DNA of 64,000 nucleotides, from positions 1 to 64,000 of the forward strand of contig JASCOF010000005.1 of the NCBI GenBank assembly GCA_029960065.1, read 5' to 3'. Position numbers and translations under genes: made by a program. This stretch comes from Flavobacteriaceae bacterium PS02336. Its GTDB lineage: Bacteria > Bacteroidota > Bacteroidia > Flavobacteriales > Flavobacteriaceae. Positions 1 to 64,000 of this stretch are shown one piece after another; the first letter of the stretch is position 1; every line of letters begins with the position of its first letter. The notes under the pieces were generated by a model. The model worked only from the letters and a program-made list of their open reading frames with translations, searched no databases and was not told the DNA's origin.

Positions 1-435
1 AAATACAAAAATGGTTCATCACAATTTAAAGCAGCTTATACCAAATCTTTTGAGTCCGGCAGGTACTTATTCCCGAAAGAATTGGGGCGGGATCAGTTTT
101 ATACTTCCATGCCCAGAAGCCGTATCGAAGGATTGGGTGGAGTTGATGTCTTTGCTATCGGGTATCAGTACAGTTGGAAACATTTATTTTTGAATATCGA
201 TGCCACCACTACCCATGGAGCAGTAACAGATGACTATGAATTAAACAAATACAATATCGATGATTATTACCAGATCAATACACGTCTTCATTATGAATTT
301 TCCAATTTCTTAAAAGGGCTTCATGTCGAGTTACTATATGTCTGGAAGCAAAATAAGAGCGAGCATAACACAAAATTGGTTGCACAAAGAAGCGATTACA
401 ACCAAATCAATCTAATAACAAATTTTAATTTTTAA
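1..435 (+). CDS. C-terminal part of an outer membrane porin-like protein (5' end outside window)
   Basis: The reading frame is open from base 1 and gives the last 144 residues of a protein. It has alternating aromatic and polar residues typical of beta strands, and it ends in Phe (NFNF), the usual outer membrane insertion signal. The tail resembles OprD/porin-like proteins of Bacteroidota, but I cannot assign a substrate from the C-terminus alone. The gene is followed after 5 bases by a YeeE-type transporter, so the two are probably cotranscribed and the porin may admit a small sulfur anion; that last point is inference. Confidence 0.6.
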   Translation, partial: KYKNGSSQFKAAYTKSFESGRYLFPKELGRDQFYTSMPRSRIEGLGGVDVFAIGYQYSWKHLFLNIDATTTHGAVTDDYELNKYNIDDYYQINTRLHYEFSNFLKGLHVELLYVWKQNKSEHNTKLVAQRSDYNQINLITNFNF

Positions 436-440
436 AAGCA

Positions 441-854
441 ATGAAAAATATAGTTTACTTACTAATCGGAACATTTTTCGGAATTGTTATGTACAAATCC
501 GAAGCAGCATCCTGGTTCAGAATATATGAAATGTTCCAGTTTCAATCCATTCACATGTATGGATTGATGGGTAGTGCCTTAGCCGTAGGAATAATCATAG
601 TACAGTACATCAAAAGAAACAAAGTAAAAGACGTGAATGGCAATCGCATTGTCATTGCAGACAAGGATAAAAGTATTCCACGCTATTTAATAGGCGGTAT
701 TCTTTTTGGATTGGGCTGGGCGTTGGCAGGAGCATGTCCGGGTCCTATGTTTGTAATGACAGGGGCTGGCTATTTTCCGATTTTAGTTGTAATTTTAGGA
801 GCTGTATTAGGCACTTGGTTATATGGATTGATAAAAAATAAGTTGCCTCATTAA
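441..854 (+). CDS. YeeE/YedE-type sulfur transport protein, half-size (DUF6691 type)
   Basis: This 137-residue integral membrane protein has about four hydrophobic segments (near residues 1-18, 40-58, 82-100 and 112-132). The motif GACPGP with Cys99 is the signature of the YeeE/YedE family, whose conserved cysteines relay thiosulfate or a related sulfur species across the inner membrane. Full-length family members have two such halves; in many bacteria the halves are separate genes, and the partner half is not seen directly upstream here. It is followed after 13 bases by a Crp/Fnr regulator. Several persulfide dioxygenase-like genes lie further downstream, which supports a role in reduced sulfur handling. 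Confidence 0.82.
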   Translation: MKNIVYLLIGTFFGIVMYKSEAASWFRIYEMFQFQSIHMYGLMGSALAVGIIIVQYIKRNKVKDVNGNRIVIADKDKSIPRYLIGGILFGLGWALAGACPGPMFVMTGAGYFPILVVILGAVLGTWLYGLIKNKLPH

Positions 855-867
855 AATCAAAATAACT

Positions 868-1497
868 ATGGAAGAATTAATCCGTGAAACCTATCGGGGT
901 ATATTTGAAAAAGAGCTGATTGACGAAATAATTTCAGTTTCGAAGCTGGTTGAATTTAAAGAAGGCGATGTGTTAATCGATATAGGAAAATACATCAAAA
1001 CCATGCCTTTGCTTATTAGTGGTGCTATAAAAATAATGCGTGAGGATTTTGATACAGGTGAACTATTACTATACTTTATCGAAAAAGGAGATACTTGCTC
1101 TATGACACTTACCTGCTGTATGGGCGATAAAAAAAGTGAAATCCGGGCAGTGGCAGAAAATAATGGTTTGGTAGCGATGATTCCCGTAGGGAAAATGGAA
1201 GAATGGATGGGTAAATATAAAAGCTGGCGTGCTTTTGTTTTTGAAAGTTATAATAACCGTTTCAATGAGATGCTCGCAGCCATAGACAATATAGCATTTA
1301 CTAATATGGATAAGCGACTTTATAATTACTTGTTTGAAAAGAGTAAAATAAACGACTCCAATATCATTACCAAAACCCACCAGGAAATTGCTTATGAACT
1401 CAACAGTTCAAGAGTGGTTATTTCCCGATTGTTGAAAGCTTTGGAAAATGAAGGAAAAATAAAGCTGAATCGCAATAACATAGAATTGTTAAACTAA
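868..1497 (+). CDS. Crp/Fnr family transcriptional regulator with a cysteine cluster
   Basis: This 209-residue protein has an N-terminal cyclic-nucleotide-binding-like beta barrel (about 20-120), a dimerisation helix (about 125-150) and a C-terminal winged helix with the recognition segment SSRVVISRLLKAL. It lacks an obvious FNR-type N-terminal iron-sulfur cysteine set, but carries Cys77, Cys83 and Cys84 in a TCSMTLTCCMG stretch, a plausible thiol or metal sensing site. It lies in a tight run with YeeE, DUF202 and MFS genes. Seven downstream promoters carry a TGTAAC-N4-GTTAC(A/T) palindrome at the class II activator position, and this is the only Crp/Fnr protein in the window, so it is the best candidate to bind them. 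The effector is unknown; redox, NO or persulfide are the options I would weigh. Confidence 0.9.
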   Translation: MEELIRETYRGIFEKELIDEIISVSKLVEFKEGDVLIDIGKYIKTMPLLISGAIKIMREDFDTGELLLYFIEKGDTCSMTLTCCMGDKKSEIRAVAENNGLVAMIPVGKMEEWMGKYKSWRAFVFESYNNRFNEMLAAIDNIAFTNMDKRLYNYLFEKSKINDSNIITKTHQEIAYELNSSRVVISRLLKALENEGKIKLNRNNIELLN

Positions 1498-1501
1498 CGC
1501 T

Positions 1502-1831
1502 ATGGAAGAAACCAAAGGCGAACAAATAAATTCACCTTTCAAAAAAGACCTGATACTTAGAGAAGAATTAGCTATCCAACGTACATTTCTTGCCAATCAA
1601 TCGACATTTCTTTCATTTTTAAGAAGCTCCATGTATTTTTTGGTGGCTGGACTTAGTGTCAACAAGCTCGTTGATGGTAACGAGGCGGTTATTTTTGAAT
1701 ATATCTTGTTCGTTATATCCGGGCTTTTACTCGTTGTGGGCATTATCAACTATTTCCGCAACCACAAAAAAATCAAACAAAGTGAAATTCATATAGGAGA
1801 TTATAAGCTGAAATATGAAAAGGTAGAATGA
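1502..1831 (+). CDS. DUF202 family membrane protein (YidH-like)
   Basis: This 109-residue protein starts with a charged segment holding the family-typical pattern REELAIQRTFLANQSTFLSF, followed by two or three membrane helices (about 42-58 and 67-88). DUF202 proteins are small inner membrane proteins of unknown biochemical role. The gene begins 4 bases after the Crp/Fnr stop and its own stop overlaps the start of the MFS gene (ATGA), so it is part of one transcription unit with them. Its function is not known and should not be inferred from the neighbours. Confidence 0.8.
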   Translation: MEETKGEQINSPFKKDLILREELAIQRTFLANQSTFLSFLRSSMYFLVAGLSVNKLVDGNEAVIFEYILFVISGLLLVVGIINYFRNHKKIKQSEIHIGDYKLKYEKVE

Positions 1832-3075
1832 TTGAAACTAAAGAAAAAATACGCTTAGGATTAAAAGAAAACTGGCAGCAATTCACCTTACTTGTCCTTG
1901 TCAATATGATGGTGGGGGGCATGGTCGGCTTGGAAAGAACCGTTGTTCCATTGGTTGGAATGGAAGAATTCCATATTAAATCTGATGTTGTTGTTTTTTC
2001 ATTTATCATTGCTTTTGGTGTTGTCAAAGCATTTACCAACCTGATTTCGGGTGTGTTGGCAGACAAATATACCCGAAAGAAAGTTTTGATTTGGGGTTGG
2101 TTATTTGGTTTACCTGTTCCATTTATTTTAGCTTTTGCACCGTCTTGGAATTGGATTTTATTTGCGAATGTCCTGCTTGGAATTAGTCAGGGATTAGCCT
2201 GGTCTATGACCGTCAATATGAAAATTGACTTGGTAGGCAAAAAAAACAGAGGTTTAGCCATGGGCTTAAATGAAGCTGCAGGTTATGGAGCCGTCGGATT
2301 GACCGCTTTGCTTACGGGGTATTTGGCATCGTATTACGGACTACGACCGCAACCTTTTTATATCGGAATAGCTTATACCATTGTTGGGTTATTGCTTTCT
2401 ATTTTTGTGGTTCGGGACACCCGAAAATTCGCCCAATTAGAAGCTATACAAGTATCAACAGACGAAACTGCACATAAGCCCAACTTATGGTGGGTGTTTA
2501 AAGAAACTTCATTCAAAAACAAAAACCTGTTTTCTGTTTCGCAAGCAGGAATGATTAACAATCTCAATGACGGAATGTCTTGGGGTGTGTTTCCATTGCT
2601 TTTTATGTCTATGGGAGTCGGTTTGGAGGGGATTGGTTGGATTAAAGCCATATATCCGGTGGTTTGGGGATTAGGACAAATTGTTACGGGACCTTTAGCC
2701 GACAAAATAGGCAGAAAACCTTTGATTGTTTGGGGAATGTTGGTACAGGTTTTAGGGCATATTATTATCGGTTTTGAATGGTTTGAACCTTTGACATCGG
2801 GCTTAATTGGCTCAATATTTTTGGGTATTGGTACAGCTATGGTATATCCCGCTTTACTGGCAGCCGTGAGCGATACTGCAAATCCAACATGGCGGGCATC
2901 ATCCTTAGGTGTTTATCGTTTTTGGCGGGATATGGGCTATGCCATCGGTGCATTAATGGCTGGAATAGTTGGTAGTTTCTTCGGACTGGAATGGGCAGTA
3001 CACATTGCAGGGTTTATTACGCTTATATCCGGTATTATCGTTTGGATAAGAATGAAAGAAACGATAGTTCAATAA
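1828..3075 (+). CDS. Major facilitator superfamily (MFS) transporter
   Basis: This 415-residue protein has about twelve hydrophobic segments. The loop between helices 2 and 3 has the MFS signature GVLADKYTRKK, and the matching loop in the second half is GPLADKIGRKP, showing the two six-helix repeats. It is an inner membrane secondary transporter; the substrate is not evident. The start overlaps the DUF202 stop by 4 bases, implying translational coupling. It ends the run that includes the YeeE half and the Crp/Fnr regulator. Confidence 0.9.
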   Translation: MIETKEKIRLGLKENWQQFTLLVLVNMMVGGMVGLERTVVPLVGMEEFHIKSDVVVFSFIIAFGVVKAFTNLISGVLADKYTRKKVLIWGWLFGLPVPFILAFAPSWNWILFANVLLGISQGLAWSMTVNMKIDLVGKKNRGLAMGLNEAAGYGAVGLTALLTGYLASYYGLRPQPFYIGIAYTIVGLLLSIFVVRDTRKFAQLEAIQVSTDETAHKPNLWWVFKETSFKNKNLFSVSQAGMINNLNDGMSWGVFPLLFMSMGVGLEGIGWIKAIYPVVWGLGQIVTGPLADKIGRKPLIVWGMLVQVLGHIIIGFEWFEPLTSGLIGSIFLGIGTAMVYPALLAAVSDTANPTWRASSLGVYRFWRDMGYAIGALMAGIVGSFFGLEWAVHIAGFITLISGIIVWIRMKETIVQ

Positions 3076-3146
3076 ATGTGATTTGTGAAAAGGCAACTCA
3101 TGACCTTAAAAAAACAAGCCTGAAAAGACCTCTCTTAGTACTCTTC

Positions 3147-3191
3147 TGTAACATTGGTTACAATAAATACCATCTCGCCAAAGTAACTTTG
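3147..3191 (+). promoter_or_regulatory. Crp/Fnr-type operator and -7 box of the TonB receptor operon
   Basis: A perfect palindrome TGTAAC-ATTG-GTTACA (3147-3162) stands 37 bp (start to start) upstream of TAACTTTG (3184-3191), which matches the Bacteroidota -7 consensus TAnnTTTG. If TA is placed near -12, the palindrome centre falls at about -41.5, the class II activator position. It is one of seven sites with the same geometry. Confidence 0.85.
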
Positions 3192-3219
3192 TTGCATTAA
3201 TGGTTTCAAAAGATTTTCT

Positions 3220-3600
3220 TTGAAGAAAGCAGCCTTGTACATATTCCTCTTTACTTTAGTGTTTAGAACGTTCTATGCACAGTTTCATTATGCTTTTTAT
3301 TTATTGGACACCGAAAGGTATATAGAATTGTTTTGTGAAAATCAAGAGAAGCCGGAACTGCATTGTAATGGAAAATGCAGTCTAAGTAAAGCCACAAAAG
3401 AGGCTTCAGAAACACAGGAAAAAATACCCGAACAAATTTCTATTATCAGCTTTTCTGATTTTATTCCTACTGAAAAATTCACTTTAGAGTTTATAAAGAT
3501 CGAAAGATTACAGAAGAATAAAAATATTGCCAAAAAATCCTTCTATTCCTTTCCATATTTGGATAAATACAAACGTCCACCCGAAAATTTGATGGTCTAA
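3220..3600 (+). CDS. Small exported CxxxC protein next to a copper-type TonB receptor
   Basis: This 126-residue protein is read from a TTG start at 3220, about 17 bases after the expected transcription start. It has a hydrophobic N-terminal segment (about 4-20) and then a polar, probably periplasmic part with CENQEKPELHCNGKC, so three cysteines lie close together (the last two as CNGKC). Proteins of this kind, with a CNGKC motif, are often seen just upstream of TonB-dependent receptors in Bacteroidota. The cysteines could bind copper, which would fit the receptor behind it, but no function is established. Spacing to the receptor start is 58 bases. Confidence 0.65.
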   Translation: MKKAALYIFLFTLVFRTFYAQFHYAFYLLDTERYIELFCENQEKPELHCNGKCSLSKATKEASETQEKIPEQISIISFSDFIPTEKFTLEFIKIERLQKNKNIAKKSFYSFPYLDKYKRPPENLMV

Positions 3601-3658
3601 ATTGAAATTCCTTGATTTAATTAAGGAATGTATTTATCATTCATCAAATTTTAAAAAA

Positions 3659-5719
3659 ATGAAATCAATACTATTGACTTTGCTTTGTATTGTGCCTTAT
3701 ATAGCTATGGCTCAAAGTGAGCAAAAAGAGGATACTATAAAAACAACGATCCTCAATGAAATAATAATTACGGGTTATAGATTGGAAAACCCCACATTCA
3801 GTAAAGTTTCCAACAACTATAATGAAAAAATAGTACAACCTAAAAATGTAGCTGGCTTATTTAGTGACATAAATGGATTTTCTTTAATAAAACGAGGGAA
3901 TTACGCAATGGATCCTACATTTCGGGGTGCACAATATGAGCAATTGAATATTCAATACGATGGTGGACTGAAAGTGATGCACGCTTGTCCTAATCGTATG
4001 GATCCGATTACCTCTCACATTTCGCCTGAAGAAATTGAGAAAATAGAAATCATTAAAGGTCCCTATAGTGTGCGGTACGGTGCAAATTTTGGGGGCATCG
4101 TCAATCTGGTCACACGCAATCCATCAAAAGGAGAACACGGCTTTCACGGTTCGGTGGCTTCAGGCTACGAAACCAATGGAAATGCCTATGTAGGAATGGC
4201 TCAGCTACAATATGTAACGCAAAAATTTGACGTAGCCGGAAATTTTGGTTACAGAGATTATGGTAATTACAAGGATGGTGACGGCACTGAAATTCCGTCC
4301 TCATTCAGAAGTACGGATTATGGAGTCAAACTGGGATATAACATCAACCCGCACCAGCGTATACAAGTGTCCTGGAGACAGGCTTTCGGACGAGATGTGC
4401 TCCACGCAGGTCTTCCTATGGATACCGAATATGACAACAGCAGCATTGCTTCATTGGATTACAAATGGGAAAATATTGGAAAAAATCTAAAAAGCCTGCA
4501 AGTAAAAACCTATTACAGTTATGTAGATCACTTGATGACGAATTATAACCGTACTACGGCAAAAGCGACAGAAGCAGCAGCCGATGTAAATTCTACAACT
4601 ATCGGTGGAAAAGCAGAATTGGAATGGAAAACTTCAGATAAACTTCATTTTTTTAGCGGAATGGATTATCTGCATATTGATAGAGATGGAGACCGCACAA
4701 GACTAATAAAGATGCAGAACGGTAATCCATTACCCAACCCTGTGACAAGAATAAATTCTATATGGCAGGATTCTTATATTGACGATATAGGAGTTTATAC
4801 GGAAGCTAAATGGAACTTTCTGACTTCCTATATTTTATCCGCTGGATTACGTTACGATATGGTCATGTCTGACATTCGTAAACCGGAAGCAGATTTTTCC
4901 GCATTGTATGATTTGAATAAAAGAACAGAGCATAATCTAAGTGGAACCATTTCGGTGAAAAAAGCATTTTCAGACCGGTTGTTTTTAGAATTTGCTTACG
5001 GTCGTGGTGTGCGTTCTGCCAATATGATCGAACGATACATCAACCAGTTCAATGTCGGGCAGGATAGTTATACCTATACCGGAAATCCAGATCTGAAAGC
5101 TGAGGTAAATAATCAATTTGAAATTGGATTAAATGGTTATGAAAATCTAAATGGTTTTTTCAATACCATTCATTTTGAAGGATCTGTATATTATGGTTTT
5201 TTTAGAAATTATATTTCGGCAGTAATTGAGCCTGATATAGCATCTGATGCTAAAGTATTTACAAATATAAAAGATGCTTACAAAACAGGCATTGATGCTT
5301 CTGCTAAATTGGATTTCGGAAAATACTATTTCTTAAAAACCGATTTATCTTATATCTATACCAGAAATAAGGATTTTGATGAATCTTTACCATTAATTCC
5401 ACCCTTCACCGCTCGTATTTCTACAGGAATAGAAAAAGAAAAATTCTGGGGAAATATTCAGTATAACATTGTAGCAAGCCAAAATGAGTTGGCATATTCA
5501 TTCGGAGAAATCAGAACAGGGGGTTATCAGACTATGGATGTACGGTTGGGTTATAAACCTGTTGAAAAACTAAGTATCGGAATAGCCGGGCTAAATATTT
5601 TTGATAAGACATACCACAACCACTTAAATTTTGCATTCCGAAATCAGGAAGGTTTTGCCAGTGTACCGATTAATGAAGCCGGTAGAAATTTTACGGTTTT
5701 CGTGCAATATAAATTTTAA
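3659..5719 (+). CDS. TonB-dependent outer membrane receptor, copper (OprC/NosA) type
   Basis: The ATG at 3659 gives 686 residues beginning with a clean signal peptide (cleavage near MAQ, residue 19); an earlier in-frame TTG adds no sensible leader. A plug domain (about 35-155) is followed by a 22-strand type barrel, ending in QYKF. In the plug Cys110 and Met114 form a CxxxM motif (HACPNRMDP), and His291-x-Met293 forms an HxM motif (DHLMT). In the known copper importer OprC of Pseudomonas these two motifs bind copper, so copper uptake is the likely role. The gene is in an operon driven by the Crp/Fnr-type promoter at 3147 and is followed after 3 bases by a permease. Confidence 0.85.
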   Translation: MKSILLTLLCIVPYIAMAQSEQKEDTIKTTILNEIIITGYRLENPTFSKVSNNYNEKIVQPKNVAGLFSDINGFSLIKRGNYAMDPTFRGAQYEQLNIQYDGGLKVMHACPNRMDPITSHISPEEIEKIEIIKGPYSVRYGANFGGIVNLVTRNPSKGEHGFHGSVASGYETNGNAYVGMAQLQYVTQKFDVAGNFGYRDYGNYKDGDGTEIPSSFRSTDYGVKLGYNINPHQRIQVSWRQAFGRDVLHAGLPMDTEYDNSSIASLDYKWENIGKNLKSLQVKTYYSYVDHLMTNYNRTTAKATEAAADVNSTTIGGKAELEWKTSDKLHFFSGMDYLHIDRDGDRTRLIKMQNGNPLPNPVTRINSIWQDSYIDDIGVYTEAKWNFLTSYILSAGLRYDMVMSDIRKPEADFSALYDLNKRTEHNLSGTISVKKAFSDRLFLEFAYGRGVRSANMIERYINQFNVGQDSYTYTGNPDLKAEVNNQFEIGLNGYENLNGFFNTIHFEGSVYYGFFRNYISAVIEPDIASDAKVFTNIKDAYKTGIDASAKLDFGKYYFLKTDLSYIYTRNKDFDESLPLIPPFTARISTGIEKEKFWGNIQYNIVASQNELAYSFGEIRTGGYQTMDVRLGYKPVEKLSIGIAGLNIFDKTYHNHLNFAFRNQEGFASVPINEAGRNFTVFVQYKF

Positions 5720-5722
5720 CGT

Positions 5723-7027
5723 ATGCAGCCAAAATCCAAACATAAAATCACGACGCTAACAGGAATTGCCATTGTGGTTGCCAATATGATTGGCACGGGT
5801 GCATTTACCAGTTTAGGGTTTCAACTCAAAGACTTGAATAATCCATCGGTTGTACTTACTCTTTGGGTTTTAGGCGGTATTTTGGCTCTCTCGGGAGCGT
5901 TCAGTTATGCTGAAGTAGGAACGGTTATTTCAAAATCAGGAGGAGAGTATGCGTTCTTGTCCAAAATCTACAATCCTTTAATCGGTTATCTTTCGGGATG
6001 GATTTCGATAACCGTTGGTTTTGCGGCACCGATTGCTTTAGCTGCGATTGCTTTTTCGGAGTATTTTCCATTTGGGAATTTCAATGCCAAATGGATGAGT
6101 ATTGCCTTGGTCGCTATCATCACATTAATCCATACCCGAAGTTTGAAACTGAGTGCCGAATTTCAAAACATCAGTACTTTGCTCAAAGTAATTTTGATTG
6201 TCATAATTATTGGTGTTGGTTTGATTTTGCCGGAGCATTCGGGTAATGACATTGTTTCTTCAAAAGGATATTTTACCGAATTAACGTCAACAGCTTTTGC
6301 AATTGCACTGATTTATGTAAGTTATTCGTATTCGGGCTGGAATGCGGCAGCTTATATTACCGAAGAATTTGAAAATCCTTTAAAATCTTTACCCAAAGCA
6401 CTTATTGGAGGAACGGTTTTGGTTACGGTTTTATACACCTTATTGCAATACGTTTTTCTGAAACACGTTCCGATTGAGAATTTAGCCGGACAGTTGAACG
6501 TAGGCACCATTACTACACAGCAAATGTTGGGAGAAAAAGTAGGAAATTTCTTTGGGTTGGCTATTTCATTACTGTTAATCTCAGGCATTAGTGCTATGGT
6601 CTGGGTTGGTTCGAGAGTAACATTAAGCATTGCAAAAGAACATCGTCTTTGGTCGTACTTTCAAACACAGGAAAACGGCATTCCTAAAAGAGCCTTGTGG
6701 TTGCAGTTTGGCATCAGTGCATTATTGTTGCTTACCGGAACCTTTGAACAGATTATGATTTATTGCGGAATATTGCTCACGGCTTCTTCTTTAATGACGG
6801 TTTTAGGTGTATTCAAATTGCGAAAGCAAAATCAAAATCAACAAATAAAAGGTTTCAAAAGTCCATTATTTCCGCTGTTTCAAATTGTGTTTATTCTTTT
6901 ATCTGTATGGATGATTACCTACGCGTTTATCAATAATCCGTTTGAAACAATATTAGGAATGAGCAATTTACTCATTGGAACAGGAACTTATTTCTGGAGT
7001 AAAAAATTAGAAAAGTCTAATTATTAA
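5723..7027 (+). CDS. APC family amino acid permease
   Basis: This 434-residue inner membrane protein has about twelve hydrophobic segments. The first carries the APC superfamily signature NMIGTGAF, and helix 6 has the SYSGWNAAAY segment typical of the substrate site. It is related to basic amino acid or polyamine antiporters, but the substrate cannot be fixed from sequence. It starts 3 bases after the TonB receptor stop and is followed 11 bases later by an exported methyltransferase, so all three are probably one operon. Confidence 0.85.
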   Translation: MQPKSKHKITTLTGIAIVVANMIGTGAFTSLGFQLKDLNNPSVVLTLWVLGGILALSGAFSYAEVGTVISKSGGEYAFLSKIYNPLIGYLSGWISITVGFAAPIALAAIAFSEYFPFGNFNAKWMSIALVAIITLIHTRSLKLSAEFQNISTLLKVILIVIIIGVGLILPEHSGNDIVSSKGYFTELTSTAFAIALIYVSYSYSGWNAAAYITEEFENPLKSLPKALIGGTVLVTVLYTLLQYVFLKHVPIENLAGQLNVGTITTQQMLGEKVGNFFGLAISLLLISGISAMVWVGSRVTLSIAKEHRLWSYFQTQENGIPKRALWLQFGISALLLLTGTFEQIMIYCGILLTASSLMTVLGVFKLRKQNQNQQIKGFKSPLFPLFQIVFILLSVWMITYAFINNPFETILGMSNLLIGTGTYFWSKKLEKSNY

Positions 7028-7038
7028 ATTAATATAAA

Positions 7039-7731
7039 ATGAAAAAACAAATTATTACCGCAATCCTTGCGATTGCCTCAACCAGTACAATTATGGCACA
7101 GGAACATCAAAACAAAAAGCATCACGGTCACGGAGACGGAAAACCTGCACACTCTGCAAATGAATATATGCACAAATCTTCTACGGATGATTTGATTAAC
7201 CGTTTCGAATCCAAAGAACGTGACGAATACCAGCAACCGCACAAGGTGATGCAATACTTAGGCGACATCAATGGAAAAGCCATTATGGACATTGGTGCGG
7301 GAACGGGATATTTTTCTGTGAAACTTGCCAAACACGGAGCAAATGTAATTGCAGCCGATGTAAATGATGAGTTTCAGACTTTCCTAAAAAAACGTATTGA
7401 AGACAACAAAATCGAGAATATCACTCTTCGCAAAATACCTTTTGACAGTCCTGATTTGAAAGACAATGAAGTGGATATGGTGTTAATCGTAAATTCATAT
7501 CACCATATTGACAATCGAGCCGAGTATTTTGCAAAAGTAAAAAAAGGTTTGAAAAATGACGGAGAATTAGTGGTGATTGATTTCTTTAAAACCGATGTTC
7601 CGGTGGGACCTCCAACAAACCATAAAGTTTCGATTGATGAAGTAGTAGCAGAATTGAAAAAAGCTGGTTATACTTCTTTTGAAGTGAATGTAGATTTACT
7701 GCCGTATCAATTTATTGTTAAAGCGAAATAA
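7039..7731 (+). CDS. Exported class I SAM-dependent methyltransferase with His-rich N-terminus
   Basis: This 230-residue protein has the SAM-binding glycine motif IMDIGAGTGYF at residues 82-92 and the Rossmann methyltransferase fold after it, including the acidic residue at the end of strand 2 (AADVND). Unusually, it begins with a convincing signal peptide (cleavage near MAQ, residue 21) and then a His-rich stretch (HQNKKHHGHGDGKPAH) suited to metal binding. SAM is not expected outside the cytoplasm, so either the enzyme is exported with a changed role or the leader is retained. It is the last gene of the TonB receptor operon, which fits a metal link. Confidence 0.8.
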   Translation: MKKQIITAILAIASTSTIMAQEHQNKKHHGHGDGKPAHSANEYMHKSSTDDLINRFESKERDEYQQPHKVMQYLGDINGKAIMDIGAGTGYFSVKLAKHGANVIAADVNDEFQTFLKKRIEDNKIENITLRKIPFDSPDLKDNEVDMVLIVNSYHHIDNRAEYFAKVKKGLKNDGELVVIDFFKTDVPVGPPTNHKVSIDEVVAELKKAGYTSFEVNVDLLPYQFIVKAK

Positions 7732-7741
7732 GTTTTATTTC

Positions 7742-7786
7742 TGTAACAATGGTTACTGTGTATCTTTTAGTTCCCGATTAATTTTA
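7742..7786 (+). promoter_or_regulatory. Crp/Fnr-type operator and -7 box of the DinB operon
   Basis: TGTAAC-AATG-GTTACT (7742-7757) lies 37 bp upstream of TAATTTTA (7779-7786), a one-mismatch version of TAnnTTTG. The last base of the palindrome deviates (T instead of A). The gene start follows at 7809. Confidence 0.78.
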
Positions 7787-7808
7787 CAAAAATTTAAATG
7801 CAAGAATA

Positions 7809-8354
7809 ATGGAAAATAAAACAACAGTACAGGAATTTAACCGCTTCTTAAATATCCACAAACAACTTTATCTTCAAACGTTGGAATTACTGAAAGATGT
7901 TCCTGATGAAGTGTTTAAAAGTACACCAATTGATAACGAAGTGATGTATCTCGGAACTCGTGTGAATACAATTAATATAGGTGGATTAATCCGTCATTTT
8001 GTATTGGCAGAAATTCATTGGTTTCAAGCGATGAAAGAGGGAGAAAGTGGACTGGTAATTCCAAAACCTGATAACGCTTCTTTATTGGAAAACATTGCAG
8101 ACGGACAGGAATTAGTGGAAAAATACAGAGAAGTTTTTGCCAAAGGATTTGAAATCCTGAAAAGCTATACCGAAGAAGATTTAAACAAAACAGTTTCCTT
8201 TATGGGACGGAAATACACGGTAATGGCATTTTTATGGATTACGTTCGGGCATCATTCGTATCATTTAGGACAAGTGGATATGCTGATGCGTCAAAACGGA
8301 ATTTATCCGGCTGAATATATGGAATGGCCTAACACTTCAACCTTAATCGGATAA
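7809..8354 (+). CDS. DinB family protein
   Basis: This 181-residue protein has the DinB/YfiT four-helix pattern: a helix with His in LIRHFVLAEIHWFQ (about residues 60-73) and the C-terminal HHSYHLGQVDML segment (about 149-160), which together supply the metal-binding histidines. Many family members are metal-dependent thiol S-transferases acting with low-molecular-weight thiols such as bacillithiol or mycothiol. A YtxJ homologue in this window suggests that a bacillithiol system exists, so that role is plausible but inferred. It overlaps the next gene by one base (TAATG). Confidence 0.8.
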   Translation: MENKTTVQEFNRFLNIHKQLYLQTLELLKDVPDEVFKSTPIDNEVMYLGTRVNTINIGGLIRHFVLAEIHWFQAMKEGESGLVIPKPDNASLLENIADGQELVEKYREVFAKGFEILKSYTEEDLNKTVSFMGRKYTVMAFLWITFGHHSYHLGQVDMLMRQNGIYPAEYMEWPNTSTLIG

Positions 8355-8719
8355 TGGAAAACATTAGAAAAAAGTACGAAGAACTGCTAGGTTTCGTTCC
8401 GGAAAACATCGAGAAAAGATTAAAATTGGCAGCGCTTTCAGACGAAACAGATGCCATAGAAATCATCGAAAAATACCGGGAACAACTCATTTACAACAAT
8501 CCACTTGACAAGAAAACCCAGCAATTGGTTCACTTTTCCCTATTGATTGGCGGTATGCACAAAGAACCTGCAAAATTGCACGCCAAAGGAGCCTTAAAAG
8601 CCGGAGCAACCGTGAAAGAACTTTTTGGAGTTTGCGAAACCGCAGCGATTACAGGTGGAATGCCTGCATTTAGCATGGCAGTAGATTGTGTGTTTGAAGC
8701 AATTGAAAACCTGGCTTAA
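8354..8719 (+). CDS. Carboxymuconolactone decarboxylase-like (AhpD fold) protein
   Basis: This 121-residue all-helical protein matches the carboxymuconolactone decarboxylase family (HFSLLIGGMHKEPAKLHAKGALKAGAT, then ELFGVCETAAITGGMPAF). It lacks the redox-active CxxC found in AhpD; a single Cys lies in the C-terminal helix, so peroxidase-coupled thiol chemistry is not supported. Start and stop overlap with the preceding DinB gene, so the pair is translationally coupled. Substrate unknown. Confidence 0.8.
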   Translation: MENIRKKYEELLGFVPENIEKRLKLAALSDETDAIEIIEKYREQLIYNNPLDKKTQQLVHFSLLIGGMHKEPAKLHAKGALKAGATVKELFGVCETAAITGGMPAFSMAVDCVFEAIENLA

Positions 8720-8733
8720 AATTTTTTTATTTG

Positions 8734-8778
8734 TGTAACCTTTGTTACAGTGTAGCTTAATGAGCTAAACTACTTTTA
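8734..8778 (+). promoter_or_regulatory. Crp/Fnr-type operator and -7 box of the TetR-efflux operon
   Basis: A perfect palindrome TGTAAC-CTTT-GTTACA (8734-8749) lies 37 bp upstream of TACTTTTA (8771-8778). The geometry is the same as at the other six sites. The TetR gene begins at 8803. Confidence 0.82.
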
Positions 8779-8802
8779 CATTTTTAAAATAGTTTGGATT
8801 AA

Positions 8803-9384
8803 ATGAATTTGTCTGAAAGACAGCTGGAAATAATAAAGGCATCAGGTAAAATATTGATGGAAAGCGGCATTGCAGGGCTTACAACTAAAAATTTGGCTCG
8901 GGAAATGCATTTTTCAGAAAGTGCTTTGTATCGTCATTTCAAAAATAAAGAGGCAATCGTAACACTATTAATTGCTTATTTATCAGAAAATATTACCCAG
9001 CGTTTTGATGCCATTATCAATACAAAGCAATCACCGGAAGAAAAGTTTACAACACTTTTTAAAAGTCAGTTTTCGTATTTCAAACAAAATCCGTGCTTCA
9101 TCAATATTGTTTTATCAGACGGGTTGATTGATAATTCTGATGAGGTAAAAAATGCCATACAGCAATTATTACAAACCAATTTCATCCGTTTCAATTCCCT
9201 GATAAAGGAAGGACAAGAGACAGGTGTTTTTAGAACAGTAATAGCTTCAGAAGAACTTGTGCATATTGTTATGGGTACGTTTCGGCTGCAAATGCTGAAG
9301 TGGAAATTGGCTTCTTTTGAATTTGATATTGAGGTTCAGGGACAAAAAACAATGAATAGCATTTTAGCTTTAATAAAGGTCTAA
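8803..9384 (+). CDS. TetR/AcrR family transcriptional regulator
   Basis: This 193-residue protein has the TetR-type helix-turn-helix at the N-terminus (GIAGLTTKNLAREMHFSES followed by ALYRHFKNKEAIV, about residues 25-55) and a helical ligand-binding domain after it. It starts 24 bases after its -7 box and leads an apparent operon: the TolC gene follows after 18 bases, then an adaptor, an ABC permease and an ATPase. By the usual logic of such loci it represses the operon until a toxic ligand binds; its operator was not identified. The promoter is also under the Crp/Fnr-type palindrome. Confidence 0.9.
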   Translation: MNLSERQLEIIKASGKILMESGIAGLTTKNLAREMHFSESALYRHFKNKEAIVTLLIAYLSENITQRFDAIINTKQSPEEKFTTLFKSQFSYFKQNPCFINIVLSDGLIDNSDEVKNAIQQLLQTNFIRFNSLIKEGQETGVFRTVIASEELVHIVMGTFRLQMLKWKLASFEFDIEVQGQKTMNSILALIKV

Positions 9385-9402
9385 TTTATAATATTTTTTT
9401 GA

Positions 9403-10728
9403 ATGAGAAAGTTAGTGAATATTCACAAACATAAATTGCTTATAGTCATCCTTTTCTTGCCTGTTATGGTATGGTCGCAGGAGAAGAAAGAATTTCATAC
9501 GCTGGACGAAGTACTTGCCTTTGCAAAGGAGAAAAAAGTCAGTTTCAGGAATGACATCATCCAGCAAAATTTAGCAGAGCTGAACAAAAAAACCGCAGTT
9601 GGAAATGCCTTTAATCCGAGAATTCCGGTATCGGCTCAGGTTATTGATAATATGAATTTACAAACCAATTATATTCCTGCGGAAGTTTTCGGCGGTTTGC
9701 CCGGTTCTTTTCGTGAAATCACAATGGGGTTGCAATATGTCAGCACATTCAGCATACAACCGCAGTTCGATATTATTAACCTTGGAAATATAAGCCGTAT
9801 AAAACTTGCCAAAACCAATCAGGAACTGGTAGCCAATCAGCAAAAAATAAACGAATGGACTATTTATGACCAGTTGAACGGCATTTACTTTAATATCTTA
9901 TCGTTTCAGGGACAACAACAGATGGTAGAGCAGAATATCGTCATTGCAAAACAAATTTTAACAATCGTAAACAACAGGTTTGAAGAAGGGATTGTGCGAA
10001 AACAAGATGTAAACGAAGCCGAAGTGAACCTCATTCGATTACAGGATCAGCTTTCGCAATTGCAATTTAATATCCAAATCCAACAGCAAAATCTTGCTTT
10101 GTTTTTTGAGAATGAAGCCAGTCCCATTTTAAATCAAAACATTCGAGATTTCGATCATAAACAAATATTGACAGAAGCAAACAACAATTTATGGGTAAAC
10201 CATTATCAGCTGAGAGAAAAAATGGCAGAACAGGAATGGAAAGCGGCACAGAAACAACAGTTACCCGTTTTGGGATTTGTATCTTCCTTTAATTGGCAAA
10301 ACTTGAGTAATGAGTCCTTTTTTCATCCAAATTCCAATTGGATTGATTTTAATTACGTTGGTCTTCGTTTGAGTTGGGATTTACCTACTACCGTTTCAAA
10401 ATATTCGGCGGTAAAAGAGAAAAAAATGCAATGGCAAATGGCCGAAAATGATCGTATTCACTTTTTGCGTGAAAACGAAACCCGCAATAGCAATTTGTTG
10501 GTGGAGTACGAAAAAGCATCTTCACAGCTCGAAAACTTTAAGAAAATTCAAACCTTGAAAGAAGATACTTATCAGAAATACTTCGATCAATATCAGGAAA
10601 ATATTCTGCCCTTAGACAAATTACTTACTGCACAAACCGATATGCTGCTGAGCCAGCTAAATGTTATTACAGCTTTGGCAGGCATTGGATTTAGTGAAAA
10701 TAAAATTATCATCAATAATAAGTTTTAG
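9403..10728 (+). CDS. TolC family outer membrane efflux protein
   Basis: This 441-residue protein has an N-terminal signal sequence (hydrophobic about 12-25, MVWSQ cleavage region) and two long helical repeats with the coiled-coil heptads and NEAEVNLIRLQDQLSQLQ-like segments of TolC channels. It forms the outer membrane duct of a tripartite pump with the adaptor and MacB-like ABC transporter directly downstream (4-base gap to the adaptor ATG). Confidence 0.9.
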   Translation: MRKLVNIHKHKLLIVILFLPVMVWSQEKKEFHTLDEVLAFAKEKKVSFRNDIIQQNLAELNKKTAVGNAFNPRIPVSAQVIDNMNLQTNYIPAEVFGGLPGSFREITMGLQYVSTFSIQPQFDIINLGNISRIKLAKTNQELVANQQKINEWTIYDQLNGIYFNILSFQGQQQMVEQNIVIAKQILTIVNNRFEEGIVRKQDVNEAEVNLIRLQDQLSQLQFNIQIQQQNLALFFENEASPILNQNIRDFDHKQILTEANNNLWVNHYQLREKMAEQEWKAAQKQQLPVLGFVSSFNWQNLSNESFFHPNSNWIDFNYVGLRLSWDLPTTVSKYSAVKEKKMQWQMAENDRIHFLRENETRNSNLLVEYEKASSQLENFKKIQTLKEDTYQKYFDQYQENILPLDKLLTAQTDMLLSQLNVITALAGIGFSENKIIINNKF

Positions 10729-10732
10729 ACGT

Positions 10733-11824
10733 ATGAAAATAAAGTTGTTCGTTACCATTGTACTGTTCGTTACACTACAATCCTGTGGTTCAAAGGAAGA
10801 AGCGCAGCCGGTGGTAAAAGATATAAAAGAATTAGTTTTTGCATCGGGAATGCTCGATTGGGATGATGCCTATCATCTCACGGCACAAACAGATGGCATA
10901 CTTACAGAAGCCAATTTTGAGGTGGGAGACAAAGTGAATACAGGAAAGGTCATTGCGGTTATCGACAATCCGTCTAACCGTATCAATACGCATTCGGCAG
11001 AGGAACAATTAACCATTGCCAACGAAAACCTAACGGAAAATTCGCCTGCCATTCAGCAACTGGAACAAAACATTCGCTATGCAGAAAGCAAATACGAGCA
11101 AGACAAACAACAAGCTGAACGTTATGAACGACTGTTCCAAAAGCAAAGTGTAGCCAAGGTAGAATTTGAGAATATGCAATTGGCAGCAAAAAATTCACTG
11201 GCACAGCTGAATGCCTTAAAAAAGCAAAAAGCAGAACTGTTGCAACGTGCCAAAACACAGCAGATTTCTAACAAAAATCAGCTACAAAACAGCAAAGTGA
11301 TAGAACGATACAATCAACTGATAATACCTCAAAATGGTACGATTGTCAACAAGCTGAAATCAACAGGAGATTATGTCAAAAAAGGAGATATTGTTGCCAC
11401 AATTGCTGATGACAGCAAACCGGAAGTGGTATTGAACGTAGATGAAAAAAGCATCGGAAAAGTAAAATTGAGACAGTTGGTTTATATCCAGTTCAACACA
11501 GATAAAAACAACGTGTACGAAGGCAAAATCAGTGAAGTAGTAGCTGCATTTGATGAAAAAACACAATCATTTATTGTAAAAGTGCTGCTGAATGAAGCAG
11601 CTGCAAGTAGTATTTACGGCACACAACTGGAAGCTAATATTTTGACAAGCGAAAAGAAGAATGCTTTATTAATTCCGAGAAGCTATTTGGGCTTTGGAAA
11701 TAAGGTAAAGCTAAAAGGAAAAGACGAACCCATTGTTGTAAAAACAGGTATCATTTCTACCGAATATGTAGAAATATTGGAAGGAATCAGCAAAGATGAT
11801 ATTCTGGAACATATAAAACTTTAG
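10733..11824 (+). CDS. Periplasmic adaptor (HlyD/MacA-type membrane fusion lipoprotein)
   Basis: The ATG at 10733 gives 363 residues with a lipoprotein signal (LQSC lipobox, Cys about residue 18). The architecture is barrel-sandwich (VIDNPSN region), a long alpha-helical hairpin rich in Gln, Glu and Lys (about 85-180), and a second lipoyl half (IPQNGTIVNKLKSTGDYVKKGD), then a beta-barrel domain. It links the ABC transporter in the inner membrane to the TolC channel. It sits 4 bases behind the TolC gene and 4 bases before the permease gene. Confidence 0.9.
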   Translation: MKIKLFVTIVLFVTLQSCGSKEEAQPVVKDIKELVFASGMLDWDDAYHLTAQTDGILTEANFEVGDKVNTGKVIAVIDNPSNRINTHSAEEQLTIANENLTENSPAIQQLEQNIRYAESKYEQDKQQAERYERLFQKQSVAKVEFENMQLAAKNSLAQLNALKKQKAELLQRAKTQQISNKNQLQNSKVIERYNQLIIPQNGTIVNKLKSTGDYVKKGDIVATIADDSKPEVVLNVDEKSIGKVKLRQLVYIQFNTDKNNVYEGKISEVVAAFDEKTQSFIVKVLLNEAAASSIYGTQLEANILTSEKKNALLIPRSYLGFGNKVKLKGKDEPIVVKTGIISTEYVEILEGISKDDILEHIKL

Positions 11825-11828
11825 ACTG

Positions 11829-13052
11829 ATGAATATTAATACAGACATAGCCAGAACTTACCTTTTTTCAGGCAAAAAAATGACTGCTGTAGCCGTTCTT
11901 GGGGTATTGCTCGGAATGTCAATCTATATTTTCATGAACAGTTTACTGGTTGGTTTTGATAAAGCATCTGACGAAAATATTTTCAAAAACACTCCACATA
12001 TTCGGTTGTACAATGATGATGTCATCAGCAAAAATCTGGTAAGTGATACTGCTGCCGAGTACCTGATTTCCAATCCGAAAGTAGTACCCAAAGTCAATAC
12101 CATCATTAACCCGAACGGTATTGCAGAAATGGTACAACAACAGAAGGAAGTAACTGTGGTAACAGCCCAAGTCAACACAAGCGTGTTTTATAATAACGGA
12201 AAAACTCAGGTGAGTGGATTAAGCATTGGGATAAAGCCAGACGAAGCAGATATGATGTACAGCATTACATCATCAATGGTTGAAGGCAAATTTGAAACCC
12301 TGAAATCCGACCCGAACGGCATCGTAATCGGTATAGGAATAGCAGAAAAAATGAACTTGGTACTTGGTGATAATATCAATCTTACATCACAAAAAGGTGT
12401 AACTAAGAACCTCCGTGTAGCAGGTATTTTTCGATCATTTAATTCAACTGCCGACGACACCAAATCGTACGTTAATCTATACACGGCCCAGCAATTGCTC
12501 AAAGAAAACAATGTGTATGTAACAGACATCAGTGTCAATGTAAAAGATCCGTATCAAGCGGCAGCCGTTGCCGAAAAGTTATCTCAGTTAACCGGATACA
12601 AATCCGAAGATTGGAAAGAGAGTAACGAATCGCTGATGGCACTCAGCAAAATGCGGTTCATTATGATCAATTTTGTCTCTACAGCCATTATGCTCATTGC
12701 TGGTTTTGGCATTTACAATATCCTGAACATGACCGTTTCACAAAAAATAAATGACATTGCCATCTTAAAAGCTATTGGTTTTAAAGGGAAAGATGTGATA
12801 CGGATTTTTGTAACGCAGGCATTATCTATTGGCTTGATTGGTGTAGTTGGCGGAATGTTGATGGCATTGCTAATGATTACCTTGTTGAAAAAGGTATATA
12901 TCGGTGGTGACATAGGATACTTTCCTGTAGATTATGAACTGCAGAAATTCATTCAGGGAGTTGTTATGGGCTTAGTTATTACATTTTTTGCCGGATACAT
13001 TCCTGCCCGTAAAGCAGCAAAAGTAGATCCGGTCAGCATTTTTAGAAAGTAA
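11829..13052 (+). CDS. ABC transporter permease, FtsX/MacB type
   Basis: This 407-residue protein has the four-helix plan of MacB/LolC-type permeases: one N-terminal membrane helix (about 18-38), a large periplasmic domain (about 40-270), and three C-terminal helices. The cytoplasmic coupling element KINDIAILKAIGFKGKDV between helices 2 and 3 and the closing segment GYIPARKAAKVDPVSIFRK are diagnostic. It uses ATP hydrolysis to move a periplasmic conformational change rather than pumping through the membrane. The ATPase follows after 3 bases. Confidence 0.9.
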   Translation: MNINTDIARTYLFSGKKMTAVAVLGVLLGMSIYIFMNSLLVGFDKASDENIFKNTPHIRLYNDDVISKNLVSDTAAEYLISNPKVVPKVNTIINPNGIAEMVQQQKEVTVVTAQVNTSVFYNNGKTQVSGLSIGIKPDEADMMYSITSSMVEGKFETLKSDPNGIVIGIGIAEKMNLVLGDNINLTSQKGVTKNLRVAGIFRSFNSTADDTKSYVNLYTAQQLLKENNVYVTDISVNVKDPYQAAAVAEKLSQLTGYKSEDWKESNESLMALSKMRFIMINFVSTAIMLIAGFGIYNILNMTVSQKINDIAILKAIGFKGKDVIRIFVTQALSIGLIGVVGGMLMALLMITLLKKVYIGGDIGYFPVDYELQKFIQGVVMGLVITFFAGYIPARKAAKVDPVSIFRK

Positions 13053-13055
13053 ATC

Positions 13056-13748
13056 ATGGATAAAAATATCGTTTTAAAAACAGAAAATATCGACAAGTAT
13101 TTTTATGACCCGGTAGAATTTCAGGTGTTGAAAAATATTGGTTTTGAAGTAGAGAGAGGTGAATTTCTAACACTTATCGGGAAGTCAGGGAGTGGTAAAT
13201 CTACTTTGCTCTATATCCTTTCCACTATGGACAGAGATTATAATGGAAATTTAGTGATAGATAATGAATTAATTACAGGAAAATCGGTTGATGAACTGGC
13301 AGCAATCCGAAACGAAAAAATAGGTTTTGTATTCCAGTTTCATTACCTGCTGGCAGAATTTACCTGCCTGAAAAATGTGATGATTCCCGCACTGAAATTG
13401 GGTAAGTTTTCCCCAAAGGAAATAGAAGAACGGGCTTATGAAAAGTTAAAAATGCTGGGTATGGAAGATCAGGCCCTCAAACCTGCGAATAAACTTTCGG
13501 GTGGGCAGCAACAACGTGTTGCCATTGCCAGAGCCTTAATTAATGATCCGTTGATTATTATGGGTGATGAGCCAACAGGTAATTTGGACAGTAAGAACAC
13601 AGACATTGTTTTTGATATTTTCAAAGACCTGACCCGCAGTTTCGGACAAACCATTATTGCTGTAACCCACGATGATGAATTCGCTCAGAAAAGTGACCGT
13701 ACCATAGAAATGAAAGACGGAAGCATCATTGGCGGACATACAAATTAA
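13056..13748 (+). CDS. ABC transporter ATP-binding protein (MacB/LolD type)
   Basis: This 230-residue ATPase has Walker A GKSGSGKST (42-50), Q-loop Gln94, the signature LSGGQQQR (147-154), Walker B LIIMGDEPTGNLDS (166-179) and the switch His in AVTHD. It is the energy-coupling subunit for the FtsX-type permease encoded just upstream, so together with the adaptor and TolC gene it completes a tripartite MacAB-TolC-like pump. It is the last gene of the TetR-led operon. Confidence 0.93.
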   Translation: MDKNIVLKTENIDKYFYDPVEFQVLKNIGFEVERGEFLTLIGKSGSGKSTLLYILSTMDRDYNGNLVIDNELITGKSVDELAAIRNEKIGFVFQFHYLLAEFTCLKNVMIPALKLGKFSPKEIEERAYEKLKMLGMEDQALKPANKLSGGQQQRVAIARALINDPLIIMGDEPTGNLDSKNTDIVFDIFKDLTRSFGQTIIAVTHDDEFAQKSDRTIEMKDGSIIGGHTN

Positions 13749-13843
13749 GTACAATGAATAATAACATATCTATACCTCAAAACATTGAAAATCAAACTTA
13801 GTATAAAAGAAAAGTTTCTTTATCAGAACTGTTTCGTTCGCTA

Positions 13844-14395
13844 ATGTTAGCACCGAGGTCGGCAATAATATTTATCAAAAATAAAAAGCAGAAAACCATT
13901 GATGAGCAATTTTTAGAAAGATTACAACTGGCAGTAACTGAGGTCAACGCTTGTGCCGTATGTTCATACGCTCATACGCAGATGGCATTAAAAATGGGAA
14001 TGAATAACGATGAAATATCGGGTTTCCTTACGGGAGACAAAAGCTTTGTCAATCCCGAAGAATCGAAAGCCATTCTATTTGCTCAACATTATGCCGAAAC
14101 ACGTGGATTGCCAGAACAGGAAACATACGAAGCCATTGTAAAAGAATACGGAAAAGAAGAGGCAAGAATTATATTGGTAGCCATTCAACTGATGCTGATG
14201 GGCAATATGATTGGCTTACCGATGAGTGCACTGCGTGCCAGAATGAAAGGGAAACCTTATTCAGATAGTTCTTTGTTGTATGAATACGGAATGATTATAG
14301 CCGCTATATTCATAATTCCGATTGCATTGGTTGTTTCATTCGTAAAATGGATTTTTGGAAGACCGAATATCTATTTTGACACCAACAAAGAATAG
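13844..14395 (+). CDS. Carboxymuconolactone decarboxylase/AhpD-like protein with CxxC
   Basis: Read from the first ATG at 13844 the protein has 183 residues. It carries the AhpD redox motif ACAVCSYAHTQMAL (CxxC followed by the family His), and a C-terminal hydrophobic helix (about 143-165) that would anchor it to the membrane. The same frame stays open upstream to 13802 and encodes a Lys-rich, family-like stretch (KRKVSLSELFRSL), but there is no ATG, GTG or TTG before the TAG at 13799. The true start may therefore be a rare codon or have been lost. No clear promoter was seen in the 95 bases before it. Confidence 0.75.
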   Translation: MLAPRSAIIFIKNKKQKTIDEQFLERLQLAVTEVNACAVCSYAHTQMALKMGMNNDEISGFLTGDKSFVNPEESKAILFAQHYAETRGLPEQETYEAIVKEYGKEEARIILVAIQLMLMGNMIGLPMSALRARMKGKPYSDSSLLYEYGMIIAAIFIIPIALVVSFVKWIFGRPNIYFDTNKE

Positions 14396-14457
14396 GTGAA
14401 AGATTAAAACAATGGAGGAACTGCGCTTTTGAATGTTTTTTTTATTCCTACCCCCTA

Positions 14458-14502
14458 TGTAACCTATGTTACTTTCTGCCAAAATGGGAATTGCTAATTT
14501 TG
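14458..14502 (+). promoter_or_regulatory. Crp/Fnr-type operator and -7 box of the exported MBL/rhodanese gene
   Basis: TGTAAC-CTAT-GTTACT (14458-14473) lies 37 bp upstream of TAATTTTG (14495-14502), an exact TAnnTTTG. The leader to the ATG at 14583 is about 75 bases, longer than at the other sites of the set. Confidence 0.84.
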
Positions 14503-14582
14503 TCTATTTATAATATCACATATAACTATGCGAAGTTAGTGTAGATAAATATAAAACATTGAAATTTTAAAGCAATTAATAT

Positions 14583-16049
14583 ATGAAATCCATCTTTTTA
14601 AAAAGCAGTTTTCTTTGGTTGGTAGCAATATTCTTCCTATCCAATTCCTCATTTGCACAAACTCTTTTCTTTGAACGTGTTTATGACGAAACACTATCAC
14701 AGGCAAGTTACGTGATTGGGGATGCAGAAACCAAAGAAGTGATTGTCATCGATCCTAAAAGAGACATTGATACCTATTTGCAAATTGCAGAGAAACATAA
14801 TTTAAAAATTACCAAAATTACCGAGACCCATATACACGCAGATTTCCTGAGTGGTTCACGAGAACTCGCAACAGTAACCAAAGCACCGTTATATCTGTCT
14901 GACGAAGGTGGAAAAGACTGGCAATACGATTTTCCACACACCGGACTGAAAAATGGCGATAAAATTTCGGTTGGAAGTATTACGATAGAAGTCATTCACA
15001 CACCTGGACATACTCCTGAAAGCATTACGTTTTTGGTAAAAGACGGAACTTCAAATCCAATAAAAGCCATTACCGGAGATTTTATTTTTGTAGGCGATGT
15101 CGGCCGTCCCGATTTATTGGAAAAAGCAGCAGGACAAATTGGTTCGCAGGAAATTGGAGCAAAGCAACTCTATCATTCTATTGAGAAATTTTTGAAATTA
15201 CCCGATAACACAGAAATCTGGCCGGGACACGGAGCAGGTTCTTTCTGCGGCAAAAGTTTGAGCAATATTCCGCAATCTACTTTGCAACAAGAAAAATTGA
15301 CCAATCCTGCTTTGCAATTTTCGGGAAAAGAAACTGATTTTGTAAACTATATTTTGAACGATCAACCAGCTCCGCCAAAATATTTTGCGATGATGAAACA
15401 TCTGAACAGAGTAGATCGTCCGCTATTGGTTGAAGTTCCAAAACTTGCTAAACTCAATCAAAAAGAAACAGAAGATGCGATTAAAAATGGTTTACTCGTA
15501 ATAGATGCCCGCCCAAAAGCAACTTCGGGAAAAGGATATATTCCGGGGAGTCTTCTGATTGAAAATATGAAAACATTCTCCACGTTTGTCGGTTCGGTTG
15601 TTGATTATCAAAATCAGATTATTTTGGTTGCAGACGAAAATCAAATCGAGGATTTGACCCGTAAACTGATGCGTATCGGGATGGACAATATCTATGGGTA
15701 CATAACTAATCCGTCTGAACAAAATTTGGCTTTGCAAAATGTAAAAACCATCGATATAGATACTTTCAAATCATATTTGGGAAACAAAAACATTAAGAAA
15801 ATTGATGTTCGTACCGAAAACGAATACAAAAGTGGCCATATCAAAGGTGTTGAAAATATAGTACTGAATACACTTGAAAACAATCTTAATAAAATCAATA
15901 AAAAAGAACCTGTCATCATCCATTGCCAAAGCGGAACAAGAGCGGCAATTGCTTATTCCATTCTTGTAAAAAACGGTTTTGAAAACATTCTGAATTATTC
16001 TGGTGGAATTAATGATTGGAAAGATAAAAATAACGAACTTGTAAAATAA
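14583..16049 (+). CDS. Exported MBL-fold/rhodanese protein (persulfide dioxygenase-like)
   Basis: This 488-residue protein has a signal peptide (cleavage after SFA, about residue 25), a metallo-beta-lactamase domain with THIHADF, HTPGHTPES, TGDFIFVGDVGRPD and GHGAGS metal-ligand motifs, then two rhodanese domains. The first rhodanese lacks the active Cys; the second has CQSGTR with Cys448. The fold matches ETHE1-type persulfide dioxygenases, which oxidise glutathione or related persulfide to sulfite. Export is unusual, since its two paralogues at 20144 and 21590 have no signal peptide. It is followed after 20 bases by a thioesterase-like gene and is preceded by a Crp/Fnr-type promoter. Confidence 0.88.
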   Translation: MKSIFLKSSFLWLVAIFFLSNSSFAQTLFFERVYDETLSQASYVIGDAETKEVIVIDPKRDIDTYLQIAEKHNLKITKITETHIHADFLSGSRELATVTKAPLYLSDEGGKDWQYDFPHTGLKNGDKISVGSITIEVIHTPGHTPESITFLVKDGTSNPIKAITGDFIFVGDVGRPDLLEKAAGQIGSQEIGAKQLYHSIEKFLKLPDNTEIWPGHGAGSFCGKSLSNIPQSTLQQEKLTNPALQFSGKETDFVNYILNDQPAPPKYFAMMKHLNRVDRPLLVEVPKLAKLNQKETEDAIKNGLLVIDARPKATSGKGYIPGSLLIENMKTFSTFVGSVVDYQNQIILVADENQIEDLTRKLMRIGMDNIYGYITNPSEQNLALQNVKTIDIDTFKSYLGNKNIKKIDVRTENEYKSGHIKGVENIVLNTLENNLNKINKKEPVIIHCQSGTRAAIAYSILVKNGFENILNYSGGINDWKDKNNELVK

Positions 16050-16069
16050 CTTTAAATTTTAGGAGTAGA

Positions 16070-16534
16070 ATGCAAAAATCAAAAGCAATTCAAGATTTGT
16101 ATCCCGATGAACTAGCACATTGCTACGGATGTGGTAAGAATAATCCAGATGGTCATCAGTTAAAAACATATTTAATGGGAGATGAAACTATCGCCCATTT
16201 TTTACCAGATGAAATATTTACAGCAATTCCCGGAAGTGTTTACGGTGGATTAGTTGCTTCCTTATTAGATTGTCACGGAACTGGTTCGGCTGCGGCTTTT
16301 GCTTGTCTGGCAGAAAATATTGATCTTGAAAATGCAGCTATTATTTCCATAAGATGTGTAACAGCATCGCTTAAAGTTGATTTTAAAGCACCTACACCAA
16401 TGGGTAAAAAGCTGGAGCTAAAAGGAAAACTCCGAAGTATCGAGGGCAGAAAAATCTTGGTAGATATGACACTTTCCGCTGAAGGAATTGTTTGTGCGAC
16501 AGGAGAAATTTTAGCGATAAAACTCAAAGACTAA
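16070..16534 (+). CDS. PaaI/hotdog-fold thioesterase-like protein
   Basis: This 154-residue protein begins with HCYGCGKNNPDGHQLK, a pattern common to PaaI-type hotdog thioesterases, and contains the VYGGLVASLLDCHGTGSAAAF helix with the acidic catalytic residue, then VDFKAPTPMGKKLELKG. It probably hydrolyses an acyl-CoA thioester. It lies 20 bases behind the exported MBL/rhodanese gene, and its stop codon is inside the arm of a strong terminator shared with cydB. Confidence 0.85.
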   Translation: MQKSKAIQDLYPDELAHCYGCGKNNPDGHQLKTYLMGDETIAHFLPDEIFTAIPGSVYGGLVASLLDCHGTGSAAAFACLAENIDLENAAIISIRCVTASLKVDFKAPTPMGKKLELKGKLRSIEGRKILVDMTLSAEGIVCATGEILAIKLKD

Positions 16535-16562
16535 GTCAAATGCTTAGTCTTTGAGTTTTTTT
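16520..16562. terminator. Bidirectional rho-independent terminator
   Basis: A 16-bp perfect inverted repeat (16520-16535 and 16543-16558) with a 7-base loop is flanked by A and T runs on both sides. It ends the thioesterase gene on the plus strand and cydB on the minus strand. Confidence 0.92.
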
Positions 16563-17637
16563 AATGCTCTCCGTAACCTACATCATCCATTTTGCCTTTA
16601 AAAACTCTGAACTGAATGATGAAATATATCACAACCAAAATAGCTGCAACTATAAACCATCCCAAACCTACTGAAAGTCCGTATTCGTGAGCGGCCACAT
16701 TATAGACAGTCAATGATGGGTTAATTTGATTTGTAGAAGGTAATAAAGTCGGAAACAAAGAAGCTATAGTGGTGGCAAAGCTTCCGAAAATAAACATAGA
16801 AGAAAATAAAAATCCGGTGCTGTCCTTTTTAAATTTGTTAATTCTGAACAACCCGATTAGACCTACTGCACCAATTATCGGGAATATCCAAAGCCAATAA
16901 TGCGTTTGCAGATTATTTAAAGGAAAGGGCTTTACATAATGCCATAAACAAGCAGAAGCAACAACCAGTGCCAGCAATACAAAATTCAATTTAAAAATTA
17001 CCTTTTTGAGCCGCCCGTTGAGTGATGTAGATGTTTTCAAAATAATCCAATTAGCCCCGTGAATGGTTAATGTTACCACAGCAACAAGTCCCAATAACAA
17101 GGTAAACCAGTCAATAACCCCCTGATGCTCTGCAAGCGGATCAAACGTAGGGTTCCAAAGTGCCAGAAAGAAATAATGAGCTTCTTGTGTAGAAATACCA
17201 TTTTCGACCATTCCAAGGTTTACACCTCTTACCACGTTTCCGAGTGCTGCACCAAAGAAAAGAGCCAACAGAAAACTTGCAATCCCAAATGCTTTGTCCC
17301 AAATAGCTTCCCACATTTTGTGATGTACTTGTCCTCGCAATTCCAGTCCTACAGCTCTGAAAATCAACAACCATAAAACCAGCATTAAAGGCAGATAAAA
17401 ACCACTAAAAGCCGATGCATATAGCGTCGGAAATGCAAAGAATAAAACACCTCCTGAAGCAATCAGCCACACTTCATTAGCATCCCAAAAAGGCCCGATA
17501 GCATTAGTTACGGCTTTTTTTTCTTCCTCGGTTTTAGCCAAAAATAAATGTACAATCCCGGCTCCAAAATCATACCCATCGAGGATAATGTAAATCCCCA
17601 ACATAACCATTAATACAATAAACCAAAATATCTCCAT
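16561..17637 (-). CDS. cydB: Cytochrome bd ubiquinol oxidase subunit II
   Basis: The ATG at 17637 (6 bases after the cydA stop) gives 358 residues; an in-frame TTG two codons earlier is less likely. It begins with the CydB pattern LDGYDFGAGIVHLF and has about eight or nine membrane helices, as in the family. With CydA it forms the quinol:O2 oxidoreductase that reduces oxygen with high affinity and without proton pumping. Cytochrome bd oxidase is known to be relatively insensitive to sulfide and NO, which fits the surrounding persulfide-handling genes. It is transcribed with cydA from the Crp/Fnr-type promoter at 19050-19094. Confidence 0.95.
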   Translation of the reverse strand: MEIFWFIVLMVMLGIYIILDGYDFGAGIVHLFLAKTEEEKKAVTNAIGPFWDANEVWLIASGGVLFFAFPTLYASAFSGFYLPLMLVLWLLIFRAVGLELRGQVHHKMWEAIWDKAFGIASFLLALFFGAALGNVVRGVNLGMVENGISTQEAHYFFLALWNPTFDPLAEHQGVIDWFTLLLGLVAVVTLTIHGANWIILKTSTSLNGRLKKVIFKLNFVLLALVVASACLWHYVKPFPLNNLQTHYWLWIFPIIGAVGLIGLFRINKFKKDSTGFLFSSMFIFGSFATTIASLFPTLLPSTNQINPSLTVYNVAAHEYGLSVGLGWFIVAAILVVIYFIIQFRVFKGKMDDVGYGEH

Positions 17638-17643
17638 AATCAA

Positions 17644-18981
17644 TTATTTTAAGGCCATTTTAGCTTCAGGACCTTTGCGAATGATTTTTAAAACAAGTAA
17701 AAGAAAAAGCAATCCAAGAAGCAAATACAGTCCAACAAACCCCAAGAGAGTAAATAATGTATTTCCTGAAGATACCGTAGGTGAAACGCCATCAACCATA
17801 CGCATCAGGTTATAGACAAGCCAGGGCTGCCTACCTAATTCCGCCGTGTACCATCCGGCTGTATTGGCTATATAAGGAAAAGGGATCATAAACATAAGAA
17901 TCCACAGCAGCCATTTCGTTTTATACAGTTTATCTTTCCAAAGCAAAAACGATGCAAGTACCATAATTCCTATAAAAATAGTTCCTAAGCCAACCATAAT
18001 ATGATAACCATAATACAAACCTGGAACATTGGTGGGATGTATAGATTCATCAAATTCGTTTAAACCTTTAATTTCAGCATCCCAACGCTGATAAGTAAGA
18101 AAACTAAGTACATTGGGCACAGCGATTTTATTATCCAGCTTTTTATTCTCCATATCGGGTTGCCCTACCAAAACGATTTCAGAACCTCCTTTTTCGGTTT
18201 CGAAAATACCTTCCATAGCTGCAAATGTTGCTGGCTGGTATTTAACCACATTTTTAGCCGCCCAGTCTCCCGTAGGGAAAGCCAATATGACTGAAGAAAT
18301 TACCCCGAAAACGACTCCGCTTTTTACAAAAATCTTCCCAAAGCGACTATGCTTATTACTCAATAAATAGAAAGCTCCAACGGCTGCCACAAAAAAAGAA
18401 CTCGTTACTAACGAACCCATTTGATTATGTAGATATGAAGGCCACAGCCAAGGATTATTGAATAGAGCACTAAAATTGTTCAATACAAACTTTCCGTTTT
18501 CAAAAATTTCGTAACCGACAGGATGTTGCATCCAAGAGTGTGTAGCAATAATCAAAAAACCACTTGCCCAGGAACCGAGGAAAACCATCAGTCCCGAAAG
18601 AAAGTGTAGTTTCTGTCCAAGTAGCTTTTCTCCAAAAAGAAACATACCCAGAAAAGAAGATTCTAAAAAGAAGGAGAACATTCCTTCCATTGCCAACGTT
18701 TGTCCGATGATACCTCCGGTAAGCTCAGAGAACTTCGCCCAATTGGTGCCGAACTGAAATTCCATTGGAATACCCGTTACAACGCCCATTGCGAAGTTTA
18801 ATGCAAAAATCTTCATCCAGAATTTTGATGCATTATTGTAGTCTTCATTTTTCGTTCTGAGAAATTTCCATTTAAAATAAACAATCATCAAGGAAAGCCC
18901 CATAGTGAGTTGAGGAAACAAGTAGTGAAAGGTAATCGTGAAAGCAAATTGCAACCGATTATAAAGAATCATATCTTCCAT
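17644..18981 (-). CDS. cydA: Cytochrome bd ubiquinol oxidase subunit I
   Basis: This 445-residue subunit carries His19 (the b595-side ligand, same number as in Escherichia coli), His185 in WPSYLHNQMGS (heme b558 ligand), the GRQPW motif, and a Met in the NLMRMVDGVS segment as second b558 ligand. It is shorter than the 522-residue E. coli protein, and the Q-loop is of the short type common in Bacteroidota and Firmicutes. It binds all three hemes and oxidises quinol. The promoter on the minus strand has the operator at 19079-19094. No cydX was found behind cydB. Confidence 0.95.
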   Translation of the reverse strand: MEDMILYNRLQFAFTITFHYLFPQLTMGLSLMIVYFKWKFLRTKNEDYNNASKFWMKIFALNFAMGVVTGIPMEFQFGTNWAKFSELTGGIIGQTLAMEGMFSFFLESSFLGMFLFGEKLLGQKLHFLSGLMVFLGSWASGFLIIATHSWMQHPVGYEIFENGKFVLNNFSALFNNPWLWPSYLHNQMGSLVTSSFFVAAVGAFYLLSNKHSRFGKIFVKSGVVFGVISSVILAFPTGDWAAKNVVKYQPATFAAMEGIFETEKGGSEIVLVGQPDMENKKLDNKIAVPNVLSFLTYQRWDAEIKGLNEFDESIHPTNVPGLYYGYHIMVGLGTIFIGIMVLASFLLWKDKLYKTKWLLWILMFMIPFPYIANTAGWYTAELGRQPWLVYNLMRMVDGVSPTVSSGNTLFTLLGFVGLYLLLGLLFLLLVLKIIRKGPEAKMALK

Positions 18982-19049
18982 AAGAAATGGTTAATTTAAC
19001 TGAATATCAAATCTTTAATAAGAATATATTCGTCTGTTATATGCTACTG

Positions 19050-19094
19050 TAAAAGTATTTCTAAATTACAAAAACAATTGTAACACTTGTTACA
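19050..19094 (-). promoter_or_regulatory. Crp/Fnr-type operator and -7 box of cydAB
   Basis: On the minus strand the palindrome TGTAAC-AAGT-GTTACA (19094-19079, extended by one base pair on each side) stands exactly 37 bp before TACTTTTA (19057-19050). The geometry is the same as the plus-strand sites although the gene is divergently transcribed. Confidence 0.85.
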
Positions 19095-19178
19095 AAGTAC
19101 AGAATAAATAAACATTAAATTCCATTTCATCACAAAATGATTTTACATAAATCGAATAATTTATAATTTTTAGGGCTC

Positions 19179-19223
19179 TGTAACAATTGTTACTGCCTGC
19201 GTTATTACAGTCCTCTAATTTTG
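19179..19223 (+). promoter_or_regulatory. Crp/Fnr-type operator and -7 box of the TSUP gene
   Basis: TGTAAC-AATT-GTTACT (19179-19194) lies 37 bp upstream of TAATTTTG (19216-19223). The rest of this intergenic region (18982-19247) has only the divergent cydA promoter. Confidence 0.84.
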
Positions 19224-19247
19224 TGTTATCGATTTAATTAGAGAATT

Positions 19248-20051
19248 ATGACAACAGATTTTATAGGCTATTTATTGGCCGTTTTAGTAGGTGTTTCATT
19301 AGGACTTATAGGTAGCGGAGGTTCCATACTTACCGTTCCTATTTTGGTGTATGTGATGGGTGTTAATCCTATTCTGGCAACAGCCTATTCCTTATTCGTT
19401 GTAGGGGCAACATCTTTGGTCGGTGGCGTTCAAAATGCCCTACATAAAAAAGTAGATTTTAAAACCGTATTTATTTTTGGTATTCCATCTATTGTTGCAG
19501 TGTATTTAACCAGAGCATATCTGATGCCTCTGATTCCTGATGTTATTTTCACTGTTGGAAGTTTTGAATTTACCAAACCTATCGCCTTAATGGTGTTGTT
19601 TGCCATCGTAATGATATTTGCTTCGATATCCATGATACGTCCTTGTCCGCATTGTAAAGATGCAGATGACGGCGAAATAAAATACAACTATCCAATGATT
19701 CTGTTGGAAGGAGCTTTGGTTGGAACTTTAACCGGATTAGTCGGTGCAGGTGGTGGATTTTTAATTATTCCGGCATTGGTTTTATTAGCAAAAATGCCTA
19801 TGAAATTAGCCGTAGGAACTTCCTTATTTATAATTGCTGCGAAATCACTTTTAGGGTTTACCGGAGATTTACAAGGTAGTGAAACCATAGACTGGACTTT
19901 GTTATCCACTTTTACCGGATTATCCGTTGTCGGGATTTTTATCGGAATCTTCCTGTCAAAAAAAATAGAAGGAAATAAACTCAAATCCGCATTCGGTTGG
20001 TTTGTACTGGTTATGGGAATCTATATCCTTATCAAAGAATTATTCTTATAA
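19248..20051 (+). CDS. TSUP (TauE/SafE) family sulfur anion exporter
   Basis: This 267-residue protein has about eight hydrophobic segments in two repeats. The repeats begin with the TSUP signatures GLIGSGGSILTVPIL (about residues 19-33) and GLVGAGGGFLIIPAL (about 162-176). Members export or import sulfite, thiosulfate or organosulfonates. Between the repeats is a small cytoplasmic loop with RPCPHCKDADD, a CxxC that may bind metal. It lies between cydAB and two persulfide dioxygenase-like genes, so it probably removes the sulfite they make; this is inference from context. Confidence 0.88.
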   Translation: MTTDFIGYLLAVLVGVSLGLIGSGGSILTVPILVYVMGVNPILATAYSLFVVGATSLVGGVQNALHKKVDFKTVFIFGIPSIVAVYLTRAYLMPLIPDVIFTVGSFEFTKPIALMVLFAIVMIFASISMIRPCPHCKDADDGEIKYNYPMILLEGALVGTLTGLVGAGGGFLIIPALVLLAKMPMKLAVGTSLFIIAAKSLLGFTGDLQGSETIDWTLLSTFTGLSVVGIFIGIFLSKKIEGNKLKSAFGWFVLVMGIYILIKELFL

Positions 20052-20061
20052 AAAACAGTCT

Positions 20062-20106
20062 TGTAACCTATGTTACTGTACGGGTTATAAACAGGTTGTA
20101 GTTTTG
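20062..20106 (+). promoter_or_regulatory. Crp/Fnr-type operator and -7 box of the MBL-MBL-peroxiredoxin operon
   Basis: TGTAAC-CTAT-GTTACT (20062-20077) lies 37 bp upstream of TAGTTTTG (20099-20106). The palindrome begins 10 bases after the TSUP stop codon. The core CTAT spacer is identical to that of the site at 14458, which precedes the other MBL/rhodanese gene. Confidence 0.84.
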
Positions 20107-20143
20107 TATCATTAATATTTAAACAATTAAAAAATTATAAAAA

Positions 20144-21562
20144 ATGAAAGTAGAACAAATTTATACAGGATGTTTAGCTCAGGGAGCTTATTATGTCGAA
20201 AGTAACGGAGAAGCCGTGGTAATAGATCCGCTTCGTGAAGTACAGCCTTACATCGAAAAAGCGGAAAAAGACGGAGCCAAAATCAAATATGTATTAGAAA
20301 CACATTTTCACGCTGATTTTGTAAGCGGTCATTTAGATTTGGCTAAAAAAACCGGTGCAACGATTATTTTTGGTCCTACTGCAAAACCTTCATTTGACGC
20401 ACATGTTGCCAAAGACGGTGAAATTTTAAATGTTGGAAATATTCAAATCAAAGTAATCCACACACCGGGACATACGATGGAAAGTACTTGTTTTCTTTTA
20501 ATAGATGAAAACGGAAAAGAAACAGGATTATTTACTGGCGATACCTTATTTATTGGTGATGTGGGTCGTCCGGATTTGGCACAGAAAGTAATTGCCGACT
20601 TAACTCAAGAGAAATTAGCCGCTCATTTGTACGATTCACTGCACAACAAAATTATTCCGTTGGCTGACGACATAATAGTATATCCCGCACACGGAGCCGG
20701 TTCGGCTTGTGGTAAAAACATGAGTAAAGAAACTACCGATACCTTGGGTAACCAAAAGAAAACCAACTATGCCCTACAGCCGATGACAAAAGAAAAATTC
20801 ATTGATGAAGTATTGGATGGATTGATGCCGCCTCCGGGATATTTTCCTGAAAATGTTTTGTTGAACATCAAAGGGTATGAAAGCATTGATGAGGTGTTGC
20901 ACAAGGGAACACAAGCTCTAAATCCAGAAGCATTTGAAGTGGCTGCTAATGAAACCGATGCTTTGTTACTGGATACCCGTGATGCACAAACATTTACCAA
21001 AGGATTTATTCCGAATTCCATTAACATTGGTATCGATGGAAATTTTGCTCCCTGGGTTGGAACACTTATTCCAGATATTAAGCAAACCATTTTATTGATT
21101 GCAGACGAAGGTCGTGAAGAAGAAATCGTTACCCGTTTGGCTCGTGTGGGTTATGACAATACTATAGGCTATTTAAAAGGCGGATTTGACGCTTGGAAAA
21201 ATGCGGGAAAAGAAACCGATACCATCGAATCAATTTCGGTAGATGAATTAGCAAAACGAATGGAAGAAAATCCAAACCTGAACATTTTAGATGTACGTAA
21301 AAAGAGTGAGCATTTTTCAGAACACATGATCGACTCAGAAAACATAGCTTTAGACTATATCAACGAACACATTGCCGAAGTAAGCAAAGACAAAACTTAC
21401 TATGTGCATTGCGCCGGTGGTTATCGTTCTATGATATTCAATTCGATATTAAGAGCAAGAGGCTATGACAATTTGATTGATGTTCAAGGTGGTTTTACGG
21501 CGATCAAAGAATCTGGAAAATTCAAAGTAAGCGATTACGTTTGCCCAACCACAATGCTTTAA
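20144..21562 (+). CDS. MBL-fold/rhodanese protein (persulfide dioxygenase-like)
   Basis: This 472-residue cytoplasmic protein has the metallo-beta-lactamase motifs THFHADFVSG, HTPGHTMES, TGDTLFIGDVGRPD and PAHGAGS in the first half, then two rhodanese domains. The first (about 255-350) lacks the catalytic Cys; the second has HCAGGYRS with Cys423. It likely oxidises low-molecular-weight persulfide to sulfite, with the rhodanese domain handling sulfane sulfur. It is closer in length to BlH/PDO-rhodanese fusions than to plain ETHE1. The paralogue at 21590 follows after 27 bases. Confidence 0.9.
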   Translation: MKVEQIYTGCLAQGAYYVESNGEAVVIDPLREVQPYIEKAEKDGAKIKYVLETHFHADFVSGHLDLAKKTGATIIFGPTAKPSFDAHVAKDGEILNVGNIQIKVIHTPGHTMESTCFLLIDENGKETGLFTGDTLFIGDVGRPDLAQKVIADLTQEKLAAHLYDSLHNKIIPLADDIIVYPAHGAGSACGKNMSKETTDTLGNQKKTNYALQPMTKEKFIDEVLDGLMPPPGYFPENVLLNIKGYESIDEVLHKGTQALNPEAFEVAANETDALLLDTRDAQTFTKGFIPNSINIGIDGNFAPWVGTLIPDIKQTILLIADEGREEEIVTRLARVGYDNTIGYLKGGFDAWKNAGKETDTIESISVDELAKRMEENPNLNILDVRKKSEHFSEHMIDSENIALDYINEHIAEVSKDKTYYVHCAGGYRSMIFNSILRARGYDNLIDVQGGFTAIKESGKFKVSDYVCPTTML

Positions 21563-21589
21563 TTAATAACATTTAAAAATTTAAAAAAT

Positions 21590-22972
21590 ATGTTTTTTCA
21601 ACACGTATACGACAAAAGTCTTGCACAGGCGAGCTACTTTATCGGCTGTCAGGCAAAAGGTGAAGCCATTGTTATTGATGCTCAACGTGATATAGATGTA
21701 TATCTGGAAATTGCGAAGCAAAACAATATGAAAATTACCCATATTACGGAAACGCATATCCATGCCGATTTTCTCTGCGGTTCACGCGAATTAGCAGCAG
21801 CGACCGGAGCACAAATGTATCTTTCAGACGAAGGTGGGTCAGATTGGGAATACCAGTTTCCGCATCATGCCAAGCTGAAACACGGTGACAAAATCAGTGT
21901 AGGAAACTTGACATTAGAAGTATTGCACACACCGGGTCACACACCGGAAAGCATCAGCTTTCTGTTGACAGACCATCCGGCTACAGATAAACCGGTAATG
22001 GTATTCACGGGAGATTTTGTTTTTGTTGGTGATATAGGCCGCCCTGATTTATTGGAAAAAGCGGCAGGTTTGGTTGGCACACAAGAAAAAGGAGCCAAAC
22101 AGATGTATGAATCTATACAACGGTTTGCTGAATTGCCGGAATACGTGCAGGTATGGCCGGCACATGGAGCAGGTTCGGCTTGTGGTAAGGCTTTGGGAGC
22201 AGTACCAAGCTCTACTGTCGGCTATGAAAAAATCCGCAACTGGGCATTTCAATACGAAGATGATGAAGCGGGCTTTGTGAAATATCTTTTGGAAGGACAA
22301 CCAGAACCACCGAAATATTTTGCGATGATGAAACACTTGAACAAAGTGAATCGTCCTTTATTGGTGGAGGTCCCGAAACATCCGAAATTATCGAAAGAAC
22401 AATTTTTAACAGCCTACAACAACGGATTGAAAGTTATCGATGCTCGCAATAAAGTAGATTTTGCGAAAGGATTTATTCCGGAAAGTATCAATATCCAAGG
22501 TAATAATTCTTTCTCTACATGGGCGGGCTGGTTACTGAATTATCAGGAACAATTCGTTTTGGTTGCCGATGATAATCAAATCGAAGATTTGACCAGAAAA
22601 CTGATGCGAATAGGCTTGGATAACATCTACGGATACATTACCAACGTAGAAGACTTAGGATTGGAATTGGAAACTGAAGCCATCATAGATGTAGAAGAAT
22701 TCAAATCGTATATCGGAAATCCAAATGCACAAATCGTAGATGTAAGAGGATTGACAGAATATGAGACCTACCATGTAAAGGGTGCAGACCATGTTTTTGT
22801 GGGAACATTACTGGACAATCTGGACAAGTTCAACAAAGACAAACAAATCATTATCCATTGCCAAAGTGGAGATAGAGCAACAATTGCACAATCATTGTTG
22901 GCTAAAAACGGTTTCAAAAATGTGAAGAACTATAGTGCCGGAATGAAAGAATGGATAGCATTGAACAGTTAA
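21590..22972 (+). CDS. MBL-fold/rhodanese protein (persulfide dioxygenase-like), second copy
   Basis: This 460-residue protein is the nearest relative of the exported copy at 14583: both share the FFxxVYDxxLxQASYxIG start, THIHADF, and the spacing of the metal motifs, but this one has no signal peptide. Motifs are HTPGHTPES, TGDFVFVGDIGRPD and PAHGAGS; the last rhodanese domain has CQSGDR with Cys424, and the middle one has no Cys. It follows the 20144 gene by 27 bases and precedes peroxiredoxin by 30, so the three form one operon under the 20062 promoter. Confidence 0.9.
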   Translation: MFFQHVYDKSLAQASYFIGCQAKGEAIVIDAQRDIDVYLEIAKQNNMKITHITETHIHADFLCGSRELAAATGAQMYLSDEGGSDWEYQFPHHAKLKHGDKISVGNLTLEVLHTPGHTPESISFLLTDHPATDKPVMVFTGDFVFVGDIGRPDLLEKAAGLVGTQEKGAKQMYESIQRFAELPEYVQVWPAHGAGSACGKALGAVPSSTVGYEKIRNWAFQYEDDEAGFVKYLLEGQPEPPKYFAMMKHLNKVNRPLLVEVPKHPKLSKEQFLTAYNNGLKVIDARNKVDFAKGFIPESINIQGNNSFSTWAGWLLNYQEQFVLVADDNQIEDLTRKLMRIGLDNIYGYITNVEDLGLELETEAIIDVEEFKSYIGNPNAQIVDVRGLTEYETYHVKGADHVFVGTLLDNLDKFNKDKQIIIHCQSGDRATIAQSLLAKNGFKNVKNYSAGMKEWIALNS

Positions 22973-23002
22973 AAGTTATCAACTCATAAAAAATTAAATA
23001 AA

Positions 23003-23650
23003 ATGGAACAAGTAATCAATACAATGCCAAGAATTGGCGATATGGCACCCGATTTTGAAGCGGTGACTACTACAGGAGCAATCAAATTTTCAGAATATAA
23101 TAAAGGAAGCTGGGTTATCTTATTCTCACACCCTGCGGATTTCACACCAGTTTGTACAACAGAAATGACAGGATTTGCTAACGAGAGCGATTTCTTTGGA
23201 AAACACAATACCAAACTAATGGGCTTGAGCATCGACAGTATTCACAGTCATATTGCCTGGGTAAATGCGGTTGATGAAAAAACAGGTGTATTGTTCAACT
23301 TCCCGATTATTGCAGATTTGGATATGAAAGTAGCCAAATTGTACGGAATGTTGCAACCAGGAGAAAGCGAAACTGCGGCTGTCCGTGCCGTATTCATCAT
23401 GGATCCGGCAGGAAAAATCCGTTTGATTATGTATTACCCTTTAAACGTAGGGCGTAATATGGACGAGATCAAACGATCATTGTTAGCACTTCAGACATCT
23501 GATGAATACAAAGTTGCTATGCCTTTGAACTGGCAGCCTGGCGATAAAGTGATTGTAGGAGCACCAAAAACATTGGAAGGATTGAAAGAGCGTAAAGCCG
23601 ATACGACTTTAGAACAGGTGGATTGGTACCTTGCTAAAAAATCAATTTAA
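23003..23650 (+). CDS. Peroxiredoxin, 1-Cys (Prx6) type
   Basis: This 215-residue protein has the peroxidatic motif HPADFTPVCTTE with Cys51 and the Prx6-type C-terminal extension (from about 165, LNWQPGDKVIVGAPKT). It reduces peroxides using its single active cysteine, with the resolving thiol supplied by another molecule. In the operon with two persulfide dioxygenase-like genes it may remove peroxide or deal with persulfide by-products. It is not preceded by its own recognisable promoter. Confidence 0.92.
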   Translation: MEQVINTMPRIGDMAPDFEAVTTTGAIKFSEYNKGSWVILFSHPADFTPVCTTEMTGFANESDFFGKHNTKLMGLSIDSIHSHIAWVNAVDEKTGVLFNFPIIADLDMKVAKLYGMLQPGESETAAVRAVFIMDPAGKIRLIMYYPLNVGRNMDEIKRSLLALQTSDEYKVAMPLNWQPGDKVIVGAPKTLEGLKERKADTTLEQVDWYLAKKSI

Positions 23651-23721
23651 TCATTAAGAATAAGGAGATTGGCTTTACGCAAATTTAGGGTCAGTCTTCT
23701 TATCATAAATATTTACATCAT

Positions 23722-24036
23722 ATGTTAGAGTTATTAGACAAACTTTCGAAAGATAAGTTTTTAGATAAAGATTTTCTTTTTTTGGTTGATGTACGCACTC
23801 CTGAAGAATTTAATTCGGGAAGTGTTGACGGTGCCATAAACATACCATTAAGTGTATTGGAACAGGAGCTTTCACAATTTAAAAACAAAGAAAACATTAT
23901 CGTTTTCTGCCGAAGCGGAGCAAGAAGCGGAAATGCACAAATAATCCTTCAGCAACACGGATTTGAAAATGTAGTGAACGGTGGTCCGTGGCAAAATGTA
24001 CAGCAAGCCTTGGATGAAATATTACAGAAAAAGTAA
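23722..24036 (+). CDS. Single-domain rhodanese
   Basis: This 104-residue cytoplasmic protein has a single rhodanese domain: VDVRTPEEFNSGSV, then active loop CRSGARSG with Cys63, and a closing GGPWQN segment. It transfers sulfane sulfur to thiol or cyanide acceptors. It is 71 bases behind the peroxiredoxin gene and 43 before a membrane-anchored paralogue. Confidence 0.9.
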   Translation: MLELLDKLSKDKFLDKDFLFLVDVRTPEEFNSGSVDGAINIPLSVLEQELSQFKNKENIIVFCRSGARSGNAQIILQQHGFENVVNGGPWQNVQQALDEILQKK

Positions 24037-24079
24037 ATGACACATCACTTTTTCACTCAACGGTATAAATCAAAAAAAG

Positions 24080-24451
24080 ATGCAAAAACAAAGTTTCAAA
24101 TTCATTCTCATTATTATAATCGGAGTAGTTATGTTAGGAATTTTTAAAAATCTTTTCGGTCAGAAAGACAATACACAGCTAAAAGAAGTTATCAAAGAAG
24201 GTGCTTTCCTGGTTGATGTTCGCACGCCTTCTGAATTTGCATCCGGAAGCGTAAAAGAAGCAGTAAACATTCCATTGGATAAAGTTTCGGGGCAATTATC
24301 TAAATTCAAGGGTAAAAAACACATCGTTGTATTTTGCAGAAGTGGCAACCGTAGCGGACAGGCAAAGAGTATTTTAGAAAAAAACGGTTTTAATAACGTT
24401 GTCAATGGCGGAACTTGGAACAATGTACAGAAAGTAATTACAGAGAATTAA
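24080..24451 (+). CDS. Membrane-anchored rhodanese
   Basis: This 123-residue protein starts with one hydrophobic helix (about residues 8-26) followed by a rhodanese domain with VDVRTPSEFASGSV and active loop CRSGNRSG (Cys86). The anchor would place the domain outside the inner membrane, or leave it as a tethered form. It is about as long as the 23722 rhodanese plus an anchor, so the two look like a cytoplasmic and an envelope copy. A DUF2892 gene follows after 10 bases. Confidence 0.88.
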   Translation: MQKQSFKFILIIIIGVVMLGIFKNLFGQKDNTQLKEVIKEGAFLVDVRTPSEFASGSVKEAVNIPLDKVSGQLSKFKGKKHIVVFCRSGNRSGQAKSILEKNGFNNVVNGGTWNNVQKVITEN

Positions 24452-24461
24452 GAACAGACAA

Positions 24462-24704
24462 ATGAAAAACTATTTAAGCAACTGGAATTTTATGCGGATT
24501 ATCCGTCTGGTTCTGGGAATTGTGATCATCGTTCAAGGCATTCAGGCACAGCAATGGATGCTTGTTGTCTTAGGTGGATTATTTACACTAATGCCGCTGT
24601 TTAATATTGGTTGTTGTAGTACGACCGGCTGTGATACCACTTATAGAGCAAGGAAAACTATCGAAAAAGAAGATATTACCTATGAAGAAGTAAAATCGAA
24701 ATAG
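24462..24704 (+). CDS. DUF2892 family membrane protein (copy 1)
   Basis: This 80-residue protein has the DUF2892 pattern: NWNFMRIIRLVLGI at the start, two membrane helices (about 13-27 and 31-46), then a cysteine-rich cytosolic or periplasmic part (NIGCCSTTGC). In other bacteria DUF2892 is fused to rhodanese domains (as in YgaP) and helps transport or bind sulfane sulfur. The neighbours are rhodaneses and a thioredoxin. A paralogue is at 29719. Confidence 0.85.
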   Translation: MKNYLSNWNFMRIIRLVLGIVIIVQGIQAQQWMLVVLGGLFTLMPLFNIGCCSTTGCDTTYRARKTIEKEDITYEEVKSK

Positions 24705-24940
24705 TGAGGAATACATTTACAAGAAAAAAACTGTTGATTTTAATTGATATACCATTGGGTGCCATAGCTGGATTTCTGTATTGGAAGTTCATTGGCTGTA
24801 ATACAGCTACCTGTGCCATCACATCAAGCTCTATTAACAGTGCTTTATATGAGACGGTTATTGGTGGCTTGGCATTTTCAATGTTCAAAAAAGATAAAAA
24901 AGATAAAAAAGAAAAGAATGAAATTTCAGGAAATTATTAA
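24704..24940 (+). CDS. DUF6132 family small membrane protein (copy 1)
   Basis: This 78-residue protein is read from a GTG at 24704 that overlaps the DUF2892 stop by one base. It has two hydrophobic segments around a [16 protein letters not shown] stretch and a very Lys-rich C-terminus. Function is unknown. Its last 23 bases overlap the thioredoxin start, so the three genes are translationally coupled. A paralogue is at 29936, in the same order relative to DUF2892. Confidence 0.78.
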
Positions 24941-25211
24941 ACAAGACAAACCCGTGTTGGTCGATTTTTTTGCTACATGGTGCGGACCTTGCAAAATGCA
25001 GGCTCCCATATTGGAAGAACTAAAACAACGTATTGGTGATACAGCTACTATTATTAAAATAGATGTAGATCAAAACCAACAGATTGCTGCACAATATCAA
25101 ATACGTAGTGTTCCGACATTGGCTATCTTTAAAAATGGAGAAGTCAAATGGAGGCAGTCAGGAGTTTTTCCTGCGAGCGAATTGGAAAGATTAATAAAAG
25201 AAAATCTATAA
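24918..25211 (+). CDS. Thioredoxin (copy 1)
   Basis: The ATG at 24918 gives a 97-residue thioredoxin with the canonical WCGPC active site (Cys22, Cys25) and cis-Pro in RSVPTL. It starts inside the DUF6132 gene (23-base overlap). Its sequence is close to the thioredoxin at 27996; most positions match. A rho-independent terminator follows at 25215. Reading the same frame from an upstream start adds an unlikely N-terminus. Confidence 0.92.
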
Positions 25212-25214
25212 AAA

Positions 25215-25250
25215 AAAGAAGCCGCCTCAGTTGTGAAACGGCTTCTTTAT
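25215..25250. terminator. Bidirectional terminator between thioredoxin and SnoaL-like genes
   Basis: Arms AAAGAAGCCG (25215-25224) and CGGCTTCTTT (25239-25248) form a 10-bp perfect stem with flanking A and T runs. It lies between convergent genes ending at 25211 (plus) and 25284 (minus). Confidence 0.88.
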
Positions 25251-25283
25251 CTGTCTGTTATTTACATCTTTTAAGGGTCGAGG

Positions 25284-25673
25284 TTATTTCCCCCAAAAAA
25301 CATTTTCCGCTTCCTGGTCTTCTGAGAACAACCATACTTCGGTAATTTTTTCGTTTTCTACCTTGAACAGGTCAATGCCCGCCATATCCATTTTACGGTC
25401 TTCAATCGTACCGCTGAAACGCAACGGCATGGCAACAAGATCACCGTTTACCATCAGGTCTCCGTTGGGAGCCAGTGCAAAGGTTCCTTTTGAGGTTTCC
25501 ATCATACCGCCGATCATCTTACCGATTTCGTCAGCCCCCTGTTTTACGCCCGAAAACTGGTTGCTTCCCGGTTGGTGCCATTTTACATCTTCACTGAAAA
25601 ACGAAAATGCGGCAGGTACATCCCCTTTTCCCAAGGCTTGTGCATAAGCCAGAACAATTTCTTTTGCTGTCAT
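25284..25673 (-). CDS. SnoaL/NTF2-like protein
   Basis: The ATG at 25673 gives 129 residues with a cone-shaped NTF2-like fold pattern (KEIVLAYAQALGKGDVPAAFSFFSEDVKWHQPG). Such proteins bind small hydrophobic ligands or catalyse isomerisation, but the active residues vary and no substrate can be named. It lies 46 bases behind another SnoaL-like gene on the same strand and is probably expressed with it from the HxlR-linked promoter region at 26.1 kb. Confidence 0.78.
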   Translation of the reverse strand: MTAKEIVLAYAQALGKGDVPAAFSFFSEDVKWHQPGSNQFSGVKQGADEIGKMIGGMMETSKGTFALAPNGDLMVNGDLVAMPLRFSGTIEDRKMDMAGIDLFKVENEKITEVWLFSEDQEAENVFWGK

Positions 25674-25719
25674 CTTTTTTCTATTTTTAAATTTATAAAT
25701 ATGATTGATTCTTTTCTGT

Positions 25720-26097
25720 TTAGAACATGCCATTATTGTTTGCCGGCTGCTCGGGCATCGGCATCATCGCGTCCCAGTGTTCTGCCAGCTTGCCGTCACT
25801 GATACGGTATATATCGATGAACCTCCATTCTTTTCCTGCCATTTCATACTTTGAATGTAGGACTACGGTGTCATTCTCTACCATAACATGCTTAAAATCG
25901 ATTTTTTGTTTTGGAATTCCCTGCGAAATCAGCATTTCGACAAGTTTTTTCACCCCTTCTCGTCCATCTGCAATGGTAGGGTTATGCTGTAAAAAATCGT
26001 CCGCCATATATTCATCAACCCCTGTAATATCAAGGTCACCGAAAATTCGTTGATAGGCTCTTGTGGCTATATTTTTAAGTTCTTGATGATTCGACAT
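25720..26097 (-). CDS. SnoaL-like (NTF2 superfamily) protein
   Basis: This 125-residue protein has a SnoaL-type core (YMADDFLQHNPTIADGREGVKKL, then DIYRISDGKLAEHWD). The gene is divergent from an HxlR regulator and shares its 114-bp promoter region. In comparable loci, HxlR regulators control such small enzymes in response to electrophiles or quinones. Function otherwise unknown. Confidence 0.82.
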   Translation of the reverse strand: MSNHQELKNIATRAYQRIFGDLDITGVDEYMADDFLQHNPTIADGREGVKKLVEMLISQGIPKQKIDFKHVMVENDTVVLHSKYEMAGKEWRFIDIYRISDGKLAEHWDAMMPMPEQPANNNGMF

Positions 26098-26121
26098 AAT
26101 ACGCTCTTTTTTAATTGTTTA

Positions 26122-26181
26122 TTGTACAAAATTAAAACATTACTTACTTTTGTACAAGTACAAACCAATTGGTATTGTACT
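26122..26181. promoter_or_regulatory. Probable HxlR operator region
   Basis: TTGTACAA palindromes lie at 26122-26129 and 26150-26157, and AGTACAA-N11-TTGTACT spans 26157-26181 with a nested ACCAATTGGT. The region is between the divergent SnoaL-like and HxlR genes, where autoregulation by HxlR is usual. Confidence 0.55.
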
Positions 26182-26211
26182 TACTTTTAGGTTAGAATTA
26201 TTGATAATCAG

Positions 26212-26559
26212 ATGGAAAAAAGTCAAAAAAATATTGGACAGTCCGACGAGAACTGCCCTGTGCGTAAATCATTGAAACTGTTGGGAGGCAAATGGACACT
26301 GCTAATCCTGTTCCAGATCAATGAAAGAGTGCTTCGGTACGGTGAACTTAAACGCTGCATCCCGGGTATCAGTGAAAAGATGCTCATTCAGGAGCTGAAC
26401 TTTCTGGTAGAGCATAAACTGGTGTCCAAAAAATCCTATCCCGAAATCCCTCCGAAGGTAGAATACCGATTGACAACATTGGGTCTCAATACTTTACCGA
26501 TCGTTGACAGGCTGGCTGCGTTCGGACTGGAGAACCTGAACGAACAACCAATCCTGTAA
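26212..26559 (+). CDS. HxlR family transcriptional regulator
   Basis: This 115-residue winged-helix protein has the family pattern NCPVRKSLKLLGGKWTLLILFQI, with Cys15 at the position where YodB and HypR-type relatives sense electrophiles or disulfide stress. It likely represses the divergent SnoaL-like gene and itself. The TTGTAC half-sites in the shared 26.1 kb region are candidate operators. An AraC regulator follows after 7 bases. Confidence 0.92.
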   Translation: MEKSQKNIGQSDENCPVRKSLKLLGGKWTLLILFQINERVLRYGELKRCIPGISEKMLIQELNFLVEHKLVSKKSYPEIPPKVEYRLTTLGLNTLPIVDRLAAFGLENLNEQPIL

Positions 26560-26566
26560 ATTTTGT

Positions 26567-27415
26567 ATGGAACTTTTAAGATCATTTGGAAACAGGAAAA
26601 TAGGTTACGTTCCGTTCGGGACGACCAATGGAGCCGACCGGCTGCCGTTTCCCTGCCACAAGCCGGCGGACTGTTATGTTGTACTTTTTGCCCGTAACGG
26701 CAGTACGGTCATTTCTGACTTTGTGGAATATAAAGCCGACCGCGATACACTGTTCTTCTTCAATATCGGGCAGCAGTTTCAGATAGGCAATGAAAGCAAC
26801 GGGGAACTTGTGTATTTCAATCCCGAATTTTACTGCATCGCCTTTCACGACAAAGAGCTGACCTGTGATGGCGTACTGTTCAACAATGTTTTTGAAACAC
26901 CGTTTATCGTACTCACAGAGAGCGAGCATGTTTCATTCAGTCGACTTATGGGTGAGATAAGGCAGGAACTGCACAGGGAAGATTACTGGACGGAGGAAAT
27001 GGCAAGGACAAAACTGAAGGAGCTCATTATCACGGCTAGCAGGTCATGGCTTGAAAGGACACCGGACCAAAAAGGAATGGGAACGACAGAAGACGAGCTC
27101 AGCCGTAGATTCAGCCATTTGGTAGAATCACATTATCAGAGCATGCACAGCGTTGCGGAATATGCCGGGCTGCTCCATATCAGTCCAAAGACCCTGAACA
27201 GGAAAATTGTACGTGAAAAGGGAATATCGCCCAACACCATCATCAAGAACAGGATCATCCTGCAGGCAAAACGGCTGCTGGCCAACACCGACCTTTCGGT
27301 AAAGGAAATATCGGGACAGCTCGGATATGACGACCAATCCTACTTTGTCCGTTTTTTCAAGATACAGACAGGAAAATCACCTGTTGAATTCAGAAAAGAG
27401 GCGACAAAAGATTAA
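26567..27415 (+). CDS. AraC family transcriptional regulator
   Basis: This 282-residue protein has an N-terminal sensor part and a C-terminal double helix-turn-helix (from about residue 180): SVAEYAGLLHISPKTLNRKI then LSVKEISGQLGYDDQSYFVRFFKIQTGKSP. It starts 7 bases behind the HxlR gene and is probably cotranscribed. The ligand is unknown. It could control the OsmC-thioredoxin-FrnE genes downstream, but no box was recognised for it. Confidence 0.9.
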   Translation: MELLRSFGNRKIGYVPFGTTNGADRLPFPCHKPADCYVVLFARNGSTVISDFVEYKADRDTLFFFNIGQQFQIGNESNGELVYFNPEFYCIAFHDKELTCDGVLFNNVFETPFIVLTESEHVSFSRLMGEIRQELHREDYWTEEMARTKLKELIITASRSWLERTPDQKGMGTTEDELSRRFSHLVESHYQSMHSVAEYAGLLHISPKTLNRKIVREKGISPNTIIKNRIILQAKRLLANTDLSVKEISGQLGYDDQSYFVRFFKIQTGKSPVEFRKEATKD

Positions 27416-27477
27416 GTCGGGGAAAAATGTCCTATACATTGTACCTTATATCCATTGTCCGTGCTTCCGACCTTCGG

Positions 27478-27485
27478 TAACTTTG
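27478..27485 (+). promoter_or_regulatory. -7 box of the OsmC-thioredoxin-FrnE gene run
   Basis: TAACTTTG matches TAnnTTTG. TTGTAC elements, similar to those at the HxlR promoter, lie at 27439-27444 and overlap the box at 27483-27488. The expected transcription start is near 27490. Confidence 0.5.
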
Positions 27486-27571
27486 TACTGTAATAAATTA
27501 TAAGAAATAAGTTTAAGGAAACAAATGTTAAAGCCGTTTGGCAAGGAAGTTTTAAAAAAGGAAACGGACAG

Positions 27572-27925
27572 TTGAATATCGAAAATTCGGAAATAGATAA
27601 GGTCGCTTTCAAGCCTGTCTTTGCAAAAAATGACGGAAACTTTACCAATCCGGAAGAATTGCTGGCATCTGCACACGCAACCTGTTACACGATGACACTG
27701 GGCTATATCCTCTCTGAAAACGGATTTACGGCAGACGACCTTGAAACCAAAGTTTCGCTCGTGATAGATAATAATGTCATCACGAACTCCAACCTAGAGC
27801 TCAAAGCGAAAATCACCGGTATTGATGAGGATAGCTTCCTAAAGTTTGCAGACAAAGCAAAAGAGATGTGTGTGGTAGGAAACGCATTAAAAGTACAGAT
27901 CAGCTTAGAGGCTTCATTGATCTGA
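27572..27925 (+). CDS. OsmC-like protein, with unclear or missing start codon
   Basis: Read from the first usable start (TTG at 27572) it has 117 residues with the OsmC pattern NPEELLASAHATCYTMTLGYIL (one active Cys) and a second Cys in AKEMCVVGNALK. OsmC and Ohr proteins reduce organic hydroperoxides through these cysteines. Upstream in the same frame, back to about 27509, the DNA still encodes family-like residues (KFKETNVKAVWQGSFKKGNGQ), so the normal N-terminus is there but without ATG, GTG or TTG. Either a rare start such as ATA or ATT is used, or the start was mutated. The gene may be weak or dead. Confidence 0.72.
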   Translation: MNIENSEIDKVAFKPVFAKNDGNFTNPEELLASAHATCYTMTLGYILSENGFTADDLETKVSLVIDNNVITNSNLELKAKITGIDEDSFLKFADKAKEMCVVGNALKVQISLEASLI

Positions 27926-27936
27926 TAACGGAGAAA

Positions 27937-27966
27937 GCCGCTCTAAGAAAGCGGCACTCTTTTTTA
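27937..27966 (+). terminator. Weak hairpin and T-run after the OsmC-like gene
   Basis: A six-pair stem (GCCGCT/AGCGGC, 27937-27942 and 27950-27955) is followed by a run of six T. It could attenuate reading into the thioredoxin gene at 27996. Confidence 0.45.
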
Positions 27967-27995
27967 AAGAATAATAAACTAAAAATATTCAGTAT

Positions 27996-28289
27996 ATGAC
28001 TTTTCAGGAAATAATTGATCAGGATAAACCCGTATTGGTAGATTTTTTTGCAACCTGGTGCGGTCCCTGCAAAATGCAGAGCCCTATCATTGACGAGGTA
28101 AAGCAGCATGTCGGTGAGAGTGCTACCGTTATCAAAATCGATATCGATCAGAACCAGCAGCTTGCGTCACAGCTTCAGGTCCGCAGTGTACCTACCTTAA
28201 TGATTTTTAAGAAGGGCGAATTGAAGTGGAGACAATCTGGCGTTTTTCCCGCATCGGAATTGGTGTCACTGGTAAATAAAGAATTGTAA
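27996..28289 (+). CDS. Thioredoxin (copy 2)
   Basis: This 97-residue thioredoxin has WCGPC (Cys22, Cys25) and cis-Pro in RSVPTL, and is very similar over its whole length to the thioredoxin at 24918 (same start MxFQEII and end pattern [12 protein letters not shown]). It is not placed after a DUF6132 gene as copy 1 is; instead the DUF6132 copy at 29936 is followed by thioredoxin debris. It lies between the OsmC and FrnE genes. Confidence 0.92.
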   Translation: MTFQEIIDQDKPVLVDFFATWCGPCKMQSPIIDEVKQHVGESATVIKIDIDQNQQLASQLQVRSVPTLMIFKKGELKWRQSGVFPASELVSLVNKEL

Positions 28290-28350
28290 TTTAATTAACG
28301 AGATCCAAAGGTTTGATTGTCCAAAGGTCTCAACTAAAGAATAATCTGAA

Positions 28351-29058
28351 ATGAAAATAGAAATCTGGAGCGATGTTATCTGTCCGTTCTGTTACATCGG
28401 AAAACGGAATTTTGAAAAAGCCCTCGAAGAGTTTGCAGATAAAGATCATGTAGAAGTAGTCTGGAAGAGTTTCCAGTTAGACCCATCCTTGCCCGAAACA
28501 GCATCTGAAAGCTATGAGGAATACCTGACAAAGCGAAAAGGTATGCCTTCTGAACAGGTCAAGGGAATGCTCACCAACGTAACGGAAATGGCTAAACAGG
28601 CCGGTCTGGAATATCATCTGGATAGATCCGTTATCGTCAATTCGCAAAAAGCCCATCTTCTGCTACAATTTGCAAAGTCCAAAGGGCTGGGTAACGAAGC
28701 CGAGGAACGTCTGTTCCGTGGCTTTTTTACAGAGGGTGCAGACATAGCGGATTTAGACACCTTGGTTCGTCTTGGCAAAGAAATCGGATTGGACGAAAAC
28801 GAAACAAAACTCATATTTGACGACGAAAAATATAGATATGAGATGACGCAGGATATTCAGGAAGCGCAGAGTTTAGGTGTCAGCGGAGTACCTTTCTTCG
28901 TATTTGACAGGAAATACGCTGTTTCGGGGGCACAGCCATCAGAAGCATTTGCGGATACCCTGTCGAAATCCTATGCGGAATGGAGAAAGTCCAATCCCGA
29001 AATAAAATTGGAAGTTACACAGGGCAGCAGCTGTACAATCGACGGGAAGTGTGAATAA
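28351..29058 (+). CDS. DsbA family oxidoreductase, FrnE type
   Basis: This 235-residue protein has a thioredoxin fold interrupted by a helical domain, with active CPFC at Cys11-Cys14 right after the first strand and cis-Pro in GVSGVPFFVF. No signal peptide is present, so it is a cytoplasmic member (FrnE group) rather than a periplasmic disulfide former. It also has a C-terminal CTIDGKC pair. In a block with OsmC and thioredoxin it probably repairs oxidised thiols. Confidence 0.88.
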   Translation: MKIEIWSDVICPFCYIGKRNFEKALEEFADKDHVEVVWKSFQLDPSLPETASESYEEYLTKRKGMPSEQVKGMLTNVTEMAKQAGLEYHLDRSVIVNSQKAHLLLQFAKSKGLGNEAEERLFRGFFTEGADIADLDTLVRLGKEIGLDENETKLIFDDEKYRYEMTQDIQEAQSLGVSGVPFFVFDRKYAVSGAQPSEAFADTLSKSYAEWRKSNPEIKLEVTQGSSCTIDGKCE

Positions 29059-29114
29059 GTGTATTTCAACGACCCGGCGTTAATACAAAATGGCTCTTCC
29101 TAAAAAAATAAAAT

Positions 29115-29681
29115 ATGTGGGATATGTACCGAATGTTCGTAATACCCGAAGGTAAGTGGGGCGAAAAAGGGGCTGCAACGATGGTCGGCTCTGGAGATGC
29201 TATGGCCCGTCAGGCTGTGGAGCTCTTGGAGCTAGGGCAGAATGACCGCGTTCTTGAAATTGGGTTTGGTCCGGGAATAGGCCTGGAAACTCTGGCAAAA
29301 AAAGTAACGCATGGATCAGTTGTCGGTATCGACCCTTCGGAACTCATGCACCGCCTTGCCGGTGAGCGTAATGAAATAAGTATAGAAACGGGTCTGGTAA
29401 AGCTCTTAAAAGGGACGGTTGATCATCTGCCCTTTGAGGACAGTTATTTCAACGGTGCCCTCGCAATGGACAACATGCATTTTTGGAATGACCCTCTCAA
29501 AGCACTAAAAGATCTGCACAGGGTACTTATGCCGGGTGCAAAGCTGGTGTCTTCCTTCACACCTTTTTCCGGAGGAAGCAGGCGTGGCTGGAAAGAACTG
29601 TTTACAGCAGCAGGATTTACGGACTTTGCTATATTTGAAAATGAGTCAGGCATCCGTTTAGTAGGCACAGCAGCCAAATAA
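29115..29681 (+). CDS. Class I SAM-dependent methyltransferase
   Basis: This 188-residue protein has the SAM motif VLEIGFGPGIGLETLA (about residues 44-59) and GIDPSELM at the end of strand 2, followed by a substrate region without features I recognise. Small methyltransferases of this type near thiol-stress genes are common in Bacteroidota; the substrate is unknown. It lies 56 bases behind FrnE and 37 before DUF2892. Confidence 0.83.
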   Translation: MWDMYRMFVIPEGKWGEKGAATMVGSGDAMARQAVELLELGQNDRVLEIGFGPGIGLETLAKKVTHGSVVGIDPSELMHRLAGERNEISIETGLVKLLKGTVDHLPFEDSYFNGALAMDNMHFWNDPLKALKDLHRVLMPGAKLVSSFTPFSGGSRRGWKELFTAAGFTDFAIFENESGIRLVGTAAK

Positions 29682-29718
29682 GATCAAAGCCTTCAAAAAT
29701 TAATCAAACTGTAGAATA

Positions 29719-29952
29719 ATGAAAAACTATTTAAGAAATTGGAATTTTATGCGGGTATTTAGGCTGGCATTAGGTGTTATTGTCATGGTACAGGGTATTA
29801 TGGCAAATGAATGGCTGATGGCAGGACTGGGCGCTCTGTTTGCCCTGATGCCCCTGATGAACGTAGGATGCTGCGGAGTAAACGGATGCAATACGCCCAT
29901 TGCGAAAAGTGGAACAAAATCAGAAGAAATAACGTATGAAGAAGTTCGCTAA
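29719..29952 (+). CDS. DUF2892 family membrane protein (copy 2)
   Basis: This 77-residue protein is clearly paralogous to the one at 24462: MKNYLxNWNFMR at the start, the same two helices and a similar NVGCCGVNGC stretch. It overlaps the next DUF6132 gene by 17 bases, whereas copy 1 overlaps by one. The pair and the thioredoxin debris downstream repeat the gene order of 24462-25211. Confidence 0.83.
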   Translation: MKNYLRNWNFMRVFRLALGVIVMVQGIMANEWLMAGLGALFALMPLMNVGCCGVNGCNTPIAKSGTKSEEITYEEVR

Positions 29953-30163
29953 AAAACATCTGCTCACCATGGCAGGTGTATTTATCGGGGCCATTGCCGG
30001 TTATTTATATTGGAAATTCATCGGGTGTACTTCCGGTACTTGTGCCATTACATCCAACCCACTAAACAGTACTATATATGGTGCGGTTATGGGGGGACTT
30101 TTATTTTCAATATTTAAAAAAGATAAAAAACAATTTGATATTTCAGGGAATAACAAACAGTGA
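29936..30163 (+). CDS. DUF6132 family small membrane protein (copy 2)
   Basis: This 75-residue protein is a paralogue of the DUF6132 gene at 24704 (both have [14 protein letters not shown]-like or [10 protein letters not shown] cores, TCAITS, and end in a Lys-rich tail and ISGN). The end overlaps the first fragment of a decayed thioredoxin in another frame, just as copy 1 overlaps an intact thioredoxin. Confidence 0.78.
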   Translation: MKKFAKKHLLTMAGVFIGAIAGYLYWKFIGCTSGTCAITSNPLNSTIYGAVMGGLLFSIFKKDKKQFDISGNNKQ

Positions 30164-30215
30164 CAAACCTGTACCTATACTGTTAAATTTCTCTGCGGTA
30201 CAGTTGTATTCCTAA
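30138..30215 (+). pseudogene. N-terminal fragment of a decayed thioredoxin gene
   Basis: In the frame that begins FQGITNSDKPVPILLNFSA the DNA keeps the pattern of the thioredoxin N-terminus ([17 protein letters not shown] in copy 1), but the ATG has become ATA, the CGPC region is unrecognisable and the frame stops at 30215. It sits at the same place relative to the DUF6132 gene as the intact thioredoxin at 24918. The C-terminal part lies on the other side of the ytxJ gene at 30803-30867. Confidence 0.75.
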
Positions 30216-30318
30216 AAAAATTAAGTAATGCATAGGTAATTATGCCAGCTTCATTAAGATGTAAATAGATAAAAATTTACAAAAAGCAGCCCCAATAAAA
30301 TTCTTAAATTATATACGT

Positions 30319-30705
30319 ATGAGCTTTTTTAAACGACTCTTTGGCAGTGATGAACCATCGAACAGAAAAGATTTTGATTGGGTTCCCTTAAACGATCTGC
30401 AACAACTACAAGAAATCATTACGGATTCTTATCAAAAGACAATAATAATTTTTAAACATAGTACCCGTTGCAGTATCAGCCGTTTTGTGTTAAATTCCTT
30501 TGAAAACGAATTTGATTATCCGAAAGAAAAAATAGAAGCATATTATCTGGATCTGATTCATTTCAGAGAGATTTCCAATGAAATAGCCAGAAGATTTAAC
30601 GTTCAACATCAATCTCCCCAAATCATGGTCATCAAAAACGGGAAAGTGGTTTTTTCAACTTCCCACGAGAATATCGATGCCGGTTCTCTAGTTAGATTTC
30701 TTTAA
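30319..30705 (+). CDS. ytxJ: Bacillithiol system redox-active protein YtxJ
   Basis: This 128-residue protein has a thioredoxin-like fold with a monothiol site: FKHSTRCSISRFVL, with one Cys (Cys51) in place of the CxxC. The family name and pattern are those of YtxJ (BrxC) bacilliredoxin, which removes bacillithiol from S-bacillithiolated proteins. Its presence suggests that the host makes bacillithiol. It lies between the two fragments of a decayed thioredoxin gene, which suggests that it was inserted or that flanking DNA was rearranged. Confidence 0.86.
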   Translation: MSFFKRLFGSDEPSNRKDFDWVPLNDLQQLQEIITDSYQKTIIIFKHSTRCSISRFVLNSFENEFDYPKEKIEAYYLDLIHFREISNEIARRFNVQHQSPQIMVIKNGKVVFSTSHENIDAGSLVRFL

Positions 30706-30802
30706 TCGGCATTTCAACAAACGCTTTTCGCTAATCAGCTGTTATATTGTCTTTTGTACGAACTAAAAACAACACACTTTTCATGTATTACAGTTTGATA
30801 CC

Positions 30803-30867
30803 CTAGAAAACAGGTGTGTCTCCGGTAAATGAATTGAGAAGATTGATAAAGGAAAATATAAACTAAA
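30803..30867 (+). pseudogene. C-terminal fragment of a decayed thioredoxin gene
   Basis: From 30803 the frame reads a stop where thioredoxin has Trp, then KTGVSPVNELRRLIKENIN and TAA, which lines up with [20 protein letters not shown] at the end of the intact thioredoxin at 24918. A shorter match (GAACTAAAA followed by CAAC) near 30760 resembles the middle of the gene. It carries one stop in place of Trp and a one-codon deletion. Confidence 0.72.
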
Positions 30868-30890
30868 TGCGGAACTATTACCCGCATTTA
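30864..30890. terminator. Hairpin between convergent genes
   Basis: TAAATGCGG (30864-30872) pairs perfectly with CCGCATTTA (30882-30890). There is no long T run. It lies between ytxJ (plus) and the isochorismatase-like gene (minus). Confidence 0.5.
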
Positions 30891-30925
30891 ATGTTATACA
30901 TACCCACTGCCTGAAGAGTAAAAAA

Positions 30926-31468
30926 TTATTTGATAAATGTCTCCAGTACCTCTTTAAATAGGTCTGTACCTGCTTTTTCCAGCCATTCGAATACCAGCAT
31001 ATCCCTTGTTATGACCACAGCACCGTTCTGCTGCATCCGTTCCAGTCCACGCGTTCTGTCATTTTCAGTTCTGGAACCAACACCCATATCTACAATAAAT
31101 ACTTCATAACCCGCATCCAGCAGATCCAATACGGTCTGCAGAACGCAGATATGCGTTTCCGTACCGACAACGATTACCTGCTTACGCTCTTCGGCGAAAT
31201 GTTTTGTCAAGTTACCTTCCCGGACGGCCGAAAAATAGGTCTTGGAAACAATATCCTTTTCACTGACCTTCGATCGTAAAATTTCGGGTGTTGCCCCAAT
31301 TTTTTCAGGGAAGTGTTCTGTGAGTAAAACCGGAATACCTATTTTTTTAGCAAGGTCAACTGACCAGATTGCGGTTTCCAGCACTTCTTTCCCGTTGATG
31401 ATCTTTGGAAACAGCCGTTCCTGAATATCGATAACAAGTAATGTTGAATTTTCCTTTATGATTTTCAT
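30926..31468 (-). CDS. Isochorismatase-fold cysteine hydrolase
   Basis: This 180-residue protein has the catalytic triad Asp14 (LVIDIQERLF), Lys76 (IVSKTYFSA) and Cys108 (ETHICVLQTVLDLL). The family includes isochorismatases, nicotinamidases and carbamoyl hydrolases; no metal-binding histidine set of a nicotinamidase is evident. It follows the luciferase-like gene by 65 bases on the same strand and shares its AraC-box promoter at 32695. Confidence 0.87.
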   Translation of the reverse strand: MKIIKENSTLLVIDIQERLFPKIINGKEVLETAIWSVDLAKKIGIPVLLTEHFPEKIGATPEILRSKVSEKDIVSKTYFSAVREGNLTKHFAEERKQVIVVGTETHICVLQTVLDLLDAGYEVFIVDMGVGSRTENDRTRGLERMQQNGAVVITRDMLVFEWLEKAGTDLFKEVLETFIK

Positions 31469-31533
31469 ATTTAAAGAATTAGGGTTAAAGATACTATAAC
31501 TATGTAAACTTAATAACGGAACCTTTAGGCGGC

Positions 31534-32616
31534 CTACAGCTCCGGCATCTGATAGGCATCGGCAATCAATTTTGCTGAATGTACCATTTTCTCGGGCGAA
31601 TGTCCGAGGTTTACCAGCATCAGCTCATCGGCACCCGATACCTGTTGCCCCCTGTTCAACCCGTCAGCAACCATCTGTCCTGTGCCATAGATCATTTTAG
31701 ACCGCCAGCTTTCCATCAGGTACCTGTCCTGTTGCGTATATGGAAATGAGGCCAGTTCTGAAGGAGAAGGCATTACGTAAGATTGTCCTTTCATCATCCG
31801 CATCATGCTGTGTGCATAACTTTCGGTTTCCAACAAGGCTTCTTCTTGGGTGTCGGCAGCAAATACGGCAAAGCAAGCTAAAGTGTGTGGCTTATCAAGG
31901 ATTTCCGATGGTTGGAAATTATCCCTATAGACCGCAAATGCCCCTTCCAGATTTTCGGGAGAAAGCTGTGCGGCAAAAGCAAAGGGCAGTCCAAGTTTCC
32001 CGGCTATTTTTGCAGAATGGCCAGAAGATCCCAACAGCCATACAGCAGGCCTTTCCATGGAACGTTCAATACCGTTCTGGGCATCCTGTCCGGGTCCGGG
32101 CACCGCCCAGACCTTATTCTTATATGGGTGTCCTTCAGGGAAATCGTTATCGAGAAAATGGAACAGCTCTTCAAGCTGCTGCATGTAGTTCTCCGCTCCG
32201 GGGCTTCCCATACCACGGATAGCCGTTGCAGTAAAACCATCCGTTCCGGGTGCACGGCCTATACCAAGGTCGATCCGTCCGGGAGCCATTGCCTCCAACA
32301 TACCAAACTGTTCTGCAATTACCAGGGGCGGAAAGTTTGGGAGCATCATACCCCCGGCTCCCAAACGGAGGTGCTTTGTCTCGCCGACCAGACGGGCGAG
32401 CATAACTGCCGGTGATGAGGTAGAAACGGCAGGCATCGAGTGATGTTCCGCAACCCAGTAACGGGCAAATCCCCTGCGGTCGGCAAGTTTTGCCATTTCG
32501 ATACTTTTTTCAATTCCCTCTATCGCGGAAAACCCTTTTCCGGTCGTTGCCCAATCCAGTATGGATAGCGGAACGGGGGCATTTCCCTGTTTTTTTATTG
32601 TACTGATATTGTTCAT
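31534..32616 (-). CDS. LLM class flavin-dependent oxidoreductase
   Basis: This 360-residue protein is a luciferase-like monooxygenase with the TIM-barrel pattern VPLSILDWATTGKGF, RYWVAEHHSMP, LRLGAGGMMLPNFPPLVIAEQFGMLEAMAPGRIDLGIGRAPG. It binds reduced flavin and oxidises an unknown substrate. It leads a minus-strand operon with the isochorismatase-fold gene. The promoter at 32695-32759 has the same AraC-box geometry as those of the sirtuin pair and of the hydrolase at 36364. Confidence 0.9.
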   Translation of the reverse strand: MNNISTIKKQGNAPVPLSILDWATTGKGFSAIEGIEKSIEMAKLADRRGFARYWVAEHHSMPAVSTSSPAVMLARLVGETKHLRLGAGGMMLPNFPPLVIAEQFGMLEAMAPGRIDLGIGRAPGTDGFTATAIRGMGSPGAENYMQQLEELFHFLDNDFPEGHPYKNKVWAVPGPGQDAQNGIERSMERPAVWLLGSSGHSAKIAGKLGLPFAFAAQLSPENLEGAFAVYRDNFQPSEILDKPHTLACFAVFAADTQEEALLETESYAHSMMRMMKGQSYVMPSPSELASFPYTQQDRYLMESWRSKMIYGTGQMVADGLNRGQQVSGADELMLVNLGHSPEKMVHSAKLIADAYQMPEL

Positions 32617-32694
32617 CTCTATACGCCTTTTTTATTGTCTTTAATCATTGTTTATTCCGGTTACTCACCGGTGTATCTTTGTAAAATAATAATA

Positions 32695-32759
32695 CAAAGG
32701 TAGAAAGCATATCCTGTTCAGTGGATACCAAAGAAGGTTCTAATACTACCATTTTGATA
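32695..32759 (-). promoter_or_regulatory. AraC-type direct-repeat operator and -7 box, LLM/isochorismatase operon
   Basis: On the minus strand TATCAAAATGGTAG (32759-32746) is followed by TTTGGTAT; the GGTAG and GGTAT half-sites start at 32750 and 32729, 21 bp apart, and TACCTTTG (TAnnTTTG) begins 27 bp after the second at 32702. The same geometry is seen at 33768 and 36262. It lies in the region shared with the divergent AraC gene. Confidence 0.85.
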
Positions 32760-32838
32760 AATATATCCCCTATAAATACCTTTATTTATTTCCTGTTTTT
32801 GTAAATTGCAGTTCATTTTTATAATTCGGAAAAAGACT

Positions 32839-33729
32839 ATGGAAACTTTAAAATTTCATAAAACGGATTGCGGGGTCGACTTCCTTCTGAACGTTATCCA
32901 TCTGGAAAGTGCAAACGGAACATACCTTAAAAACGTGCCTTTCAATACCGATTTTTTCGAGATTGTATTCTTTAAAAAAGCACATGGCCGCCTTATACTG
33001 AACCATCAACAGATCGAGCTTACGGATAACAGCCTTATTTTTATTTCTCCGCATCAGAAGCGTCAATGGCATTTTGAGGAAGAAAAGGAACAGCTCTTTA
33101 CGATACTTCTTTTTCAGGAAGATTTTCTCAATGAATTTTTCTCCGATAAACTTTTTGCCTACAGGCTGTTATATTTCTACCAGCTTCATTATCCATTGAA
33201 AATGGCGGTGGATACCGAGCTTATCCAGGGCTACTGTAACCTCCTGACGGAAATAAAGTCGGAACTGGTACATACCAAGCCGGACAGCATACACATCGTA
33301 CGTTCGCTGCTCTATTATATCCTTCAGAAACTCAACAGGGAGTATGCAACAAGGAACCATCTGGATTTGGAAAGGGACAACAGCAACCACTATGCTTTTC
33401 AGTTCAAGCACCTGATCGAAATACACATCAAAAAAAAGCAGCGTGTTGAGGACTATGCGGAAATGCTCGGCATCAGCAGGGTTTCCCTCAATACAGCTGT
33501 CAAAGAACAGTTTAATGTGACTGCTACGCATCTGCTCAAACAACGGCTGCTGCTGGAGATCAAGAACTATCTCATCCATTCAAAGCTCACCGTCAGTGAG
33601 ATTGCCTATGAACTAAGCTTTTCAGAACCTAATCACCTGATGCGTTTTTTCAAAACACAGACAGGTATGACCACGGGTGAGTTTCTCCATGACAACCAGT
33701 CCGGAAGTACTTTGCACGCGCTGGTGTAA
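32839..33729 (+). CDS. AraC family transcriptional regulator
   Basis: The ATG at 32839 gives 296 residues; an earlier TTG in frame is unlikely. The N-terminal part looks like a cupin-type sensor, and the C-terminal part has the two AraC helix-turn-helix motifs: RVEDYAEMLGISRVSLNTAVKEQF and LTVSEIAYELSFSEPNHLMRFFKTQTGMT. It lies between three promoters that share a direct-repeat box, so it is the best candidate regulator of all of them. Its ligand is unknown. Confidence 0.9.
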   Translation: METLKFHKTDCGVDFLLNVIHLESANGTYLKNVPFNTDFFEIVFFKKAHGRLILNHQQIELTDNSLIFISPHQKRQWHFEEEKEQLFTILLFQEDFLNEFFSDKLFAYRLLYFYQLHYPLKMAVDTELIQGYCNLLTEIKSELVHTKPDSIHIVRSLLYYILQKLNREYATRNHLDLERDNSNHYAFQFKHLIEIHIKKKQRVEDYAEMLGISRVSLNTAVKEQFNVTATHLLKQRLLLEIKNYLIHSKLTVSEIAYELSFSEPNHLMRFFKTQTGMTTGEFLHDNQSGSTLHALV

Positions 33730-33767
33730 GTCCTGGAAGCCACTTCCTGACCAGTATCATTAATTTT

Positions 33768-33832
33768 TATCAAAATGGTAGTTATGTCATCGGTTTTGGT
33801 AGCCTTTCCATAATCTTCTGAAACTAATTTTG
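33768..33832 (+). promoter_or_regulatory. AraC-type direct-repeat operator and -7 box, sirtuin operon
   Basis: TATCAAAATGGTAG at 33768-33781 and TTTTGGTAGCC follow each other; the GGTAG half-sites begin at 33777 and 33798 (21 bp apart) and TAATTTTG starts 27 bp after the second, at 33825. The leader to the ATG at 33859 is about 20 bases. Confidence 0.87.
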
Positions 33833-33858
33833 TAACCGTTTTTAATTATCAGAATCTT

Positions 33859-34761
33859 ATGGTTACAGAGGAACAGATAGATTTCCTTAATAAAAAAATT
33901 AAGGATGCCGATGCGATTGTTGTCGGCGGAGCTTCGGGAATGTCCGCGGCTTCAGGTTTCAAGTTCTATTATCAATGTGATGATGTATTTCGCATGATTG
34001 CGGGTTCACTGGAGGAAAAATATGGTTTTCACAATTTCTTTGACGGACTGTACGACCGTCAGCATACTTTGGGAGAACATTGGGCAATGCTCATCAGGGT
34101 ATCCAAATATATTTTTGACTGTGAAACAGGCGAAACCTACAGGGAACTGGCCGAGCTGCTCGATGGCAGGAACTATTATATAGCCACGACCAATCAAGAT
34201 GCACAGTTTTTTCGCGTATTCGATGAAGACAGGATTACCCGCATACAGGGCGACTGGCGTTATTGGCAGTGCAAAAGAAAGTGCCACGACGAAATCTACT
34301 ATAACAAAGAGCAGGTTTATGAGCTGCATGAAAAAATAGAAAATGATGCCCTTCCCGATGACCTGATTCCACGCTGTCCCAAATGCGGCAGGGAAATGGA
34401 TCCCTGGATACGTTCGCGTACTTTTCTGCAAGGCAGTTATTATCAAAAGGAAATGGATCGTTATCATGATTTTCTACGCACATTTTCCAGACGCAATACC
34501 CTCTTTCTGGAACTTGGAGTGGGCATGATGACCCCGATGTTCATCAAGGAACCCTTTATGAACATGGTCTACCAGTGGCCGCGGTCATTTTATGCGACGC
34601 TGAATCCGCAGCATGCCATTGTGCCGAAGGAAATAGCTGATAAGAGCATTGCCATCAGTGACGATATTGCCATTACTTTGAAACAGTTATTGGGCAGATC
34701 CACTGAAGGAATGATAAAGCATGCCCCTAATGAAGTATTTACACCATCAAGAATTTACTAA
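33859..34761 (+). CDS. Atypical Sir2 family protein (SirTM-like), first copy
   Basis: This 300-residue protein has the sirtuin NAD-binding start VVGGASGMSAASGF (a variant of GAGxSxxSGI), TTNQDA with Asn112, and a zinc ribbon (Cys138, Cys142, Cys173, Cys176). Where ordinary sirtuins have the catalytic His (HG), this one has Gln130 in IQGDWRYWQC. The same His-to-Gln change is known for macrodomain-linked SirTM sirtuins, which ADP-ribosylate proteins rather than deacylate them. No macrodomain or lipoyl-carrier gene is next to it; instead a second sirtuin and an HD protein follow. The stop overlaps the next start by one base. Confidence 0.85.
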   Translation: MVTEEQIDFLNKKIKDADAIVVGGASGMSAASGFKFYYQCDDVFRMIAGSLEEKYGFHNFFDGLYDRQHTLGEHWAMLIRVSKYIFDCETGETYRELAELLDGRNYYIATTNQDAQFFRVFDEDRITRIQGDWRYWQCKRKCHDEIYYNKEQVYELHEKIENDALPDDLIPRCPKCGREMDPWIRSRTFLQGSYYQKEMDRYHDFLRTFSRRNTLFLELGVGMMTPMFIKEPFMNMVYQWPRSFYATLNPQHAIVPKEIADKSIAISDDIAITLKQLLGRSTEGMIKHAPNEVFTPSRIY

Positions 34762-35645
34762 TGGAGAGCATAGAAAGAACTTACAGGGAGATATGCGAAG
34801 CAGATAAGGTGCTTATAGGGGCAAGCAACGGGCTCTCCATATCCGGCGGTATCCATATTTTTGCGGACAACGCAGATTTTAGGGAGCATTTTTCGTACTA
34901 TCGCAATCGGCTTGGGATCCCCAACATTATAAACGGCTGCTTTTTTCCTTACCGTACAGCAGAAGAAAGATGGGGTTTTTACAGCAGTATGTACAATTAT
35001 TTTACCGTGGTCAGACCAGTGAGTGAGGTTATGCAGAACCTGACATCCCTGATCCGAAAAAAGGATTATTTTGTTGTTACATCCAATATAGACGCCCATT
35101 TTATCCACGCAGGGTTTGACAGGGACAGACTCTTTGAAATTGAGGGCAACTGCTGCGACATGCAGTGCGGCAAAGGTTGCCATGAAACTGTTTATCCAGC
35201 TGAAGAACTGCTCATAAAGATGTTCGCACAGAAGGAAAATGGAAAGGTGCCAAAAGACCTTGTACCCAATTGTCCCCAATGCGGCGGACCGATGGTATTG
35301 CATATTGAGACCGACCGGAATTTTGTAAAAGACCACAGATGGAACGACAGTGCATCAGCTTACAGGGATTTTTGTCAAGTTCCTTCGGACAAAAAAATTG
35401 TCCTGCTGGAACTGGGTGTGGGGATGCGTAACAGGCTCATCAAACAGCCGTTCATGGACTTTACCTATAAACACCCGAATGCAACCTATGTAACGTTCAA
35501 CAAGGGCGATATTTATATCCCAAGTGAGATCGCTGGACAGTCCGTTGCAATGGACGGGAATATTGCGAAATTTCTGAATGTCCTTGCAGGGAAGAATAAT
35601 GACAGGAACAAAGAAGATGGGAATAACGCTAAAACAAATTCCTGA
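34761..35645 (+). CDS. Atypical Sir2 family protein, second copy
   Basis: This 294-residue protein is a divergent relative of the one before it. It has LIGASNGLSISGGIHIF in the NAD-binding start, TSNIDA with Asn109, and zinc ligands Cys136, Cys140, Cys171 and Cys174. The catalytic His position is Glu128 (EIEGNCCDMQC), which is not a residue known to me in active sirtuins. The two copies overlap by one base (TAATG) and may form a heterodimer with one active and one altered subunit; that is inference. The HD-domain gene follows with no gap. Confidence 0.82.
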   Translation: MESIERTYREICEADKVLIGASNGLSISGGIHIFADNADFREHFSYYRNRLGIPNIINGCFFPYRTAEERWGFYSSMYNYFTVVRPVSEVMQNLTSLIRKKDYFVVTSNIDAHFIHAGFDRDRLFEIEGNCCDMQCGKGCHETVYPAEELLIKMFAQKENGKVPKDLVPNCPQCGGPMVLHIETDRNFVKDHRWNDSASAYRDFCQVPSDKKIVLLELGVGMRNRLIKQPFMDFTYKHPNATYVTFNKGDIYIPSEIAGQSVAMDGNIAKFLNVLAGKNNDRNKEDGNNAKTNS

Positions 35646-36221
35646 ATGAACACATCGACAACTATTCTTGATCTGCCGGAAAATATTTCTATAGCGGATA
35701 AATACAGGTACTGGTATGATTTTATGGAGAATGAAGTGAGCTTTAACCGTGAAGACAGCCCGCTCCATGCCAGACCGCACTGCCGCAGGGTTCTTTTCCT
35801 TGCACTGAAACTGAGCGAAAAAATGGGATTAACGGAAAGAGAGAAAGATATACTGTGTCTCGCTGCCGTTTTTCACGATTCCAGACGGGAGGATGAAGGA
35901 CTTGATAAGGGCCACGGGCTAAGGGCGGCCGAGTATTACGGGCATTATTGTACGGTCAACAATTTACCTTTTGTTCCGGAAGTACACCTCATCTGTGCCT
36001 ACCATGACCATGATGACAGTGAAGGTATTGCAGACATAACGCATTTAATAGAAAATGCCGAAGGGTGTATAAGGTTATACCGTGTTTTTAAAGATGCTGA
36101 TGCACTGGACCGTTTCCGGCTTGGCCCAAACGGACTTGACGTTCGGTTCTTACGTAACGCTCAAGCCCTGGAGCTGGTAGAAACGGCAAAGGAAATGCTG
36201 CCAAGATCAGAGTTCAGATAA
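35646..36221 (+). CDS. HD domain phosphohydrolase-like protein
   Basis: This 191-residue protein has the HD-superfamily metal motif: H45 in HARPHCRRVL, H77-D78 in FHDSRR, H120 in CAYHDHDD, and the distal Asp in FKDADALDRFRLG. Such enzymes hydrolyse phosphate esters, often of nucleotides. It starts immediately after the second sirtuin stop and is in the same operon. In this setting it could act on an ADP-ribose-type or nucleotide product, but nothing in the sequence fixes the substrate. Confidence 0.85.
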   Translation: MNTSTTILDLPENISIADKYRYWYDFMENEVSFNREDSPLHARPHCRRVLFLALKLSEKMGLTEREKDILCLAAVFHDSRREDEGLDKGHGLRAAEYYGHYCTVNNLPFVPEVHLICAYHDHDDSEGIADITHLIENAEGCIRLYRVFKDADALDRFRLGPNGLDVRFLRNAQALELVETAKEMLPRSEFR

Positions 36222-36261
36222 CGGAAAAGTACGTGATCATCCCAATAATTCATTTAATATT

Positions 36262-36326
36262 TATCAAAATGGTAGTTATTGGGCAAGTTTTGGTAGCCGG
36301 TTCGGTTATTTAATTGGCGAACTTTG
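36262..36326 (+). promoter_or_regulatory. AraC-type direct-repeat operator and -7 box, nicotinamidase-like gene
   Basis: TATCAAAATGGTAG at 36262-36275 and TTTTGGTAGCC repeat the box seen at 33768; the GGTAG half-sites begin at 36271 and 36292 (21 bp apart) and GAACTTTG starts 27 bp after the second, at 36319. The -7 box differs from TAnnTTTG at its first base. Confidence 0.85.
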
Positions 36327-36363
36327 CATCATACGTTTAACAAGTTAAATAAATTGTAAAAAG

Positions 36364-36912
36364 ATGAGTAAAAAAGCATTACTGGTTATAGATATCCAGA
36401 ACGACTATTTCAAAAACGGAGCATGGGAACTTGTAGGATCTGAGGAGGCAAGTCTTCAGGCCCGTAAAATGATCGATCATTTTAGAGCAAACGATCTTCC
36501 TATCGCACATATCCAGCATTTTGCAACAGACGGGAATATTCCATTTTTCCATCCTGGAACAGCAGGGGCAGATATTCACGAAAATGTAAGACCTGCCGAA
36601 GGAGAGAAAGTGGTAAAAAAATATTACCCAAACAGCTTCAGGGAAACCGATCTATTGGAATACCTGAAATCCAACGGCGTTACTGAAGTGGTCATAACAG
36701 GAATGATGTCGCATATGTGCGTTGATGCAACCACAAGAGCGGCAAAAGACCTTGGGTTTGAATGTACGGTTATCAGTGATGCCTGTGCTTCAAGAGATCA
36801 AGAGCTTCAGGGAAAAGTGGTTAAAGCAGAGGATGTACATACTGCGTTCATTGCAGCCTTGACATTCTTCTATGCAAATGTAACAACGGCAGATGAATAC
36901 ATCAATGCCTAA
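36364..36912 (+). CDS. Nicotinamidase-like cysteine hydrolase (isochorismatase fold)
   Basis: This 182-residue protein has a triad Asp10 (LVIDIQNDYF), Lys86 (VVKKYYPNSF) and Cys119 (GMMSHMCVDATTRAAKDLG). Family members hydrolyse nicotinamide or related amides. If it is a nicotinamidase, it would clear the nicotinamide released by the sirtuins next door, which inhibits them; the shared promoter supports this idea but the substrate is not proven. A strong terminator follows. Confidence 0.85.
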   Translation: MSKKALLVIDIQNDYFKNGAWELVGSEEASLQARKMIDHFRANDLPIAHIQHFATDGNIPFFHPGTAGADIHENVRPAEGEKVVKKYYPNSFRETDLLEYLKSNGVTEVVITGMMSHMCVDATTRAAKDLGFECTVISDACASRDQELQGKVVKAEDVHTAFIAALTFFYANVTTADEYINA

Positions 36913-36920
36913 AAATGTAT

Positions 36921-36950
36921 GTGGGAACAAATTAAAATTGTTCCCACTTT
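36921..36950 (+). terminator. Rho-independent terminator
   Basis: GTGGGAACAA (36921-36930) pairs perfectly with TTGTTCCCAC (36938-36947), followed by T-rich sequence. It ends the nicotinamidase-like transcript. Confidence 0.85.
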
Positions 36951-37057
36951 CTATTTTGGAATAAAATTCAACTTCAATATAAGCAAGTTAATAGAAAATT
37001 TAATGTTAAAATAGCGGAAATCAGACATTCATCCTTGCACCCTTGATCAAATAAAAC

Positions 37058-37065
37058 TATTTTTG
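37058..37065 (+). promoter_or_regulatory. -7 box before the small exported protein and efflux operon
   Basis: TATTTTTG matches TAnnTTTG exactly, and a TTG at 37034 stands 21 bases upstream, the usual -33 spacing in Bacteroidota. Transcription would start near 37070, so the ATG at 37073 is almost leaderless and the ATG at 37100 is the better start. Confidence 0.6.
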
Positions 37066-37099
37066 TAGATTGATGAACAGGACTATACCAAATATTTCA

Positions 37100-37489
37100 A
37101 TGAACTGTAAGCGATATTTTTTTGTAATCGCTGCAATCTTATTGGTATTACTTACATCTTGTCCTGTAAAGATTGCCATAAAAAATATGGCCGGCATTCC
37201 GGTTAAAACGGAACAGGCTCCAACAAAGGGAGGCACTAATTTTTCAGCAACTACTTTCGAAAAATGCTCCCCGACTGAAATTACCCATTCGCAGTCAAAC
37301 CAAAACAATCTTAGTAGTCCCGATTTACTACCGGTAGCTATTTTTACTGCTGCTTTTCTTTTCCTTTTCGGTATTCGTTACATCACCAAAGGAAACAAGC
37401 ATCCACTTTACAGCAGTAGCGGTAAAATCCGCAATGCCATCCCTCTGTTTCTGGAATACAGGAAACTCATCATTCACTACTCCCATTAA
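37100..37489 (+). CDS. Small exported protein of unknown function before the RND efflux genes
   Basis: From the ATG at 37100 it has 129 residues. The N-terminal hydrophobic segment (about 5-19, ending LLTSC) could be a lipoprotein or signal sequence, and a second hydrophobic helix lies near residues 78-93 (LLPVAIFTAAFLFLFGI). The short C-terminal tail is basic. I do not recognise the family. It lies 112 bases before the TolC gene and may be expressed with the efflux operon. Confidence 0.6.
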   Translation: MNCKRYFFVIAAILLVLLTSCPVKIAIKNMAGIPVKTEQAPTKGGTNFSATTFEKCSPTEITHSQSNQNNLSSPDLLPVAIFTAAFLFLFGIRYITKGNKHPLYSSSGKIRNAIPLFLEYRKLIIHYSH

Positions 37490-37601
37490 TCTCTTATCCA
37501 TCTATCAACCCTACAGGTTTTTAGATTGATTTTCTATTGTTTCCATTTTAAAATAATCTTCGGTCGCCTTTTGTACGGCCTATCCAAAATTATATCGTAA
37601 T

Positions 37602-38987
37602 ATGATAAAACATATTATGGCAACCACATTTTCGTGGCTTGCCATTGTTGCTGCGTTACCGTTGTACGCACAACAGCAACAAGAAAATACCTTAGGCAGT
37701 CTTTGGCCTAAAGTAGAAGAGAACTATCCCGGGGTTGGAGCAAAAATGTCGGCGATTGACGCGGCAAAATTTAATCAACGGGCAGTTAAGGGCAATACGC
37801 TGCCACAGGTAAAAGCACAGGCACAGAATACATATGGTACTTACCAGGGCAGTGCCGGAGCCTTCTTTCCGCAGGCCGGATTTTTCAATGTAAGCGGTTC
37901 GGCCGCACCATTGGAAGGCAGTTCTACAGCAGCCAATACCTTTGGTTCTGCTATCGTGGAATGGGAAGTATTTTCCTTTGGAAAGCTCCGAAAACAGAAC
38001 GAAGCGGCGGATGCCCTATACAATAAATCGGTCATCGATAAAGATGCATATATACTTAATCTGAAAAAGACCCTATCCGAAAGGTACATCGTTCTTTTGT
38101 ACAACGATGCCAAACTGCAATGGACACAGAAGAACGCCGAAAGATTGGACGATATCCGTAAAATCACAGCAGGATTATCCGCATCGGGTTTAAGACCTGC
38201 GGCAGACAGTCTGATCGCCTCTTCATCCTATGTGCAGGCAATGGGTGAACACGACAAATGGAACGGGTTTAAAAATGCCGCCTACATTAAACTATCGGAA
38301 CTGTACGGCAATGATACCGTCAATTATACGGCATCTACCTTCCGTTTTGGCAATCCCTCCGAAAATACGTTAAGTAAAATAACGTCCATCAATCCCTCAC
38401 ATCCTATTTTAGATGCTTTGGATAAGCAATCCGAGTATTACACATTGAGCGGGGAAGCACAGAAAAGGTCTTCTTTACCGTCGGTCAACCTTTTGGGCGG
38501 TTATGCCTATCGGGGTACGGGCATCAGCCCAAACGGTATGGTATCGGGAACATGGAAAGACGGCTTTAACAATACCACCAACAACTTTCTGGCAGGCATA
38601 GGCATCACCTGGAACCTGACCAGCCTGCATACCAACCGTATGAAAGGCGAACAGCTTTTTAAAGAAGCGGAAAGTACCAAATTATTGCAGTCACAGTACC
38701 AGCAGGCGATGCAGGCGGATTTATCCGCTTCGCAGGCAAAAATTGTTCAACAGTACGAGCAGCTCCGAAAAACGAAACTTGCTGTACAGCAGTCGCGTGA
38801 TGCCTACAATATGTACCTGGCAAGGTACAAGAGCGGTCTGATCACGCTGAGCGAGCTCTTACAGATACGCCTTCTGCTCGAACAGGCAGAGAACGCCCAT
38901 ATCGAGGCCTCCCGTGATTATTGGGTATTGCTGGCTTACGAAGCTGAACTGACCGCCGATTTCGACTTTTTATTCAACAACCTTTAA
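37602..38987 (+). CDS. TolC family outer membrane protein
   Basis: This 461-residue protein has a signal peptide (cleavage near LYAQ, about residue 24) and the two-repeat, coiled-coil-rich plan of TolC channels; the C-terminal repeat has the MYLARYKSGLITLSELLQIRLLLEQAENA segment. It is the outer membrane exit duct for the RND pump encoded directly behind it (10-base gap). Confidence 0.9.
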   Translation: MIKHIMATTFSWLAIVAALPLYAQQQQENTLGSLWPKVEENYPGVGAKMSAIDAAKFNQRAVKGNTLPQVKAQAQNTYGTYQGSAGAFFPQAGFFNVSGSAAPLEGSSTAANTFGSAIVEWEVFSFGKLRKQNEAADALYNKSVIDKDAYILNLKKTLSERYIVLLYNDAKLQWTQKNAERLDDIRKITAGLSASGLRPAADSLIASSSYVQAMGEHDKWNGFKNAAYIKLSELYGNDTVNYTASTFRFGNPSENTLSKITSINPSHPILDALDKQSEYYTLSGEAQKRSSLPSVNLLGGYAYRGTGISPNGMVSGTWKDGFNNTTNNFLAGIGITWNLTSLHTNRMKGEQLFKEAESTKLLQSQYQQAMQADLSASQAKIVQQYEQLRKTKLAVQQSRDAYNMYLARYKSGLITLSELLQIRLLLEQAENAHIEASRDYWVLLAYEAELTADFDFLFNNL

Positions 38988-38997
38988 ATAATCGTAT

Positions 38998-41900
38998 ATG
39001 AACATGATAAGATTTGCGTTAAGGAAGCCCATTGCGATTATGGTTGTCGTACTGGCTATAGCTTTCTTTTCCTATAACAGCGTAAAAAAAATAAACGTAG
39101 ATATTTTTCCCGAAGTTGAACTGCCTGCCATATACATATCGATGTCATACGGAGGACTCTCACCGGCGTATATGGACGGCTTTATGGCAAACGAATTCCA
39201 GAAAGTACTCCTATTTGTGAGCGGTGTAAAAAATATTGATTTCAAGAGCGTACAGGGTCTGACCCTCATGAAACTGACCTTTCATCCGGGAACGGATATG
39301 TCTCAAGCCGCCGGAGAAGTTGCCACCTTTACAAACAGGGCTATGGGATTTCTGCCACCGGGAGCTGTTCCGCCCATGGTCGTCAGGTTCGACGGCAGTT
39401 CGCTTCCGGTAGGTAACCTTGTTTTTGAAAGCGACCAGCGTTCCGTTAATGAAATACAGACATTGGCATTGACCAAGATCAGACCGATGTTCGTACAGAT
39501 TCCGGGCATTACTTCTCCTGCTCCGTTTGGCGGAAATGTCCGTTCTATTGTCATCAACATTGACCCCGAAGCGATGCAGGCGAACGGGTTAAGCCCTGAA
39601 GATATAACGGTTGCCATTACTAAAAACAGTCTTCCGTCACCTGCCGGAAATATCCGTATCGGAGAAGAAAACCTAATGGCTCCCATTAATTCCATCGCCA
39701 AAGGACCGGACGAGTTATTGAAAACTCCTGTAAAAACAAGTGATAACCGCACCGTATATGTTGGCGATGTTGCCCGTGTGGAAGACGGTGCCGACCAGAC
39801 CGTCGGTTACGCCCTGATTAACGGCAAACGGTCGGTTTACCTGCCTATTATTAAAAAGGCGGATGCTTCCACACTGGATGCCGTGGAAAACCTGAAAAAG
39901 GCCATTCCTATGCTGAAAGACCAATTGCCTGAAGATGTAAAGGTTAGCTATGAATTTGACCAGTCGAGTTATATCGAACGTTCCCTTTCCAATCTTATCC
40001 ACGAGGGGATTCTAGGAGCGGTTTTCACAGGATTGGTCATATTACTCTTCTTAGGTGATACTCGGGGAGCGATCATTGTTGTACTGACTATTCCGATTGC
40101 CATCCTTACGGCAGTTACGACTTTGCACCTTTTCGGACAGACCATCAATATTATGACATTGAGCGGTCTTGCCCTGTCCATCGGGATCCTCGTAGATGAG
40201 GCAACCGTTACGATAGAGAACATACATCAGCATATGGAAATGGGCAAGCCCAAACAGCGGTCGATCGTAGATGCCCTGCTCGAAATCTCTATCCCCAAAC
40301 TGCTGATATTGCTCTGTATTCTTGCGGTATTGACCCCTGCGTTTATTATGACGGGCATTCCAAAAGATATGTTCATGCCTTTGTCTATGGTGGTTGCTTT
40401 TGCGATGATTGCTTCCTTTTTGGCTTCGCAGACTTTTGTACCGATACTGGCAAACTGGATGATGAAGAACAAGCACAATACAGAAGCTAACACACCGAGA
40501 AAGCGGGCTTTCTTTGATAAGTTCCGTGTGAATTATTCGTACCGTATGCGGAAATGGGGAAAAAAATCACTTGTGCTTTTCGTGGGATATGTTGCCGTTG
40601 CCGCAGGAATTGCCGCACTGCTCTTGAACGTGGTCGGGACAGATGTTATGCCCGTTTCCAATAATGGAGATTTTCAGCTCCGGATACAGGCACCACAGGG
40701 AACCAGGATCGAAAAAACGGAACAGATCGTCAGTGATATTACCGAAGACATCCGTGAACTTATACCTGAGAACGGCATCAACATCACCTCCGCATTTGTA
40801 GGGATGCATTCCGCAGGAACGCCCATCAATCCTATTTTCTTATTTACCAGTGCTTCCCACGAGGCGGTTTTACAGGTATCGGTCAATCAGGAAGTATATA
40901 GCGGATCGATGGAAGAGCTGAAAGAAAACATCAGGAAAAGGATTGCCGTAGTGCATCCCGAAGTCGCATTCAATTTTGAACCGATGGAACTGACCGAAAA
41001 GATTATGGGACAGGGTGCTATGACACCTATTGAAGTCAAAGTAGGTGCAGGTCAGTTAAAGGGTGCTTATGCACACGCATCAAAGATTGAAGCCAACCTT
41101 AAAAAAGTGCCTTACCTGCGTGATGTCCGCATTGCCGAAGCCATTGCTTATCCGAGTATGGAAATCGAGGTAAACCGTGATCTTGCCGGGCAGTTCGGGC
41201 TGACGATGCACGATATTACCCGCAGTCTTGTCACGGCTACATCATCTACCCGTTTTACGGACAAAAATTTATGGATTGACCCCAAATCAGGATTGGTATT
41301 CCAGACGCAGGTACAGATACCGGAGGGCATTATGTCGGAAGAAAGACTGCGGTCGCTTCCTTTGAAAGCGGGAAGTCTTCGCCCTGTGCTGGAAGATGTA
41401 GCAAGCATACGCAGGGTCACGGCTCCGGCACAGGTAAACCGTAAGGGACCGAACCGTTATGTAACTATCGTTGCCAATGTGTACGGAAAAGATCTGGGTA
41501 CAGCTTCCCATGCAGTGAAGCAAGCCATTAAAGACGCGGGAGAGCCGCCCCGAGGTACAACTGTTTGGACAGAGGGTACATTACAGCTCTTAGATGACAC
41601 ATTGGGCAGTCTTTTGGCAGGTTTGGGTGTAGCCATTATTGCCATATTCCTGATGCTTTCGGCTTATTACCAGTCGTTCAAAGTGCCATTGATTATCCTA
41701 TCGGTATTGCCTGCCGTAATTGCGGGCAGCCTTATTATTCTATTCCTTACGGGCAGTACGCTCAACCTGCAATCCTATATGGGTATTATTATGTCGCTCG
41801 GGGTATCGGTTTCCAATGCGGTACTGTTGGTCAATCAGGCAGAATATTACCGTAAAAAATTACTCCTGAAACCTGCCAATGCTGCAAGGCTTGCAGCCTC

Positions 41901-42174
41901 GTCCAGGTTAAGACCTGTAATAATGACCGCAGCAGCAATGCTTGCCGGAATGTTGCCGATGGCAATGGGCTTGGGCGACGGAGCAGAACAGGTAGCACCT
42001 TTGGGCAGGGCGGTTATCGGCGGGCTTATTGCCTCTACCGTAACCATTCTTTTATTGGTTCCGCATTTCTTTTCTTCCCTGATGTCGAGGACTAAAGTCA
42101 TCAGTCCGTCTTTAGACCCTGATGATTATGAGAGCAGGTATTATGCAGAACAATCCGGTAAACAAACGATATAA
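38998..42174 (+). CDS. RND family efflux permease (AcrB/HAE1-like)
   Basis: This 1,058-residue inner membrane pump has the RND plan of twelve membrane helices and two large periplasmic domains. The proton-relay motif of helix 4 is LSIGILVDEATV, with Asp400-Glu401 in place of the AcrB Asp-Asp pair. The sequence is nearer the multidrug (HAE1) group than the heavy-metal CusA group: the helix 4 segment does not show the CusA-type metal pattern. It works with the TolC and adaptor proteins of this operon. Substrates are not known; the neighbouring metal genes give only a hint. Confidence 0.92.
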   Translation: MNMIRFALRKPIAIMVVVLAIAFFSYNSVKKINVDIFPEVELPAIYISMSYGGLSPAYMDGFMANEFQKVLLFVSGVKNIDFKSVQGLTLMKLTFHPGTDMSQAAGEVATFTNRAMGFLPPGAVPPMVVRFDGSSLPVGNLVFESDQRSVNEIQTLALTKIRPMFVQIPGITSPAPFGGNVRSIVINIDPEAMQANGLSPEDITVAITKNSLPSPAGNIRIGEENLMAPINSIAKGPDELLKTPVKTSDNRTVYVGDVARVEDGADQTVGYALINGKRSVYLPIIKKADASTLDAVENLKKAIPMLKDQLPEDVKVSYEFDQSSYIERSLSNLIHEGILGAVFTGLVILLFLGDTRGAIIVVLTIPIAILTAVTTLHLFGQTINIMTLSGLALSIGILVDEATVTIENIHQHMEMGKPKQRSIVDALLEISIPKLLILLCILAVLTPAFIMTGIPKDMFMPLSMVVAFAMIASFLASQTFVPILANWMMKNKHNTEANTPRKRAFFDKFRVNYSYRMRKWGKKSLVLFVGYVAVAAGIAALLLNVVGTDVMPVSNNGDFQLRIQAPQGTRIEKTEQIVSDITEDIRELIPENGINITSAFVGMHSAGTPINPIFLFTSASHEAVLQVSVNQEVYSGSMEELKENIRKRIAVVHPEVAFNFEPMELTEKIMGQGAMTPIEVKVGAGQLKGAYAHASKIEANLKKVPYLRDVRIAEAIAYPSMEIEVNRDLAGQFGLTMHDITRSLVTATSSTRFTDKNLWIDPKSGLVFQTQVQIPEGIMSEERLRSLPLKAGSLRPVLEDVASIRRVTAPAQVNRKGPNRYVTIVANVYGKDLGTASHAVKQAIKDAGEPPRGTTVWTEGTLQLLDDTLGSLLAGLGVAIIAIFLMLSAYYQSFKVPLIILSVLPAVIAGSLIILFLTGSTLNLQSYMGIIMSLGVSVSNAVLLVNQAEYYRKKLLLKPANAARLAASSRLRPVIMTAAAMLAGMLPMAMGLGDGAEQVAPLGRAVIGGLIASTVTILLLVPHFFSSLMSRTKVISPSLDPDDYESRYYAEQSGKQTI

Positions 42175-42198
42175 TAAACTTTAAAAATTAGCATTACA

Positions 42199-43305
42199 AT
42201 GTATCACAGCATTTCAATCAATAGAAAATCAACAATCCTACTGGCATTGACCACATCGCTGGTATTGATGCTTTCAGCTTGTTCCCAAAAAGAGCAGGAA
42301 AAAGGACAGGTGAAGGAAGTACAGGAAAAGCCCGTAAATTATAAAACGGCTCCCGTACAGTTTATCAATCCCGAATACGAAATATCCGTTCCGGCAGAAC
42401 TGAAACCCTTTGAGCAGGTAGCGGTGTATGCTAAAGTTACGGGATTTGTACAACGGATGTATGTAGATAGAGGCGACAGGGTTCGCAAAGGCCAGCTTTT
42501 GGCGGTATTGGAAGCTCCCGAAATGCAGCAACAGTACCTTTCCGACAAATCCACAGAGCAAAAGGTATATAGTGATTACCTGTACGCAAAACAGGCGTAT
42601 GACCGATTGGTAACGGCTTCCAAAACAACCGGAGCGGTAGCCGATATTGAGCTGGACAGGGCTAAAAGTGCTATGGAGAGTGCCAAATCCGCCTATGAGG
42701 CTTCCAAAGCAGGTACGGCGCATTCTTCGCAGTTGTCGCAGTATCTCCGTATCACAGCACCGTTTGACGGCGTGATTACCCAGAGGAATGTTTCCGTAGG
42801 AGCTTTGGCAGGAACAGGAAGCAATACGCCTTTATTTATGATGGCACAGAGTAATAAGCTACGCCTTACCTTATCCCTGCCCGAAAAACACGCAGCATCC
42901 GTACACCAGGGAATGCCCGCTACATTTACAGTTAGCTCACAGCCCGGTAAAACGTTTGATGCCAAACTTTCCCGTACATCGGGACTGCTTGACCAGGAAG
43001 ACCGTTCCCTTACATTGGAGTTTGACGTAAGCAACCCGTCAGGCGAATTGCAGGGAGGCGATTATGCACAGGTCAAGCTGAAATTAAAGCGTAAAAGCCC
43101 GTCGAATTGGGTACAGACCAAGAGCGTACTAAATACGCAGTCGGGAACTTATGTTTTGACGTTGAACAACAACGAGGTAAAACGGATTGCTGTAAATGAG
43201 GGGGTACGTTTAGATACACTGACAGAGGTTTTCGGTAATCTTTCGCCCGAAGACAATATCATTCTGAAACCGTCAGAAGAAATCAAAGAGGGTAAAATAA
43301 ACTAA
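42199..43305 (+). CDS. RND efflux periplasmic adaptor lipoprotein
   Basis: This 368-residue protein has a lipobox (LMLSAC, Cys28), a barrel-sandwich with the lipoyl half KVTGFVQRMYVDRGDRVRKGQ, a helical hairpin of about 60 residues, the second half FDGVITQRNVSVGALAG, and a beta-barrel domain. It connects the RND permease to the TolC channel. In this operon the order is TolC, permease, adaptor, which is unusual since the adaptor most often precedes the pump. Confidence 0.9.
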   Translation: MYHSISINRKSTILLALTTSLVLMLSACSQKEQEKGQVKEVQEKPVNYKTAPVQFINPEYEISVPAELKPFEQVAVYAKVTGFVQRMYVDRGDRVRKGQLLAVLEAPEMQQQYLSDKSTEQKVYSDYLYAKQAYDRLVTASKTTGAVADIELDRAKSAMESAKSAYEASKAGTAHSSQLSQYLRITAPFDGVITQRNVSVGALAGTGSNTPLFMMAQSNKLRLTLSLPEKHAASVHQGMPATFTVSSQPGKTFDAKLSRTSGLLDQEDRSLTLEFDVSNPSGELQGGDYAQVKLKLKRKSPSNWVQTKSVLNTQSGTYVLTLNNNEVKRIAVNEGVRLDTLTEVFGNLSPEDNIILKPSEEIKEGKIN

Positions 43306-43311
43306 CAAAAT

Positions 43312-43899
43312 ATGAAGGATATGAAAATGAAATTAAATAAAAGAGCGATGCTCACGTACATTTTGGTAACAATTGGAGGCTTCTGCTTTGCGGGCTGCAA
43401 CGGCAATGAGCAAACGAAAACCGTGTCGCAATCCGCACCAACTGCAATCGCGGAAAAAGAAAATACATCATTGCCGGAACAGACCGGTGATGATGTGGTA
43501 TTTAAAGACAAGGATGGAAAAACCGTATCGCTAAAATCCTTAAAAGGCAAGGTGGTATTCATCAATTTTTGGGCTACGTGGTGTCCGCCATGTATTCAAG
43601 AAATGCCGTCAATCAACCAACTGAAACAATCATTTAACGGCAATAACGACATCGTGTTTTTAATGGTAGATGTGGATAACAAAATCGAAAAATCTACTGC
43701 ATTTATGAATAAGAAAAAGTATGACCTGCCTGTATATGTTCCAGCCGGAAATATACCTTCCGATTATTTAGGAGGTGCAATTCCGACTACGGTTATACTC
43801 GACAAAAGCGGAGATATGATTGCCCGTTTAGAAGGTGGTAGGGATTATTCAAGCCCCGAAATAGTGAAAGCCCTTAAAGAATTGGTGGAAAGTAACTAA
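43312..43899 (+). CDS. TlpA-like thioredoxin lipoprotein
   Basis: This 195-residue protein has a lipobox (CFAGC, Cys29) and a thioredoxin domain with WCPPC (Cys91, Cys94) and a cis-Pro in GAIPTTVIL. Alternative starts are at 43321 and 43327. TlpA-like proteins reduce disulfides in the envelope, often for metal-binding or cytochrome substrates. It starts 6 bases behind the adaptor gene and is followed by a second TlpA-like gene, so it belongs to the efflux operon. Confidence 0.88.
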   Translation: MKDMKMKLNKRAMLTYILVTIGGFCFAGCNGNEQTKTVSQSAPTAIAEKENTSLPEQTGDDVVFKDKDGKTVSLKSLKGKVVFINFWATWCPPCIQEMPSINQLKQSFNGNNDIVFLMVDVDNKIEKSTAFMNKKKYDLPVYVPAGNIPSDYLGGAIPTTVILDKSGDMIARLEGGRDYSSPEIVKALKELVESN

Positions 43900-43901
43900 A
43901 A

Positions 43902-44540
43902 ATGAACGAAATTATGTTGAACAACAAAGAGCTTTCAAAAGAAAAACCACCTACAAATCAGTTTTGGCAGTACATCCGTAAAAACGGTTTTACTATATTA
44001 ATGGTCATCTTGATCGGGGTACTGTTCGTCAGCCCCGATGCAAAATCATTCCTGCTACGACAACTTATGGCAACAGGGATTTTTAATGCAAGTATAGATA
44101 AAAAGGACACGGATACAGTGAACCAGGTAAACGCAGATTTTAATTTTTCCGACGAGAAAGGCAATGTTGTGAATACCTCCTCATTAAGAGGAAAAGTAGT
44201 ATTCATCAACTTCTGGGCATCGTGGTGTCCGCCTTGCAGGGCTGAGTTTCCTTCTATTGAAAAACTCTATTCCACATTCAAAGACCATCCTGATTTTTTC
44301 TTTCTTACAATTAATGAGGATAACGATATAGCGGTAGCAAGAGAATATTTGAATAAAGAAAAGTTTTCAGTTCCACTTTACAGATCCAGTGGTAATGTTC
44401 CGGCAGAAATTTATGCCGGGTCGTTGCCCACAACGCTTGTATTAGATAAGACAGGAAAAATCCGATTTCACCACACAGGATTTGCTAATTATACTTCCGA
44501 AAAGTTTATAGAGCAGATGAAAGAATTGATGGAAGACTAA
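43902..44540 (+). CDS. TlpA-like thioredoxin, membrane anchored
   Basis: This 212-residue protein has one N-terminal membrane helix (about 30-45) and then a thioredoxin domain with WCPPC (Cys109, Cys112) and cis-Pro in GSLPTTLVL. It follows the lipoprotein form after 2 bases, so the pair gives one inner-membrane and one lipid-anchored thioredoxin. A hairpin overlapping its stop codon closes the operon. Confidence 0.88.
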   Translation: MNEIMLNNKELSKEKPPTNQFWQYIRKNGFTILMVILIGVLFVSPDAKSFLLRQLMATGIFNASIDKKDTDTVNQVNADFNFSDEKGNVVNTSSLRGKVVFINFWASWCPPCRAEFPSIEKLYSTFKDHPDFFFLTINEDNDIAVAREYLNKEKFSVPLYRSSGNVPAEIYAGSLPTTLVLDKTGKIRFHHTGFANYTSEKFIEQMKELMED

Positions 44541-44562
44541 GAATTAAAAGGTCTTCCATTTG
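44529..44562 (+). terminator. Hairpin at the end of the RND/TlpA operon
   Basis: ATGGAAGAC (44529-44537) pairs perfectly with GTCTTCCAT (44551-44559). It overlaps the TlpA stop codon; the T run after it is short. Confidence 0.55.
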
Positions 44563-44613
44563 ATAATTAACCGTACAAAATAGATTGTTTATATAACCAC
44601 AAAAAATTACCGA

Positions 44614-45444
44614 ATGGAAAAATGCTATAGAGAATGTATTCGAAACGTCGAGGAAAAAATTATTGAGTTGACAATGGAAATGGAAAATCCAATTTTGCTG
44701 GCGCAGGAGATTATTGAACTTCTGATTAATAACATGGCAGATTTGAAAAAGTTTGTGGCAGAACGAGGCTTTAATAGTACAGAAGAGGAAATATATTTCT
44801 TTAAGCATTTAAAGCCTGTCATTCTTTCAAAACTTATTTATCACAATGCTGTTTACAAAATAGAAACAAAAAAGCCTTATGGCAATGGGAAAGCCATTAA
44901 AAAATATATCGATAATGAACTTTCAAAGTTGAAAAGGTATTTTGATAACAATCTCGATTTTTATAAATATTACAGAACTAACAGCACCTATTTGGACCAC
45001 AAATATTTTGTACGTGGAAAACATGATATTAAATTGAGCCTTGACACGTTTTATTTCGAAGCAGATCACAATTTTACAACTTCACACGACTATAAAGTAG
45101 CCAAAATTATTGCAAATGACCTGATACAGGTATATCTTGAAGATCAGCTAAATACCCGAACCCCTAAAAAATCATTTGATGATAATCCTTTAAAATGGAC
45201 TGCCAATAAAACTGCATTAACCGAATTAATTTATGCTCTGTATTCACAAAATGTTTTTAATAACGGAAATGCCGACATAAAAGAAATAGCAAAAACATTT
45301 GAAAGCATCTTTAATGTTGATCTAGGAGATTTCTATCATACTTTTATGGAACTTAAATCCCGAAAAATAAACCGTACAAAATTCATTGATAGCTTACGCG
45401 ATGCTTTAATCAGAAAAATGGATGAACAGGATGAAAAGGTATAA
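44614..45444 (+). CDS. rteC: RteC domain protein, mobile element excision regulator
   Basis: This 276-residue protein is an RteC homologue, with the helical body (PYGNGKAIKKYIDNELSKLKR and LDHKYFVRGKHDIKL) and a C-terminal winged helix. In CTnDOT RteC activates excision genes in response to tetracycline signalling through RteA and RteB; here neither partner is visible in the window. It is a strong marker that this region belongs to an integrative/conjugative element. It lies alone between two terminators. Confidence 0.9.
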   Translation: MEKCYRECIRNVEEKIIELTMEMENPILLAQEIIELLINNMADLKKFVAERGFNSTEEEIYFFKHLKPVILSKLIYHNAVYKIETKKPYGNGKAIKKYIDNELSKLKRYFDNNLDFYKYYRTNSTYLDHKYFVRGKHDIKLSLDTFYFEADHNFTTSHDYKVAKIIANDLIQVYLEDQLNTRTPKKSFDDNPLKWTANKTALTELIYALYSQNVFNNGNADIKEIAKTFESIFNVDLGDFYHTFMELKSRKINRTKFIDSLRDALIRKMDEQDEKV

Positions 45445-45457
45445 TACCAACTAAACA

Positions 45458-45499
45458 AAAAAGTAAACGTTGATTTATGATAGTCTACGTTTACTTTTT
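45458..45499. terminator. Bidirectional terminator between rteC and the methylase-helicase gene
   Basis: AAAAAGTAAACGT (45458-45470) pairs perfectly with ACGTTTACTTTTT (45487-45499); flanking A and T runs make it work in both directions. Confidence 0.9.
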
Positions 45500-45520
45500 A
45501 CATTGTAAGTCAGTTCCGTT

Positions 45521-48500
45521 TCACAACACACCCCTTGGTATGTGGACGCCTTTTGTTCTTACAATGGCTTCCGAAATATTTTGGTTTTGTTCCTTTTTCT
45601 CAGTCTTTTCAGCAGGCTCTTCTTTCGTCTCAGGAGCAATTGACAACATAATTTTTCTTTCTACACCAGCCAATTCCGTTTTGAGTTCGCTTAGTCGGGT
45701 TTCTTTGTTCCAAGTACCGTTTACGATTTCCTGAAGTACAGGCAGGTCTTTTTTGAGTTCCACATTTTTCTTTTGTTCCTGTTCTATATATCCGGGCAGT
45801 TTTTCCAATGCCTTTAGAAAATTCATCGCTGCCGTTTCAGGATCTTTCGCCATGATACCGTTGTTGTACGTGTATTTGATATTGCCTTCACCTTGTATTA
45901 AAAAACGGTTTACACGAATATCCACGCCCTCTTTTTCAGAAACTTCGGTTTTGACCAATAACTGAAATCCATACAAACTTCCTATTTCCTGATAATCACC
46001 ACCTGTGCGGGCTTTATCCGCTATCTGGTTGAGTTTTGCACCAATCTGTTTGACATCGGCATTTGCCGACAAACCCTCCAACTGAACAGGATTGGCAATA
46101 CTGTCGTCCGAATGTTTTTGTATTCGCTTTTCTAAATTATTCCAGTCAAGGCTCATCCGTTCCAATCGGGATTTGGAACCTTCCAGCATAGCCTTAACAT
46201 CTTCTAACTTATGTTTAGAACTGTATTTAGAACGATTGAATGCTTGTTTCTCGCTTTCCAGACCCGCAATCTGTTTTTCCAATTTTGCTTTTTCAAGCAA
46301 ATCGGTATTTCCCGAAAGTATTGCCACGTATTCAGAGAAATTCATGCCGGTTTTTTCGTCCATTGCACCTTCATCAATGGTACGTTTGCCCATGCTGTTA
46401 CTTTTCAGCTGACCAATGAAAACCTGCTTGTTGTACAAGGTATTGAATTTATAGCTGTCTAATGATTTCTCAACCGCATAGATAAAAATATCTATTTTGT
46501 TGTCTGCAAAGAACTTAGCAATATCATTCCCTTTTCGGATAGCCCGCCCATCCCTTTGGGCAAGGTCTGACGGTCGCCATGGTATATCGAGGTGATGTAC
46601 GGCAACCGCTCGTTTCTGTGCATTTACACCTGTACCCAACATTTCTGTAGAACCAAACAGTACCCTTATCTTTCCCTCATTGACATCGCTGATGAATTGC
46701 TTACGCTGCTTTTCGTTTTTGGCTTCCTGTATAAAACGAACTTCGTTTGCAGGGATACCGTGGTCTTCAACAAGTTTGCGTTTAATTTCCGAATATACAT
46801 TCCATTCGCCTGGCTTGTAGGTTCCCAGATCGGAGAATATAAATTGTGTACCTTTCTGTGCATTGAACTTAGTGTAGTATTTGGCAATGTTTGCCGCACA
46901 ATGGGAAGCTTTATTGTCAGGGTGATCTTCGTATTTACGGTTTATCATCCGCATATCCAAAGACATCTTACGAGCGTAATCCGTAGCGATGAGCATCTTT
47001 GCCTTTTCCTCACTTTGAGATAATGGCGGTCGTCCCAACAGTTCAGCATTGCCCGTTTTGGCAAATTCCATCAATTTTTTGATAAATACTTCCTGCTCTG
47101 GTGTTGGAGGGATATTGTATAGTATCTCATTCTTTTCCGGACGATCTATGCCTATATCTTTGGCGGTTCGGTAATCCGTTATCTCGGAATAGAATTGGGC
47201 AAGTTCTGGCACTTTGATAAAGAAGCGGAAACGCTCTTTTGATACAATATTGTTAGCCACCGAAAATTCATAATCGGTAGTCTTGCGGGCATAGATCGCT
47301 GCCCAGGCATCAAAGCAATTGATACCTTGTTTTTCCAATGCCTGTGGTCGCAAGTATTTAAAAAGCAGATACAGTTCCGTCAGCGAATTGCTAATCGTAG
47401 TACCCGATAGAAAAGTTGCTCCCAAATCCTTTCCGGTGCGTTCCTGAATGGTACGGATGGCAAACAGCAGGTTCATTGCCCTTTGGCTTCCTGCCATATT
47501 GCCCAATCCGGCAACACGCTCATGGCGGGTATTAAACATCAGATTTTTGAAACGATGGCTTTCATCGACCAACAAGTGATCGATGCCCATCATTTTAAAA
47601 TCAACTACATCATCCTTTCGGTTTTCAATATCGTGTTCCAGTGTTTTCAACCGGACTTCAAGGTTCTGTTTGCGTATCTGTACGCCTTTGAGCATACCTC
47701 TTGAAATTTCATTGCCCTGTGCTTCCAGAGCAGCAAGGTTATCCTCAACGTTCTGTAGCTCACCTTCCAATATCTCTTTCTGCATTTCAGGTGATTGGGG
47801 TATCATCCCGAATTGATCATGCGTCAATATCACACAATCCCAATCGTTATTTTTGATGTCGCCAAAAATCCGTTGTCTTTTCTGTGGAGTAAAATCTTCC
47901 TTTCCGGGATATAGGATTTTAGCGTGTGGATAAGCTTTACGATAGGTTTCCGCTATTTCGTGGACATTGGCTTTCAGCCCTAATATCATCGGTTTATGTA
48001 CCATGCCCAACCTCTTCATTTCCTGAGCAGCCGTACACATTATCAAGGTTTTGCCAGCACCTACTTCATGGTCGCAAATCGCTCCTCCATTCAGCTTTAT
48101 CATCCAAACGGCATCCTTCTGGCTTGAATATAGGTCTTCAATACCCAGACCTTTTCTGTCCAGTCCGGGAAACTCCTGATGGCTTCCGTCATATTGCGGA
48201 CGTACAAAGCAATTGAACGTGTCATTGTACTGATCAGTTAGCCGTTTTTTAAACTCATCGTTCTGGGCATGAAGCCAATCAGTAAAAGCGGTACGGATTT
48301 CATCAATTTTGGTATTCGCCATCTGTATGGCTTCCATATCCCTTACCTTGACTTCCTTGTCATCTATTGTAACCTTTTTGGTAATATCAGGCGTGGTATT
48401 GACCAGAGCGTGCTTCAGTAAAGCAATTCCATCATAGGTACGGCTTTGCGATTTGATGGCGTACTTATCCCAGATGTGTACGTTCTTGCTGTTGCAATTG

Positions 48501-50944
48501 ATATTGAAATCGTCTGTGGTTTCAGAATAATGAATGCGTACATCCGTATCGAACAGGTGCGAAGCGAAGCGGGCATAAATCCTTGTGGGTATCCAGCGTT
48601 CCCCTAAATTAAAATCCAGTTCTTCAAATTCGATACGCCTTGGTCGAGCCTCTTCCAAAGCCGAAAGACTTTCCTTTGCTTCTTTGTCTTCAGGGTGGTT
48701 CTCTACATAGTTGCGTACATCGTTTGCTTTTTCAACCACGTTTCCGGCAATCCATCTTTCGGTTATTTCATACCCTTTCTGCAAAGGATCGTAATAAATA
48801 CGTCCGTGCAGGGAATTCTTTAGTTCATCAGCAGGCATTCCGCTGATTTCTGACATATAATCCAAGTCAACCGTTCCAAATCGGTTGAGCGATGCGGATA
48901 AGGCTTCATCGGGATTATCGGTAGCAAGCGTGGTAGTAGAGAAACTTACCGGACGGTGGAATATATCCGATTTATGCACAACACCGCCAACCACACGTTC
49001 CAGATAAGGAATTTCCTTTCCGGCACTATCAGTTTTGATGAGTTTGATATTATCAGCACTGTTCAGGTTGCCGTACTTTTTGACAAAAGCGTCGTACAAG
49101 CTGTTCAGCTTTTCCCGCTCATCTTTATGTTCTGTTTGCTTTTCAGCTTCTTTTTGATAAAGATCAATATAAATATCACGCAGGTTGATATAGGCTTCGG
49201 TTCTTAGCTTTTGGTTTTGTGGCAAAGCCAAAGGATGAAACACAGCGTTTTCCCTGTAAACATTTATGTTTTTCAGGTAGCCAACTGCTCCTTTGAACGA
49301 TACCAGGCTATCGTTTCTGTGGAAAGCCTGTAAAGGTTCGGTGTAGGGTTCTGGTTCTGTTGGTATTACTTGTATGGGGATTTGTTCAGATTTGCCGTTA
49401 CCATTCAAGCCAGAAAACAAATCGCCAATAATTGCTGCCTGTCCGTTTTGGGAAGTTTCCGCTTTTGGTGTAATTGGGGTTGGCGTAAAGGTTTGCTGCA
49501 TCGTTCCATTGAACAGATTGCCCTGATAGCTTTTCCTTACAGCTTTCTTTTTGGCAGGCGTTTTCTTTTTAACTGTTGGTATAGGTGTAACTAATGCTAC
49601 GGGTTGCGGGCTTTCAAAAAGGTCGAACAAATTCAGTTGTACTTCCTGATTGGGAACTGTATTATTTGATGGAACCTGTTTCTGTTCTTCTTTTAAAGGT
49701 TCACTTGCAATTATCGGCTGAATAATGGGTTCAACTTTAGGTACAGGCGGTGGAACCTCTTCTTTTTGTAAAGAGGCATCTTGCTTTTTACCGTTGTATA
49801 AGTCAAGGTTCAGGTAGTTCCCAAAATCTTCCCTTAGCAGTTTTGTTACATCATCCGCAATACCTTGGGCACCTCCGCTGTGCAGAAAGATAGGCTGTTT
49901 ACGTCCGTACTGGTCTGTGCTTTCGATAATCTCGTCAAAGACAGTACAGGCTGAATACATGACCCACGCATTTATCTTTCGATCGTCTTTGGCATCGATA
50001 GATAGGCAGAAATCTTTTTCGTTTTCGGTAAGTTCTTTTTTGTTCTTGTTCTTCTGTAAGATCACCAGGTCACTTCCTACTTCGGTTCCGGCATGTTCGG
50101 TAAAGAGATTGTTGGGCAACCTGACCACAGATACAAGATTGTTCTCTTTCATCAAGGCTTCCCGTATTGGCTGATTGGCAGGGCTGTCCAATACGCCCTG
50201 CGAGGTGATGAATGCCAGGATACCGCCATCACGAAGCATATCGCTTCCCTTTAAGAAGAAATAGTTGTGAATGGCTTTTGCCGCCAATGCTTTTGCAGGA
50301 TCATTCCCTCTTGTATAGGAAAGGTCAAAAACCGAAGCCGTACCAAAAGGAATATTACTGGTAACCAGATCATAGCTCTCTTTATCTGCTTCAGGTATGT
50401 CTTCAAAACCCCGGACGTGTGCATTCACATCAGGGTAGATATGTTTCAGAATTTTTCCAGTAAGCAGGTCTTTTTCATAAGCTGAAATATCACGTATAGT
50501 TCCAAAACTTTCTTTGAACCTTTCTATAAATGCTCCGGCTCCGGCAGAAGGTTCCAGCATTTTATTGACGGTAATACCGTTTTCTTTCATTACATCTGCC
50601 AATGCTTTGATCAGTGGCGCAGGCGTGTAAAAAGCGGTAAGTACGGAGTTCCGCATACTATCTACATAGCGACGGTATTCTTTTTCGTCCGCGGAGTTTT
50701 CTCTTAAAAGCTGGTGCAATTCCTGTGTAGCTTCAAAGAACTGGTGGTCTGTTTTTCTCCAATTGTTGATGTCTATTTCGTCTGCTACAGGGTTCAAAAC
50801 GAACTTTAGACCGCCAAATCCGCTGTATTGCATCATTAGCAGTCTTTCGCCCGACGTGGGTGTCCGTTTCTCCTTATCAAGTTTAAAAGCTGTTCTTAGG
50901 GCATAAATGTTCTGTTGGAGATGGAACTTTTTACTGAAGGCCAT
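45521..50944 (-). CDS. Large N6-adenine methylase/SNF2-type helicase fusion of the mobile element
   Basis: From the ATG at 50944 it has about 1,807 residues. The N-terminal third has an adenine methyltransferase core ([15 protein letters not shown] near 130 and NIPFG near 195, in place of the usual NPPY). The middle is Pro-rich and probably a flexible linker. The C-terminal half is a superfamily 2 helicase: Walker A GAGKT near 960, DESHR near 1126, then a helicase C domain. The gene overlaps the DUF1896 gene by 14 bases. This kind of protein is a conserved part of Bacteroidota conjugative elements, and its role in transfer or defence is not settled. Confidence 0.88.
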
Positions 50945-51368
50945 TTTCCTCAATCCAGATTGCGATGGTTCCGGTTATTTCAGTGTAGAGAAGGTCGTAC
51001 TCTGTGGTATAGGCGAAATCATCGGTTAATTGGTAATTTGTGAAAACGGGTTCGCAAACAGGAGACATTTTCAAGGCAAATGGTCGCAGTTCCTCATCTG
51101 CCATGATGGTGTCGAACTCATTGCATACGGCTTGGAACACCGTATCAAATTTGGAGAAATGCAAGCCCTCAAAAAGTATGTAATTGGCTATTTCATCACA
51201 TCTTTCAATAGGATTTCCCGATCGGAAAGCTCCCTCGTAAGCATTAGCCGCCCATGAGGAACGCTGCTGTATAAACTTTGTGTCAAAGGCTTTTTCGGGA
51301 AAGCTGGTATTGAGTAATTCTTGTAGTCGTAACTTAAAATACGAAAGGTCTTTTTGCTGTGTATCCAT
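50931..51368 (-). CDS. DUF1896 family protein
   Basis: This 145-residue helical protein matches DUF1896 ([37 protein letters not shown]). It is nearly always next to the large methylase-helicase gene in Bacteroidota mobile elements, as here, with overlapping ends. Biochemical role unknown. Its position marks the left flank of the cargo block that runs to topoisomerase III. Confidence 0.85.
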
Positions 51369-51531
51369 ACTATATTTTGTTTAGAATTTTGATGAAAACC
51401 TAAAATTATAGCAACAGATAAGCGCTTTTAAAAAAGTGGTAGTGTTTGGCTTTGAGAGGCAGGATTTGGCGTAAGGAAGTTAATGGCGAGGAATTTAATT
51501 TGTATTTTTACCAAAGTAAATTTTAAAAATT

Positions 51532-52344
51532 ATGAAAAACATTTATTTCGTTTTGCTGTCAGCAATTCTTTTCCTTACAGGCTGCTCTAACGGATCACAA
51601 ACAAACGACCCGATCCCGGAACACGAAACTTTTGAAGTTCAGTCCAAACAAATTGGTGAAAAAAGAACCATCAATGTATGGACACCAGAAGGTTACAAAA
51701 CAAGTGTGGATTCTTTACCTGTAATGTATATGGCAGACGGTGGAATTAAAGAAGACTTTCCGCATATAGCCAACACACTGGCTAAACTTATTAAGGAGAA
51801 AAAAATAAAACCACTTATTCTTGTAGGTATTGAGAACACCGAGCGAAGAAGAGACTTGACAGGTTTTACCGAAGTAGAAAAAGACAAAGAAATTGCACCT
51901 GTCGTGGGAGGTTCGGAAAAATTCAGAGCCTTTATAAAAGAAGAGCTTTTCCCTGAAATTGACAAAAAATACAGAACTACAAGCGAAAAAAGTATCATTG
52001 GCGAATCTGCATCAGGGCTTTTTGTAATGGAAACTTTCTTCCTTACACCTGAAATGTTTGATAATTATATCGCTTTTGACCCTTCACTTTGGTGGAACAA
52101 TCATTATTTGGTAAGAACAGCAAAAGAGCATTTAACAAAATTTCCTACTACGGAAAAACGAATTTGGTTTGCAGGCTCGAATGCAGCGGATGTTTCGCCT
52201 TATACGAAAGAGTTAGCCAGTATTTTTAAATCAGAAAATTATCCAAACATCAAATGGAATTTTTCTGATGAACCTAAAGAAAAGCACAATACGATTTTCA
52301 GGGCAACAAAAGAAAAAGCAATCGTTTGGACTTTGAACAAATAA
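51532..52344 (+). CDS. Exported esterase of the enterochelin esterase-like group (lipoprotein)
   Basis: This 270-residue protein has a lipobox (LTGC, Cys18) and an alpha/beta-hydrolase fold with nucleophile Ser159 in IIGESASGLFVM. The fold pattern (DSLPVMYMADG at the oxyanion strand) is that of esterase D/Fes-type hydrolases. It would face the periplasm and hydrolyse an unknown ester. The gene lies at the left edge of the cargo block, next to an AraC-type regulator with a metal-binding N-terminus, so a siderophore- or metal-linked role is possible but unproven. Confidence 0.82.
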   Translation: MKNIYFVLLSAILFLTGCSNGSQTNDPIPEHETFEVQSKQIGEKRTINVWTPEGYKTSVDSLPVMYMADGGIKEDFPHIANTLAKLIKEKKIKPLILVGIENTERRRDLTGFTEVEKDKEIAPVVGGSEKFRAFIKEELFPEIDKKYRTTSEKSIIGESASGLFVMETFFLTPEMFDNYIAFDPSLWWNNHYLVRTAKEHLTKFPTTEKRIWFAGSNAADVSPYTKELASIFKSENYPNIKWNFSDEPKEKHNTIFRATKEKAIVWTLNK

Positions 52345-52409
52345 GTAATGACACAACGGGATTTAGAAAAAAAAATATCTTTATTTTTTCAATTGGTACA
52401 GATTAAATT

Positions 52410-52973
52410 ATGACGACACTCTTTATTAAAAATATGGTTTGCAACCGCTGTATAATGGTGGTGCAGAATGAATTGGAAAAGCTGGAGCTGACACTTAAAA
52501 GCATAAAGCTCGGCGAGGTTAAGCTCGAAAATGACCTCACGTCATCGGACAAAACTAGATTGGAAAAAGTTCTCATACCGTTAGGTTTTGAGGTAATTGA
52601 TGATAAAAAAAGTCGCATCATTGAAAAAATAAAGAACATTATCATTGATCTGGTTCATTATCAGGACAGCGATAACAAAAACAACCTTTCTGATGTTCTG
52701 AGCAGCCAGCTACACCACGATTACAATTATCTTTCCAACCTGTTTTCAGAGGTAGAAGGTACAACTATAGAAAAATACTTTATTGCCCAAAAAATCGAAA
52801 AGGTCAAGGAATTGCTGGTGTATGACGAACTGTCGCTCAGTGAGATTGCCTTCCGGATGAACTATTCCAGCGTAGCATATCTAAGTAACCAATTCAAGAA
52901 AGTTACAGGACTGTCTCCGAGCCATTTCAAACAAATAAAGGAAGATAAAAGAAAACCGCTGGATAATTTGTAA
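52410..52973 (+). CDS. AraC-type regulator with HMA-like N-terminus
   Basis: This 187-residue protein has an N-terminal segment like a heavy-metal-associated domain (KNMVCNRCIMVVQNEL, Cys11 and Cys14) followed by a short linker and an AraC helix-turn-helix (LSLSEIAFRMNYSSVAYLSNQFKKVTGLSPSHFK). It probably senses Cu(I) or a similar ion directly. It lies upstream of a methyltransferase and the CopA ATPase, so it is the likely local regulator of the copper genes. No operator could be defined. Confidence 0.82.
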   Translation: MTTLFIKNMVCNRCIMVVQNELEKLELTLKSIKLGEVKLENDLTSSDKTRLEKVLIPLGFEVIDDKKSRIIEKIKNIIIDLVHYQDSDNKNNLSDVLSSQLHHDYNYLSNLFSEVEGTTIEKYFIAQKIEKVKELLVYDELSLSEIAFRMNYSSVAYLSNQFKKVTGLSPSHFKQIKEDKRKPLDNL

Positions 52974-53033
52974 ATCTTACAGCAATAATATGGTTGATGA
53001 ATTTCTTTAATTTTACAATTTAGAATATAGAAA

Positions 53034-53654
53034 ATGAGCGATATAGATAGAAAAAATCATTGGGAAACGGTTTACGAAACAAAAAACCCCGATCAGGTAA
53101 GCTGGACACAGGAAATTCCCAAAACTTCCTTGGATTTTATTCATTCGTTTGAAGTGGATAAAACAGCCCGCATTATTGATATTGGCGGTGGCGACAGCAA
53201 ATTAGTTGATTACTTGCTTGACAACGGATTTGAAAATATAACCGTTTTAGACATTTCTGCAAATGCACTTGAAAAAGCGAAAAAACGGTTGGGCGATAAG
53301 GCCGAAAATGTAAAATGGGTCGTTAGCGACATTACCGAATTTGAACCCAATACAACTTTTGATATTTGGCACGACAGAGCGACATTTCATTTCTTGACCA
53401 CTAAAGAACAGGTGTCAAAATATCTTGACATTGCAAGAAGAAATGTGCGTGGTTATATGACCATCGGTACGTTTTCTAAAAACGGACCGACAAAATGCAG
53501 TGGGCTTGACATCAAACAATATGACGAGGAAACTTTGACCGCTGAACTTAAAAACGGTTTTGATAAGTTGAAGTGTATTACGGAAGACCATACAACACCA
53601 TTCAATACAACCCAGAACTTTCTGTTTTGTAGCTTTAAACGGCAGGTGGATTAA
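53034..53654 (+). CDS. Class I SAM-dependent methyltransferase, TehB-like
   Basis: This 206-residue protein begins with the pattern KNHWETVYETKNPDQVSWTQE, seen in a group of TehB-like or thiopurine-type methyltransferases, and has the SAM motif ARIIDIGGGDSKLVDYL (about 46-62). Such enzymes methylate metalloids or small thiols. The gene is next to CopA and an arsenic operon, so a metalloid substrate is plausible, but this is inferred. Confidence 0.84.
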   Translation: MSDIDRKNHWETVYETKNPDQVSWTQEIPKTSLDFIHSFEVDKTARIIDIGGGDSKLVDYLLDNGFENITVLDISANALEKAKKRLGDKAENVKWVVSDITEFEPNTTFDIWHDRATFHFLTTKEQVSKYLDIARRNVRGYMTIGTFSKNGPTKCSGLDIKQYDEETLTAELKNGFDKLKCITEDHTTPFNTTQNFLFCSFKRQVD

Positions 53655-53751
53655 ATGAAACAATAAATCTTACAAATCAATTCCAAAAAATCACAATAGC
53701 AGCCGCTGTTATAATTGCCAATTTTGTAATGTAAATTAATGCAAACGAAAT

Positions 53752-55971
53752 ATGGCAACAAATAATAAAAATACAATTACGCAGACCTTTCCAGTTTTGG
53801 GAATGACCTGTGCTTCCTGTGCCGGAAGTGCCGAAAGCATTGTTCAGCACCAGGAAGGCGTTGTCGGTGCTTCTGTAAACTTTGCTACGGGCAACCTGAC
53901 TGTTGAGTACCAGCCCGACATAATCGACGCGGATAAATTGCAGAAAGCGGTAAAGGACGGTGGCTACGACCTGTTGGTTGAAGACGAAAGCATACAGCAG
54001 GAAACCTTAGAAACCATACACGCTGAAAAGTTCAAAAAGCTAAAAACCAAAACCACGTGGGCAATAATCCTTTCGTTACCCGTTGTAGTAATCGGGATGT
54101 TCTTTATGGATATGCCTTACGGCAATGAGATTATGCTCGCATTTTCCACACCTGTAGTGTTATGGCTGGGAAGGGATTTTTTTGTGAACGCATGGAGACA
54201 GGCAAAGCACCGCTCTGCCAACATGGACACGCTGGTCGCATTAAGTACAGGGATTGCCTATCTGTTCAGCGTATTCAACATGCTGTTTCCTGAATTTTGG
54301 CATCAGAGAGGACTACACGCCCACGTATATTTCGAAGCGGCTGCCGTAATCATCGCATTCATTCTTTTGGGTAAATTGTTGGAAGAAAAAGCCAAAGGCA
54401 ATACGTCATCGGCCATTAAGAAGCTGATGGGATTACAGCCAAAAAACGTGACCGTAATATTAGCGGACGGTACTGAGCAACAGACCCCGATTGAAAACGT
54501 AAACTCGGGCGATATCATACTGGTAAAACCAGGCGAAAAAATAGCGGTGGACGGTTTGGTTACGTCTGGGAACTCGTATGTAGACGAAAGTATGCTGAGC
54601 GGTGAGCCTGTTCCGGTACTGAAAAGTGAAAATGAAAAGGTGTTTGCAGGTACTATTAACCAGAAGGGAAGCTTCCGGTTCAAGGCCGTAAAAGTAGGCA
54701 AAGAAACAATGCTCGCCCAAATCATCAAAATGGTGCAAGATGCTCAGGGTAGCAAAGCACCTGTACAAAAACTGGTAGATAAGATTGCAGGCATTTTTGT
54801 CCCGGTTGTCATGAGCATCGCTTTTCTTACTTTCCTTTTATGGTTGCTTTTGGGCGGTGAAAACGGTGTGGTACAGGGACTGCTGGCTGCGGTTACGGTA
54901 TTGGTTATCGCATGTCCGTGTGCACTGGGTCTGGCAACACCTACGGCAATAATGGTAGGCGTTGGCAAAGGTGCTGAAAATGGCATTTTGATCAAGGATG
55001 CAGAAAGCCTTGAATTGGCCAAGAAAGTAAATGCCATTATACTGGACAAAACGGGAACCATTACGGAAGGCCGACCTGAAGTAACGGACATCCTGTGGCA
55101 GGACAATGACGATACTGTTAAAAATATTTTGTTGAGCATCGAAAAGCAATCTGAACACCCCTTGGCAGAAGCCATAGTAAAGCATTTGGCAGGAACCACG
55201 GCCACAACGCTGTCGATGTTTGAAAGTATTACGGGCAAAGGAGCGAAAGCCGATCATAATAATGAAACTTATTTTGTAGGAAACAGAAAGCTTCTTTTTG
55301 AAAACAAAATCAATATTTCGGAACAACTGCAAAAGCGAGCAGATGAATGGAGCAAACAGTCCAAAACGGTAATTTGGTTTGCAAACAGCAAACAGGCTCT
55401 TTCTGTAATTGCCATTTCTGATAAGATTAAGGAAACTTCGGTACAGGCAATCAAAGAAATGCAGGAAATGGGCATCGACCTCTATATGCTGACGGGAGAT
55501 AATGAAACGACCGCAAAGGCCATTGCTAAAGAGACAGGCATAAAGCACTACAGAGCGGAAGTATTGCCTCAGCACAAAGCCGATTTCGTAAAAGAATTAC
55601 AGCAGAAAGGCAAAACCGTCGCTATGGTCGGGGACGGTATCAATGACAGTACAGCACTGGCAACCGCAGATGTAAGTATCGCTATGGGCAAAGGCTCAGA
55701 CATCGCAATGGATGTCGCCAAAATGACCATTATTTCATCTGATTTGACCAAAATTCCACAAGCAATACGTTTATCAAAGCAGACCGTTGCTACCATCAAG
55801 CAGAACCTGTTCTGGGCATTTATCTACAATTTGATCGGTATTCCGGTCGCAGCGGGGATTTTATATCCTATCAATGGGTTTCTTTTAAACCCGATGATAG
55901 CAGGTGCAGCAATGGCATTGAGCAGTGTAAGCGTAGTGAGCAACAGTTTACGTTTAAAATGGAAAAAATAA
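53752..55971 (+). CDS. copA: Copper-exporting P1B-type ATPase
   Basis: This 739-residue protein has an N-terminal metal-binding domain (GMTCASC, Cys20 and Cys23), eight membrane helices with the ion-site CPC at Cys388-Pro389-Cys390, the phosphorylated Asp432 in DKTGT, an SEHPLAE motif and the GDGINDS hinge. It pumps Cu(I) out of the cytoplasm at the cost of ATP. In the same block are an AraC-type HMA regulator, an HMA chaperone-like protein and VIT1/CCC1. It is preceded by a short AT-rich region without a clear -7 box. Confidence 0.95.
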   Translation: MATNNKNTITQTFPVLGMTCASCAGSAESIVQHQEGVVGASVNFATGNLTVEYQPDIIDADKLQKAVKDGGYDLLVEDESIQQETLETIHAEKFKKLKTKTTWAIILSLPVVVIGMFFMDMPYGNEIMLAFSTPVVLWLGRDFFVNAWRQAKHRSANMDTLVALSTGIAYLFSVFNMLFPEFWHQRGLHAHVYFEAAAVIIAFILLGKLLEEKAKGNTSSAIKKLMGLQPKNVTVILADGTEQQTPIENVNSGDIILVKPGEKIAVDGLVTSGNSYVDESMLSGEPVPVLKSENEKVFAGTINQKGSFRFKAVKVGKETMLAQIIKMVQDAQGSKAPVQKLVDKIAGIFVPVVMSIAFLTFLLWLLLGGENGVVQGLLAAVTVLVIACPCALGLATPTAIMVGVGKGAENGILIKDAESLELAKKVNAIILDKTGTITEGRPEVTDILWQDNDDTVKNILLSIEKQSEHPLAEAIVKHLAGTTATTLSMFESITGKGAKADHNNETYFVGNRKLLFENKINISEQLQKRADEWSKQSKTVIWFANSKQALSVIAISDKIKETSVQAIKEMQEMGIDLYMLTGDNETTAKAIAKETGIKHYRAEVLPQHKADFVKELQQKGKTVAMVGDGINDSTALATADVSIAMGKGSDIAMDVAKMTIISSDLTKIPQAIRLSKQTVATIKQNLFWAFIYNLIGIPVAAGILYPINGFLLNPMIAGAAMALSSVSVVSNSLRLKWKK

Positions 55972-56056
55972 GGAATCCCAATAGATTTTTGTCGTGATTA
56001 CAGATACATTTATACACAAACAGTATTAATTATAAAACAGATGGAGCAGTTAAATT

Positions 56057-56755
56057 ATGAAAACACATACTCTTGAAAAACATTACGTTAATCGTATAGG
56101 ATGGTTACGTGCCGCTGTTCTAGGTGCAAATGATGGACTGCTTTCCACAACCAGTATCGTCATAGGTGTTGCGGCAGCCGATCCCAGCAGGTATTCAATT
56201 GTTCTGGCTGCTTTGGCGGGTACAATAGCAGGTGCCATGTCAATGGCTGCCGGAGAGTACGTTTCCGTAAGTTCCCAATCTGACACCGAGCAGGCCGACC
56301 TGATGAGGGAAAAAAAAGAATTACAGGATATGCCCGAATTGGAACTTCAGGAACTTGCTGAAATATATCAGAAAAGAGGTGTTACAAAGGAAACTTCATT
56401 ACTGGTTGCAAAGGAGCTGACCGCCTACAACGCTTTGGATGCTCATGCAAAAGATGAGCTCGGTATCAGTGATATCACCGTGGCAAAACCGCTACTGGCT
56501 TCAGTAGCCTCCTTTCTATCTTTTATTTCCGGTGCGGCACTGCCTTTGTTGGTTGCCATTTTTGCTCCTGAAAAATCAATGGTAGAGTTTCAGTACGGAG
56601 CTACTATTATCTTCCTGATCATTCTTGGTGCCATTGCTGCAAAAACGGGCGGTTCAAGTATTGTGAAAGGAATGATAAGGATAGCGTTCTGGGGAACCGT
56701 TGCTATGGCCGTTTCAGCCTTAGTGGGACATCTTTTCGGAATAAACATAAGTTGA
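56057..56755 (+). CDS. VIT1/CCC1 family metal transporter
   Basis: This 232-residue protein has the VIT1/CCC1 pattern: GWLRAAVLGANDGLLSTTSIVIGVAAA in helix 1, MSMAAGEYVSVSSQSDTE, and three C-terminal helices. Relatives move iron or manganese. It is followed 53 bases later by an HMA-domain protein, and in this block the metal could also be copper; no specificity residue decides it. Confidence 0.88.
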   Translation: MKTHTLEKHYVNRIGWLRAAVLGANDGLLSTTSIVIGVAAADPSRYSIVLAALAGTIAGAMSMAAGEYVSVSSQSDTEQADLMREKKELQDMPELELQELAEIYQKRGVTKETSLLVAKELTAYNALDAHAKDELGISDITVAKPLLASVASFLSFISGAALPLLVAIFAPEKSMVEFQYGATIIFLIILGAIAAKTGGSSIVKGMIRIAFWGTVAMAVSALVGHLFGINIS

Positions 56756-56808
56756 TTTGAGTATATACATTACAATCAAATATCAATTAACAATTAAAAT
56801 TAAAAAAA

Positions 56809-57027
56809 ATGGAAAATAAAGAATTAAAATTCAAGACAAATCTTAACTGCGGTGGTTGTGTATCAAAGGTACAGTCTGACCTGGATAACGCCAGCGGAGT
56901 TTGTGAGTGGAACGTGGATACGGACAATTCGGATAAAATCCTTACTGTAAAGTCCGAAGGTATTACAGAAGATCAGGTGATCGCAATTGTCAATAAGAAA
57001 GGTTTTAAAGCAGAACCGATCGCATAA
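56809..57027 (+). CDS. Heavy-metal-associated (HMA) domain protein
   Basis: This 72-residue single-domain protein has the ferredoxin-like HMA pattern with LNCGGCVSKVQSDL (Cys14 and Cys17). It resembles Atx1-type chaperones, here probably serving CopA. It is followed by a hairpin terminator. Confidence 0.88.
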   Translation: MENKELKFKTNLNCGGCVSKVQSDLDNASGVCEWNVDTDNSDKILTVKSEGITEDQVIAIVNKKGFKAEPIA

Positions 57028-57038
57028 CAGATTAAAAA

Positions 57039-57088
57039 GCATCGCAGCCTGTGGTTTTACACAAAAATACTGCTGCGATGTTCTGTTT
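57039..57088 (+). terminator. Hairpin after the HMA gene
   Basis: CATCGCAGC (57040-57048) pairs perfectly with GCTGCGATG (57072-57080), with a nested TGTG/CACA stem, then a T-rich run. It ends the VIT1-HMA transcript. Confidence 0.65.
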
Positions 57089-57091
57089 AAG

Positions 57092-57181
57092 GTGCATACC
57101 GCTGATTTTACGGTGAACGTTGCAGAAGGTGAGCAAGTGCAGGGAAGCAAACCTCACGACCATAGCGGGCATCAGCATTAA
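57092..57181 (+). pseudogene. Possible C-terminal remnant of a His-rich protein
   Basis: From about 57092 one frame reads VHTADFTVNVAEGEQVQGS and ends in KPHDHSGHQH and TAA, a tail with coding-like composition and metal-binding histidines. It has no ATG in frame and lies behind a terminator. It may be the end of a lost metal-resistance protein; I cannot name the family. Confidence 0.35.
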
Positions 57182-57269
57182 AATAATTTGTGTTATCTTA
57201 CCGTCATTAATTCCGTTGCGTAATGCAACCAGGTAAAGGCTCTTAAATAGCATAAAAAGTATTACAACA

Positions 57270-57734
57270 ATGAAGCTTTCAGAAATCAAGAAAATATTAC
57301 CGTTATTGGATAATGTTGAATTCCAGCTGGAGAATGGTACATCAGTGCCGGAGAATTTCCACGTTACAGAAATAGGCGTTATTACAAAACTATTTATTGA
57401 CTGTGCAAAAACGATTAGGTATGAAAAAGTTGTCAGCTTTCAATTATGGAGTGCAGATGACTACGATCATCGCTTAAAACCTGAAAAATTATTGAGCATT
57501 ATCAATTTGGCCGAAGAAAAACTAAGCATTGAAGATGCATACATAGAAGTTGAATATCAGAACGAGACAATCGGGAAATACGATTTGGACTATAACGGTC
57601 AAAAATTTGTGTTGAAAAACAAAGCTACTGCATGCGTTGCCCGGAAAGCCTGCAATATTCCCTCCGCTAAACAAAAACCACAATTATCTTCAGCAGATAA
57701 CAGTTGTGGCTCTCCTGATTCGGAATGTTGTTGA
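57270..57734 (+). CDS. DUF6428 family protein (copy 1)
   Basis: This 154-residue protein is similar along its length to the DUF6428 protein at 59226 and ends in a Cys-rich tail (CVARKAC, then SCGSPDSECC). DUF6428 proteins often lie in arsenic operons of Bacteroidota; the role is unknown, and the clustered cysteines could bind As(III). This copy lies outside the ars operon proper, behind an HMA gene. Confidence 0.8.
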   Translation: MKLSEIKKILPLLDNVEFQLENGTSVPENFHVTEIGVITKLFIDCAKTIRYEKVVSFQLWSADDYDHRLKPEKLLSIINLAEEKLSIEDAYIEVEYQNETIGKYDLDYNGQKFVLKNKATACVARKACNIPSAKQKPQLSSADNSCGSPDSECC

Positions 57735-57802
57735 AGTCAGAAACACTTAGTTAAAGATGGTAGCTTTAGATATAATCGGTAACTAGCCAAAGATTTAATT
57801 TG

Positions 57803-57875
57803 TAACTTTGTTAATAACTTGAAAGGGTAAGGATGAGTACACTCTAATTAAAAATATAGGTTGTACTCTTTTTTT
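57803..57875 (+). promoter_or_regulatory. Promoter and leader terminator before the lgt gene
   Basis: TAACTTTG (57803-57810) matches TAnnTTTG. About 25 bases later a short open reading frame (ATG AGT ACA CTC TAA, 57833-57847) begins inside the first arm of a hairpin GAGTACA (57835-57841) / TGTACTC (57862-57868), followed by a run of seven T. The layout suggests attenuation, or a short RNA of about 60 bases, ahead of lgt. Confidence 0.5.
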
Positions 57876-57937
57876 ATGGTTCTAACGAAGAGCAATTTTA
57901 AATAAGCTGCAGTTGTTGCAATAGATAAACTTAACAA

Positions 57938-58765
57938 ATGAATTTACTTTATATAAATTGGGATGTTGACCCCGAAATAATAAACATACTCGGTTTTTCA
58001 ATTAAATATTATGGACTGTTATTTATGACAGGTCTGCTTCTATGTTATTTCATTCTACGGAAAATTTATAAAAATGAGAATTTAAGTTCACAGGCTCACG
58101 AAGCGATAATCGTTTACGGAATTGTTGGAATTTTATTGGGTGCAAGATTAGGACATTGCTTATTCTATGACTTTGAATATTATTCAAAAAATCCACTCGA
58201 AATACTATTGCCTATACAAAAAGGCTCGGACGGGAGTTATCATTTTGCGGGAATTGCGGGATTGGCAAGTCACGGCGGAACAGTGGGATTGATAATAGCA
58301 ATGATGCTATATTCTAAAAAGTACAGTATAAGGCTATTAAAAATATTTGACCTGATTGCTATTGTTGCCCCTCTCGGTGGAGCATTTATCAGGTTGTCAA
58401 ATTTGATGAACTCTGAAATGATTGGCGTTCCAACTAATCTGCCTTGGGCATTTATCTTTAAACGGGTGGACAGTATTCCCAGACATCCGGCTCAACTGTA
58501 CGAAGCGATATCCTATTTTATCATTTTTTTCATTCTGTTATTGCTGTATAGACGACACACAGTAAAAATCGGGAATGGCTTTTATTTTGGTCTAAGCATT
58601 TTTCTCATTTTTACAATGAGGATATTGATAGAATTTTTAAAAATCGACCAAGTAGAATTTGAAAAAGGGATGGTGTTGAATATGGGACAAATACTAAGTA
58701 TTCCATTTATAATTTTAGGTCTGTTTTTCACCTTAAAAGGATGGATGCGAAAGCATACTATATAA
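57938..58765 (+). CDS. lgt: Prolipoprotein diacylglyceryl transferase
   Basis: This 275-residue membrane protein has seven hydrophobic segments and the Lgt pattern: SHGGTVGLIIAMMLYSKK, and RHPAQLYEAISYF in the C-terminal half. Lgt attaches diacylglycerol to the Cys of lipoprotein precursors. A second, accessory Lgt in a metal cargo block is unusual, since the housekeeping gene is normally elsewhere; it may modify lipoproteins carried by the element. Expression may be limited by the leader hairpin at 57835. Confidence 0.9.
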   Translation: MNLLYINWDVDPEIINILGFSIKYYGLLFMTGLLLCYFILRKIYKNENLSSQAHEAIIVYGIVGILLGARLGHCLFYDFEYYSKNPLEILLPIQKGSDGSYHFAGIAGLASHGGTVGLIIAMMLYSKKYSIRLLKIFDLIAIVAPLGGAFIRLSNLMNSEMIGVPTNLPWAFIFKRVDSIPRHPAQLYEAISYFIIFFILLLLYRRHTVKIGNGFYFGLSIFLIFTMRILIEFLKIDQVEFEKGMVLNMGQILSIPFIILGLFFTLKGWMRKHTI

Positions 58766-58820
58766 AGAATTGACGTTATGATATAAATTTTCGAAAGTTA
58801 TTTAATTGGTTCAAATATTT

Positions 58821-58836
58821 ATCGTAATATTGCGAT
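58821..58836 (+). promoter_or_regulatory. ArsR operator before the arsenic operon
   Basis: ATCGTAATATTGCGAT is a palindrome with one mismatched pair. It lies 18 bases before the arsR start at 58854, where ArsR would block transcription in the absence of arsenite. Confidence 0.65.
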
Positions 58837-58853
58837 GTATTATTACAGATAAG

Positions 58854-59183
58854 ATGGGCGTAACAAAAACAGAAATATTTACAGAACAGCAAAACAGCTT
58901 GGCAACCTCTTTAAAGGCATTGGCTCATCCTGCCCGTATAGCTATCCTACAATACATCATTAAGCAGAACGCCTGTATTTGTAATGACTTAGTGGAAGAA
59001 TTAGGGTTGGCACAGGCTACGATTTCACAACATTTAAAAGAGCTTAAAAACATTGGTATCATCAAAGGAAATATAGAGGGAACAAGCGTGTGCTACTGTA
59101 TTGATGAAAATGTTTGGCAACGACTTAAAAAAGAACTTAATACTTTCTTTGTAGATAATGTAGGGGTTGATAAATGCTGTTAA
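58854..59183 (+). CDS. arsR: ArsR/SmtB family metalloregulator
   Basis: The ATG at 58854 gives 109 residues with the ArsR fold and ALAHPARIAILQYIIKQNACICNDLVEELGLAQATISQHLKEL. The motif ACIC at the end of the DNA-binding helix 3 region holds two Cys, the usual As(III)-binding pair, and a third Cys lies further on. It likely represses the operon from the palindrome at 58821. A hairpin with T-run follows at once. Confidence 0.92.
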   Translation: MGVTKTEIFTEQQNSLATSLKALAHPARIAILQYIIKQNACICNDLVEELGLAQATISQHLKELKNIGIIKGNIEGTSVCYCIDENVWQRLKKELNTFFVDNVGVDKCC

Positions 59184-59193
59184 GCATTTTTTT
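59172..59193 (+). terminator. Hairpin with T-run after arsR
   Basis: AAATGCT (59172-59178) pairs with AGCATTT (59183-59189), followed by T4. It overlaps the arsR stop and separates arsR from the DUF6428 gene, which has its own operator-like site. Confidence 0.7.
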
Positions 59194-59203
59194 GAACATA
59201 TTA

Positions 59204-59219
59204 ATCGTAATAAAGCAAT
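59204..59219 (+). promoter_or_regulatory. Second ArsR-like operator
   Basis: ATCGTAATAAAGCAAT matches the site at 58821 in 13 of 16 positions. It lies just before the DUF6428 gene at 59226 and behind the arsR terminator. Confidence 0.5.
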
Positions 59220-59225
59220 GTAACA

Positions 59226-59690
59226 ATGAATCTATCAAAAATCAAAGAAATCTTACCAGCATTGGATAATGTTGAATTTCAATTGGAAAACGGAACATTT
59301 GTACCGGAACATTTCCACGTTACAGAAATAGGTGTAATTACCAAACACTTTATTGATTGTGGCGGAACGATTAGAAATGAAAAAGTTGTCAATTTCCAAT
59401 TATGGAATGCTAACGACTTTGAACACCGGTTAAAGCCAACCAAATTATTAAACATCATCAAATTATCCGAAGACAAATTAGGTATCGAAGATGCCGAGAT
59501 AGAGGTAGAATACCAAAGCGAAACGATTGGTAAATATGATTTGGATTTTAACGGAAACCATTTTGTATTAAAGAACAAACAAACCGCTTGCCTGGCAAGT
59601 GATGCCTGCGGCATTCCTGCGGAAAAACAAAAAGTAAACTTGGCAGAATTAAAAGATGCTTGCTGTAAACCTAATTCGGGATGTTGTTAA
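59226..59690 (+). CDS. DUF6428 family protein (copy 2, ars operon)
   Basis: This 154-residue protein is a close paralogue of the one at 57270 and shares its Cys-rich end (CLASDACGIPAEKQK, then ACCKPNSGCC). It is next to the ArsC-like phosphatase and ACR3, so it is part of the arsenic operon. The biochemical role is unknown; the Cys tail suggests arsenite binding. Confidence 0.82.
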   Translation: MNLSKIKEILPALDNVEFQLENGTFVPEHFHVTEIGVITKHFIDCGGTIRNEKVVNFQLWNANDFEHRLKPTKLLNIIKLSEDKLGIEDAEIEVEYQSETIGKYDLDFNGNHFVLKNKQTACLASDACGIPAEKQKVNLAELKDACCKPNSGCC

Positions 59691-59709
59691 ATACTAAAAA
59701 TAAAATACG

Positions 59710-60324
59710 ATGTATCAAAAATTAATCGAATTCATTAACAATAAAATAGACGTTCACAGTATCAGCGAAGAACGTAAAACCACATTGCAACCGCTGATAG
59801 ATTTTGTACAGCAGAAAGCAAGTAATGGACAGGATATAAACCTTAATTTCATTTGTACCCACAATTCACGCAGAAGCCATTTATCACAGGTTTGGGCACA
59901 GATAGCGTCCACACATTTTAATATCTCAAACGTATATTGTTATTCGGGTGGTACAGAAGAAACGGCATTGTTTCCGAAAGTTGCAGAAACATTGACAGAA
60001 CAGGGATTTAATATTTTCAAAATTGCAGACACCAACAATCCTTTCTATGCCATAAAGTACAGCGATAATGCTTTGCCTATAATTGGGTTTTCAAAAAAAT
60101 ACGATAGCCCTTTCAATCCTGTATCAGCATTCACAGCCATTATGACCTGTTCGCAGGCAGACGGTGGATGTCCGTTTATAGCAGGTGCGGAAAAAAGAAT
60201 ACCTATCACATTTGAAGACCCTAAAATATCGGACAATACACCGGAGCAATCAAAGGTATATGCAGAAAGAAGTTTACAGATAGCAACAGAAATGTTTTAT
60301 GTTTTTTCAAAAGTCAGTCAATAA
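59710..60324 (+). CDS. Arsenate reductase-like low-molecular-weight phosphatase
   Basis: This 204-residue protein has the LMW-PTP active-site loop CTHNSRRS (Cys49 to Arg55) after FI in the first strand. ArsC proteins of this fold reduce arsenate to arsenite with thioredoxin or a similar thiol as donor. The gene lies between DUF6428 and ACR3 (3-base gap to ACR3), which fixes the arsenic role. It is longer than typical ArsC by an N-terminal helical stretch. Confidence 0.88.
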   Translation: MYQKLIEFINNKIDVHSISEERKTTLQPLIDFVQQKASNGQDINLNFICTHNSRRSHLSQVWAQIASTHFNISNVYCYSGGTEETALFPKVAETLTEQGFNIFKIADTNNPFYAIKYSDNALPIIGFSKKYDSPFNPVSAFTAIMTCSQADGGCPFIAGAEKRIPITFEDPKISDNTPEQSKVYAERSLQIATEMFYVFSKVSQ

Positions 60325-60327
60325 CCA

Positions 60328-61356
60328 ATGCAACCAAAACTAAAATTCTTAGACAGATACCTAACCTTATGGATATTCCTTGCAATGGCAACAGGTATAG
60401 GATTGGGACATTCCTTTCCGGGTATCTCAAAAATTACTGACAGCCTATCCGCAGGCACTACAAACATTCCTTTGGCAATAGGTCTGATACTGATGATGTA
60501 CCCGCCATTGGCAAAAGTAGATTACACATTATTGCCCCAAGCATTTAAAGATAAAAAAGTAATCGGCATATCCTTAATCCTAAATTGGGTAATTGGTACA
60601 ATATTGATGTTTGGGTTAGCCGTTTTGTTTTTACGCAATGAACCAGGTTATATGACTGGCTTGATACTGATAGGTTTGGCAAGATGTATCGCAATGGTAA
60701 TCGTATGGAGCGATTTAGCTAAGGCAAACAGAGAATATACAGCGATGTTAGTTGCCTTAAACAGTATCTTTCAGATACTTTCTTATAGCTTCTTAGTTTG
60801 GCTTTTCATCAACGTATTGCCAAACAAATTAGGCTTAGCCAATTTCAACGTAAGCGTATCAATGAAAGACGTAACCGAAAGCGTATTGATATACTTAGGT
60901 ATTCCATTCTTAGCAGGTTTTATAAGCCGTTACTTCCTTATCAAATCAAAAGGTATAGAATGGTATAATAGAAAATTTGTACCCCTAATATCGCCCATTA
61001 CATTGTATGCGTTACTGTTTACAATCGTATTAATGTTCAGTCTGAAAGGCGATAAAATAATAGAGTTACCAATGGATGTGGTAAAAGTAGCCATACCGCT
61101 AATCATCTATTTTATATTGATGTTTTTTGTGAGCTTCTTTATCAATAAATCCCTGAAAGTTCCTTACGATAAAAACGCATCCATTGCATTTACAGCCACA
61201 GGAAACAATTTTGAATTAGCCATAGCCGTAGCAATAGCAGTATTTGGTATTCATTCCCCACAGGCATTTGTGGGCGTTATTGGGCCGTTGGTTGAAGTTC
61301 CTGTATTGATACTGTTAGTAAGAGCAAGTTTGTGGCTGAAAAAGAAATATTACTAA
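60328..61356 (+). CDS. acr3: ACR3 family arsenite efflux transporter
   Basis: This 342-residue protein has about ten hydrophobic segments and the ACR3 signatures [18 protein letters not shown] (essential Cys in helix 4) and [20 protein letters not shown] in helix 9. It exports As(III) with the proton-motive force. It is the last gene of the operon, closed by the terminator at 61369. Confidence 0.94.
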
Positions 61357-61368
61357 AGACTAAAAGAA

Positions 61369-61396
61369 AAGCCTCTGAGTTTTCAGAGGCTTAATA
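61369..61396. terminator. Terminator between acr3 and the ORF6N gene
   Basis: AAGCCTCTGA (61369-61378) pairs perfectly with TCAGAGGCTT (61383-61392). It lies between convergent genes; the arm overlaps the stop codon of the minus-strand gene. Confidence 0.85.
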
Positions 61397-62272
61397 ATTA
61401 TTCAGAAGATGAAGCATCCTGCCGACTTCAATATCCATTCTTGAAAAGGCAAACCATTTTTTACCCAGGTCTTTGAGCGATGCCCCTATATGGTAGAGTT
61501 CTGTATTGTCGATTATCATAAAACGGTCGTGGGCATCCGAGAAAACCTCAATAGTTACCGGAGGATATTGACTATTGTAGCGTTGTAAATCTAACCTTAA
61601 CTGATTGCTGACGGTCTTGGTCAAGACTGTAGCAGTTACATCGTTCTTACGCTTACCCAGTAAAGTAAGAACCGTATCATCCACATAATTATCAAGTAAG
61701 ATGATGGAACTTTTGGCACTGCGGATAATGTCAGAAACAAAGGTATAGGCATCAAATACCTGTCCGTTATAGAAAATGCCTTTTTCGCTGTGCAGCTTAT
61801 CGCTTTCCAAAGCCTTAAAAATTTCTTCAAATTTTTGGTCAGCTTTCAGTTGCTTTAACTCGATATTATCCAAACGATGGAACAAAGAAGCATTGCTGAT
61901 AAGCATACGCCGCATTTCTACAAAGGCTTCCATTATTTCAACGCTCATTTTAACGGCTATACCAGAACGAAGTATAGCAGATGCCATTGCAACTCCTTGT
62001 TCAGTAAAAGCATAGGGCAGATAACGTCTGCCTCCGTAGTTTAAACTTGAGGTTCCAAATTGGAACCTCAAGTTTTCAACTTCCTCGTCGGTCAGTTGAA
62101 AGCAGAATGATAGAGGAAAACGTACAATATTCCTTTTAACGGCTTTGTTCAGGTTCTTTGTTTCCACCTGATATAAGGCGGCAAGGTCACTATCCAACAT
62201 TACCTGTTTACCTCGGATAGTATAAATCAGGTTCCTGATTTCTTTGGGTACGATTGACGGTTTATTTTCCAT
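61391..62272 (-). CDS. ORF6N domain protein
   Basis: The ATG at 62272 gives 293 residues, and it overlaps the topoisomerase stop by 11 bases. The N-terminal ORF6N domain (RGKQVMLDSDLAALYQVETKNLNKAVKRN, about 20-110) is a DNA-binding module known from phages and mobile elements. The C-terminal half has a SSIILLDNYVDDTVLTLL core with a His-containing strand, of unknown function. It is common next to topB in Bacteroidota conjugative elements. Confidence 0.83.
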   Translation of the reverse strand: MENKPSIVPKEIRNLIYTIRGKQVMLDSDLAALYQVETKNLNKAVKRNIVRFPLSFCFQLTDEEVENLRFQFGTSSLNYGGRRYLPYAFTEQGVAMASAILRSGIAVKMSVEIMEAFVEMRRMLISNASLFHRLDNIELKQLKADQKFEEIFKALESDKLHSEKGIFYNGQVFDAYTFVSDIIRSAKSSIILLDNYVDDTVLTLLGKRKNDVTATVLTKTVSNQLRLDLQRYNSQYPPVTIEVFSDAHDRFMIIDNTELYHIGASLKDLGKKWFAFSRMDIEVGRMLHLLNNY

Positions 62273-64000
62273 TACGTTTACTGCTTTTGTTTTTCTCAAA
62301 CTCAAAGGAACTCTCAGCATTTTCTTTCAGTACTATATAAGCATCGAATTTCTTTCCGGCTTTGCTCGTCATCCCTTTGATTAAAGAAGTTTTGCCCTTA
62401 TTGACAAGGCTTGTTATATTTTCAATACTGATTTGTACACCACATACATTGCGGAACTGCACCCAACCACACACTTCATCTGAACATTTTACAATCTTGT
62501 CACGGATAATTAAATGCTGTTTTTTGCATTTTGGACAAATTAATTTAGGCAGGTTGCTTTGGGCAATGGAGGTTTGTAATAATTCTTCAGTAATAGTGGA
62601 TGCGTATTGTTCCATTTCCTTCTGAAAGGTGCTTGCATCTGCTTCGTTGTTTTCTATTTTTTGCAAAGCCAATTCCCATTCGGCAGTCATTGCCACATCC
62701 GCTATTTTTCGGTCTTTTACCAATCCATATACCTGCAATCCTTTTTCTGTAGGTATTAAAGATTTCTTTTCCCGTTGGATATAATTACGGGTAAACAGGG
62801 TTTCGATGATCGCGGCTCTTGTAGCCGGAGTACCGATACCAATATTTTGCAGGGCTTTTCGTTCGTCCTCATTTTCTATTTCCTTACCAGCACTTTCCAT
62901 AGCTGATAAAAGCCCTGCTTCGGTATAAAGTCCTGGCGGTTTAGTTTTCTTTTCAAGAACTGTAGCTTCATTTATTTTAAGCTCATCGCCTTTACTCAAT
63001 TCTGGCAAATCCTGAATTGGTTCGGTATCTTCATCAGAAAAACTTCCCTTAATGGCACGCCAGCCAGCCTCGATAATCTTACAGCCTTTCGATGTGAAAT
63101 CATAATGAACTACCTGTAAAGTAACATCGGTAATCTCTTTGATGCAGGCCTGTGAAAGAGCTTCAAGCAAACGAAAGGCAATCATATCGTAAACCGCATT
63201 TTCCTTTACATTTAATGCGGATGGTGTTTTATCAGTAATTAATAACCCGTGGTGATCAGTAACACGCAAATCGTTTACAATACGTTTATTGAAACGCCCC
63301 CATTTCATTTTAGTTACAGATTGTTTGCAGTTTTCCCTGTCTTGCAAGGATCTTACCAGATTGGGAATTTCTGCCCACATGTCTTCAGGAATATATTTGC
63401 TTCCGGTTCGTGGATAGGTGATAAACTTCTTTTCGTACAGGCTTTGGGCAATATTAAGCGTTTCTTCAGCAGATAAACTCAGTTTCTTATTGGCTTCTTT
63501 TTGCAATCCGGTAAGATCAAACAGTAGTGGCGGTTGTTCAGTGAGCCTTTTCGTTTCTACCGAAGTAACAGTTGCTGAACTGCTTCGTTGAATAGATTTC
63601 AGTGTATCATTGGCTAATGCTTGATCTTCCCATTTGGTTAGAGAAAGGCTTTTAAAATCTATCAGCTCTTTATGTTGTAATAGCTGTATCTGCCAATATT
63701 TCTTTATGGAGAAGTTCTTGTTTTCCAGATAGCGTTTGCAAATCAAAGCCAATGTGGGAGTCTGAACTCTACCTAGCGAATAGATACCATTACCCGCAGC
63801 TATGGAGAGTGCCTGTGTAGCATTTATGCCCACAAGCCAATCGGCCCGGCTTCTGCCTTGTGCAGCCTGATGCAATCCATCGAAGTCTTTTCCATCTTTG
63901 AGATTGTCAAAACCTTGTTTGATGGCTTTCTCGGTAAGTGAACTTATCCATAGCCGTTCAAATGGTTTATTACTTTTGAGATATTCATAAATATAGCGAA
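62262..64000 (-). CDS. topB: DNA topoisomerase III of the mobile element, 5' end outside window
   Basis: The frame is open from the right edge (RYIYEYLKSNKPFERLWIS) to the stop at 62262, covering about 579 residues of the C-terminal part. It has the type IA active-site tyrosine in ITYPRTGSKYIPEDM, the GIGTPATRAAIIETL segment, and a C-terminal zinc-binding part (CPKCKKQHL). Topoisomerase III is a frequent part of Bacteroidota integrative/conjugative elements and may help in DNA transfer. It overlaps the ORF6N gene by 11 bases and marks the right flank of the metal/arsenic cargo. Confidence 0.93.
   Translation of the reverse strand, partial: RYIYEYLKSNKPFERLWISSLTEKAIKQGFDNLKDGKDFDGLHQAAQGRSRADWLVGINATQALSIAAGNGIYSLGRVQTPTLALICKRYLENKNFSIKKYWQIQLLQHKELIDFKSLSLTKWEDQALANDTLKSIQRSSSATVTSVETKRLTEQPPLLFDLTGLQKEANKKLSLSAEETLNIAQSLYEKKFITYPRTGSKYIPEDMWAEIPNLVRSLQDRENCKQSVTKMKWGRFNKRIVNDLRVTDHHGLLITDKTPSALNVKENAVYDMIAFRLLEALSQACIKEITDVTLQVVHYDFTSKGCKIIEAGWRAIKGSFSDEDTEPIQDLPELSKGDELKINEATVLEKKTKPPGLYTEAGLLSAMESAGKEIENEDERKALQNIGIGTPATRAAIIETLFTRNYIQREKKSLIPTEKGLQVYGLVKDRKIADVAMTAEWELALQKIENNEADASTFQKEMEQYASTITEELLQTSIAQSNLPKLICPKCKKQHLIIRDKIVKCSDEVCGWVQFRNVCGVQISIENITSLVNKGKTSLIKGMTSKAGKKFDAYIVLKENAESSFEFEKNKSSKRNGK

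Follow-up and report, generated by a model that had tools for sequence, protein, structure and literature searches.

The constant partner of the SirTM-like sirtuin SirTM1 is a second, Glu-type sirtuin, SirTM2, and not the HD-domain protein encoded next to them. The genes were analysed in the window, the whole stretch of 64,000 nucleotides from contig JASCOF010000005.1 of Flavobacteriaceae bacterium PS02336. Genes, families, clades, linkage, operator-like copies and the absence of macrodomain and NAPRT-family matches in this genome were computed; the reactions and the regulation we infer. With roughly even chances, the sirtuin pair might be the core of a stress-inducible ADP-ribosylation module, in which SirTM1 would be the writer, SirTM2 an obligate co-subunit or eraser, and the HD protein would take part in product breakdown.

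Positions 33859-36221 hold three ORFs, all on the plus strand, which encode two SirTM-like sirtuins and then the HD-domain protein. The SirTM1 and SirTM2 ORFs have one base in common (TAATG), and the stop codon of SirTM2 is directly followed by the start codon of the HD gene; both the one-base overlap and the gapless HD gene given in an earlier note on this DNA are borne out by the ORF coordinates. The features of the locus are:

30926..31468, minus strand: second isochorismatase-family gene, downstream of the LLM gene
31534..32616, minus strand: MsnO8-family luciferase-like monooxygenase (LLM), TIGR03558
32723..32760, minus strand: operator-like repeat, third copy, less exact, upstream of the divergent LLM gene
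32839..33729, plus strand: AraC-family regulator (ATG at 32839; the listed ORF begins with TTG at 32806)
33767..33804, plus strand: operator-like direct repeat with a 21-bp period, AAAATGGTAG ... TTTTGGTAGCC, upstream of SirTM1
33859..34761, plus strand: SirTM1, 300 aa, SirTM-like sirtuin with Gln130, N112, R185, GVGMMTP and zinc-ribbon Cys pairs; predicted ADP-ribosyltransferase
34761..35645, plus strand: SirTM2, 294 aa, Glu-type sirtuin (Glu128) of its own clade; near-constant neighbour of SirTM1
35646..36221, plus strand: HD-domain protein, 191 aa, with H41, H45, H77-D78, H90, H120-D121 and KDADALDRFR; accessory gene
36261..36298, plus strand: operator-like repeat, second copy, upstream of the isochorismatase-family gene
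36364..36912, plus strand: isochorismatase-family hydrolase, preceded by its own operator-like copy; probably not a metal-dependent nicotinamidase

The best structure match of both sirtuins was the SirTM of S. pyogenes (SpySirTM, 5a3a), with E values of 1.4e-41 for SirTM1 and 3.7e-37 for SirTM2, which confirmed the tandem of atypical SirTM-like sirtuins. In the alignment with SpySirTM, the NAD-pocket glycines and the ribbon Cys pairs are retained in both proteins, and the position of SpySirTM Gln137 is occupied by Gln130 in SirTM1 and by Glu128 in SirTM2, as had been read from the sequence before. SirTM1 has the HG to QG replacement of the class-M sirtuins; SirTM2, with its Glu128, does not. 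The residues N118, Q137 and R192 are each needed for SpySirTM activity (PMC4518038). The equivalents of N118 and R192 are present in SirTM1 as N112 and R185 (R in 96% of 74 SirTM1 sequences); SirTM2 retains N109 only and has no R192 equivalent. The class-M motif GVGx[NT]TP differs in both proteins: SirTM1 has GVGMMTP, with TP retained and Met at the [NT] place (88% of the 74 sequences), and SirTM2 is without TP and has N where T stands. In L053, one paralogue of SirTM1 carries Leu where the Gln would stand. From its retained catalytic residues, SirTM1 is predicted to be an ADP-ribosyltransferase, which would convert NAD+ into an ADP-ribosylated acceptor and nicotinamide.

SirTM1 adjoins SirTM2 at 56 of the 58 SirTM2 loci among the 80 loci fetched in the genome scan; these were the best 80 of 125 relatives, and the counts therefore lean to the closer relatives. 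The SirTM2 loci were assigned by profile, with the Glu read directly in 54/58 and the assignment made by profile alone in L056, L061, L063 and L089. Near-copies occur among the rows: L034 and L035 carry the cluster of the window at 100%, and L050 and L051 look alike. The two loci without an adjacent SirTM1 are L044, a real exception with 7.7 kb of sequence upstream, and L060, which is cut. In a whole-genome sample of 299 genomes of one family, SirTM2 was found in 19, with SirTM1 beside it in 19/19; this sample and the first overlap in at least two genomes (G691 and G694). Of these 19 SirTM2 proteins, 13 matched the text motif and showed E, and the 6 that did not match were assigned by profile score. 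Among the 46 pair loci whose sequence runs on for 4 kb or more downstream, 26 have the HD gene, including 17 of the 19 such loci of the Bacillales type. The gene trio whose co-occurrence in other genomes was in question is thus near-constantly linked in its sirtuin pair and only in part as a trio.

No macrodomain was found in the fetched stretch at any of the 58 pair loci, against 12/22 single-SirTM loci (Fisher 1.1e-8); in the second sample the counts were 0/19 and 7/11 (Fisher 1.6e-4), and in both comparisons the loci are not independent. The whole-genome macrodomain search covered the genome of the window, the other genomes being covered by their locus stretches; PF01661 had 0 matches, and the same search was positive in 8/14 control genomes. 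The linkage to a macrodomain that gave the SirTM its name (PMC4518038) is therefore missing both beside the pair and, as far as PF01661 detects it, in this genome. The GcvH-L and LplA2 genes of the extended SirTM operon were found at 0/58 pair loci with single-sequence profiles, and one GcvH match lies elsewhere in this genome. The earlier note had seen no macrodomain here and had contrasted the locus with the known SirTM operon, which has a macrodomain and a lipoyl carrier; this stands, as no lipoyl carrier was found in the operon either. GcvH-L was the only known SirTM target as of 2024, according to the available part of PMC11490716. Since neither a macrodomain nor GcvH-L lies beside the pair, the pair clade departs from the standard SirTM picture.

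A tree was reconstructed by a quick method from 66 of 153 sequences, with near-copies removed; two end branches within the single-SirTM group are long. SirTM1, SirTM2 and the single SirTMs each fell on one side of a branch (SH-aLRT 99, 100 and 92), and the Glu-type rows formed one clade with zero Gln-type rows inside. As class S2 was defined by the Glu, and S1 as the Gln-type rows beside S2, the 100% at this column is by construction; the single Glu-type clade and the other shared fixed residues are independent of the class definition. These SirTM2-specific residues, fixed in 56/56 aligned sequences, are the A, S, N and L of GASNGL, S108, H113 and N224; moreover, E126 occurs in 98% and N109 in at least 90%. 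The constant linkage, the exclusion of the macrodomain from the loci and the conserved but altered active site suggest that SirTM2 is an obligate partner, which would either form a heteromer with SirTM1 or act as an ADP-ribose-removing enzyme.

The HD gene product scores 23.8 bits with the Pfam family HD (PF01966), just above the cut-off of 22; the same family was matched by 15 of 22 HD family members at E <=0.01. The residues H45, H77-D78, H120-D121 and D152 are invariant in the 22 members, and the protein combines the HD domain with the H...HD...D residues of the HD-superfamily phosphohydrolases. Its structure model (pLDDT 91) gave SdeD (Z 13.0, over 161 residues), DupA (12.6) and SdeA (12.1) among its best VIA-align rows; 2pq7 (12.9) and a polyphosphatase (12.4) lie in the same Z range, which helical models reach by chance. 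The PDE domains of SdeD, DupA and SdeA act on ADP-ribosylated ubiquitin, according to the available part of PMC6941232. A Foldseek search with the model gave no match below E 1e-3, and Legionella proteins were absent from the 50 matches listed; in a profile search of the PDB sequences, only two other HD-type proteins were matched even with an E limit of 10. In the proposed module, the HD protein would be an accessory phosphodiesterase that cleaves the ADP-ribose product at its phosphate link.

Relatives of the HD protein also occur in other contexts. In L040 the HD domain is fused to an isochorismatase-family domain, and nine more distant relatives have an N-terminal domain with invariant YRG, SWT and ExE, which we take to be an ART-like signature; an ART identity of this domain was unsupported by Pfam, PDB profile and PHROG, and its model had a pLDDT of 33. 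A plasmid search gave 12 records, two of them within the SirTM module. The analysis took up eight of the remaining 10, leaving aside another P. polymyxa record and a partial match in Nonomuraea; these eight comprise seven fusions and one HD alone (Peptoclostridium, L130). HD relatives also occur alone in viral contigs. The HD family may be a group of ADP-ribose-processing enzymes distinct from those already known.

The isochorismatase-family gene at 36364 scored 53.4 bits with the nicotinamidase model, against a cut-off of 174 (a weak test, as this cut-off was passed by 1/14 control genomes). It has IQH in place of the nicotinamidase metal motif D-x-H, which reads DAH or DWH in related loci. 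With the expected motif missing and the family score weak, a nicotinamidase identity is unsupported; the product is probably an isochorismatase-family hydrolase and not a metal-dependent nicotinamidase. An operator-like copy of its own (36261-36298) precedes the gene, which leaves the promoter shared with the sirtuins, as given in the earlier note, undemonstrated. The wider idea of nicotinamide removal is doubtful for this gene and fits the loci of other bacteria: PncA-like, PncB and NadE genes adjoin the pair in several Bacillota, and Phocaeicola pair loci have PncB and a PncA-like gene nearby. In many Bacillota, these adjoining genes would recycle nicotinamide to NAD+. The HD and NAPRT co-occurrence counts were 17/9/1/19 (p 3.8e-5). 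The NAPRTase family PF04095 had no match in this genome (control 6/14 genomes), which speaks against a complete NAD-salvage arm here.

Copies of the operator-like repeat lie upstream of SirTM1, of the isochorismatase-family gene and of the divergent LLM gene. Through these 21-bp direct-repeat operators, the AraC-type regulator might induce SirTM1-SirTM2-HD together with the LLM and the isochorismatase-family hydrolases in this genome. Three regulator types, one of them presumably HxlR, were considered at the pair loci, and none of the three was seen at 16 of the 55 loci with enough upstream sequence. For the Bacillota regulator clusters one member each was scanned, and both scored under the curated cut-offs. 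The LLM near the pair shares 31% identity with the Aerococcus LLM, which belongs to the canonical SirTM operon. Many thiol/sulfur redox genes were also seen in the window.

Several further readings of the locus were weighed, some within the module and some as rivals to it, and two of them concern SirTM2 itself. It is possible, with the chances clearly against it, that SirTM2 is the eraser in the place of the Zn-macrodomain, a Gln to Glu sirtuin hydrolysing the ADP-ribosyl bond made by SirTM1, after which the HD protein would cut the released ADP-ribose. If this is true, the writer and the eraser of one modification would both be sirtuins. No more and no less probable is a catalytically dead SirTM2, which would carry out no reaction itself and serve SirTM1 as a structural or regulatory subunit. 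The absence of Q137, of the R192 equivalent and of the TP of the pyrophosphate motif is consistent with a dead subunit, as are D114, which is Glu in 27/58 Glu-type sequences, and the Phocaeicola SirTM2 (227 aa, L083), in which the zinc ribbon is also gone; however, the residues fixed in 56/56 sequences and the widely retained N109 point to a pocket fixed in a new form and not decayed. A slightly less probable candidate for the eraser is the HD protein, in replacement of the macrodomain. The lack of a macrodomain match in the genome, the frequent HD gene in Bacillales-type loci and a model fold whose best matches include PDE domains processing ADP-ribosylated and phosphoribosylated ubiquitin all argue for it, but the gene is missing at 20/46 pair loci, and no HD of the same family was found elsewhere in the 10 searched genomes with an HD-less pair. 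The HD protein therefore is not an obligate eraser, and the reversal role suggested for it in the earlier note is unsupported as a general replacement of the macrodomain.

The target of the pair might also be other than a protein. SirTM1 and SirTM2 could modify a small molecule (drug, quinone or other electrophile) by inactivating ADP-ribosylation, with the HD protein and the hydrolases degrading the product; we consider this unlikely, on a level with an HD eraser. A further copy of this operator-like repeat lies beside a MATE-type pump gene (named by eye) elsewhere in this genome, the predicted regulon includes the LLM and isochorismatase-family genes, and one scanned Bacillota regulator resembles RrpA, with a score below the cut-off; the RrpA of Campylobacter responds to quinones (available part of PMC8765430). 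On the other hand, the regulon is read from operator-like copies only, and in the closest relative that has been characterised the modified target is a protein (PMC4518038). The likeness to NAD-using defence modules that had been noted was not confirmed, and an anti-phage, NAD-depleting role is very improbable. NAD-using sirtuins occur in defence and some copies of the module are plasmid-borne; however, PADLOC profiles gave a best E of only 0.0044 (AbiEi, 14.4 bits) for the five proteins scanned, no SirTM2 relatives were found in viral contigs, and the NAD-recycling neighbours at many loci are the opposite of abortive NAD loss. The HD query from L013 also found nothing in the phage collection.

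In the open-licence literature no description was found of the sirtuin pair/HD gene set or of the Glu-type partner, so the view that no such system had been described holds within these papers; earlier mention is possible, and the 2012 paper of de Souza and Aravind, which reportedly deals with NAD-using pathways, might be a place for it. The sirtuin pair provides a second defined system for finding SirTM-like targets and mark removal. As a pair without a macrodomain eraser, often with HD and NAD-recycling genes, it suggests a different layout for reversible ADP-ribosylation.

Compared with the class-M SirTM/Zn-macrodomain systems (Rack 2015, PMC4518038; Ariza 2024, PMC11490716), SirTM1 shares the QG and the equivalents of N118 and R192. 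SpySirTM is the best PDB match of both window sirtuins, an LLM gene lies near in both systems, and a redox context is possible. In contrast, the window has two sirtuins, the second of the Glu type, and SirTM1 carries Met at the [NT] place; the pair stands without an adjacent macrodomain, GcvH-L or LplA and has HD instead, plus NAD-salvage genes in many Bacillota. These PncA-PncB-NadE genes of pyridine nucleotide salvage lie beside the pair in several Bacillota as accessories; none was recognised beside it in the window. The noncanonical sirtuins FAM118A/B are likewise two atypical paralogues, which interact and process NAD (available part of PMC12700824); the likeness is an analogy only, as these are vertebrate proteins of the SIR2_2 subfamily and not SirTM. 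The PDE domains of the Legionella SidE family and DupA/DupB (available parts of PMC6941232 and PMC10143409) have an HD-like helical fold, which the HD protein may share, as they are among the best VIA-align rows for its model; their substrate is an ADP-ribosylated protein, and their catalytic set is H277/E340/H407. The HD protein shows no sequence match to them up to E 10, and its fold score is tied with those of other HD folds.

The three open reading frames of the cluster were confirmed together with their junctions: SirTM1 and SirTM2 overlap by 1 base, and the gap between SirTM2 and HD is 0. The genes concerned are as follows.

33859-34761 (+): SirTM1, first sirtuin, Gln130
34761-35645 (+): SirTM2, second sirtuin, Glu128
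35646-36221 (+): HD, HD-domain protein
31534-32616 (-): LLM, MsnO8-family luciferase-like monooxygenase gene
36364-36912 (+): isochorismatase-family gene (36364 gene)

The Streptococcus pyogenes SirTM (SpySirTM) structures were the best match of both SirTM1 (E 1.4e-41) and SirTM2 (E 3.7e-37). Alignment agreed with the earlier note that the catalytic His is replaced by Gln and Glu, respectively, and the third gene does encode an HD-domain protein. An AraC-type regulator gene is located upstream of SirTM1, and the LLM gene and an isochorismatase-family gene are divergent to the module. Two other gene sets of the window were recorded.

14583-25211 and 28351-30705: dense thiol/sulfur redox set (three metallo-beta-lactamase/rhodanese fusions, TauE-type exporter, peroxiredoxin, thioredoxin, rhodanese, DsbA-like protein, monothiol bacilliredoxin BrxC, cytochrome bd)
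44614-50953 and 62262-63875: RteC-type regulator, 1810-aa DNA methylase/helicase protein, topoisomerase

The latter set resembles that of Bacteroidota conjugative elements, and the SirTM cluster may be mobile cargo.

SirTM1 searches matched only the window's own genome in its family (1/299), and in the phylum sample (2/395) that genome and one weak match (E 1.6e-6), which is a His-type sirtuin. The cluster occurs at 100% in two Flavobacteriaceae bacterium contig records (L034, L035). SirTM1-SirTM2-HD was also found on Mesobacillus and Paenibacillus plasmids, where the next genes encode nicotinate phosphoribosyltransferase and an isochorismatase-family protein. A SirTM2-alignment scan of genome contigs gave 125 relatives, and the best 80 were used for counting. 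SirTM2 was found by profile in 58 of these 80 loci, with Glu directly read in 54/58 and SirTM1 adjoining in 56/58; the other two are a real exception (L044) and a locus cut at the contig end (L060). The second sample comprised 299 genomes from a single family; 149 matched at E 1e-20 or better, and SirTM2 was assigned by a clear score gap in 19, all with SirTM1 beside it (19/19); the two samples overlap by at least 2 genomes. The expected co-occurrence of the trio stood for the sirtuin pair and only partly for HD (26/46 pair loci). On three Lactobacillaceae plasmids (L006, L007, L008), SirTM1 lacks the Cys pairs and the adjoining SirTM2 has a cupin-like C-terminal part, which in L006 matched Cupin_5 below the cut-off.

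Among the best 80 of 125 relatives, the macrodomain profile and the single-sequence GcvH-L and LplA profiles matched at 0/58 SirTM2 loci; of the 22 loci without SirTM2, 12 had a macrodomain and none had HD. In the second sample no macrodomain lay within about 1.5 kb of the pair (0/19), and the next 11 loci had a macrodomain in 7 and SirTM1 in none. The window's genome gave one GcvH match; the macrodomain search, positive in 8/14 control genomes, gave none there. The suggestion that HD generally replaces the macrodomain was not borne out, because HD is not constant. Among the same 80 relatives, 46 pair loci extend 4 kb or more downstream; HD was present at 26 of these, and Bacillales-type loci had it in 17/19. 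A genome-wide search of 21 genomes (from 22 loci submitted) found it in 11, each time at the SirTM locus only, and nowhere in the other 10. Among 397 genomes of one order, 14 had an HD match at E 1e-5; of these, four are strong and adjoin the pair, and 10 are weak matches at E 1e-13 or worse. Given this constancy of SirTM2, which HD lacks, the natural substitute for the macrodomain would be SirTM2, or else SirTM2 may be an obligate co-subunit; all reactions here are inferred.

HD might instead be an accessory enzyme that would break an ADP-ribose product, often beside nicotinamide-recycling genes. In VIA-align the top rows for the HD model (pLDDT 91) were SdeD (Z 13.0, rmsd 3.0, 161 residues), DupA (12.6) and SdeA (12.1), and two other proteins, an ordinary HD hydrolase (12.9) and a polyphosphatase (12.4), tied with them. 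The first three are Legionella PDE domains processing ADP-ribosylated ubiquitin, according to PMC6941232. Foldseek ranked other HD folds first, none with E <1e-3, and no Legionella protein was among the 50 matches listed; sequence profiles of HD did not reach the Legionella PDE proteins. Relatives of HD with an extra N-terminal domain (YRG, SWT, ExE) include seven distant plasmid proteins (L127, L128, L129, L131, L132, L133, L134), all matching phrog_4776 (function unknown), and two viral-contig proteins (L136, L137); others stand alone in viral contigs. These motifs form an ADP-ribosyltransferase-like signature, and the domain is possibly an undescribed family of such enzymes; no database match confirmed this identity. 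One MAG contig encodes an HD and isochorismatase-family domain fusion in one ORF (L040:6967-8088). In Phocaeicola coprophilus, L083:4374-5622 covers both a SirTM2 lacking the zinc ribbon and an HD gene that is split across two frames.

The 46 pair loci also held NAPRT (18), PncA-type (10), NadE (4) and window-type isochorismatase (17) genes; HD and NAPRT occurred together at 17, HD without NAPRT at 9, NAPRT without HD at 1 and neither at 19; these loci are not independent. Of the 43 loci whose flanks each span at least 4 kb, 17 had none of HD, NAPRT, PncA-type or NadE. The proposed nicotinamide-recycling arm was seen in Bacillota; it was not shown for the window's genome, because this had no NAPRTase match (control positive in 6/14 genomes) and no nicotinamidase above a cut-off that only 1/14 controls passes. 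An MnmA-like gene (tRNA 2-thiouridine synthase) is often closely downstream of the module in Bacillales (L004:13371-14486, by family scan, and 12 other loci, by blastp cluster).

Copies of an operator-like repeat (GGTAG plus GGTAG or GGTAT, spaced 21 bp) precede three genes: the 36364 gene, SirTM1 and the LLM gene, which is divergent. When up to 3 mismatches were allowed, the first 19 bases of the repeat matched at 3 sites, with 0.03 expected. The whole genome has three exact sites, all in the window, two with 1 mismatch and one with 2, and the reversed-pattern control gave 1 site. The one-mismatch sites adjoin a gene for a MATE-type pump and a gene of the isochorismatase family, which has an AraC-like gene as its neighbour (pump and AraC assigned by eye). 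These genes, with the 21-bp repeat, are located some 80 kb away from the SirTM cluster (L125:6235-9489) and perhaps form a wider regulon with that cluster. In Phocaeicola the repeat also precedes SirTM1. Regulators at 55 pair loci were divergent RrpA-like (HxlR-type, 19) and Rrf2-like (18) in Bacillota, AraC at 2 (L034, L035) and none of these at 16. One member per cluster scored 139.9 bits for RrpA (cut-off 185) and 68.8 for Rrf2 (cut-off 73.3). Every RrpA-like and Rrf2-like cluster member has at least one Cys, which is no proof of redox sensing.

No paper describing the sirtuin pair with HD (and NAPRT) was found in the open-licence literature, judged from titles and abstract openings, and the main texts of PMC4518038 and PMC11490716 do not mention 'tandem' or 'HD domain'. 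In a quick-method tree of 66 rows, a single branch set each of SirTM1, SirTM2 and single SirTMs (loci without SirTM2) apart, with SH-aLRT support of 99, 100 and 92, respectively. SirTM2 has lost the R192-equivalent Arg and the TP; its site looks altered rather than decayed, because it has its own fixed residues (A, S, N, L of GASNGL, S108, H113 and N224 in 56/56; E126 in 98% of sequences). Against this reading, D114 is replaced by Glu in 27/58 Glu-type sequences, and the P. coprophilus SirTM2 (L083, 227 aa) lacks the zinc ribbon. SpySirTM activity needs each of N118, Q137 and R192, according to PMC4518038, and the alignment shows their equivalents kept in SirTM1. Compared with the SirTM class motif GVGx[NT]TP, SirTM1 retains TP but has Met in the [NT] place.
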